NCBI GenBank assembly: GCA_012840015.1
Contig: DUMF01000019.1
Span: 1 to 33,076, forward strand
From: Bacillota bacterium
GTDB taxonomy: Bacteria > Bacillota > Sulfobacillia > DUMF01
DNA: 33,076 nucleotides
Reading direction: 5' to 3'
The notes beneath the pieces are model-generated. The model made no database searches. It saw nothing but the letters and a program-made list of their open reading frames with translations, and had not been told where the DNA came from. Below, piece after piece: positions 1 through 33,076 of the stretch. A program made the translations under genes and the position numbers. How positions within the stretch are numbered: the stretch's first letter is position 1; each line of letters opens with the position of its first letter.

Positions 1-1
1 A

Positions 2-196
2 ATCTCAATTCAGGGGAAAGTACGTCCGGTAGGGGGAATACCTGAGAAACTTTACGGTGCCAGGATAGCCGGCGTGAAAAGTGTCGTTTTGCCCTCACAG
101 AACTTGCAAGACGTTCCGGACGGGCTTGGGAACATGAAGATAATTCCCGTCCAGACTGTAGAAGAAAGCCTGCAGGCTGTATTCGCTTCCTGTTGA
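2..196 (+). CDS. lonC: Lon-family ATP-dependent protease, C-terminal end (partial)
   Basis: Only the last 64 codons are inside the window; the gene begins upstream. The visible peptide has the signature of the Lon proteolytic domain end: VRPVGGIPEKLYGA followed by AGVKSVVLPSQN and a short C-terminal helix. In Lon proteases the lysine after the GGI.EK segment lies near the catalytic Ser-Lys dyad; the serine itself would be upstream and is not seen. The TGA stop lies 3 to 12 bases before the dnaB start, so the two genes are probably co-transcribed. Placement directly before dnaB matches the LonC-type protease of many Clostridia, which is why that symbol is offered. The family is clear; the subtype rests on context only. 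Confidence 0.8.
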   Translation: MSIQGKVRPVGGIPEKLYGARIAGVKSVVLPSQNLQDVPDGLGNMKIIPVQTVEESLQAVFASC

Positions 197-199
197 GGG

Positions 200-1543
200 G
201 TGGGCGAAGTGAGCGAGAGCGTTGGGACTCGAGTTCCTCCGCAGCATGTGGAAGCGGAGCAGTCAGTTCTAGGCTCGATGATCATAGATAAAAAAGCGAT
301 TCTCAGGGCGATGGAAATCCTTCGCCCCGAAGATTTCTATGTGGCTGCCCACCAAGTAATCTTCAAGACGATGGTGGAACTGTTCGATCGTGGAGCCGCC
401 GTTGACCTTGTCACTCTTTCTGAAGAGCTCGAACGGCGGGGGCAACTGGTCACTGCTGGCGGCGTCGAGTATTTGAGTGAGCTGGCCAACATCGTGCCGA
501 CCTCCGCCAATATCGAATATTACTGCAGGATAGTCGAAGAAAAGTCGCTCCTCAGGCAGCTGATAGATGCTGGTACTGAGATCGTGCGCCAGGGGTATGC
601 TGCCAAAGAAGACGTCGAGGAGCTCATCGATAGAGCAGAGCAACTCATCTTCGAAGTATCCCAGCGGAGATCCGTACAGGGGTACTTCGTCATCAAGGAT
701 GTGCTGGTCGAGACCCTTGAGAGAATTGAAAAGCTCTATGCTAACAAGGGTAGTGCGATTGGGGTCGCCACCGGGTTCAGAGATCTGGATTCGCTCACAT
801 CTGGGTTCCAACCATCAGACCTAGTGATCCTGGCTGCGAGACCGTCCCAGGGTAAAACTACCATGGCGCTCAACATCATACGGAATGCGGCAGTCAAAGA
901 GAAAATATCAACAGCACTTTTCAGCTTGGAGATGTCAAAAGAACAAATAGCGCAGCGGATGCTTTGCTCCGAAGCCAGCATTGACGGGCAGAGGCTAAGG
1001 CAGGGATTCCTGGACGACGATGATTGGAGGCGTCTTTCTATCGCGCTGGGTAGGCTCGGGGAAGCACCGATTTTCATTGACGATACGCCGAGCATTTCGA
1101 TCATGGAGCTTCGTACGAAAGCAAGGCGCATAAAAGCAGAACACGGATTGGGGTTGATCGTGGTCGACTATCTGCAGCTCATGCAGGGCAGAGGAAAGGC
1201 GGAAAACAGGCAGCAGGAGATAAGCGAAATATCGCGCTCTCTTAAGGCCCTCGGACGGGAACTCAAGGTCCCCGTGCTGGCTCTATCGCAGCTTAGCCGG
1301 GCAGTAGAGCAAAGGCAGGACAGGAGGCCACAGCTATCCGATTTAAGGGAGTCGGGCGCCATCGAACAGGATGCGGACATAGTGATGTTCCTGCACTCTA
1401 ATCCCGAATCAGAGAACCCTCAAATCGTCGAGGTCATCCTCGCCAAACAGAGGAACGGCCCTACAGGTTCGATAAAGCTTTATTTCCTTAGAAACTTCGG
1501 CCGTTTCGAAAGTCTGGATCTGCGACGGGGGCCATCCACATAA
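200..1543 (+). CDS. dnaB: Replicative DNA helicase DnaB
   Basis: Hexameric 5'-3' helicase that unwinds DNA at the replication fork and contacts primase (known of the family). The 447-residue product has the usual length. The N-terminal helical domain begins PPQHVEAEQSVLGSM. A linker helix region leads to the RecA-like motor: Walker A ARPSQGKTT near residues 213-221, Walker B VVDYLQLM near 321-328, then ALSQLSR and DLRESGAIEQDAD near 361-393. No intein or insertion is visible. GTG at 200 gives the stated length, but the AGGGG at 196-200 is better spaced for the GTG at 209, so the protein may be three residues shorter. It follows the Lon-type gene almost without a gap and precedes an FAD oxidoreductase gene and purA. 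Confidence 0.97.
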   Translation: MGEVSESVGTRVPPQHVEAEQSVLGSMIIDKKAILRAMEILRPEDFYVAAHQVIFKTMVELFDRGAAVDLVTLSEELERRGQLVTAGGVEYLSELANIVPTSANIEYYCRIVEEKSLLRQLIDAGTEIVRQGYAAKEDVEELIDRAEQLIFEVSQRRSVQGYFVIKDVLVETLERIEKLYANKGSAIGVATGFRDLDSLTSGFQPSDLVILAARPSQGKTTMALNIIRNAAVKEKISTALFSLEMSKEQIAQRMLCSEASIDGQRLRQGFLDDDDWRRLSIALGRLGEAPIFIDDTPSISIMELRTKARRIKAEHGLGLIVVDYLQLMQGRGKAENRQQEISEISRSLKALGRELKVPVLALSQLSRAVEQRQDRRPQLSDLRESGAIEQDADIVMFLHSNPESENPQIVEVILAKQRNGPTGSIKLYFLRNFGRFESLDLRRGPST

Positions 1544-1566
1544 TACCTTCTGTGGGAGGGATTACG

Positions 1567-2970
1567 TTGGCTCCGTTCGACGTGGTGATCGTGGGTGCCG
1601 GTCCTGCGGGCATTTTTGCCGCTTTGGAACTGACGAAAAACGCCGGGAATCTAAGTATTTTGATGCTGGAAAAGGGTAAAGACATAGAAAAGCGTAGGTG
1701 CCCATCGCAGGAGAAAGGGATTCGCTGCATCGGGTGTGAACCGTGTTCTGTAACGTCCGGTTGGGGAGGCGCAGGAGCGTTCAGCGACGGGAAACTGACT
1801 CTGACCTCTGAATTCGGCGGTGTACTCGATGAGTATGCCGGTGAAGCCCTTACCAGGGAACTGATAGACTACGTAGACTCTATTTACGTGCGGTTCGGTG
1901 CGACCCAGAAAGTGTTCGGGGACGACGACTTGCAGATGAAAGAAATCGGTAGGAAGGCAGTGGCCGCAGGGCTTAGCCTGGTGCCCGCGCGCGTACGTCA
2001 TATTGGAACCGAGTACTGCCCCGAACTACTTAGAAAGATGAAAAACGAGCTGGCCGGGAAGGTAGAGATCCGGACTGAGAGTGAAGTAGGGCAGATCCTT
2101 ACAGAGGAAACTCCTGATGGCCGTTTGAGGGTAAGGGGCGTAAGGTTGGTGACGGGCGAGGAGTTCCTAGCCCCTATCGTGATATGTGCTCCGGGCCGTG
2201 GTGGGGCGGAATGGATAGCCAGGGAGGCGACCAGACTGGGCTTGGCCCTTTATAATAACGCCGTCGATATAGGCGTGCGCGTGGAAGTACCGGCGGTAAT
2301 CCTCGAGCCGCTAACCAACATAGCGTATGAGCCTAAGCTAAGGTTTTTCTCCATATCTTTCGACGACCCGGTGAGGACCTTCTGCGTATGTCCCTATGGG
2401 GAAGTGGTGATGGAAAACACGGGAGGCCTCATAACGGTTAACGGGCACAGCAGAAGAGAGGCGCGGACCGAAAACACCAATTTTGCCGTACTTGTGTCAA
2501 AGACGTTTACGGAGCCGTTCAGAGAACCAATTACATACGGCAAATACATTGCCAGCCTCGCTAACATGTTAGGGGGCGGGGTGATAGTCCAAAGGCTGGG
2601 AGACTTGATGGCAGGCCGGAGATCTACTGAGAAACGACTTGCCAAAAGCATGGTGCAACCCACGCTGAATGAAGCTACTCCCGGAGACCTGAGCCTCGTG
2701 CTGCCGTACAGGTTTTTGATTGATATCATGGAGATGCTTGAAGCGATGGAGAGGATGGTACCTGGGATAAACTCACGGTATACTTTACTGTACGGCGTTG
2801 AGGTAAAGTTTTACTCTTCGCGGTTGGAAGTAGATAAGGATCTTCAAACGAAGGTTCAGGGGCTTTACACGTGCGGCGACGGGGCGGGGATAACTCGCGG
2901 CCTTATACAAGCCTCGGCTTCCGGGGTCTACGTGGCGAGGCGCCTGTTGGAAAACATGAAGGCAAAATAG
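1567..2970 (+). CDS. FAD-dependent oxidoreductase (COG2509-like)
   Basis: Predicted cytosolic flavoprotein. The N-terminus APFDVVIVGAGPAGIFAALE is a Rossmann FAD-binding motif (GxGxxG). A cysteine cluster (RCPSQEKGIRCIGCEPC) follows, then SGWGGAGAFSDGKL. The C-terminal GLYTCGDGAGITRGLIQA is the second FAD-contacting motif seen in this family. About 467 residues, normal for FAD-dependent dehydrogenases of this type. The physiological substrate is not known; I do not assign one. I chose TTG 1567 because GGGAGGG at 1554-1560 sits 6 bases before it; an in-frame GTG at 1552 would place the ribosome site inside the coding region. It lies 23 bases after dnaB and 21 before purA, so it is likely in the same transcript. 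Confidence 0.88.
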   Translation: MAPFDVVIVGAGPAGIFAALELTKNAGNLSILMLEKGKDIEKRRCPSQEKGIRCIGCEPCSVTSGWGGAGAFSDGKLTLTSEFGGVLDEYAGEALTRELIDYVDSIYVRFGATQKVFGDDDLQMKEIGRKAVAAGLSLVPARVRHIGTEYCPELLRKMKNELAGKVEIRTESEVGQILTEETPDGRLRVRGVRLVTGEEFLAPIVICAPGRGGAEWIAREATRLGLALYNNAVDIGVRVEVPAVILEPLTNIAYEPKLRFFSISFDDPVRTFCVCPYGEVVMENTGGLITVNGHSRREARTENTNFAVLVSKTFTEPFREPITYGKYIASLANMLGGGVIVQRLGDLMAGRRSTEKRLAKSMVQPTLNEATPGDLSLVLPYRFLIDIMEMLEAMERMVPGINSRYTLLYGVEVKFYSSRLEVDKDLQTKVQGLYTCGDGAGITRGLIQASASGVYVARRLLENMKAK

Positions 2971-2991
2971 CACACGGGCGGTGGATATGGT

Positions 2992-4278
2992 ATGAGAGCA
3001 GTAGTGGTAGTAGGGACTCAGTGGGGCGACGAGGGCAAGGGGAAGGTTACCGACTATCTGGCGGAACAAGCCGACATGATCGTCAGGTACCAAGGCGGAG
3101 CGAATGCCGGGCACACCGTCGTGTTTAAGGGTCAAGAGTACAAGCTTCACCTGGTACCGTCTGGCATTTTCCACCCGGGAAAGATATGCGTGCTGGCCGG
3201 TGGGATGGTCATAGATCCAGTTGAACTGTGCGGTGAACTCGACGAGCTTGAAAAGCAAGGACACGATATTGCCGGGCTGCGGGTGTCTTACACAGCTCAT
3301 CTGGTGCTGCCGTATCACAAACTCCTGGATGGCGCCGAAGAGGTTCAGCGTGGAGCGAATAAGATAGGTACGACTCAACGAGGGATAGGCCCCGCATATG
3401 TGGATAAGTACGCCAGAACGGGCCTCCGAATAGTTGACCTGTTCGACGAGGCGGGGCTGAGAGAGAAACTTAAAGGATTGATTGATGCAAAAAACCGCGT
3501 CTTAGAGTGTGTATATGGAGTTAAGCCCATAAGCATGAACGAGGTCATGTCCGGCCTGCAAAGGGCTGCGGTGAGACTCAAACCATTCGTTTGTGACGCT
3601 AGCAGACTCATTAACGAATATATCGATGCAGGGCGGAAGGTACTACTCGAGGGTGCCCAAGGGACAATGCTGGACATCGACCATGGCACGTATCCTTACG
3701 TAACGGCGTCAAATCCCACCGCTGGAGGAGCTTGTACGGGGAGCGGTATCGGGCCTACCAAGATCAAATCCGTCGTAGGGGTGGTCAAAGCCTATTCTAC
3801 ACGCGTAGGCGACGGCCCACTGCTCACAGAACTTAAGGACGAAACGGGTGTTTTCATACGCGAACGGGGACACGAATACGGCGCCACGACGGGCAGGCCC
3901 CGCCGCGTGGGCTGGTTGGATCTGGTCATCGTAAAATATGCATCCCGCGTCAATGGGCTCACGAGTCTCGCGCTGACGAAACTCGATACCCTGGCCGGGC
4001 TTGAGACGGTTAAAGTGTGTATAGCCTACAAGAAGGGCTCCGAGCGCCTAAGTGACATTTCATTCAACCTTGGTGAGTACGGAGAGTATGAGCCCTGCTA
4101 CGTCGAGATGAAAGGTTGGGACGAATCCATCACCGTAGCGAGATCGTACGATGAGCTACCCAAGGAGGTTCGCGAATACATTCGCTTGATAGAGAACGTC
4201 ACGGGCACGCAAGTGAGCTTGGTATCTGTGGGAAGAGATCGTGGAAGCACGTTTGCACTTGCAGATGTGTTTGCTTGA
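2992..4278 (+). CDS. purA: Adenylosuccinate synthetase
   Basis: Catalyses the GTP-dependent joining of IMP and aspartate to adenylosuccinate, the first committed step from IMP to AMP, in the cytosol. The 428-residue protein has all family landmarks: VVVVGTQWGDEGKGKVTDYL at the N-terminus (P-loop-like GDEGKGK with the catalytic Asp), NAGHTVV near residue 38 (catalytic His), TTQRGIGPAY, LEGAQGTMLDIDHGTYPYVT, and GATTGRPRRVGW with the Arg residues that bind IMP. The ATG at 2992 is preceded by a weak GGTGGAT site. The stop codon overlaps the -35 element of the following tRNA promoter. No leader structure suggesting a purine riboswitch is visible; the 21-base gap to the upstream gene suggests operon transcription. 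Confidence 0.98.
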   Translation: MRAVVVVGTQWGDEGKGKVTDYLAEQADMIVRYQGGANAGHTVVFKGQEYKLHLVPSGIFHPGKICVLAGGMVIDPVELCGELDELEKQGHDIAGLRVSYTAHLVLPYHKLLDGAEEVQRGANKIGTTQRGIGPAYVDKYARTGLRIVDLFDEAGLREKLKGLIDAKNRVLECVYGVKPISMNEVMSGLQRAAVRLKPFVCDASRLINEYIDAGRKVLLEGAQGTMLDIDHGTYPYVTASNPTAGGACTGSGIGPTKIKSVVGVVKAYSTRVGDGPLLTELKDETGVFIRERGHEYGATTGRPRRVGWLDLVIVKYASRVNGLTSLALTKLDTLAGLETVKVCIAYKKGSERLSDISFNLGEYGEYEPCYVEMKGWDESITVARSYDELPKEVREYIRLIENVTGTQVSLVSVGRDRGSTFALADVFA

Positions 4279-4303
4279 TTTCAAACATCGAGCTATTTAT
4301 AAT
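4275..4303 (+). promoter_or_regulatory. Sigma-A-type promoter for tRNA-Gly
   Basis: TTGATT (4275-4280) and TATAAT (4298-4303) with an ideal 17-base spacer, 17 bases before the mature tRNA-Gly 5' end. The -35 element overlaps the purA stop codon. Confidence 0.75.
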
Positions 4304-4319
4304 AAAAATGTACTTTGGT

Positions 4320-4394
4320 GCGAGAGTAGTTTAGTGGTAGAACATCGGCTTCCCAAGCCGAGGGCCGCGGGTTCGAATCCCGTCTCTCGCTCCA
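4320..4394 (+). tRNA. tRNA-Gly, anticodon CCC
   Basis: The acceptor stem GCGAGAG pairs with CTCTCGC, with discriminator T and an encoded CCA. The D-arm is TAGTTTAGTGGTAGAAC. The anticodon arm TCGGC / GCCGA encloses loop TTCCCAA, giving anticodon CCC, which reads GGG. The T-arm carries the GTTCGAAT signature. At 75 nt it looks intact and functional, and a strong promoter lies just upstream. Confidence 0.95.
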
Positions 4395-4407
4395 TCTCGA
4401 TACCTGG

Positions 4408-4443
4408 AGCCTCCTGGATGCAATGCCAGGGGGCTTGGTGTTT
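4408..4443 (+). terminator. Terminator-like hairpin after tRNA-Gly
   Basis: AGCCTCCTGG (4408-4417) pairs with CCAGGGGGCT (4426-4435), 10 bp with one G-T wobble and an 8-base loop, followed by the modest T-rich tail TGGTGTTT. It probably ends the tRNA-Gly transcript; the weak U-tract limits confidence. Confidence 0.55.
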
Positions 4444-4498
4444 ATCATATACTTCCAGCGCCTCGTTTCAATGTATACGGCGTTGACGCACGCAGATG

Positions 4499-4507
4499 TG
4501 GTATAAT
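4499..4507 (+). promoter_or_regulatory. Extended -10 promoter for tRNA-Thr
   Basis: TGGTATAAT gives a perfect TATAAT (4502-4507) with an upstream TG, 16 bases before the tRNA-Thr 5' end. A TTGACG at 4483-4488 is only 13 bases away, too close for a normal -35, so the promoter probably relies on the extended -10. Confidence 0.55.
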
Positions 4508-4522
4508 AATCGCTGTCAACGA

Positions 4523-4597
4523 GCCGGCGTAGCTCAGCGGTAGAGCAGGCGATTCGTAATCGCCTGGTCAAGGGTTCGATTCCCTTCGCCGGCTCCA
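4523..4597 (+). tRNA. tRNA-Thr, anticodon CGT
   Basis: The acceptor stem GCCGGCG pairs with CGCCGGC, with discriminator T and an encoded CCA. The D-arm is TAGCTCAGCGGTAGAGC. The anticodon arm GGCGA / TCGCC encloses loop TTCGTAA, giving anticodon CGT, which reads ACG. The T-arm has GGTTCGATTCC. The gene is intact. Its 3' 47 bases are repeated, with four changes, about 2.1 kb downstream, so it served as an integration target. Confidence 0.95.
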
Positions 4598-4599
4598 GT
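4551..4599 (+). repeat. att-like direct repeat, copy 1 (tRNA-Thr 3' end)
   Basis: This 49-base segment covers the anticodon arm to the CCA of tRNA-Thr plus GT. It matches 6647-6695 at 45 of 49 positions. An integrating element commonly recombines in a tRNA 3' half and leaves the intact tRNA at one boundary and a copy at the other; this is the tRNA-side boundary. Confidence 0.85.
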
Positions 4600-4721
4600 A
4601 TTCTCAGGGGTTTCCGGATTTGCGGTTGCTTCTTTAGAGGCCCCTGTAGTGCAAGCGTACTGCAACGCGGTGCGGCCCGCTTGATGCAACTATAAGCGCT
4701 GGCCTTCCGGCGGATGTGTGC

Positions 4722-4900
4722 TCAATTGACTTCGTTTGCGGAAGAGCCCTTTTCTTTCCGCCAGAGTGCATTTAGCTTTGCGGCTGCGGCCTTCTTCGGC
4801 TCCAGCAAGACGTGGCTGTATGTATCGAGGGTTGCACTTATAGTTGCTCTGTGAGTGGCGAGAAGCTCTTGCACAACCTTCAAAACACCGACCTTCCTGA
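4722..4900 (-). pseudogene. Tyrosine recombinase (integrase) C-terminal remnant
   Basis: The minus-strand reading contains GVLKVVQELLATHRATISAT and then LDTYSHVLLEPKKAAAAKLN. This matches the end of phage or ICE integrases, where GV.PKVVQE.LGH..I..T is followed by LDTYSHV with the catalytic Tyr. The usual LGH is disturbed (LLATHRA), suggesting a small indel. Everything upstream of this point (the core-binding domain and the R, H, R residues) is missing; an IS110-type fragment abuts it at about 4901. It lies 125 bases from tRNA-Thr and reads toward it, consistent with an integrase that used this tRNA as its attachment site. Not expected to be functional. Confidence 0.75.
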
Positions 4901-5128
4901 GATCCAAAGTTCAAAAAGCTCAATGAGGTATCCTCAAGGGGAGTAAAGGCCTTTCTCCGAACCTTAACCACCATCCCCGGCATAGGCCCTGTGCTGGCTG
5001 GTGGCATTATAGCTGAAATCGGCGATATCTCGCACTTCAGGATTCAAGCCGTACCGGTTCAGTACGCTGGCTTTACCTGGACGGCGTACCAAAGCCAAAT
5101 TCTTTATGCTAGTTTCAGGGATTTCTAA
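4901..5128 (+). pseudogene. IS110-family transposase C-terminal remnant
   Basis: The + strand frame, open from 4901 to the TAA at 5126-5128, contains FLRTLTTIPGIGPVLAGGII followed by AEIGDISHF and QYAGFTWTAYQSQ. This is the transposase_20 domain of IS110/IS116/IS902 elements, where (S/T)IPGIG is followed by AxxxxxEIGD and a YAG segment. The N-terminal DEDD RuvC-like domain is absent and there is no start codon in frame; a TGA sits just before 4901. The sequence stops before the usual C-terminal cysteine/serine-containing block. It is a dead fragment that appears to have truncated, or been joined to, the integrase remnant. Confidence 0.8.
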
Positions 5129-5130
5129 GC

Positions 5131-5199
5131 TTGATTTAAGCTGTGGGTGAAATACTCATCTCATCGAGCGAAGCCGAAGGAGACCATCAAAGGAGGTGA
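5131..5199 (+). promoter_or_regulatory. Upstream region and strong ribosome site of the secreted-protein gene
   Basis: AAAGGAGGTGA at 5189-5199 is a near-perfect anti-16S match placed 6 bases before the TTG at 5206, and it decides that start. TTGATT at 5131-5136 with TACTCA at 5153-5158 (16-base spacer) is a weak promoter candidate; the -10 is poor. Confidence 0.5.
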
Positions 5200-5205
5200 A
5201 GTGCG

Positions 5206-5892
5206 TTGACCAGGAAGACGGCAGTTTACGTTGGCCTGGCATTGCTGCTCGTGCTAGCATTCGCGGGCACTGCGCTTGCACAAACAACGGCTTCGACCAA
5301 TCCCAGGCAAACCGTGTGGCAGCTGTTCCGGTCCAAGCTTGCTGCTAACCTGGGCATAGATGAGACCAGGTTGGACCAGGCTTTCAAGGGTGCGGCAAGC
5401 GAGACGCTGGACGCTGCCGTAGATCAGGGGCTGATACCCAAGGAAAAGGCAGACAAGATGCGCGAGGCAGTGCAGAACGGGCAGTGGCCATGGTTCTGGG
5501 GCGGCCGGGGCTTCGGCGGGCCACGGTTCGGCAACTTCTGTAACGAGCTTGCAGGGGCACTTGGCATGACCTGGCAGGAGCTGACGAACGACCTCAAGGC
5601 CGGCAAGACGTTGGAGGAGATTGCCAAGGCCAAAGGCCTCACGCTGGACCAGCTCAAGGACAAGTGGCTGGCTTCGGTGAAGGCTACCCTGGACCAGAAG
5701 GTGCAAGAAGGCAAACTCACCTCTGACCAAGCGGAGCAAGTGCTGTCTAAGTTGAAGGGAGTGGACCTGACCAAGGTGCCCTTCTGCAAGGGGCCCTTTG
5801 GCAAGGGACCTGGCCGGGGACCCTTTGGGAAGTTCAGGGGTGTTCCTGGTTGGAACAGTAACGGCAACAACAGTAGCGGCAACCAGACCTGA
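5206..5892 (+). CDS. Secreted helical protein of unknown function
   Basis: The 228-residue protein starts with a clear signal peptide: MTRK, then a hydrophobic run (VYVGLALLLVLAFAG) and ALA-Q, a signal peptidase site near residue 25. The mature part has two similar predicted helical units, roughly residues 34-85 (LAANLGIDETRLDQAFK, then AVDQGLIPKEKADKMREAV) and 110-180 (LAGALGMTWQELTNDLKAGK, then KVQEGKLTSDQAEQVLSKLK). A Trp/Gly/Phe-rich linker (WPWFWGGRGFGGPRFG) lies between them. The tail is rich in Gly, Lys, Phe and Asn. No catalytic motif is seen. Similar secreted proteins with repeated LG(M/I)...L helices are common in Clostridia; a function cannot be assigned. It is the only intact gene inside the decayed tRNA-Thr element and has its own terminator. 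Confidence 0.85.
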   Translation: MTRKTAVYVGLALLLVLAFAGTALAQTTASTNPRQTVWQLFRSKLAANLGIDETRLDQAFKGAASETLDAAVDQGLIPKEKADKMREAVQNGQWPWFWGGRGFGGPRFGNFCNELAGALGMTWQELTNDLKAGKTLEEIAKAKGLTLDQLKDKWLASVKATLDQKVQEGKLTSDQAEQVLSKLKGVDLTKVPFCKGPFGKGPGRGPFGKFRGVPGWNSNGNNSSGNQT

Positions 5893-5920
5893 TCGGGATT
5901 AAGCTCTATGAGTGACTTGG

Positions 5921-5958
5921 GTCGACCTCCCGCACGAACTGCGGGGGGTCGACTTGTT
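5921..5958 (+). terminator. Terminator hairpin of the secreted-protein gene, also 5' exon of an intron
   Basis: GTCGACCTCCCGCA (5921-5934) pairs with TGCGGGGGGTCGAC (5940-5953), 14 bp with one wobble and a CGAAC loop, followed by TTGTT (5954-5958). The T-tract is interrupted at 5959 by the GTGCGCCCGG intron start, as expected of group IIC introns that insert just after terminator stems. Confidence 0.7.
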
Positions 5959-6230
5959 GTGCGCCCGGCATCTTACGGGCAGTGGCCACGTAGAACCGCT
6001 AGCCGAGGGCAAGGGTGTATGCGGCGACGCGGAATCCGAAGGGAGCCGGAGGCAAAGCCGCGACCCGAGGAACACGAACCACGAGGGGGCAACGTCGCCT
6101 GGGTGAGCCTGCAATACAAGACAGCGAGGTCTTCTACATCGTGATGCGGGAATATGGGAAAGAAGCTGCGTGCGAAGTCGAGGAAAAGGTCTTTGGAACC
6201 GAGAAGATAAGGATCGCCGACGCTTCGTAG
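5959..6230 (+). mobile_element. Group IIC-like intron, 5' (domain I) fragment
   Basis: It begins with GTGCGCCCGGCAT, close to the GUGUGCCCGGCAU start of the Oceanobacillus iheyensis group IIC intron. In order follow GAGGGCAAGGGTGT, GCGGCGACGCGGAATCCGAA, GGGAGCCGGAGGCAAA, CCCGAGGAACACGAA and GGGTGAGCCTGCAATACAAG. These match the order and spacing of conserved domain I blocks as I remember that intron. The match is clear to about 6125 and weaker beyond; the 3' limit is a guess. No reverse transcriptase ORF and no domain V hairpin are seen before the att-like repeat at 6647, so the intron is truncated and cannot splice by itself. Short ORFs across it are not genes. Confidence 0.75.
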
Positions 6231-6646
6231 GAACGTGTGAAGGCGGCTGCAAACTCAAGGCTGCTGGGGGCTTTCGTTTGCCGATCGCTTTGGAACGCTT
6301 TGGCCCAGAAACCGAACCCAATCCTGGTTACCCGAGCCACCGAAGTCAAGAAGCTTGAAAAGACGTGGGCCTCAAAGTGCTTTGGTTGACGTGAGAGAAG
6401 ACCAAAAGCGACACGACCCGGCTCGAACTTTAGCAGGACTTCGGCTTACCAGCGGCGGAGGTCCGTTTTATACTTAGTCTCCGGAAGCGGCGATGAACTG
6501 CAGACAAGCGGTTTATGCGGGAATGAAAGACCGTTGCCGGACGGGCGACGATTCTGCGCCAAAGACTACGGGGCAGCGAATAGGCAGCCCAGTTCAGCGG
6601 CCATATAGATACGTCATTAGGCTGGCGTCATTAGGCTGGTCCTAAG
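6231..6646. other. Degraded sequence inside the element, no gene recognised
   Basis: No reading frame here has a ribosome site together with a recognisable protein motif. No intron domain V, terminal inverted repeat or tRNA-like fold was seen. It is probably eroded remains of the integrated element or of the intron's distal part. Confidence 0.5.
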
Positions 6647-6695
6647 GATTCGTAATCGCGTGGTCAATGGTTCTATTACCTTCGCCGGCTCCAGT
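6647..6695 (+). repeat. att-like direct repeat, copy 2 (decayed tRNA-Thr 3' end)
   Basis: 45 of 49 bases equal 4551-4599. The differences are C>G at 6660, G>T at 6668, G>T at 6674 and C>A at 6678. The changes fall in the anticodon-arm 3' side and the T-arm, as expected for a copy no longer under tRNA selection. It marks the distal boundary of the integrated element and overlaps the 3' end of the next gene. Confidence 0.85.
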
Positions 6696-7506
6696 CTTTT
6701 TCGGCGCCTGTCCCAGGCCGCGCGAGTTTAATTTCCCCGTTTATGAGCCAGTCTGCGGCATGGCCGAAATCTATGGCAACAGCGTTCTTGAATCGGGCCA
6801 GTTTTTCTGCAAGGATTACCGCGTTTGCGCCTGCCGAAATCAAGGCGATTTGGAAATCCGCGTCTTCCGCGCGTTCGAGTATCCTGGGTATTTCGGTGAA
6901 ACGGCTGATCCCTATGACGTCAACGACATGGCAGCTTAGCTCTCTCTCGAGCAACGGGGCAAGTCGGGGCATCGCGTTGCCTACAAGAAGCACGTCCCTA
7001 TTGAGCAAAAGGCGGGCGAAAGCTGGGTGGGAAGGAAGAGTACGGTTTACGAAGGCATAGCATAGGCGTTTGGGACGGATTTGCCATGCATCGAATAACT
7101 TCTCCGTCATCGGTGCCCAAGCTTCGCACTCTCTTTGGAACAGTACCCCCACAAGATCCGCCCGGGAAACCGCTTCTGCCAATTCGTCTCTGGCCTGAAA
7201 ATCAGGGAGCGCTATGCCGCAGTAAGCGGGGCTTGATCTCCAAGGCACCTGTCTGATCTCTTCAATGGAGAGCAGGATACCCTGCGCCAATACGGCGTTC
7301 TCCCCATCGCCGATTCTTACCATGCTGAATCCTTTCCCAGCTAGGACGGCTTTCTCCAATAGCAGGCAGATTTCGGCTTCGGTCAGAAAACGTGATGGGT
7401 CGATGCTAAAGTGAGGTAGACGTAATCCAGCTTCCATACTACATAATACGCTTCGTTGTTTCGCTCGGGTCAGCAGACGAGCTCGGTAAGTCTGCTCTAG
7501 CGCCAT
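6676..7506 (-). CDS. GT-D fold-like glycosyltransferase
   Basis: The 276-residue soluble protein contains FSMVRIGDGENAVLAQG near residues 60-76, the RIGDGE signature of GT-D type glycosyltransferase domains of Bacillota. A Rossmann-like half follows (LLLNRDVLLVGNAMPRLAPL), then ALISAGANAVILAEKLA and AIDFGHAADWLI. This layout is typical of proteins acting on cell-surface or protein-linked glycans; donor and acceptor are unknown. No signal peptide or membrane segment is seen. The ATG at 7506 has no good ribosome site, so a later start is possible. The last codons (Trp-Ser-Arg-Arg-Arg-stop) are read from the decayed tRNA-Thr copy, and a C>A change there makes the TAA stop. It is divergent from the PIG-L deacetylase gene. 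Confidence 0.7.
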   Translation of the reverse strand: MALEQTYRARLLTRAKQRSVLCSMEAGLRLPHFSIDPSRFLTEAEICLLLEKAVLAGKGFSMVRIGDGENAVLAQGILLSIEEIRQVPWRSSPAYCGIALPDFQARDELAEAVSRADLVGVLFQRECEAWAPMTEKLFDAWQIRPKRLCYAFVNRTLPSHPAFARLLLNRDVLLVGNAMPRLAPLLERELSCHVVDVIGISRFTEIPRILERAEDADFQIALISAGANAVILAEKLARFKNAVAIDFGHAADWLINGEIKLARPGTGAEKDWSRRR

Positions 7507-7553
7507 GCTATGGTATCATCTGTCTGTAGGCTTATGACGGGGTGGCATGACTG

Positions 7554-8450
7554 GTGTCCTGGAGGATCCTCGCGTGGATAGCAGGCGGGATTGTGGTGAT
7601 CATGCTTGTGGGATCGCTTAGGCTGGCTGTCGCCACGCTAAAGTCACTCTCCAAGCGAGACGGCCGCCAGGGTTGGCGGGCCCTTAGACTGTTACTCAGC
7701 TTGTTTGGCGTTCTTCTAGGTACCTATTCGTTATGGTTTGCGTGGCCCATGTTGACTGGCAGGCGGCCAATGCCGAAAAACCCTGCCCTCGCAAGAGCCC
7801 TGGGGGAACCCATCACCAGAAGCGGACTATCGATAATGGTTGTGGTGGCCCATCCTGATGATGCCGAGTGGTATTGCGGAGGGACGGTGGCGAGAGCACT
7901 CGGAGCTGGCTCAAGAGTGACTGTAGTGGTGGCGACTGACGGTGAACGAGGGCGAGGCGCGCCGGACCCGGAAACGCTCTCCGTAATCAGGCGGAAGGAG
8001 CAGGAGGAGGCTGCGCGCATCATGGGATATACGAGGGTGGTTTTCCTTGGCATCCCGGATAGAGGGGTCTCTCGGGCCAGGGACCTCAAGGCTCGCGTTG
8101 CCGCGCTGTGGGATGAAGTCAAACCCGACGCTGTACTCACCTTTGATGCAGCCTTCCCGGCCAGACCTTACATACATCCCGATCATCAGGCCGTCGGTCG
8201 GGCCGTGCTGAAGCTTCTCGCCGAAAAACGGGTGCAGCCAGCGGTCTTATATCTCTTCAGCTCGTCCTCGCCGGATGCAGCCGTCGACATCACGACTTTC
8301 GTCGAGCGCAAGCTGGCTGCACTACAAGCTCACCGCACCCAGTTTGGCATGACAGGAGGCCGTGGCGCTATAGAACAAAACCACGCCTCGGGCAAGGCGG
8401 TAAACTTCACTTACGCCGAATTGTTCCGCGTCGTTTCGCCATTGCCTTGA
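7554..8450 (+). CDS. Membrane-anchored PIG-L/LmbE-family deacetylase
   Basis: Members of this zinc-dependent family remove acetyl groups from N-acetylglucosamine-type sugars. The 298-residue protein has two N-terminal hydrophobic segments (about residues 5-27 and 45-65), then the catalytic domain: VVVAHPDDAEWYCGGT near residue 97 (AHPDDAE metal site and catalytic Asp), VVVATDGERGRG, RRKEQEEAARIMG, and IHPDHQAVG (the second metal-binding His). All key residues are present. The GTG at 7554 follows a GGGGTGG site. Only 47 bases separate it from the divergent GT-D-like gene, so the two may share control and act on a common glycan; this is inference. The substrate is unknown. Confidence 0.88.
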   Translation: MSWRILAWIAGGIVVIMLVGSLRLAVATLKSLSKRDGRQGWRALRLLLSLFGVLLGTYSLWFAWPMLTGRRPMPKNPALARALGEPITRSGLSIMVVVAHPDDAEWYCGGTVARALGAGSRVTVVVATDGERGRGAPDPETLSVIRRKEQEEAARIMGYTRVVFLGIPDRGVSRARDLKARVAALWDEVKPDAVLTFDAAFPARPYIHPDHQAVGRAVLKLLAEKRVQPAVLYLFSSSSPDAAVDITTFVERKLAALQAHRTQFGMTGGRGAIEQNHASGKAVNFTYAELFRVVSPLP

Positions 8451-8487
8451 AGACTAACTGGTCTCAACATCTCAGGCGGGTCGCCGC

Positions 8488-8516
8488 TTGCAAAACTAGA
8501 TGGTTCGTTGTATTCT
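8488..8516 (+). promoter_or_regulatory. Promoter of the dtxR-feoA-feoB operon
   Basis: TTGCAA (8488-8493), a 17-base spacer and TATTCT (8511-8516). The predicted start falls inside the palindrome at 8519-8536, so a bound repressor would block initiation. Confidence 0.65.
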
Positions 8517-8518
8517 GA

Positions 8519-8536
8519 TGTTAGGCAAGCCTAACA
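8519..8536. promoter_or_regulatory. DtxR-type metal-responsive operator
   Basis: TGTTAGGCAAGCCTAACA has perfect 8-bp arms around AA. It resembles the DtxR/IdeR half-sites TTAGG...CCTAA. It lies just after the -10 element and upstream of a DtxR-family gene and feoAB, indicating iron-dependent autorepression. Confidence 0.85.
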
Positions 8537-8602
8537 ACACTGGCGATAACCTGCTGCACAGAGCGCTCGGCGATGCGAATTACATCGGGGAAGGGTGTGG
8601 CG

Positions 8603-8989
8603 ATGAGTGGATCTAGGGTAGTGTCTTCATCGATGCAGGACTATCTGGAAGCCATTCTCAATCTTTCTGAAGAGAACCCGTCCGTACGGGTTACGGACAT
8701 CGCAGAGCGGCTCCATGTTGCAAAGGCCAGTGTAAATGAGGTGTTGGGCAATCTGAAGGAAATGGGCCTGGTATTTCAGGAGCGTTATGGCCCTGTCTCG
8801 CTAACGCCTGCGGGACGGGAATACGCTATTGAGGTGCGGAGACGCCACGGCCTTTTGCTGCGGTTTCTTACCGATGTTCTCGGGGTTGATCGGGTTACCG
8901 CAGAAAAAGATGCTTGCCGCATGGAACACGCTGTAAGCCCGCAGACCATAGAGAGGCTAGTGGGTTTCCTGGAAAAGTTCAATCAGTGA
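8603..8989 (+). CDS. DtxR/MntR-family metal-dependent transcriptional regulator
   Basis: Predicted iron- or manganese-sensing repressor. The 128-residue product has an N-terminal winged helix-turn-helix (SMQDYLEAILNLSEENPSVR, then VTDIAERLHVAKASVNEVLG) and a metal-binding/dimerisation domain with GREYAIEVRRRHGLLLRFL, VDRVTAEKDACRMEHAVS and TIERL. The C-terminal SH3-like domain of DtxR/IdeR is absent, so the length is that of MntR-like members. The ATG at 8603 is chosen because GGGGAAGGG lies 7 bases before it; an upstream in-frame ATG at 8573 has no ribosome site. feoA follows after 14 bases. The gene context (FeoAB) and the palindrome favour iron over manganese as the co-repressor; this is inference. 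Confidence 0.9.
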   Translation: MSGSRVVSSSMQDYLEAILNLSEENPSVRVTDIAERLHVAKASVNEVLGNLKEMGLVFQERYGPVSLTPAGREYAIEVRRRHGLLLRFLTDVLGVDRVTAEKDACRMEHAVSPQTIERLVGFLEKFNQ

Positions 8990-9003
8990 AGAGGGGAGCT
9001 AGT

Positions 9004-9348
9004 ATGTGGGGAAAGCATAGATTTCGCCGTGGACAATATGGTATGAGCCCGGCCAGGTCAGCGGCGAGGTCGGCGCACTTACTATCGCTTGCGGAGCTCA
9101 GACCAGGAGAGAGAGGCAGAATAGTGAGTTTGCGCGCGCCGGGACCGGTGCTACGCCGGCTCCTGGAAATGGGCGTGCTCCCCGGTACGGAGATCGCGGT
9201 TAAGGGAGTGGCTCCACTTGGGGACCCGATGGTCATCGCAGTGAAAGGGTATCGCCTAAGTATCAGGAAGTATGACGGGAGTGGGGTGCTAGTTGAGCCG
9301 ACGGGCACTGACCGTATTTTATATACAAAAGATGTTAGTAACTCCTAA
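9004..9348 (+). CDS. feoA: Ferrous iron transport protein A
   Basis: Small SH3-like cytosolic partner of FeoB. The 114-residue product contains SLAELRPGERGRIVSL, APGPVLRRLLEMGVLPGTEI and then AVKGYRLSIRK, the typical FeoA core. The 30-40 residue basic N-terminal extension (MWGKHRFRRGQYG...) is longer than in most FeoA proteins. The ATG at 9004 has GAGGGGAGCT just upstream; the longer frame from 8914 would overlap the regulator gene extensively. It lies 14 bases after the DtxR-type gene and 37 before feoB. The stop codon is inside a DtxR-box-like sequence. Confidence 0.9.
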   Translation: MWGKHRFRRGQYGMSPARSAARSAHLLSLAELRPGERGRIVSLRAPGPVLRRLLEMGVLPGTEIAVKGVAPLGDPMVIAVKGYRLSIRKYDGSGVLVEPTGTDRILYTKDVSNS

Positions 9349-9367
9349 CTAAATTAGTAAACCCTAA
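9334..9367. promoter_or_regulatory. Two degenerate DtxR-box-like repeats between feoA and feoB
   Basis: GTTAGTAACTCCTAAC (9334-9349) and TTAGTAAACCCTAA (9354-9367) each carry TTAG...CCTAA half-sites spaced as in the perfect box at 8519-8536, with degenerate centres. A possible promoter precedes them (TTGAGC 9293-9298, TATTTT 9315-9320, 16-base spacer). They may give feoB separate iron control. Confidence 0.45.
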
Positions 9368-9385
9368 CTGGAGCTGAGGCAGCAG

Positions 9386-11311
9386 GTGATTGGCAAAATG
9401 CCTACCTTAGCACTTGTGGGTAACCCGAATGTCGGGAAGACTTCGATGTTTAACGGCCTGACGGGCTTACGTCAGCAAGTTGGAAACTGGCCCGGGGTCA
9501 CGGTCGAGAGGAAAGAAGGAGAGCTCAAGGTAGCGGGACAGAAAGTGAACGTGGTAGACCTGCCCGGGATTTATAGTCTAAGTGCGTCTTCGGAGGATGC
9601 CAGGGTGGCAAGGGACTACATAATAAACGAGAAGCCTGACGTATTGGTGAATGTGGTCGATGCCACCAACCTGGCCAGAAACCTCTATCTCACAGTTCAA
9701 CTGCTGGAAATGGGAGCCAATATTGTTGTGGCTCTGAACTTCATGGACGAACTTGAAAAAAGCGGTCTGAAAGTGGATGCAGTACGGTTGGAAAAGCTGC
9801 TCGGGGTGCCCGTCGTTCCCACGTCGGCCAAGACAAAAGAAGGATTGAAAGAGCTGGCGAAGCACGCTCTGACTGCAGCGCACTGTCGGGGGCGCAGACT
9901 GCAGCCTCTGAAACTACACTATGCTGATGGGGTGGAGGAGAAGATCAAAGAGCTAGCTTTGCCTAGGTGGGAGGCTCTCAAAAGACTCGAAACTGAAGAG
10001 GCTGGCTCGGATGACTATGCAGCCGCCATAGCGCAGGCACGCTATCGGTTCATCGAAGATGTCGTGAGGCAAGTGCTGGTGCAGACTCAGGACAAGGACC
10101 CACTTAGCTTAACTGACAAGATAGACCGTCTGGTCGCCGATAGCTTTTGGGGGATTCCGCTGTTCTTTCTCGTCGTGTGGGCAGTGTTCCAGTTTACTTT
10201 CAAGATGGGCGAGCCACTGGTCGGATTGGCCCAAGGATTATGCGGGCTTGCAGCGGATTACGCACTTAGATCAATGACGGAGCTTGGGGTACCAGATCCC
10301 TTAGTATCGCTGGTCGTGAGCGGCCTCATCCCGGGAGTGGGATCTGTAATTTCTTTCACTCCCAATATTTTTCTCCTGTTTTTTGCCATCTCTCTTCTCG
10401 AGGATAGTGGGTACATGGCGCGCGCGGCTCACATCGCTGACAGGTTCATGAGCAGCATGGGGCTTCATGGCAAGGCATTCATACCGATGGTGCTTGGCTT
10501 TGGATGCAACGTGCCCGGCATAATGGCTGCGAGAACCCTCGGGAACCGGAGGGATCGCATCATAACGATTCTCCTCATACCGTTTATGTCATGTATGGCG
10601 AGGTTGCCAATCTACGTTCTCTTCGCGGGCACGTTCTTTAGAGACAGTCAAAGCCTGGTCATTCTAGGGTTGTATGCTCTGGGTGTCGTGCTAGCGCTAC
10701 TAATGGGCAACCTGTTCGGCCGGTTGTTATTCGAGTCGGAGCCTTCCTATTTTATCCTGGAGTTACCCCCCTACCGCTTTCCTTCCATTCGAGTTTCAGT
10801 CATCCGTGCCTGGCAAAAAGCAGCTGCTTTCGTCAATAAGGCAGGGACCTCCATAACCGGGGCAGCTGCGTTAGTCTGGTTACTATCCAATCTGCCGTGG
10901 GGAGTGCCATACGCCAGCGACTCAAGCGTGCTTGGAAGGATCGGTCGCTTAATCGCCCCCTTGCTTAGGCCAGCCGGCTTCGGGACCTGGGAGGCAGCGG
11001 CAGCGCTTATCTTTGGGTCCATGGCCAAGGAACTGGTGGTGAGCACGTTGGGGATTGTATATCGTGCAGAGGGGGCGGCCTTGAGCCAGGTGATTGCGCA
11101 GCGGTGGACCCCAGGCAACGCTCTTTCCTTCATGGTGATGAGCCTGATATATATGCCGTGTGTAGCAGTAATGGCCACCATCAAAAAGGAGACGGGGTCC
11201 TGGAAATGGGCGGCGTTTGCGGCCATTTGCAGCGTTTCGTTGGGATGGCTGATGGCCGTGCTGGTGTTTCAAGGGATCAGGCTCTTGGGCTTGTTGCCCT
11301 ACGGGAGATAG
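9386..11311 (+). CDS. feoB: Ferrous iron transporter FeoB
   Basis: GTP-gated Fe(II) uptake protein of the inner membrane. The 641-residue protein has an N-terminal G domain: G1 GNPNVGKTS near residues 12-20, G3 DLPGIYSLSASSED, G4 NFMDE. A helical GDI-like region follows, then a polytopic membrane domain with the paired Gate motifs (FTPNIFLLFFAISLLEDSGY, KAFIPMVLGFGCNVPGIMAA) and SMAKELVVSTLG. Slightly short for FeoB but complete. Start: GTG 9386 with GAGG 6 bases upstream; the ATG at 9398 (MPTLALVGNPN) with AGGTG upstream is equally reasonable. No FeoC gene follows. Confidence 0.97.
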   Translation: MIGKMPTLALVGNPNVGKTSMFNGLTGLRQQVGNWPGVTVERKEGELKVAGQKVNVVDLPGIYSLSASSEDARVARDYIINEKPDVLVNVVDATNLARNLYLTVQLLEMGANIVVALNFMDELEKSGLKVDAVRLEKLLGVPVVPTSAKTKEGLKELAKHALTAAHCRGRRLQPLKLHYADGVEEKIKELALPRWEALKRLETEEAGSDDYAAAIAQARYRFIEDVVRQVLVQTQDKDPLSLTDKIDRLVADSFWGIPLFFLVVWAVFQFTFKMGEPLVGLAQGLCGLAADYALRSMTELGVPDPLVSLVVSGLIPGVGSVISFTPNIFLLFFAISLLEDSGYMARAAHIADRFMSSMGLHGKAFIPMVLGFGCNVPGIMAARTLGNRRDRIITILLIPFMSCMARLPIYVLFAGTFFRDSQSLVILGLYALGVVLALLMGNLFGRLLFESEPSYFILELPPYRFPSIRVSVIRAWQKAAAFVNKAGTSITGAAALVWLLSNLPWGVPYASDSSVLGRIGRLIAPLLRPAGFGTWEAAAALIFGSMAKELVVSTLGIVYRAEGAALSQVIAQRWTPGNALSFMVMSLIYMPCVAVMATIKKETGSWKWAAFAAICSVSLGWLMAVLVFQGIRLLGLLPYGR

Positions 11312-11450
11312 TAAAGTGCCATAAGGCAGTAGCACCGCTCAGCCCAGCCCCCATTATGCTCTCATGACGTAGAAGGTATTGGTCATACTGGGCGCGAATC
11401 GAATCACGGATACCATCTGGCTCAAGCTTTCGAGGATGGGAGGTGGACCC

Positions 11451-11995
11451 GTGTGGCTATGGCCATAACCGTTTCGTTCTTGATTGGTAGCATACCCACA
11501 GGTTATCTGGCTGGTTACATCTGGGCTCGCCGCGATCCGAGAAGGGTGGGGTCGGGTAACGTTGGGGGGATGAACGTTCTCAGGAATATTGGGATTGTAC
11601 CGGGGATATGCACTATTCTATTAGATATTGGAAAGGGCGTCCTGGCTGCGGTGCTATCGAGAGGGCTGTGCGGCGGTCCCACGGCATGGGTGGCTCTGCC
11701 CGCTTGCGTGGCTGGACATAACTGGATGCCATGGTTGGGCTTTCGCGGCGGTAAGGGTTTGGCGGTGTCGGGCGGGGCTCTCATGGTATTGCATTTCGGC
11801 GCTGCCGCTGTGGTTTTCCCGTTACTGGGTGCGCTGACACTGGCGTTAAGGAACGTCGATTTGGCAAGTCTGTTGAGCTTTTCACTTTTGCCTTTCCTTC
11901 TTAAGGCGTGGAGAATGGATTGGGGAGTCGTGCTGGCCGCCGCCCTGGTTCCTATAGAGTATTTACTCCGGACTATTCCCGGCAAAAAGGAGTGA
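11451..11995 (+). CDS. plsY: PlsY-like glycerol-3-phosphate acyltransferase
   Basis: PlsY transfers an acyl group from acyl-phosphate to glycerol-3-phosphate, the first step of phosphatidic acid synthesis, in the membrane. The 180-residue protein has about five hydrophobic segments and the three family motifs: IGSIPTGYLAGY, GSGNVGGMNVLRNIG (usual form GSGNxGATNxxR) and GHNWMPWLGFRGGKGLA. The Met in motif 2 where Thr is usual, and the absence of partner genes, leave room for a paralogue rather than the main enzyme. GTG 11451 or 11453 follows GGGAGGTGG (11440-11448); the in-frame start is GTG 11453, so the first two bases given here are marginal. The DUF4013 gene starts 10 bases after its stop. 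Confidence 0.82.
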
Positions 11996-12005
11996 GCATC
12001 TGTCT

Positions 12006-12650
12006 ATGGGGGAAATGCAACGCTGGTTCTTGATCCCGCTGAGCGACAGGAATTGGTGGCTAAAGAACCTCATCGGAGGAGTGGTTTCGTTTCTCCCTGT
12101 CGTTGGGTGGCTAGCGGGGGGATATGAGGTAGAGGTGATCAGAAACACACAACGAGGAAAGCCCAGTATGCCTGAGTGGGATGATTGGCTGAGGAAATTC
12201 GTCGACGGGTTGATGGTGTCTTTGATATACTTCGTTTATTTGCTCGTACCCATGATAATCGGACTTCAAGGAGCCAACGACGCAGCTGGACGGATCCCGG
12301 GGCTCACAGGCATCAGTGGCGGAAGCCTTTTCGGCAAGAGCATATTGGCAAACGCACTCGCTTTTGTGTTCGGCGCATTCGTACCGTTCGGGATAGTGAA
12401 TTTCGCCAGCAGCGGTTCGCTTAAATCTGCCTTCCAAGCGCGGGCGATACTGCGTGACATCCAGAAAGTAGCGCCATGGTACATACTATGCTATGCGGTT
12501 TTCCTGGCGGTGAGCTGGATGATAGCTGCGGCTTTGCAGATGCTTCCTGCAGGCACTTTGCTATCGAGCTTCGCCAACTTTTATCTTCAGGTAGTCTTTA
12601 GCGGGATTTTCGCGGAGTTGCATCTTGAAGCTAAACGCCTTCCAGGTTGA
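12006..12650 (+). CDS. DUF4013-type membrane protein
   Basis: The 214-residue integral membrane protein has four or five hydrophobic segments (about residues 22-38, 70-87, 110-135, 155-180 and 190-205). The N-terminal FLPVVGWLAGGYEVEVIRNT and PEWDDWLRKFVDGLMVSLIY match the DUF4013 pattern (GY..E..R, then LPxW.dw...f..G). No function is established for the family. The AAGGAGTGA at the plsY stop is 13 bases from the ATG, a little far, but no better start is seen. It is probably co-transcribed with the plsY-like gene. Its last 20 bases overlap the 3' end of the convergent radical SAM gene. Confidence 0.8.
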   Translation: MGEMQRWFLIPLSDRNWWLKNLIGGVVSFLPVVGWLAGGYEVEVIRNTQRGKPSMPEWDDWLRKFVDGLMVSLIYFVYLLVPMIIGLQGANDAAGRIPGLTGISGGSLFGKSILANALAFVFGAFVPFGIVNFASSGSLKSAFQARAILRDIQKVAPWYILCYAVFLAVSWMIAAALQMLPAGTLLSSFANFYLQVVFSGIFAELHLEAKRLPG

Positions 12651-13536
12651 AAGGAGGGGTGAAACGGGAGTCTGCTGAGTCAAGTTCCTGGACGTAGCCG
12701 TCCTCCAGGCCCAACGAGTATAGTTCGTCCAAAACCATCTCGTATTCCCTCGAAGAGATTTTGCGGGAGAGGTCGAGATACCGTGAAGCTCTGTACATCG
12801 GGACATATTGCGACATCAGACTCACCAGAACCGATCCTTTAAGTTCAGTGGCGATCCACCGCAGCACCTCGATGGAGTCGTCTGCGTGTCCGGGTAGTAC
12901 CAGGTGGCGTACGATCACTCCCCGGGTTATAAGCCCATTCTCGTCGAAAACAGGCTTGCCCGCGATTTCTACCATGGTGCGTATCGCTGTAGTGGCTATA
13001 CGGAAATAGTCGGGTGCCGATGAACACCTGCGCGCGAGGGTATCGTCGAAGTATTTTAAATCGGGCAAGAAAACGGAGACGCGCCCCTTTAAGGCATGTA
13101 GAGTTTCCGGATTCTCGTAAGCGTTCGTATTGTACACGACCGGGATTCGGAGCCCCTTCGAGGAAGCTATATCCAGCGCTTGAAGTATAATTGGAGCATA
13201 TGGAGTCGGGGAAACCAAATTCACGTTGTGTGCACCCTTCTCCTGAAGCTCCAGAAAGATCTGTCCCAGTCTCTCAGCAGACACGTCGCTGCCGAAGCCT
13301 TCTTGGCTTATGTCGTAGTTTTGGCAGAACACGCAACGCAAGTTGCACCAACTGAAGAACACCGTCCCAGAACCCCTACGACCGCTTATGCAAGGCTCTT
13401 CCCAATGATGGAGTGCCGCTCTAGCCACCCGGGCGCGATGACCGGCGCGACAAAAGCCTCTCTGTCCGGCGATTCGGTTTACTCCGCACCGTCTAGGGCA
13501 TATAGTGCATTGTTCCAGAGGATTGCTCACAGTCAA
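12631..13536 (-). CDS. Radical SAM protein, PflX/COG1313-like
   Basis: The 301-residue predicted SAM-dependent [4Fe-4S] enzyme is related to pyruvate formate-lyase activating enzymes. The N-terminus has a cysteine pair region CTICPRRCGVNR and GFCRAG. The radical SAM motif CNLRCVFCQNYDIS is at about residues 64-77, followed by NLVSPTPYAPIILQAL, VYNTNAYEN, FLPDLKY and RHLVLPGH. These blocks are characteristic of COG1313. The physiological substrate of this group is unknown and no glycyl radical enzyme gene is nearby. The TTG start at 13536 sits directly after a TATAAT on the same strand, so either a downstream start (GTG 13530) or a leaderless transcript is possible. It is convergent with the DUF4013 gene and divergent from the P1 peptidase gene. 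Confidence 0.85.
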   Translation of the reverse strand: MTVSNPLEQCTICPRRCGVNRIAGQRGFCRAGHRARVARAALHHWEEPCISGRRGSGTVFFSWCNLRCVFCQNYDISQEGFGSDVSAERLGQIFLELQEKGAHNVNLVSPTPYAPIILQALDIASSKGLRIPVVYNTNAYENPETLHALKGRVSVFLPDLKYFDDTLARRCSSAPDYFRIATTAIRTMVEIAGKPVFDENGLITRGVIVRHLVLPGHADDSIEVLRWIATELKGSVLVSLMSQYVPMYRASRYLDLSRKISSREYEMVLDELYSLGLEDGYVQELDSADSRFTPPFNLEGV

Positions 13537-13552
13537 ATTATACTCTTATACT
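13523..13552 (+). promoter_or_regulatory. Candidate promoter of the P1 peptidase gene
   Basis: TTGCTC (13523-13528), an 18-base spacer and TATACT (13547-13552), about 50 bases before the ATG at 13602. It overlaps the start of the divergent radical SAM gene, where TATAAT lies on the minus strand at 13542-13537. Confidence 0.4.
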
Positions 13553-13601
13553 CTAGAAAACAGGGTTTGGTACCAGACACCATATGTGCGGGAGGCCAGT
13601 T

Positions 13602-14600
13602 ATGAACGATCTCATTACGGACGTTGAAGGGATACGCGTAGGACATGCCGACAACCGCGAAGCGCTAACGGGTTGTACTGTGTTCCTTTTTGAAGGCGGT
13701 GCGGTGGCGGGTTGCGATATACGGGGCGGAGCGCCAGGAACGCGGGAGACAGACGTACTCAGACCGGAGGCTGCGATTAAACGAATCCACGGGTTAGTGT
13801 TAAGCGGCGGAAGCGCATATGGACTGGCTTCGGCAGGCGGGGTTATGAGATACTTAGAAGAACGTCGAATAGGCCACGATGTGGGTGTGGCGGTAGTACC
13901 TATTGTTCCGGCAGCAGTGATATTCGATCTGTCGCTGGGTCGGCACGACGTGAGGCCCGATGAGGCAATGGGTTATGCAGCTTGTCTGGCGGCTACCGAT
14001 GGTAAATTCGAACTGGGTTGCGTAGGGGTGGGGATGGGAGCGAGCGTGGGTAAGCTTAACGGCATCCGCCTGGCGATGAAAAGTGGTGTAGGCAGCGCTT
14101 CAGCTTCCATTAAGCTGGGTGGTCTAACGGTGACTGTCGGCGCTTTTGTGGTGGTAAACGCTGTCGGCGATGTAATAGATCCGGCAAACGGTAACATACT
14201 GGCGGGGGCTAGAAAACCGGGTGGCGGCTTTCTAGGGACCGTAGGCGCGGTGATGCGTGGTACTCCCATTCGCCGGCGTACCAACTCTTCCGATGTTTTG
14301 GAGAACACCACCCTCGTAGTGGTCGCTACAGACCTCGATATTGATAAGGTAGAGGCCACAAAAATCGCGCAGATGACCCATGATGGAGTAGCCAGGTGCA
14401 TTTCGCCCGTCCACACTCTGGTGGATGGTGACGCGGTATTTGCCGTGGGGACCGGGGCGGTCCGGCGTTCCGGAGGGGATCCGGATGCTTCAGTCCTTGG
14501 TACTGTGGCTGCTGAGGTGACAGCAAGAGCAATCGTTAAGGCGATAATGGCGGCCGAGCCGTTAGGAGGCCTGCCGAGTCACGGGAGCATGTGGGGCTGA
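13602..14600 (+). CDS. P1/S58-family peptidase (DmpA-like)
   Basis: Family members are N-terminal-nucleophile aminopeptidases or beta-peptidyl aminopeptidases that self-cleave into two chains. The 332-residue protein shows ITDVEGIRVGHA at the start, GGAPGTRETD, GLVLSGGSAYGLASAGGVMR, and ENTTLVVVATD near residue 232. In this last block the Thr/Ser after Asn is the expected autocleavage nucleophile (known of the family). DGDAVFAVGTG follows near the C-terminus. The ATG at 13602 is 6 bases after GGGAGG, which decides the start over ATG 13584. Monocistronic by position: divergent from the radical SAM gene, convergent with the SdpI-like gene. The natural substrate is unknown. Confidence 0.88.
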   Translation: MNDLITDVEGIRVGHADNREALTGCTVFLFEGGAVAGCDIRGGAPGTRETDVLRPEAAIKRIHGLVLSGGSAYGLASAGGVMRYLEERRIGHDVGVAVVPIVPAAVIFDLSLGRHDVRPDEAMGYAACLAATDGKFELGCVGVGMGASVGKLNGIRLAMKSGVGSASASIKLGGLTVTVGAFVVVNAVGDVIDPANGNILAGARKPGGGFLGTVGAVMRGTPIRRRTNSSDVLENTTLVVVATDLDIDKVEATKIAQMTHDGVARCISPVHTLVDGDAVFAVGTGAVRRSGGDPDASVLGTVAAEVTARAIVKAIMAAEPLGGLPSHGSMWG

Positions 14601-14720
14601 AGGTGGCCCTCGGAGTGCTCGCCCGCCCCGGACCTGGCGTGACTCTTCTACACCCGTGACTGAAATCCTTTCTTGGCCCAGCGTCGGAGAACGCTGCGAC
14701 ACGTGGTCCGGCACTATCAC

Positions 14721-15380
14721 CTATGTCTTCGAGGGCCCATTGTGAGACTTTCTAAACAGGATATATGAGTACAGCACAGGCATCAGGGCTGCTGCCATAA
14801 TTAGCCCGATGTGCATGACAGCCGCCAACGGCACGTGGAAGGGGAGGGTCGCAAGCGAGAGGATCGCTCCCAGGACCATCGTCTTTGAACCGAACTGGTG
14901 GGTCTTGCGCCAGTTCTCTTCGTCCGACAGGGTCCATGGCGTCCTGATGCCCAAGAACCAGTTTGGCCTGACCTTTGTGAGCTGGTCGCCGATGAGTAGC
15001 ACAATTAGCGAGATTCCTAGCCGTACCAGGACACCCACGTTCAACAGGTAGCCCAGACCCGCCATGATTATTATGAGGTATATACCGTTCATAAACATGA
15101 TGATCGCCGTCGTTATGAGTCGATAAGTGCCTTCGAACTGCTTGTACGAAGCCTTCCTGGGGTCGATTTCGGGTAGGTACAAGAACAACGCATATAGAGC
15201 GAGTGTCAGCGCAGGAAAGAAGAATACCGCGAAGGTCTTACCGGAGTATCCGTCCACCTCACCCCTGAAGTTCCAGTGCGTGGGCACCCTTTCGGCCATT
15301 CTCGGGTAGGCCCATATCCCAAATGCCAGGCACATCAGCGTTATGGCTACTGGCAGTACGTTGCCCCTTACTACTCTCAT
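14721..15380 (-). CDS. SdpI-family membrane protein (DUF1648 and SdpI domains)
   Basis: The 219-residue protein has about six membrane segments. The N-terminal part has YPRMAERVPTHWNFRGEVDG, the DUF1648 pattern (lP.HwnxxGevDg). The C-terminal half has GDQLTKVRPNWFLGIRTPWT and ENWRKTHQFGSK, the SdpI signature (N.....GIRTPWTL....W..th). In Bacillus subtilis SdpI gives immunity to the SdpC toxin and acts in signalling; many homologues have no known toxin. No sdpC-like gene is visible. The ATG overlaps the stop of the upstream small ORF (ATGA), and GGGGAGGG lies 9 bases before it, so translation of the two is probably coupled. Confidence 0.88.
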   Translation of the reverse strand: MRVVRGNVLPVAITLMCLAFGIWAYPRMAERVPTHWNFRGEVDGYSGKTFAVFFFPALTLALYALFLYLPEIDPRKASYKQFEGTYRLITTAIIMFMNGIYLIIIMAGLGYLLNVGVLVRLGISLIVLLIGDQLTKVRPNWFLGIRTPWTLSDEENWRKTHQFGSKTMVLGAILSLATLPFHVPLAAVMHIGLIMAAALMPVLYSYILFRKSHNGPSKT

Positions 15381-15652
15381 CCGCCTTGACCCTCCCCTTC
15401 AGGTTCAACGGTGACCTGGTCGACGATCACGAAGAGCCGGCCAGCGCCGGTGGACGTCTTCGCGAATAGCCGGGAGTTGCCTCTGCCGTTTCTGCGCAGG
15501 TCGGTAACTGCTCGTTTAATGATCTCGCCGGGGACCTCGCGTATGAGCGGCGACTTGATGTCTTTACAGGAATTGTACCACCCGCAGACCATCTTAAACC
15601 CTGGGACCGATTTCCAAAAGTGAACTCCCGGCCCAAACGCCTGGCAGAACAC
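15377..15652 (-). CDS. Small hypothetical protein coupled to the SdpI-like gene
   Basis: A 91-residue frame from GTG 15652 ends in the ATGA overlap with the SdpI-like start. The C-terminal 60 residues look like a folded domain: REVPGEIIKRAVTDLRRNGR, then SRLFAKTSTGAGRLFVIVDQ and an acidic tail. The N-terminal 25 residues, with two cysteines and aromatic residues, may not be translated; an internal ATG at 15592 is possible. It is not an ArsR-type SdpR regulator and has no signal peptide. The start is uncertain (only AAGG 8 bases upstream). I do not recognise the family. Confidence 0.45.
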   Translation of the reverse strand: MFCQAFGPGVHFWKSVPGFKMVCGWYNSCKDIKSPLIREVPGEIIKRAVTDLRRNGRGNSRLFAKTSTGAGRLFVIVDQVTVEPEGEGQGG

Positions 15653-16077
15653 ACGTCGAGCCTTGACAAGAGTACCAATTCAACAAGCTCTACTGTACAC
15701 CTGCATTTGCATACTACAAAGCAACTAAGAAGCAATCTGGGAATTCCTAAGCAAAATGGTAAAGAGGAGAGGGGTTACTGAGTTTGACCGAAAAAGTGGG
15801 CCGCCGTTCAGTGGGAGGCCTGAAGGCGGCCGCCAACCGCGGAACCGGGCCGAGTGGTAACTTATAGTTAACGCTTGACCCGGCGCTGAGGATGGTAAAC
15901 ATTATTGGCTCAGAGCCAATAGGATATGATTGACTTGAATTATACATACCCATACCTTAAACGTCAAGAACTGTGTGAAGCAGAATGGGTGCAATGGCCT
16001 GATCAATCGTGAGCCAAAACAGTCTGACACTTTTTGACGTTTCTTTTGAATGGGCGTACGTGACGATAGCAGTGTGG
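15653..16077. other. Gene-free region upstream of scfA with several symmetric sequences
   Basis: No convincing coding frame. It contains a perfect palindrome at 15903-15921, a TTGACT/TACCTT promoter-like pair (15930-15958, 17-base spacer, weak -10) and a 9-bp inverted repeat AAACGTCAA (15959-15967) / TTGACGTTT (16034-16042). The promoter of the small ORF/SdpI-like pair, read leftward, should also lie in the left part; no strong match was seen. Confidence 0.5.
15903..15921. promoter_or_regulatory. Palindromic operator candidate
   Basis: TATTGGCTC, A, GAGCCAATA: perfect 9-bp arms with a one-base centre, 8 bases upstream of a TTGACT -35-like element at 15930. It has the form of a repressor or activator site; the binding protein is unknown. 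Confidence 0.4.
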
Positions 16078-16083
16078 TATAAT
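16075..16083 (+). promoter_or_regulatory. Extended -10 promoter for scfA
   Basis: TGGTATAAT with a perfect TATAAT at 16078-16083, 31 bases before the scfA start. No good -35 at 16-18 bases, so it depends on the extended -10. The TGTGGTATAAT string is the same as before tRNA-Thr. Confidence 0.55.
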
Positions 16084-16114
16084 CTCTGTGCGAGCGTGAT
16101 TGGAGGGATTAACG

Positions 16115-16264
16115 GTGGCAGGTCAGCCGGTACATATAAAGCCCGTGACGATCTCGGAAGGTGCTCGGGACGAAAAAAAGACTGAGTGCGAAGGTTGCGA
16201 AGCTTCGTGTCAGACGGCATGCAAGACATCATGCACAGTCGGAAACCAGGTGTGCGAAGAGTAA
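16115..16264 (+). CDS. scfA: SCIFF (six-cysteine) ranthipeptide precursor
   Basis: A 49-residue peptide starting at GTG with GGAGGG 7 bases upstream. The C-terminal part CEGCEASCQTACKTSCTVGN ends with QVCEE. The six cysteines are at residues 25, 28, 32, 36, 40 and 47, the defining spacing of SCIFF peptides (six cysteines in forty-five residues) found across Clostridia. Known of the family: a radical SAM/SPASM enzyme links a Cys sulfur to a Thr carbon (thioether). TACKTSCTV, which holds candidate Thr acceptors, is well conserved here. The N-terminal 24 residues are a leader slightly longer than usual. The maturase gene scfB follows after a hairpin. Confidence 0.93.
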   Translation: MAGQPVHIKPVTISEGARDEKKTECEGCEASCQTACKTSCTVGNQVCEE

Positions 16265-16283
16265 ACTCTGCGACACGAGCATC

Positions 16284-16315
16284 TGCCCTCGCCCGTGCGG
16301 GGCGGGGGCATTATC
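16284..16315 (+). terminator. Partial terminator/attenuator between scfA and scfB
   Basis: TGCCCTCGCCC (16284-16294), loop GTGCG, GGGCGGGGGCA (16300-16310), 11 bp with one wobble, followed by TTATCATATCT. The weak T-tract suggests partial termination, which would yield more scfA than scfB message. Confidence 0.6.
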
Positions 16316-16369
16316 ATATCTAATCTAACGATCGTGATGGCTGAGGCAGAAAAAGAGAGGTCCGCGTTT

Positions 16370-17761
16370 ATGAATCCCCAAGTTCACGTTTTCGCGATAA
16401 ATGGTACTTCAATAGCGCTGGATGTGGGCAGCAGCAATCTGTTCGTAGTGGACGAGGAAGCGGTGCGAGCGTTACGCGTACTGGCTCAGGAAAGAGGCTA
16501 CGAGTTAGATGGGACTTCCCCTGGGAAAGAGCACTGCGATGGGGCTGCATACCAAGAAGTTCGCGAGCTCGTCGACAGAGGGTGGCTGTTCAGCGCGGAC
16601 CATGGTGTGGAGGCGGCGCGAATGTTCAGGGGCAGGCCGTGGCATGGCCCCCGCGCGCTGTGCTTCAACATAGCTCATGCCTGCAATATGAACTGCGCCT
16701 ACTGCTTCGCTTCTGCTGGTACTTATCGTGCACCGGCGATCATGCCCCTCGAAGTGGCGGAGAGGGCTGTTGACTTCCTTATTGAGGGGTGGCCCGGAAA
16801 GCGTTGCGAAATCGATTTCTTTGGGGGCGAGCCTTTACTCGCATGGGATACCATGGTGCATACGATTGTATACGCGGAAGAACGAGCTGCCAGGAGAGGC
16901 AAACGCATAAGATTCACGTGCACTACTAATGGTACCCTTCTAACGGAAGAAAAGCTTCAGTTTTTCGACGATCATAGGGTGGCGCTCGTGGTCAGCTTGG
17001 ACGGGCGACCGGAGGTGCATGACGCTCTTAGATGCCTCAGAGAAGGTGGGGGAAGTTACGCTCGAGCGTTGAGGGGTGCTCAAATGGTGGCCATGCGAAG
17101 AGGCGGGAAGGAGGGCGCTAACGGAGAATATGGTAGCATGGGTGGTTACTATGTAAGAGGGACCTACACTGCTCGGAATCTCGACTTCTACGAGGACGTA
17201 AAACATCTGGTACAGCTGGGATTGAATAAAGTCTCGTTGGAGCCTGTGGTTGCAGATCGGAAGGCGCCCTATTCCATAGAAAAGAGGCATTTGCCTGCTA
17301 TAGCCGCGCAGTACGATCGGCTGGCCGAGTTTTATCTCGAAAGATGGAGGTCGGGAAGCCCGTTCCGTTATTTCCATTTCGAGCTCAAGTTGCGCGATGG
17401 GCCGTGCCTCATGAAGCGCGTGGCTGGTTGTGGTGCTGGAGTGGACTATATGGCGGTGGCACCCGATGGTACGCTGTGGCCCTGCCACCAATTCGATGGT
17501 AGAGAGGGATACCAACTTGGGGACGTATGGCAAGGGATTACGCGAAAGGAAGTACAAGATGCTTTCCGGCACGCTACTCCCATCGACAAGAACGCATGCC
17601 GTACTTGCTGGGCCAGGTACCTTTGCGGGGGAGGGTGTCACGCCAACGCCGCACAGTTCAATGATAGTATCTTCCAACCGTGGGAGTTGGGTTGCGAAAT
17701 ACAAAAGATCAGGCTCGAAAGGGCCCTTTATGTTCAAACGATGATGAAGCAGGGTAAGTGA
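16370..17761 (+). CDS. scfB: SCIFF maturase, radical SAM/SPASM protein
   Basis: Installs the thioether crosslink in the SCIFF peptide (known of the family). The 463-residue protein opens with MNPQVHVFAINGTSIALDVG, the peptide-recognition region. The radical SAM cluster motif CNMNCAYCFASAG lies near residue 108, followed by IDFFGGEPLLAWD. The C-terminal SPASM domain has GCGAGVDYMAVAPDGTLWPC near residue 355 and CRTCWARYLCGGGCHANA near residue 412, supplying ligands for the auxiliary Fe-S clusters. ATG 16370 is chosen because GAGAGG lies 9 bases before it and the length fits; the longer frame would start inside the intergenic hairpin. The histidine kinase gene starts 10 bases after its stop. 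Confidence 0.95.
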   Translation: MNPQVHVFAINGTSIALDVGSSNLFVVDEEAVRALRVLAQERGYELDGTSPGKEHCDGAAYQEVRELVDRGWLFSADHGVEAARMFRGRPWHGPRALCFNIAHACNMNCAYCFASAGTYRAPAIMPLEVAERAVDFLIEGWPGKRCEIDFFGGEPLLAWDTMVHTIVYAEERAARRGKRIRFTCTTNGTLLTEEKLQFFDDHRVALVVSLDGRPEVHDALRCLREGGGSYARALRGAQMVAMRRGGKEGANGEYGSMGGYYVRGTYTARNLDFYEDVKHLVQLGLNKVSLEPVVADRKAPYSIEKRHLPAIAAQYDRLAEFYLERWRSGSPFRYFHFELKLRDGPCLMKRVAGCGAGVDYMAVAPDGTLWPCHQFDGREGYQLGDVWQGITRKEVQDAFRHATPIDKNACRTCWARYLCGGGCHANAAQFNDSIFQPWELGCEIQKIRLERALYVQTMMKQGK

Positions 17762-17771
17762 GGGGACAGCC

Positions 17772-19523
17772 TTGAAACCTCGATATTTGCTGTTCCAAAA
17801 GGCAGAAGCGGCGCTGATTGAGGAGAAGGCGGAGAAGCTTTTCGGCCTGACGAGGCTCTTGGAGAAGCACCTTGTCGGAGATTTCGAGGATATACTGAAT
17901 AGCGTCGAGCCTCGCCCCGCGACTAAGGCTGAAAAGATACGGGTGCTCAACGAGGCTCTGGCCCCTTTCACGGATCTTGTGGCTCAAAGCTTCCCGGGTG
18001 TCGGAGTGGGATACTATTGCAAGGATCTACAGGCGATAGTGACGTACGGACCTAGCTCCGAGTTCGGTAACAAAGTAGGCATGGACCTGGGCCCCGGCCA
18101 TATTGGAGCACAGGCCATGGAGCTGGGGAAAGAAGTGGTTGGTGTCGGCTCCATGGTTAGGGGCGACATTATGAACTGTGTCCGCCCGATCATAAGGAAA
18201 GGTAAAGCCGTAGGGTTCGTATGGGCGAACGAAGCCGTGGCGGACATTTACGCTCAAATTCAGGTCGGAGCGAGGAAGGTTTTCTTTTCTACTGACATCC
18301 AACCGATTCTCGGGCTAACCGGACTGCTCCTTTTTGCCAGCAGGTCTCTCTTGCTGCCTCCGAGACTTCCTCCTACCGTCCTTGCGTCACGAGATGCACG
18401 GAGACGCAGGCGCCATTCGGACTTCCGCACCGCTCTATCATATATACACCAAATTAACCGAATGCACCGGTACGTAATGCTTTTCTTGAACAGTCTCAGC
18501 GTCGGGGTGCTGGTGGCTGATTCGCATGGGGTGATTATTTTCGCGAATGACGGCTTGCTCCGCATTGTAGAAAGAAAGCGGGAGGAAGTGGTCGGCAAAC
18601 CGTGCGCGCGGTTCCTGGAAGCAGTGGGACTTCCAGCCGAAGGTATCCTAGCGGCGGATTCAGAGATCAGAAACAGATTTGTTAAACTACCCGTCAAGGT
18701 AGCTTCAGGGACTAAGGAGATTTTCCTGATATCGGCGCACGTGAGCGACGAACCCAGAGGCAGGGAAGGCACGATCCTTCTGTTCGAAGACCTGGAGCAG
18801 GCTACCATGGAAGAGGAACGGCTTCAGAAGGCTGAGAAGCTCGCTGCGGTAGGGGAGCTGGCGGCCGCGATAGCCCATGAAATACGGAACCCACTGACCA
18901 TCGTGGCGGGCTCAATCCAGTTGATTCCACAGAAGCTTACAGACAAGGAATTTCTAGTGAACTCATCCAAGATTCTCGCCGAAGAACTTGGCAGGGTGAA
19001 CAGGACGGTCGAAGCCCTGCTGAATTTCGCTCGCTTCTCTAAACCTCGATGGGTGGTGCTTGACCTGAATCAGGCTGTCGAGCGTGCCGTGGACGTTATT
19101 AGGGCATACGCAAAGGCTGGCTCTGTGACGATAAAAGAGGACTATTGGAAGCGGGAGAGCATCATAATCGAGGGGGACCCTGAACACCTGCAACAAGCTT
19201 TTTTGAATCTAATGCTGAATGCATTACAGGCCATGCCCTCTGGAGGAGAGCTAAGAGTCAGTACGTGCCAAAGGCCCAATAGCAATTACGCGCAAGTGAG
19301 TTTTGAAGATACTGGTGTGGGCATTCCAGAGGAGGAACAAGAAAAGATCTTCGACATGTTTTATTCGACGAAGAAGGGCGGTACGGGGTTGGGGTTGCCG
19401 TTGGTCCAACGAATAGTGGACGAACACAAAGGATACATGGAGCTCGTCTCAAAGGTGGGGAAAGGGACTCGTTTCACCGTGAATTTGCCGTTGCGTCAAT
19501 TGTTCCCGAAGTTGGCGGAATAG
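17772..19523 (+). CDS. AtoS-like PAS sensor histidine kinase
   Basis: The 583-residue kinase starts at TTG with GAGGGG 6 bases upstream. Residues about 1-170 form an N-terminal sensor-like region with PGVGVGYYCKDLQAIVTYGP and GSMVRGDIMNCVRPIIRKGK, a pattern I associate with AtoS-like kinases of Clostridia. A hydrophobic stretch near 175-200 (ILGLTGLLLFASRSLLL) and an RRRRR run near 210 come next. A PAS domain lies at about 235-345 and HisKA at AAIAHEIRNPLTIVAG with the phospho-acceptor His369. The ATPase domain has NLMLNALQAM, DTGVGIPEEEQEKIF and GGTGLGL. It phosphorylates, most likely, the NtrC-type regulator encoded next. The ligand is unknown; the adjacent AtoE and thiolase genes suggest short-chain fatty acids. 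Confidence 0.9.
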   Translation: MKPRYLLFQKAEAALIEEKAEKLFGLTRLLEKHLVGDFEDILNSVEPRPATKAEKIRVLNEALAPFTDLVAQSFPGVGVGYYCKDLQAIVTYGPSSEFGNKVGMDLGPGHIGAQAMELGKEVVGVGSMVRGDIMNCVRPIIRKGKAVGFVWANEAVADIYAQIQVGARKVFFSTDIQPILGLTGLLLFASRSLLLPPRLPPTVLASRDARRRRRHSDFRTALSYIHQINRMHRYVMLFLNSLSVGVLVADSHGVIIFANDGLLRIVERKREEVVGKPCARFLEAVGLPAEGILAADSEIRNRFVKLPVKVASGTKEIFLISAHVSDEPRGREGTILLFEDLEQATMEEERLQKAEKLAAVGELAAAIAHEIRNPLTIVAGSIQLIPQKLTDKEFLVNSSKILAEELGRVNRTVEALLNFARFSKPRWVVLDLNQAVERAVDVIRAYAKAGSVTIKEDYWKRESIIIEGDPEHLQQAFLNLMLNALQAMPSGGELRVSTCQRPNSNYAQVSFEDTGVGIPEEEQEKIFDMFYSTKKGGTGLGLPLVQRIVDEHKGYMELVSKVGKGTRFTVNLPLRQLFPKLAE

Positions 19524-19562
19524 ATGGGAAGATCACGAATTAGGATGGGGAGGAGGGCAAAC

Positions 19563-20927
19563 ATGGGAGGATTGCCGAAGGTACTTGTAGTGGATGACGA
19601 GACAAACATGGAATGGCTTTTTCGCAGCAGCTTCGGCGATCTGTATGAGATAATCGGTGCGCGCTCCGGGGAAGAAGCTCTAGAGAAGATAGCCAGTGAT
19701 AGGATCGACCTTGTAATGTTGGACCTCAAGATGCCCGGGATGGATGGTATGGAAGTGCTCAAACAACTGAGGCAGCGCCATCCTACGGTGCCCGTGGTAA
19801 TGATGACTGCGTATGGCACGGTGAAAACGGCGGTTGAAGCCATGAAAATGGGTGCTCACGACTATGTCACCAAGCCGTTTGACATGGAGGAGCTCCGCAT
19901 GATAATGGAAAACACCTTAAAGTTCGGGCGCCTGACCCGGGAAGTAGAGGAGCTTCGGGATCAATTGCAGGAGAAATTTCACATTAAGAACATCATCACT
20001 GCTTCCCCGGCAATGCTGAACGTATTCAGGGTGATTGAGAAGGTTGCCCGAACCGACGCGCCCGTACTGATAGAAGGAGAAAGCGGCACGGGGAAGGAAC
20101 TCGTCGCGAGGGCGATCCACTGGGAAAGCAACCGTCGTCATAAACCGTTTCTCCCTGTGAACTGCGCTGCCTTGCCCGAAAACCTTCTCGAGAGCGAACT
20201 TTTTGGGTATGAGGAAGGGGCTTTCACCGGTGCAAAGCGGAGAAAGCCCGGCAAATTCGAACTGGCAGACGGGGGCACCATCTTCTTGGATGAAATAGGG
20301 GATCTTCCTCAGGGTATGCAGGCCAAGGTGTTGCGGGTAATCGAGGAGAAGGAGATAGAGAGGCTTGGGGGGACAAAGCGAATACCTGTGGACATACGGT
20401 TGGTGAGTGCCACCAATAAGAGCCTCCGCGAAGAGGTGGGCAAGGGCCGGTTCCGCCAAGACCTTTATTACAGGCTGGCAGTCATTCCGATAAAGCTGCC
20501 ACCACTGCGCGAACGCAAAGAGGATATCCCCCTGTTAGTAGCGCATTTCATACAAACGCTCAATAAGACTAATCAAAAGAACATAAAAGGCGTCAGCCCC
20601 GAAGCAATGAATATGCTTAAAGCTTATGAGTGGCCGGGGAATGTGAGGGAGCTAAAGAACGTCATACAGCAGACAGTAGTCTTGGGCGAAGGAGAAGTAT
20701 TAACCCCAGAAATGCTCCCGGAGTATATCAAATGCCAGGCAGTGTCACACAGTACAACCGCCGAGCATTCTTTGAAGGACAAGATCCAGGAGCTCAAAGC
20801 GGGACGGGAGCGTCAAATGATACAAGAAGCCCTCTCGAAATTCGGGGGGAACCGTACGAAAGCTGCTGAGTACCTCGGGATTTCACGAAGATCGTTACAA
20901 ATGAAGATCAAAGCTTTTGGGCTTTAA
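19563..20927 (+). CDS. NtrC/AtoC-type sigma-54 response regulator
   Basis: The 454-residue enhancer-binding protein has three domains. The receiver (residues 1-120) shows VLVVDDE, phospho-acceptor Asp54 in MLDLKMPG, MTAYG and TKPF. The AAA+ domain has Walker A GESGTGKE at 172-179, the sigma-54-contacting loop GAFTGA at 219-224, Walker B GGTIFLDEIGDL, and YEWPGNVRELKN. A Fis-type HTH (FGGNRTKAAEYLGISRRSLQ) ends the protein. ATG 19563 follows GGGGAGGAGGG and gives the usual N-terminus; an in-frame ATG at 19524 directly after the kinase stop is less likely. Its probable target is the sigma-54 promoter at 21077-21092 before the AtoE-type gene. Confidence 0.95.
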   Translation: MGGLPKVLVVDDETNMEWLFRSSFGDLYEIIGARSGEEALEKIASDRIDLVMLDLKMPGMDGMEVLKQLRQRHPTVPVVMMTAYGTVKTAVEAMKMGAHDYVTKPFDMEELRMIMENTLKFGRLTREVEELRDQLQEKFHIKNIITASPAMLNVFRVIEKVARTDAPVLIEGESGTGKELVARAIHWESNRRHKPFLPVNCAALPENLLESELFGYEEGAFTGAKRRKPGKFELADGGTIFLDEIGDLPQGMQAKVLRVIEEKEIERLGGTKRIPVDIRLVSATNKSLREEVGKGRFRQDLYYRLAVIPIKLPPLRERKEDIPLLVAHFIQTLNKTNQKNIKGVSPEAMNMLKAYEWPGNVRELKNVIQQTVVLGEGEVLTPEMLPEYIKCQAVSHSTTAEHSLKDKIQELKAGRERQMIQEALSKFGGNRTKAAEYLGISRRSLQMKIKAFGL

Positions 20928-20974
20928 GTGAGAACTAGTTTGCACAATTGCGAATAAGCTTTCACACGTCAATG

Positions 20975-20995
20975 GTCCACAAATAAAGCTTGGAC
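20975..20995. promoter_or_regulatory. Candidate enhancer (UAS) for the sigma-54 activator
   Basis: GTCCA (20975-20979), 11 bases, TGGAC (20991-20995): an inverted repeat centred about 118 bases upstream of the expected sigma-54 start. Two AAGCTT-containing repeats (20956-20961, 20986-20991; 30 bases apart) overlap the area. The position suits an NtrC-type enhancer; the arms are short, so this is tentative. Confidence 0.35.
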
Positions 20996-21016
20996 TTACA
21001 TTCAAGATTGAATAAC

Positions 21017-21054
21017 GGCCAGCGTTTAGTCAAAACGCTGGCCGGTTGCTTTTT
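21017..21054 (+). terminator. Rho-independent terminator after the sigma-54 regulator gene
   Basis: GGCCAGCGTTT (21017-21027), loop AGTCA, AAACGCTGGCC (21033-21043): a perfect 11-bp stem followed by GGTTGCTTTTT. It separates the scfAB-kinase-regulator unit from the sigma-54-driven genes. Confidence 0.85.
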
Positions 21055-21076
21055 ACCCCTGCATTCGAGATGTCGA

Positions 21077-21092
21077 AGGCACAGAACTTGCA
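21077..21092 (+). promoter_or_regulatory. Sigma-54 (-24/-12) promoter
   Basis: AGGCACAGAACTTGCA has GG at 21078-21079 and GC at 21090-21091 with exactly 10 bases between, matching TGGCAC-N5-TTGCA closely. It is 57 bases before the AtoE-type start and directly downstream of a sigma-54 activator gene. Confidence 0.85.
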
Positions 21093-21148
21093 TGACAAAC
21101 TGTTCAGAAAAGTGTGTGCGAAAATTTCAGGAAAAGAGGAGGGGTAAA

Positions 21149-22507
21149 ATGCTAAGACGTTTGGGCGATTTCTTTACAGGCATTATGGAAAAGTACTTGC
21201 CGGACGCCTACTTGTTCGCGGTGTTGCTGACATTCCTCGCTTTCATTTTGGCGTTGATATTCACCGGCAAGGGACCGCTCGAGATCATCGATGCGTGGTG
21301 GGGCGGGGTGTGGAGTCTGCTGGCTTTCTCCATGCAGATGGTCCTCGTCCTGGTTACTGGCCACTGCTTGGCGTTGGCCCCTGCCATGAAGAGACTCCTG
21401 GCTGCCATTGCGGGCCTGGCCAAAACGCCAGCTCAAGCCGTTATCATCGTCACTCTGGTGGCCGGAATCTGTTCCTGGTTGCAGTGGGGGTTTGGACTTA
21501 TAGTTGGCGGCCTACTTGCTCTTGAACTTGTAAAGAAAGTGGAGAAGGTAGACTATCCGCTGTTGATCGCAGGTGCTTATGGTGGGTTCGTTGTCTGGCA
21601 TCAGGGCATTTCCGGTTCCGTACCTCTGACTGTAGCTAGCCCAGGCAACCCGGCCAACCACCTTGAGAAAATCGCCAAGATGGTGGTTCCCGTTTCCCAG
21701 ACTGTATTTGCGCCGTGGAACCTCATTCCCGCCTGGATAATCATTTTAAGCTTGCCCTTCTTGCTAGCCATGGCTGCTCCTTCCCCCGACAAGGCGAAGG
21801 TTCTGGATCCGAAGGTGCTCATGAACATGCAGAAAGAGGAGGAAGAGGAAGAGAAGAGGAACCGAGCATTCAAGCCCAGGACGTGGGCAGAGAAAGTGGA
21901 GAATAGCATGCTCGTCAACTATATCTTCTGCGCGATGGGCGTTATCTTCTTTCTCCGGTACTTCGCTGCTAAGGGCTTTAACCTAGACTTGAATATCGTT
22001 AACGGTTTGTTCCTGTTCGCAGGGCTCATCCTTCACAGAACTCCCATCAACTACGTGCGTGCAGTGGAGAAAGCCATTAAGGGTGCCGGTGGTATCGTGC
22101 TTCAATTCCCGGTGTATGGCGGGATCCAGGGCATCATGATGGGGACTGGTTTGGCAGCCGTGATAGCCGGTTGGTTCGTGGCCATATCTTCCAAGACAAC
22201 CTTCTACATGTTGCAGTACTGGGCTGCAGGCCTGATCAACATGTTTATCCCATCTGGTGGTGGGCAATGGGCAGCTCAGGGCTCGATCAGCATCATGGCC
22301 GCTCAGAAGATGGGTGTTGACCCAGTGAAGACCGCGATGGCGGTGGCCTGGGGCGATCAGTGGACCAACATGATCCAGCCGTTCTGGGCGTTGCCGCTGT
22401 TGGGCCTGGCTGGGCTGAAAGCGAAAGACATCATGGGGTATACGACCCTGGTGTTAATCTGGTCGGGTATCATACTCAGCATTGCGGCGATCGTGATGGC
22501 TCTCTAA
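21149..22507 (+). CDS. atoE: AtoE-type short-chain fatty acid transporter
   Basis: A 452-residue polytopic membrane protein with about ten to twelve hydrophobic segments. Family traits: MEKYLPDAYLFAVLLTFLAF at the start, WWGGVWSLLAFSMQMVLVLV, WGFGLIVGG, YGGFVVWHQGISGSVPLTVA, and NMFIPSGGGQWAAQG with AWGDQWTNMIQPFWALP near the C-terminus. A charged cytosolic loop with a Glu run (KEEEEEEKRNR) is in the middle. AtoE takes up acetoacetate or short-chain fatty acids such as butyrate. ATG 21149 has GGAGGGG upstream; the longer frame from 20990 would run through the terminator and sigma-54 promoter. The thiolase gene follows after 44 bases, so both are likely transcribed from the sigma-54 promoter. 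Confidence 0.93.
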   Translation: MLRRLGDFFTGIMEKYLPDAYLFAVLLTFLAFILALIFTGKGPLEIIDAWWGGVWSLLAFSMQMVLVLVTGHCLALAPAMKRLLAAIAGLAKTPAQAVIIVTLVAGICSWLQWGFGLIVGGLLALELVKKVEKVDYPLLIAGAYGGFVVWHQGISGSVPLTVASPGNPANHLEKIAKMVVPVSQTVFAPWNLIPAWIIILSLPFLLAMAAPSPDKAKVLDPKVLMNMQKEEEEEEKRNRAFKPRTWAEKVENSMLVNYIFCAMGVIFFLRYFAAKGFNLDLNIVNGLFLFAGLILHRTPINYVRAVEKAIKGAGGIVLQFPVYGGIQGIMMGTGLAAVIAGWFVAISSKTTFYMLQYWAAGLINMFIPSGGGQWAAQGSISIMAAQKMGVDPVKTAMAVAWGDQWTNMIQPFWALPLLGLAGLKAKDIMGYTTLVLIWSGIILSIAAIVMAL

Positions 22508-22551
22508 GGGTATAGGATTATCCAACATTCTCAATTTAGGAGGGGGAGATC

Positions 22552-23733
22552 GTGAGAGAAGCGGTGATAATCAGTGCCGTGAGGACCGCCATCGGCACGT
22601 TCGGCGGGACTCTGGCAAATGTCCCCGCAACTGATCTGGGTGCTGTGGTGGTCAAAGAAGCGTTGCGCCGGGCAAACGTGGAGCCCAAAGACGTGGACGA
22701 AGTGATTATGGGTTGCATCCTCCAGGCGGGGCAGGGCATGCACGTATCCAGGCAGGTAGCCATAAAGGCTGGGATCCCAATCGAAACGCCGTGCTTCACG
22801 GTCAATAAGGTATGCGGGTCAGGGCTGAAGGCGGTGGCACTCGCGGCTCAGGCGATCCTGGCAGGAGACGCTGACGTAATTGTGGCTGGCGGCACGGAAA
22901 ACATGAATATGGCGCCGTACGCCCTTCCAAAGGCGAGGGCGGGCTACAGGATGGGCCACGCCCAGATGCTGGACCTGATGATACACGACGGGCTGTGGGA
23001 CGTTTTCACGGACGTGCACATGGGGGTTACCGCTGAGAACATAGCTGAGAAATACAAGATCAGCAGGGAAGAGCAGGATGACTTTGCGGCCTGGAGCCAG
23101 CAAAAGGCGGAGAAGGCCATCAAATCCGGCAGGTTCAAGGACGAGATAGTTCCCGTGGAGGTGCCTGGCAAGAAAAAGGGTGAAGTGATTAAGTTTGAGC
23201 AGGATGAGCACCCGAGGTTCGGCACCACTAAAGAGGTATTGGCTACGCTCAAGCCTGCCTTTAAGAAAGACGGCACAGTGACCGCTGGCAACGCTTCCGG
23301 CATCAACGATGGCGCAGCAGCTGTCGTCGTCATGTCGTCCAAGAAAGCGGAGCAACTGGGGCTGAAGCCGCTTGCTACCATAGTCAGTTATGCCTCCGCA
23401 GGTGTAGAGCCGGCTTTCATGGGGCTGGGCCCTATACCTGCCACTAGGAAAGCGCTGGCCAAAGCAGATATTACCCTCCGTGATGTGGGGCTCATAGAGG
23501 CGAACGAGGCTTTTGCGGCGCAGGCCATCGCGGTGGGGCGCGAGCTCGGCTTCGATATGGATAAGCTCAACGTAAACGGCGGCGCCATTGCGCTTGGCCA
23601 CCCGATCGGGGCGTCCGGGTGCCGCATCCTGGTAACCTTGCTCCACGAAATGGTGAAGCGTGACCAGAAATATGGCCTGGCCACTCTGTGTATCGGTGGC
23701 GGAATGGGAATCGCGATGGTAGTGAAACGTTGA
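22552..23733 (+). CDS. Acetyl-CoA acetyltransferase (thiolase)
   Basis: Condenses two acetyl-CoA to acetoacetyl-CoA or runs the reverse cleavage. The 393-residue protein is full length. The nucleophile Cys88 is in [11 protein letters not shown]. The other active-site blocks are [27 protein letters not shown] (catalytic His) and CIGGGMGIA (second Cys). GTG 22552 is preceded by AGGAGGGGGAGATC. Beside the AtoE-type carrier it would split acetoacetyl-CoA in short-chain fatty acid use, or feed butanoate-type synthesis; direction is not visible from sequence. No CoA-transferase (AtoDA) gene is nearby, so CoA activation must be encoded elsewhere. A strong terminator follows. Confidence 0.96.
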
Positions 23734-23738
23734 AGCTT

Positions 23739-23815
23739 GACTCGCCGCCTTGAAACGCCAAGGAACGACGTAATCGCAGAAGCAAAGAAAGGACTCGCAG
23801 GCGGCGAGTCTTTTT
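23739..23815 (+). terminator. Long-loop terminator after the thiolase gene
   Basis: GACTCGCCGCCT (23739-23750) pairs perfectly with AGGCGGCGAGTC (23799-23810), then TTTTT. The 48-base loop is unusually long for a simple terminator and may fold separately. Confidence 0.75.
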
Positions 23816-23829
23816 GCGTTCGCCCAGCA

Positions 23830-24130
23830 GGTCTGCTTAGCCGATGGGTTGGAGGAAACCCTGTCACCTGACCAACGTGAAGAAGGAAGGGAATGGAACG
23901 TAGCGCAAGGGAACTGGAGTTGGCTCTCGAGGTGGGTAACCTTGGATGAAGTAGGAAAGCCCGAGGGCTGGATAACCTGGAAAGATCGGACGGGTTCATG
24001 TTCATGCGGGGGCAGGCTTAACCGGGGAAGCCCCATATCATCCGAGTTAACTTGGCTGAGGTTGACCAGGAGCCGTGGATGAGGCCCGTACGCGCGGTTG
24101 TGTGAGAGAGATACCGTCAAACTAGTCACC
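23830..24130 (+). mobile_element. Probable group II intron 3' remnant
   Basis: Gene-free stretch. GAGCCGTGGATGAGG (24070-24084) and CGCGCGGTTG (24091-24100), followed by TGTGAGAGAG, resemble domain V of group IIA/IIB introns (GAGCCGU...ACGGUUC) and the domain VI start. The lower stem still pairs, with the AGC triad at 24071-24073, but the tip is shortened. Upstream runs such as GGCGCAAGG-like GCGCAAGGGAACTGGAGTT suggest more intron RNA; the 5' limit is uncertain. No reverse transcriptase is present. The domain V type differs from the group IIC fragment near 5959, so it is a separate event. Moderate confidence because this rests on short motifs. Confidence 0.5.
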
Positions 24131-24264
24131 TAGCGCTGCCTTACTCGTCTGTATTCTTTTGGTAAAAACATTATGTGTTGGAAAAGAATATGCTGGATAT
24201 AGTAAAATATGCATGTATTGTGTTTCATCCACCAGGAAAAGGAAAACGGGGAAAGGAGACGGGA

Positions 24265-25650
24265 ATGCAGTCCACTCTGCTGAGAAGGAACATCGGCATT
24301 GCGGCGGCGGTGCTGGCGCTCGGGCTTTGGTTTTCGAGCGGGCGTGTGACCGGGGCAGTGGCTTTCGGGGTCAAAGTGGATGGCTCGAGAGTGGCGGTAG
24401 TGCTCGGTAGATCTGAGAGGGAAGTAAAGCAGCTTGTGGATTCCGTCTGCCAGAGAGTGGTGGCTGAGGCAGCATCTAGAGAAGGAGTACCGGTTACTAT
24501 CATGAGCCAGATAGAGGTAGAACAGCTGCCCCGTGGCGAAGGCGTGTCCGCCGCGTTGGAACAGGGTGAGCTTGAGCGGAAGATTGCGGACTTAGTGAGG
24601 TTGGGCGGCCAGGGTTGGGCCATTAAAGTTGACGACAACCCAGTTGTGGCGCTGCGCACGGAAGAAGAAGCAAAGGATGTGATCACGGAGGTTCAGGCGG
24701 TGCTTGGGAGGGCGGCCAGCGCGAACTTCGACGATGCGCAGGTGATGATTAGCGAGACGCGCTTTAAGCAACGCGTGGAGATCGAAGAGCGTGCTGTACC
24801 TCTCAGCCTGTTTCAGGACAAAGAAACCGCCAAACGAATCCTGATAAGGGGGACAGACAGGGTGGCTGTGCACGTGGTTCAACGTGGGCAGACTCTGTGG
24901 GATATAGCTCGGAGGCACAATCTAACCGTAGCGCAGCTGAGGGCGGCTAATCCACAGCTTAAGTCGGATAGACTCCAAATAGGGGATCAGCTGAACGTGA
25001 TCGACTCAGAACCACTAGTGACGTGCCAGACTCAATCTCTCATTACATACAGGGCGTCTGTGCCTTATCCGACTCAGGTGGTCATGGATGAGGATATGTG
25101 GCCTTGGCAGGTGGTAGTCCGGCAAAAGGGCGTCCCGGGCGTGAAGCAAGTCACTGCCGAAGTGGTGATTGAAAACGGTCGGGAAATCTCCAGGCGGATA
25201 ATAGAAGAGGAAGTGCTGTCGGATCCGGTGCCTCAAGTGGAGGTGCATGGGGCCAAACAAATCCCAGCGCGGGGAAGCGGCGATTTTGCGTGGCCTGTGG
25301 TTGGGACGATCACCTCTGGGTACGGATGGAGGAGTTCGGGCTACCATCACGGGGTGGACATCGGATGTGACATTGGGACGCCTGTAGTGGCTGCGGATTC
25401 GGGAGTGGTCACGTTTTCCGGGTATAAGGCCTACTACGGGGAAATGGTAATAATCGATCACGGGCAGGGTAAAATAGTTACCGTTTATGGTCACCTGTCC
25501 AGGCGGCTTGTAAGTACCGGGCAGGCAGTAGAGAAAGGGCAGGTAATCGGGTATTCAGGAAGGACTGGGAGAGCGACAGGCCCTCACCTTCATTTCGAGG
25601 TGAGGGTTGATGGAGAGACGGTAGATCCTATGCGGTTCTACGGGGATTGA
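24265..25650 (+). CDS. LysM/G5/M23 cell-wall endopeptidase
   Basis: The 461-residue exported protein has an N-terminal membrane or signal segment (about residues 9-33) and an extracytoplasmic region. A LysM domain (about 201-246: VVQRGQTLWDIARRHNLTVA) binds glycan. A G5-like domain (about 250-330) has the typical IxxExVLSDPVPQV ending. The C-terminal M23 domain has HGVDIG (metal His362 and Asp366 region), TVYGHL and the HLHFEV His pair near 441-443. All zinc ligands expected for a lysostaphin-type endopeptidase are present, so it probably cuts peptide crosslinks. ATG 24265 follows GGAAAGGAGAC; the upstream in-frame ATG codons lack a ribosome site. It sits next to the WalRK operon, which controls such hydrolases in other Bacillota. 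Confidence 0.92.
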   Translation: MQSTLLRRNIGIAAAVLALGLWFSSGRVTGAVAFGVKVDGSRVAVVLGRSEREVKQLVDSVCQRVVAEAASREGVPVTIMSQIEVEQLPRGEGVSAALEQGELERKIADLVRLGGQGWAIKVDDNPVVALRTEEEAKDVITEVQAVLGRAASANFDDAQVMISETRFKQRVEIEERAVPLSLFQDKETAKRILIRGTDRVAVHVVQRGQTLWDIARRHNLTVAQLRAANPQLKSDRLQIGDQLNVIDSEPLVTCQTQSLITYRASVPYPTQVVMDEDMWPWQVVVRQKGVPGVKQVTAEVVIENGREISRRIIEEEVLSDPVPQVEVHGAKQIPARGSGDFAWPVVGTITSGYGWRSSGYHHGVDIGCDIGTPVVAADSGVVTFSGYKAYYGEMVIIDHGQGKIVTVYGHLSRRLVSTGQAVEKGQVIGYSGRTGRATGPHLHFEVRVDGETVDPMRFYGD

Positions 25651-25699
25651 AGTGGCAAGAAATTGGTAAAGTCATTTAATAGTAACAACCCAGTAATTA

Positions 25700-25778
25700 A
25701 GGTGTAATAGAGGGGTGTTATAGTAGTAACTGGAGCAGAGCGAACCTTTTCATGACCCCCTCTATTCATATAGACGCA
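25700..25778 (+). other. Untranslated stretch before a terminator, possible small RNA or 3' UTR
   Basis: TAGAGGGGT near 25709 can pair with ACCCCCTCTA near 25754-25764 across a 40-odd base loop. TTAAGG, a 16-base spacer and TATAGT form a possible promoter inside it. No known riboswitch was recognised. Confidence 0.3.
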
Positions 25779-25804
25779 GGTGCCCGACGGGCACCAATTT
25801 TTTT
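25779..25804 (+). terminator. Rho-independent terminator upstream of walR
   Basis: GGTGCCC (25779-25785), loop GAC, GGGCACC (25789-25795), AA and seven T. It ends the transcript from the M23 gene or a short independent RNA, and isolates the walR operon. Confidence 0.9.
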
Positions 25805-25811
25805 CTCCTGT

Positions 25812-25840
25812 TTGGCGTTTGCCTATTTTATGTTAACATA
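25812..25840 (+). promoter_or_regulatory. Candidate walR promoter with a palindrome
   Basis: TTGGCG (25812-25817), 16 bases, TAACAT (25834-25839). A perfect 12-bp palindrome TATGTTAACATA (25829-25840) covers the -10, and the flanking GCCTAT...ATAGGC extends the symmetry. A regulator could bind here; which one is unknown. Confidence 0.4.
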
Positions 25841-25903
25841 GGCCTTGGTAGCTGCAGGATATGCGGCGAAGAAAGTAGAATCACCTTTCTAGAGGTGTGC
25901 TGT

Positions 25904-26641
25904 ATGCCAAGGATCCTGGTAGTAGAAGACGAGAAGCCCATAGCTCAGATAATCGAGTTCAGGCTTAAGAAAGAAGGATTTCAGGTCGATAGCGTGGCTA
26001 CGGGTGAGCAGGCGATAGCCTACGTACGCAAGAACGTACCCGACATGATCCTTTTAGACATCATGTTACCGGGGCTGGATGGATTTGCGACTTGTCGAGA
26101 GATCCGCAGGATGGCGCAGGTGCCAATTATAATGGTGACGGCCAAGGAAGCGGAAGGCGACAAAATACTCGGCTTAGAACTTGGAGCAGACGATTACGTG
26201 ACAAAGCCATTCAGCCCTAGGGAACTTATCGCACGAGTCAAGGCAGTACTGCGCCGGACTTCCTCAACACAGACCGCAGGCGATTCATCAAACGGCGTGC
26301 CAGAGCCGACCAAGATCACCATTGGCCCTCTTACTGTGGACAGTTCGACCTATGAGGCGACCCGCAACGGAGAGAAGGTGGCCTTGACTGTAAGGGAATT
26401 CGAACTGCTCAGGTACCTGATGGTTCATCCAGGCAGAGTCTTGACCAGAGAGCAACTTTTGAAGGAAGTCTGGGGATACGAATGCCCGGTAGACACCCGT
26501 ACCGTTGACGTTACCGTGCGGCGACTGCGTGAAAAGATCGAAGACGATCCTGCTGCTCCCCAATTCATTCAAACTCGGAGGGGTGTAGGCTATTTCTTTC
26601 AGAGTCCTTCTACTGAAGAACGTGGGGACGATAGTCTTTGA
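25904..26641 (+). CDS. walR: WalR-type response regulator (OmpR/PhoB family)
   Basis: The 245-residue regulator has a receiver (VVEDEKP, phospho-acceptor Asp52 in LLDIMLPG, VTAKEAEGDKILGLELGADD, TKPFSPREL) and a C-terminal winged helix (LTVREFELLRYLMVHPGRVL, then WGYECPVDTRTVDVTVRRLR and RGVGYFF). This matches WalR/YycF. Known role: the two-component system that controls cell-wall hydrolase genes in Bacillota. ATG 25904 is favoured by AGAGGTG 6 bases upstream over GTG 25895. The walK start overlaps its stop (TTGA). The name rests on operon context with yycH and yycI. Confidence 0.93.
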   Translation: MPRILVVEDEKPIAQIIEFRLKKEGFQVDSVATGEQAIAYVRKNVPDMILLDIMLPGLDGFATCREIRRMAQVPIIMVTAKEAEGDKILGLELGADDYVTKPFSPRELIARVKAVLRRTSSTQTAGDSSNGVPEPTKITIGPLTVDSSTYEATRNGEKVALTVREFELLRYLMVHPGRVLTREQLLKEVWGYECPVDTRTVDVTVRRLREKIEDDPAAPQFIQTRRGVGYFFQSPSTEERGDDSL

Positions 26642-28383
26642 GGAGCAGTATCAGATGGCGCATCACGCTCATATACTTCTTGCTCATCCTCCTATCGATG
26701 GAGCTCGTAGGGGCTTTCTTGCTTCAATCCCTCGAGAAATACTTCGTTACCAGCTTCGTTTCCAACCTCACCTCGAAAGCGCAGCTCGTGGCAAGCCTGC
26801 TTGACAGGTACATGACCCCCGAGCCTGACAAGCGGAAGATCGACGCTTTCGTGGTGGAACTGAGCGGGCAGTCAGGTGCTGATATCGCTGTACTCGGCGC
26901 AGACGGTGCCTTCATTGCCGCTTCGGTAGAAGACCCCGAGGGCTTTCGCAACACTTTGAGTCAGTCCGATGCGGCGATGGCCATTTCGGGAGGAAGCACC
27001 CATTCCATCAGGGTAGATCCCGTCAGTGGCAAGAGAGCCCTTCACGTAGTGGTCCCTATTAGGTCTCAGGGCAGGGTTGCAGGCGCTGCTTACCTTGTGG
27101 CCTCGATGGAAGCCACGTACCGTACTATCGGTGACTTGAGGATGATCCTCCTTTCGGGCACGATGCTCGCACTGGGCGTGACCGTGGTGCTTGCCTACAT
27201 TCTTGCCCGGACTATGGTAGAGCCCATAGAAGACTTGACGGCGGGGGCTCGGGCGGTTTCTTCTGGAGACTTCAGCTATAGAATACGCGTTTCAAGCAAA
27301 GATGAAATCGGTGAGCTCGGGAGCGCTTTCAATTCCATGGCTCAGAGGTTGAGCAAGACGCTGGACGATATATCTAACGAAAAAGGCAAGCTCGAGGCGA
27401 TACTCGCCAACATGGCGGACGGAGTAGTGGCGACAGACGCTGGAGGAAAAGTAATCACCATTAACGCTGCCGCGAAAAGGCTTCTGGATGGAAGGCCTCC
27501 CGAGACCGTGCTTGAGCGTGAAGTATTGGATCGGGTACAGGCGGAGCGGATAGTGGACTCGCGGAGCATGAAACTGGGAGACCGGATCGTGAGGGCCATA
27601 TATGCGCCTTTCTCCCACGGTTCCGGCGAGCGAGCGGGTAGTGTGGTGGTGCTGCAGGACACTACGGAGCAGGTGCGGCTTGATGAGATGCGGAGGGATT
27701 TCGTGGCTAACGTTTCCCATGAGTTCAAGACTCCGCTCACGACCATAAAGAGCTACGTGGAGACTATACTGGATGGCGAAGTGGAGGAAGAAGAAACGAC
27801 TAAGAGGTTCCTTGAGACAGTGCTGGCCGAAACTGATCGCTTAGCGAAGCTCGTGAGGGAGCTCCTCGAACTGTCCAAATTGGATTCCGGCCAGGTACAG
27901 TGGCGGAAAGAGCCGCTCAATATGGTGGCACTGGCGAACGAAGTGGTAGAAAAAATGGCTCCGCAGTTCAAGAGCAAGTCCCTTGCGCTCACGATTCGGG
28001 CACAGGAGGATAGGCTGCAAGTTATGGGTGACGGTGACGCTATAGCCCGGGTGCTGAGTAACCTCCTGTCGAATGCTTTGGCCTTTACCCCAGAGGGGGG
28101 TAGCGTAGAGGTCATTGTATCTAAGTCGGATGGAGGTAAGTCAGTGCTCACCGAGGTGAAGGACACCGGGATAGGAATACCTCCCGAGTGCCTGCCCAGG
28201 ATGTTCGAGCGATTCTACAGGGTAGATAAGGCACGCTCCAGGGCTATGGGGGGCACTGGGTTGGGGCTTGCGATTTCGAAGCAAATCGTAGAGGGGCACG
28301 GAGGCAAGATATGGATCGAGAGCACGTTGGGCAAGGGCACAAAGGTATCGTTCAGTTTGCCCGCGCAGTGCGGCAATTCATAA
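26638..28383 (+). CDS. walK: WalK-type sensor histidine kinase
   Basis: The 581-residue membrane kinase starts at TTG overlapping the walR stop. TM1 is about residues 9-30, then an extracellular Cache-like domain (35-168) and TM2 169-191. HAMP (191-243) is followed by PAS (250-345, ILANMADGVVATDAGGKVIT). HisKA has SHEFKTPLTTIKSYVET with His361. The ATPase domain has LSNLLSNALAFTP, DTGIGIPPECLPRMFERFYR and GGTGLGLAIS. The order extracellular-HAMP-PAS-HisKA-ATPase is that of WalK/YycG. It would sense cell-wall state (lipid II or fragments, known of the family) and phosphorylate WalR. YycH and YycI encoded next are membrane partners of this kinase. Confidence 0.94.
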   Translation: MRSSIRWRITLIYFLLILLSMELVGAFLLQSLEKYFVTSFVSNLTSKAQLVASLLDRYMTPEPDKRKIDAFVVELSGQSGADIAVLGADGAFIAASVEDPEGFRNTLSQSDAAMAISGGSTHSIRVDPVSGKRALHVVVPIRSQGRVAGAAYLVASMEATYRTIGDLRMILLSGTMLALGVTVVLAYILARTMVEPIEDLTAGARAVSSGDFSYRIRVSSKDEIGELGSAFNSMAQRLSKTLDDISNEKGKLEAILANMADGVVATDAGGKVITINAAAKRLLDGRPPETVLEREVLDRVQAERIVDSRSMKLGDRIVRAIYAPFSHGSGERAGSVVVLQDTTEQVRLDEMRRDFVANVSHEFKTPLTTIKSYVETILDGEVEEEETTKRFLETVLAETDRLAKLVRELLELSKLDSGQVQWRKEPLNMVALANEVVEKMAPQFKSKSLALTIRAQEDRLQVMGDGDAIARVLSNLLSNALAFTPEGGSVEVIVSKSDGGKSVLTEVKDTGIGIPPECLPRMFERFYRVDKARSRAMGGTGLGLAISKQIVEGHGGKIWIESTLGKGTKVSFSLPAQCGNS

Positions 28384-29645
28384 GCGGGGATGCTTTCCAG
28401 GCCACCATGCTCCTTCTGTTAGTGTTAATCAGCCTGGGGTTGAGCAGCGTAGTTTGGATGGGCTCATCTTTCCCGCTTATTCGTCCGGAACGGGCGCAAG
28501 GACTCTCGGCGCCGGGAAATCACCGCGAAACGGATTGGAGAGAGCTGCTGGTCCCAAGGTCAGCGACGGTACATCTTTCGAGTAGGGATCACTTCTTGCT
28601 TCGATGCAACGACCCTCAGCTCGCCCATTTGTGGTCTGGTGGATCTCTAATCGAGGTTCTATCGGCGTTAAAGGCGGGGGCTCAACAAGATGTTAAACCT
28701 GAGGCAGTACAGTTTGACTCCCCGGGTGTCACCATTGAATTCGCCATGCCGTGGCAATATGGGGGCATGGAGGTGGAGTCGCTGACGATCGCAGGAGGGA
28801 AGAACCCGAACGCGATACTGAAAATGGCGGAGGAACCAGGCAGGTGGGTTCGTTTTCCATTGAAGTCTTTGCCTGTTCCGGTAGACACGCTGCTCAGGGA
28901 GTTCGACCCGAAGACAGCGGCGAGGGCGGTAGAGCTGCCTACATCATATGGGCAGGCGGCTTTAGAAAAGGGGATATTCGTCCCAGTGGAAGATGTTGAA
29001 TTCATCCATTATGCGGGGGATTACGACCTGCAGGGTAACGAAGCACTAGCGACATTTTTCATGGATTCGGCGATGCTTCGCAGGGTGATGGAGAGAGACG
29101 GTGCTGTGATTTTCACCGATGGACAACGCGGGCTGAGGCTCTACCCGAGCGGCGAGATCGAATTCACGTGGCCTCAAGGCGAGGAAACACAAGCGAGCCT
29201 GGACCGACAGAAGGCTCTGGAAGAGGCTGGCAAGTTCGTTTCGCAGCATGGCGGCTTTCCTGTGGAATCGCGCGTGAAGTCGGTCAGAGAGGCCGGTGAG
29301 GGCTACCACGTGGAGATAGATTATTTCGTGGACGGCTATCCGGTGTTGCGGCGGGGCGGAAGTGCGATACAGTTGGACGTGGATAGGTCTGGCGTAAAGA
29401 GGTACTTCAGGGGTGTGAGGAAGGCCTCGCGCGTGGTAGACACTTTACAGGATGAACTTTCGTGGAAAGACGCACTGGCGATTGCTGTGAGATCCCAGGC
29501 ACCTGATGGCAAGGCAGTTACCGTGGTCCGGCGTATATACCGCTGTTACATTGACGAAGGTTCTCTCAGGCCGGCCTGGGCCGTGGAGACCTACCGGGGA
29601 ATTATCGTGGTTGATTCCGTTTCAGGACAGGTGACCCTGCTTTGA
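28368..29645 (+). CDS. yycH: YycH-family regulator of WalK
   Basis: A single N-terminal membrane anchor (about residues 14-33, MLLLLVLISLGLSSVVW) and a large extracytoplasmic domain, the layout of YycH, which with YycI modulates WalK through membrane contacts. Sequence similarity is weak by eye; the call rests on topology and on its position between walK and yycI. The GTG at 28368 gives a conventional short cytosolic start and overlaps walK by 16 bases; the ATG at 28311 would require a 73-base overlap. No strong ribosome site is seen for either, so translation is probably coupled. The C-terminal part (EDALAIAVRSQA-like and VVDSVSGQVTLL) resembles the YycH/YpeB-like beta fold. Confidence 0.82.
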   Translation: MRQFISGDAFQATMLLLLVLISLGLSSVVWMGSSFPLIRPERAQGLSAPGNHRETDWRELLVPRSATVHLSSRDHFLLRCNDPQLAHLWSGGSLIEVLSALKAGAQQDVKPEAVQFDSPGVTIEFAMPWQYGGMEVESLTIAGGKNPNAILKMAEEPGRWVRFPLKSLPVPVDTLLREFDPKTAARAVELPTSYGQAALEKGIFVPVEDVEFIHYAGDYDLQGNEALATFFMDSAMLRRVMERDGAVIFTDGQRGLRLYPSGEIEFTWPQGEETQASLDRQKALEEAGKFVSQHGGFPVESRVKSVREAGEGYHVEIDYFVDGYPVLRRGGSAIQLDVDRSGVKRYFRGVRKASRVVDTLQDELSWKDALAIAVRSQAPDGKAVTVVRRIYRCYIDEGSLRPAWAVETYRGIIVVDSVSGQVTLL

Positions 29646-30493
29646 ACTGGACAAAGGCCAGGACCACACTGATAATCGCTTTTCTGTGCCTGGACATCTT
29701 TCTGGGTATAAGAGTATGGGGCATCCTGCAGACTTCACCCGGAAGTCAGAGTCGGTTGGTGGAAGTGAAGCAGGCCAAGGAACAGCTAGCTCAGATAGGC
29801 GTCCAGGTACTGTGCGAGGTACCGTTGCAGGCCGTGCCTTCAAGCTTGGTAATGGTGAAGCCCCTGTTCCGGGAGCCGGAGGCGGCGGCGAGAGCGTTGT
29901 TGGGCGAGGTGGCCGGCGCCAGCGTGGTGAATCTGGGCTCGGCCACGGTATATAAGAAAGGCAGCATAACGATGAGCGTGGACAAAGGTTCGATACTGGA
30001 GTATCTGGATCGGTCAATCGGCGGCGGTCTCGGGGACACGAAGGATGACACGGCTGTAGCAGCCGTGAAGCAGTTTATGTCAGATAAGGGCTTGACAGTC
30101 AGCACCAGTAATTTTCATGTGTCACGCCAGGGAGAACTTGCTATAGTTAATGCGGAACAAACCGTTGGTCGGATGCCTCTTTTCGGGACGTGCATATATG
30201 CGGAGGTTTTAGGCGGAAAAGTGCGCCGCTTTAAGCTTCAGGGACTTGACGTCCAAGGGGCGAGCGGTTATCGCAAGGCATTGGTTCCCGTAAGCGAAGC
30301 CCTTCAGCGGGCCGGCAGGGAAATCGTTCGTATGGAGGGCAAGGGTGAAATCGTCTCGATAGAACAGGGGTATTTCACAGAGATTTACGACGCCAGCCAA
30401 TGGGAAGTTGTCCCCGCCTGGCGGGTGAAAGCTTCCAGTGGATTGGAATTAATATTGAACGGCTATACGGGCGAATTGGAGTCTGCAAAGTAG
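29642..30493 (+). CDS. yycI: YycI-family regulator of WalK
   Basis: The 283-residue protein starts MNWTKARTTLIIAFLCLDIF, close to the usual YycI start (MDWxxxKxxLIxxFLxLNxF), with one membrane anchor at about residues 8-27. The rest is extracytoplasmic; the end WEVVPAWRVKASSGLELILN with YTGELE matches the YycI/YycH C-terminal fold. The TTG start overlaps the yycH stop (TTGA). It is expected to bind YycH and WalK at the membrane. A 29-base gap leads to murA, which is probably in the same transcript. Confidence 0.88.
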   Translation: MNWTKARTTLIIAFLCLDIFLGIRVWGILQTSPGSQSRLVEVKQAKEQLAQIGVQVLCEVPLQAVPSSLVMVKPLFREPEAAARALLGEVAGASVVNLGSATVYKKGSITMSVDKGSILEYLDRSIGGGLGDTKDDTAVAAVKQFMSDKGLTVSTSNFHVSRQGELAIVNAEQTVGRMPLFGTCIYAEVLGGKVRRFKLQGLDVQGASGYRKALVPVSEALQRAGREIVRMEGKGEIVSIEQGYFTEIYDASQWEVVPAWRVKASSGLELILNGYTGELESAK

Positions 30494-30522
30494 AATCTGG
30501 CAAGTGGATTGGGGCGAGTGCG

Positions 30523-31773
30523 TTGAAGTTCGTGATACACGGCGAAAAGCCGTTGAAGGGCAGGATAAGGGTCAGTGGTTCTAAAAATGCAGCCGTGGCC
30601 ATTCTCCCGGCCGCGTTGATGGCTGACTCCCCGAGCGTCATTGAAAATTTACCCGATATCACCGACGTTCAAGTATTCCGGGAAATTCTGAGCAATCTAG
30701 GAGCAAGGCTTGAGGGATTGCCCTCGGGCGCCGTGATGGTAGATCCAAACGGCTTGGACACTACGTGCGCTCCTTATGAGCTGGTTAAGCGGCTTAGGGC
30801 ATCGTATTACTTGGTGGGAGCGCTCCTGGCGCGGTTCGGCAAAGCAGAAGTTGCGCTCCCTGGAGGGTGCGACATAGGCTTACGCCCGGTCGACCAACAT
30901 ATAAAAGGTCTAAGAGCGCTTGGCGCTGAAGTCACGATGGAACACGGGATCATAAAGGCAAGGGCGCAGAAGCTTCGCGGCGCCCAGGTTTACCTAGATG
31001 TGACCAGCGTAGGGGCTACCATAAACATTATGTTGGCTGCTACCATGGCTGAAGGCACGACTGTTATAGAAAACGCTGCCAAGGAGCCTCACATCGTGGA
31101 TCTGGCCAATTACCTCAATGCTATGGGAGGCAAAGTGCAGGGGGCAGGGACTGACGTTATAAAGATCAGAGGAGTAGAGCGATTGCACGGAGTGACTCAC
31201 TCCGTGATCCCTGATGAGATCGAAGCGTCTACGTACATGCTTGCCGCAATTGCAACCCAGGGGGATCTGATCATACAGAACACCATATCTAAGCACCTCG
31301 AATCAGTAGCAGCCAAGCTGCGCGAAGTTGGTGCGGTTGTGGAGATGAACGGTGAGCAAGTACACGTGCTTGGCCCCGAAAGACCGAAAGCTGCCAACGT
31401 GAAAACGCTGCCCTACCCCGGCTTCCCCACGGACCTCCAGCAGCCGTATGTGGCTACGATGGCTCGTGCAGACGGGATCAGCGTAGTCCAGGAGACCATA
31501 TACGATAATCGTTTCGGCTACGCGAACGAGCTCGTGCGTATGGGCGCCAGCATACGAGTGGACGGTCGTACGGCAATCGTGGAAGGCGTGGAGCGCTTAT
31601 ACGGCGCACCAGTACGAGCCGGCGACCTGCGCGCAGGAGCGGCGTTGGTGCTGGCTGGCCTTTCTGCTAAGGGTACCACGGAGGTGTACGGGGTCGAGTT
31701 CATCGATCGTGGCTACGAGCACATGGAGAAAAAGCTCGCGGCTGCGGGTGCTGACATCGTCAGGGTAGAGTGA
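30523..31773 (+). CDS. murA: UDP-N-acetylglucosamine 1-carboxyvinyltransferase
   Basis: First committed step of peptidoglycan synthesis: transfers enolpyruvate from PEP to UDP-GlcNAc in the cytosol. The 416-residue product has normal length. Lys21-Asn22 in SGSKNAAVA bind substrate. The catalytic loop GGCDIGLRPVDQHIKGL contains Cys116, the residue attacked by fosfomycin; a resistant Asp form is not present. Other family blocks: DEIEASTYMLA, YPGFPTDLQQP, and VYGVEFIDRGYEHMEKKL. TTG 30523 is chosen by alignment to the family start (MKFVIHG.kPLkG.I.vsGsKNA) and a GGGGCGAG upstream; the longer frame overlaps yycI. Confidence 0.97.
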   Translation: MKFVIHGEKPLKGRIRVSGSKNAAVAILPAALMADSPSVIENLPDITDVQVFREILSNLGARLEGLPSGAVMVDPNGLDTTCAPYELVKRLRASYYLVGALLARFGKAEVALPGGCDIGLRPVDQHIKGLRALGAEVTMEHGIIKARAQKLRGAQVYLDVTSVGATINIMLAATMAEGTTVIENAAKEPHIVDLANYLNAMGGKVQGAGTDVIKIRGVERLHGVTHSVIPDEIEASTYMLAAIATQGDLIIQNTISKHLESVAAKLREVGAVVEMNGEQVHVLGPERPKAANVKTLPYPGFPTDLQQPYVATMARADGISVVQETIYDNRFGYANELVRMGASIRVDGRTAIVEGVERLYGAPVRAGDLRAGAALVLAGLSAKGTTEVYGVEFIDRGYEHMEKKLAAAGADIVRVE

Positions 31774-31872
31774 ACGCCTGTGGCAGAAGCCTCGACAGCC
31801 GTCCGCTGTCTCATGCACCTGCGGGACTGTTCAACTAGCTGGCCCTACAGCCGTTAAACTGCTTCAATGGCG

Positions 31873-31889
31873 GTACCCCACGGGGGTAC
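31873..31889. terminator. Short hairpin between convergent murA and PBP genes
   Basis: GTACCCC, loop ACG, GGGGTAC: a perfect 7-bp stem in the 120-base gap between the convergent stops. No T-run on either side, so its role as a bidirectional terminator is uncertain. Confidence 0.4.
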
Positions 31890-31893
31890 TATA

Positions 31894-33076
31894 TCATCGT
31901 TGGCGGGCGCGGGGTGCAGACCCCGGTGTGGGTGTGGGTAAAGACGGTACGGGCGTCGGTGCGGGAACCGGCGATGGGGATGGCCCAGGTTCGGGTTCTG
32001 CTGGGGGTTGTCCTGCGGCTGGTTGGTGAGTTATGGGGCATGTGCCGTAAGGCAAAGTTTCTTCAAGGAAAACTTCGGTGGTGATCGGGCAAGTTGGATT
32101 GGGATAAAGCCCTGTCTCCGAGCATATAGCGGCTTTCGCCACCCCGGGGGGCATTTCGAAATCAACGACCGGCTTGTCTTTCAAGGCTGCCTGCATGAAA
32201 TGTGCCCAGATCGGCCCTGCGGCCACCGAGCCCGTGCCAACGGGCTTTTCGTGGTGGTCCCACCCTACGTACACTGCTGCGCACAGGTTTGGAGTATATC
32301 CGACGAACCACGCGTCTAGTTCACGGTCGGTTGTACCGGTCTTGGCGGCTGCGGGGCGACCGACGACCGGCCCCCACGCGCTGCCCGTTCCCCCGGGCTG
32401 CAGCACGCTGGTGAGCAGGTCTGTAACCACGTAGGCTACCCGCCGGTCCAGCGCCGGCACGGGGCGAGGGGCCGGCGCCACGTAAATCGGGATGCCGTTC
32501 TTGTCTTCTACCCTCAATATCGCTGACGGGGTGACCCTTTGCCCACCGTTGGCGAGGCAGCACATAGCCGCGGCGAGCTCTATGGGCGAAACCTCTGAGG
32601 ACCCCAACGCGATCGTGAGATTGGAAGCCAGGGCGCTATCGATGCCCATCCGCTTGGCGTAGCTGGCTATCTTGTTCGGGGTCAGCTCTTGGCCCCACTT
32701 AACTGCCACGACGTTATCGGATATGGCAATGGCTTCACGCACAGCCATGGGTCTGTAATGGTAAGGCTGTGTCCCGTAATCACGGGGCATCCACACGGTA
32801 CCTGGTGCACCTCCTGGGAGTACGATTTCGCTGCATACCTGCGTAGCCGTTGGGGGTACGCCAGAGTCGATCAAGGCGGTGTACAGGATCGGCTTAAAGG
32901 CCGACCCCGGTTGGCGTTTGGCTGAAACAGCCCTGTTTTGTTGGGTGTTGGTGAAATCGCGACCGCCGATCATCGCCTTCACATAGCCCGTGGCAGGATC
33001 GAGGGCCACGAGGGCGCCCTGGGGCTGATATACGCCGGCGGAATCGGGCACGCCTTTCGGAATAAAGCTGGTAAAG
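31894..33076 (-). CDS. Class A penicillin-binding protein, C-terminal part (partial)
   Basis: The gene runs off the right end of the window, so its N-terminus and glycosyltransferase domain are not seen; the frame stays open to the edge. The visible 393 residues form the transpeptidase domain: SxxK nucleophile in RQPGSAFKPILY, SxN in AISDNVVAVKWG, KTGTT near the third motif (GRPAAAKTGTTDRELDAWFV) and VGWDHH. A Cys-containing segment (AICSETGLYPNPTCP) and a Pro/Ser/Thr-rich tail (PEPGPSPSPVPAPTPVPS) follow and end in Ala-Arg-Arg-type residues. The PBP1A-like ALDPATGYVKAMIGGRDF shows the class A type. It crosslinks peptidoglycan outside the membrane. Convergent with murA. Confidence 0.93.
   Translation of the reverse strand, partial: FTSFIPKGVPDSAGVYQPQGALVALDPATGYVKAMIGGRDFTNTQQNRAVSAKRQPGSAFKPILYTALIDSGVPPTATQVCSEIVLPGGAPGTVWMPRDYGTQPYHYRPMAVREAIAISDNVVAVKWGQELTPNKIASYAKRMGIDSALASNLTIALGSSEVSPIELAAAMCCLANGGQRVTPSAILRVEDKNGIPIYVAPAPRPVPALDRRVAYVVTDLLTSVLQPGGTGSAWGPVVGRPAAAKTGTTDRELDAWFVGYTPNLCAAVYVGWDHHEKPVGTGSVAAGPIWAHFMQAALKDKPVVDFEMPPGVAKAAICSETGLYPNPTCPITTEVFLEETLPYGTCPITHQPAAGQPPAEPEPGPSPSPVPAPTPVPSLPTPTPGSAPRARQR

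Follow-up and report, generated by a model that had tools for sequence, protein, structure and literature searches.

Organization of the tRNA-Thr(CGT) locus

The window, meaning the whole stretch of DNA that was analysed, comprises 33,076 nt of the forward strand of contig DUMF01000019.1 (assembly GCA_012840015.1); its genome is labelled G000 below. An intact tRNA-Thr(CGT) gene lies near one end, and part of it recurs 2 kb downstream. The features that bear on this arrangement are as follows.

4320–4394, + strand: tRNA-Gly(CCC), called by ARAGORN; together with purA upstream it marks the conserved purA–tRNA-Gly–tRNA-Thr locus
4523–4597, + strand: tRNA-Thr(CGT), intact (ARAGORN; Rfam tRNA, 70.8 bits); its 3′ part forms the proximal copy of the probable att repeat
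4551–4599, + strand: proximal copy of the repeat, spanning the tRNA from its anticodon loop to its 3′ end and 2 bp beyond (repeat search, BLAST)
4722–4905, − strand: C-terminal remnant of a tyrosine integrase, about 52–60 codons, with 43–55% identity to the C-termini of intact integrases
4905–5130, + strand: 3′ remnant of a transposase gene of the IS110 family, directly adjoining the cut integrase (PF02371, E = 2.9e-6)
5206–5892, + strand: intact 228-aa ORF bearing a signal peptide, with a weak match to DUF2680 (PF10925, below cut-off)
5917–5956, + strand: strong terminator-like hairpin behind the 228-aa ORF (−30.6 kcal/mol)
5959–6120, + strand: truncated group II intron (5′ fragment) that has lost 26 bp internally (RF02001, 44.8 bits at 6018–6197)
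6126–6394, + strand: VapC-type PIN-domain gene of which the C-terminal part survives, broken by a frameshift and a stop; identified by its match to G012:C448
6647–6695, + strand: distal copy of the repeat, a probable displaced tRNA-Thr 3′ end with four changes (repeat search, BLAST, alignment of relatives)
6676–7506, − strand: GT-D-like gene (PF22882), beyond the repeat-bounded interval
24175–25650, + strand: LysM-G5-M23 peptidase gene, a class-wide neighbour of tRNA-Thr, displaced here by 19.6 kb

The earlier note on this DNA had described a 49-bp repeat of the 3′ part of tRNA-Thr(CGT), and that repeat stands. Positions 4551–4599 and 6647–6695 are identical at 45 of 49 bases (the repeat search itself returned 4551–4602 and 6647–6698, 52 nt at 90%), and comparison of the tRNA 3′ half with the 28 kb downstream by BLAST gave a single match, with E = 2.6e-13. 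By a binomial estimate, the chance of a 45/49 match anywhere in the 33 kb, on both strands, is ~2e-17. An ungapped scan found no third copy in the rest of the window: the best downstream match, 25/49, is at chance level, and the best match elsewhere (31/49) falls inside tRNA-Gly. The distal 3′ fragment lies downstream of the intact gene in the same orientation, and the repeat begins in the anticodon loop, a known att sublocation (sublocation classes: PMC4383910).

The polarity of the four differences was read from an alignment with the tRNA-Thr(CGT) genes of 18 relatives. The proximal base is present in 15/18, 17/18, 9/18 and 18/18 relatives at the four columns, and the distal base in 0/18 throughout. 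At the column with 9/18, the other nine relatives carry A; at the first differing column, T occurs in three relatives and the distal copy has G. Because the distal base is found in no relative, and the proximal base is common or shared with A, the proximal copy is the conserved one and the distal copy is derived. All four differences are thus changes in the distal copy, as had been claimed from the window alone.

The integrase remnant and a prophage at a second tRNA-Thr

Behind the tRNA gene lies the integrase remnant (VGVLKVVQELLATHRATISATLDTYSHVLLEPKKAAAAKLNALWRKEKGSSANEVN*), in which the usual LGH motif is degraded to LATH. Its coding part ends 128 bp behind tRNA-Thr(CGT) and faces the tRNA. 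The 58-aa remnant is below detection by Pfam; a 52-aa piece, compared with integrase C-termini in 21 other genomes of the class, showed 43–55% identity, with a best E of 8.7e-7. Among the 30 best homologue loci in the class, which include one from the window's own genome (the prophage described below), 22 have a convergent tRNA less than 500 bp from the C-terminal end of the integrase, at a distance of 27–408 bp (median 113). In one relative, G026, a full-length tyrosine integrase lies behind the orthologous tRNA-Thr(CGT), and the C-terminal match ends about 128 bp from the tRNA. A repeat of the tRNA 3′ end was found behind tRNA-Thr at none of the other loci examined, several of which have less than 3.1 kb of downstream sequence.

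The genome has a second example of this layout at tRNA-Thr(TGT), in the form of a temperate prophage of 39 kb that looks intact (G000:C13:45434-84495; loci L023, L133 and L134). The 3′ end of this tRNA recurs 39 kb away with 47/47 identity, and the att repeat so formed opens at the same point of the tRNA as the repeat in the window. The prophage integrase is 76 bp behind the tRNA gene, and PHROG families for terminase, portal, head morphogenesis, tape-measure, major tail and endolysin proteins are matched by ORFs of the prophage. The prophage and the interval at tRNA-Thr(CGT) share the amino-acid specificity of the tRNA, the att start, the placement and orientation of the integrase and the broad integrase family. 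However, the prophage is intact, is 39 kb long and has identical att copies, its integrase is only distantly related to the remnant, and a comparison of its integrase-proximal part with the interior revealed no DNA similarity. A PIN-domain gene adjoins the prophage integrase. In another family of the class, G041 (locus L089) has, likewise behind tRNA-Thr(TGT), an integrase that shares 90% identity with the prophage enzyme, which suggests that this type of prophage may have spread recently.

The distal copy could also be what is left of a second, complete tRNA-Thr gene that arose by duplication and then decayed, having nothing to do with att recombination. Eight bases at 6621–6628 (GCTGGCGT) do resemble the tRNA 5′ end, but a shuffle test shows this resemblance to be no better than chance (local p = 0.75, global p = 0.53), and on this test a whole-tRNA duplication was rejected. 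Upstream of the distal copy the tRNA 5′ half is absent (6/28 ungapped matches; local alignment p = 0.75), whereas 92% of the 3′ half is kept; ARAGORN makes no tRNA call on the distal fragment, which is too decayed. The breakpoint falls at the anticodon loop, as it does in the prophage, and the integrase remnant is in the expected place. A duplication of the whole gene is consequently exceedingly improbable. By contrast, three facts are explained together only by an att scar that an element with a tyrosine integrase left behind: the same-orientation 3′ tRNA fragment breaks at the anticodon loop, the C-terminus of an integrase lies next to the tRNA and points towards it, and a second tRNA-Thr of the genome carries an intact element laid out identically.

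Contents of the 2-kb interior and a proposed model of its decay

The integrase and IS110 remnants that had been reported inside the interval are both present (at ~4722–4905 on the − strand and ~4905–5130 on the + strand, respectively). However, that inventory was incomplete, as it omitted the 5′ fragment of a group II intron, a vapC pseudogene and the intact ORF for a putative secreted protein of 228 aa. No feature was assigned to the stretches 4600–4721 and 6395–6646. At the DNA level the IS110 remnant is 72% identical to a further copy in the genome (G000:C28:58854-58998). Homologues of the 228-aa ORF, whose signal peptide was read by eye, occur in 59 of 154 genomes of the class, and neither an integrase nor a tRNA was found in the flanks compared at the five best homologue loci. 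The ORF stands out as the intact exception among otherwise broken genes.

Class C group II introns favour terminator hairpins. The intron fragment starts directly after the hairpin (5959), stops at ~6120 and is 96% identical to a longer copy at G000:C6:22429-22580. Its domain I sequence (RF02001) and its position directly after a terminator-type hairpin make it class C-like. No group II intron 3′ domain scored above cut-off in the window, and no reverse transcriptase was matched on this contig. An intron 3′ end suspected by eye at 23.8–24.1 kb neither matches Rfam nor resembles the other intron copies, and was discarded. One family of group II introns is distributed across the class, with members in the window, on contig C6 of the same genome and in G022, G004 and G021. 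The sequence at 6126–6394 was also considered as part of the intron and rejected; its match to the PIN gene of G012 identifies it as a vapC remnant, with 75% DNA and 53% protein identity to the intact protein in G012:C448. The intact gene in G012 has a MazE/AbrB-type antitoxin gene upstream. Phage structural, packaging or lysis genes, which would mark a prophage specifically, were not found among the identified ORFs and remnants of the interior.

With both att copies present, one cargo-like ORF intact and a length of ~2 kb, which is the lower length limit in island searches (PMC4383910), the interior might be taken for a complete small element, such as a satellite or a cassette mobilised in trans. 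However, each of the integrase, IS110, group II intron and vapC pieces has suffered truncation or a frameshift, as would be expected of decay in steps, and the intact relative in the same genome is 39 kb long. We regard a complete small element as highly improbable.

The geometry of the repeat, the placement of the integrase and the prophage in the same genome together support the earlier proposal that the interval is what remains of an integrative element, and we consider it very likely that positions 4551–6695 are the scar of a decayed element at tRNA-Thr(CGT). The repeat with its breakpoints, the remnants and the matching layout of the prophage are observed directly; that an element integrated, in what order it decayed and how large it once was are inferences. 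The tyrosine integrase of an integrative element (prophage, ICE or island) would have acted on the anticodon-loop region of tRNA-Thr(CGT), where the element recombined with the chromosome. The attP of the element would have brought a new 3′ half that kept the tRNA gene complete, and the former 3′ half would have been moved to the far end of the insert. An IS110 insertion or a deletion may then have stripped the integrase to its last ~60 codons; a group II intron would have arrived and later been truncated, the vapC gene would have been cut and most of the cargo deleted. What remained would be the ~2.05 kb between the att copies, with one intact gene for a putative secreted protein. The displaced tRNA fragment, presumably free of selection, would have acquired its four changes. 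The att core had no match in the viral and genome contigs searched.

Sequence beyond the probable scar and wider context

The GT-D-like gene beyond the scar ends inside the distal repeat (6676–6695) and so takes its final codons and its stop from sequence of tRNA origin; no relatives of the GT-D protein were found in the named-genome search. It had been proposed that an empty site would show tRNA-Thr directly before this gene. That adjacency proved not to be ancestral. The order purA–tRNA-Gly–tRNA-Thr is widely kept in the class, with the tRNA-Gly–tRNA-Thr pair at 17 of 18 loci that have tRNA-Thr(CGT), and in seven relatives (G003, G004, G011, G013, G022, G024 and G034) the LysM-G5-M23 gene follows 0.4–3.8 kb behind tRNA-Thr, often with walR–walK next. 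The comparison genomes are class-level relatives. In the window the M23 gene begins only at 24175, with walRK at 25895–28383. Since M23, and not GT-D, follows tRNA-Thr in the class, what lies past the distal att copy differs from the tRNA's ancestral neighbour, and the history of this junction is more complex than one insertion.

The gap between tRNA-Thr and the M23 gene is 19.6 kb here (4600–24174), of which the scar makes up the first 2.1 kb and other sequence the remaining 17.5 kb. When this gap is set against the 0.4–3.8 kb of the seven relatives, the whole of it could be read as a tandem array of islands in which the copy at 6647 is a middle att. However, the absence of a third att copy (best match 25/49, chance level) extends to the 441 bp before the M23 gene (p = 0.26), and a rearrangement over class-level distance explains the gap equally well. 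Moreover, the sequence from 7 to 24 kb encodes PIG-L, DtxR, FeoB, PlsY, a two-component system, a fatty-acid transporter and a thiolase. These are ordinary chromosomal genes, and the remaining 17.5 kb as a whole has normal composition and GC content. We therefore think a tandem array unlikely. The 17.5 kb past the scar may represent a separate rearrangement or an older insertion, both of which are possible. Another suggestion, offered tentatively and rather doubtful, is that the 228-aa DUF2680-like gene is retained (domesticated) cargo, useful enough to have kept the scar in place as its surroundings decayed, or that tRNA-Thr(CGT) is an accretion point that has taken in 19.6 kb between two neighbours otherwise conserved.

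The configuration of the scar is a common one. Islander recorded anticodon-centred att sites in 2083 islands and 3′ fragments in 3760, and a same-orientation 3′ fragment downstream of its tRNA is the signature used in island searches (PMC4383910). The scar shares with the tRNA-integrated islands and prophages of Islander an intact tRNA gene, a downstream 3′ fragment and an integrase between them (PMC4383910). However, the Islander search requires an integrase ORF, and the scar has a C-terminal remnant only, so that a search of this type might well miss it. Partial tRNA copies arising from integration are expected and pervasive in prokaryotic genomes (PMC9897764), and the scar resembles the tRNA gene fragments left by mobile elements in that account, with nothing essential different.

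The scar is an ordinary fossil of a well-known process, and it leaves the general understanding unchanged. What it offers is a clean trace of site-specific integration from a bacterial class that has been sampled poorly; alongside the prophage on contig C13, it records that integrative elements have used tRNA-Thr genes more than once. The locus also illustrates the shrinkage of an island through IS, intron and deletion events, to a product that searches requiring an integrase ORF may overlook.
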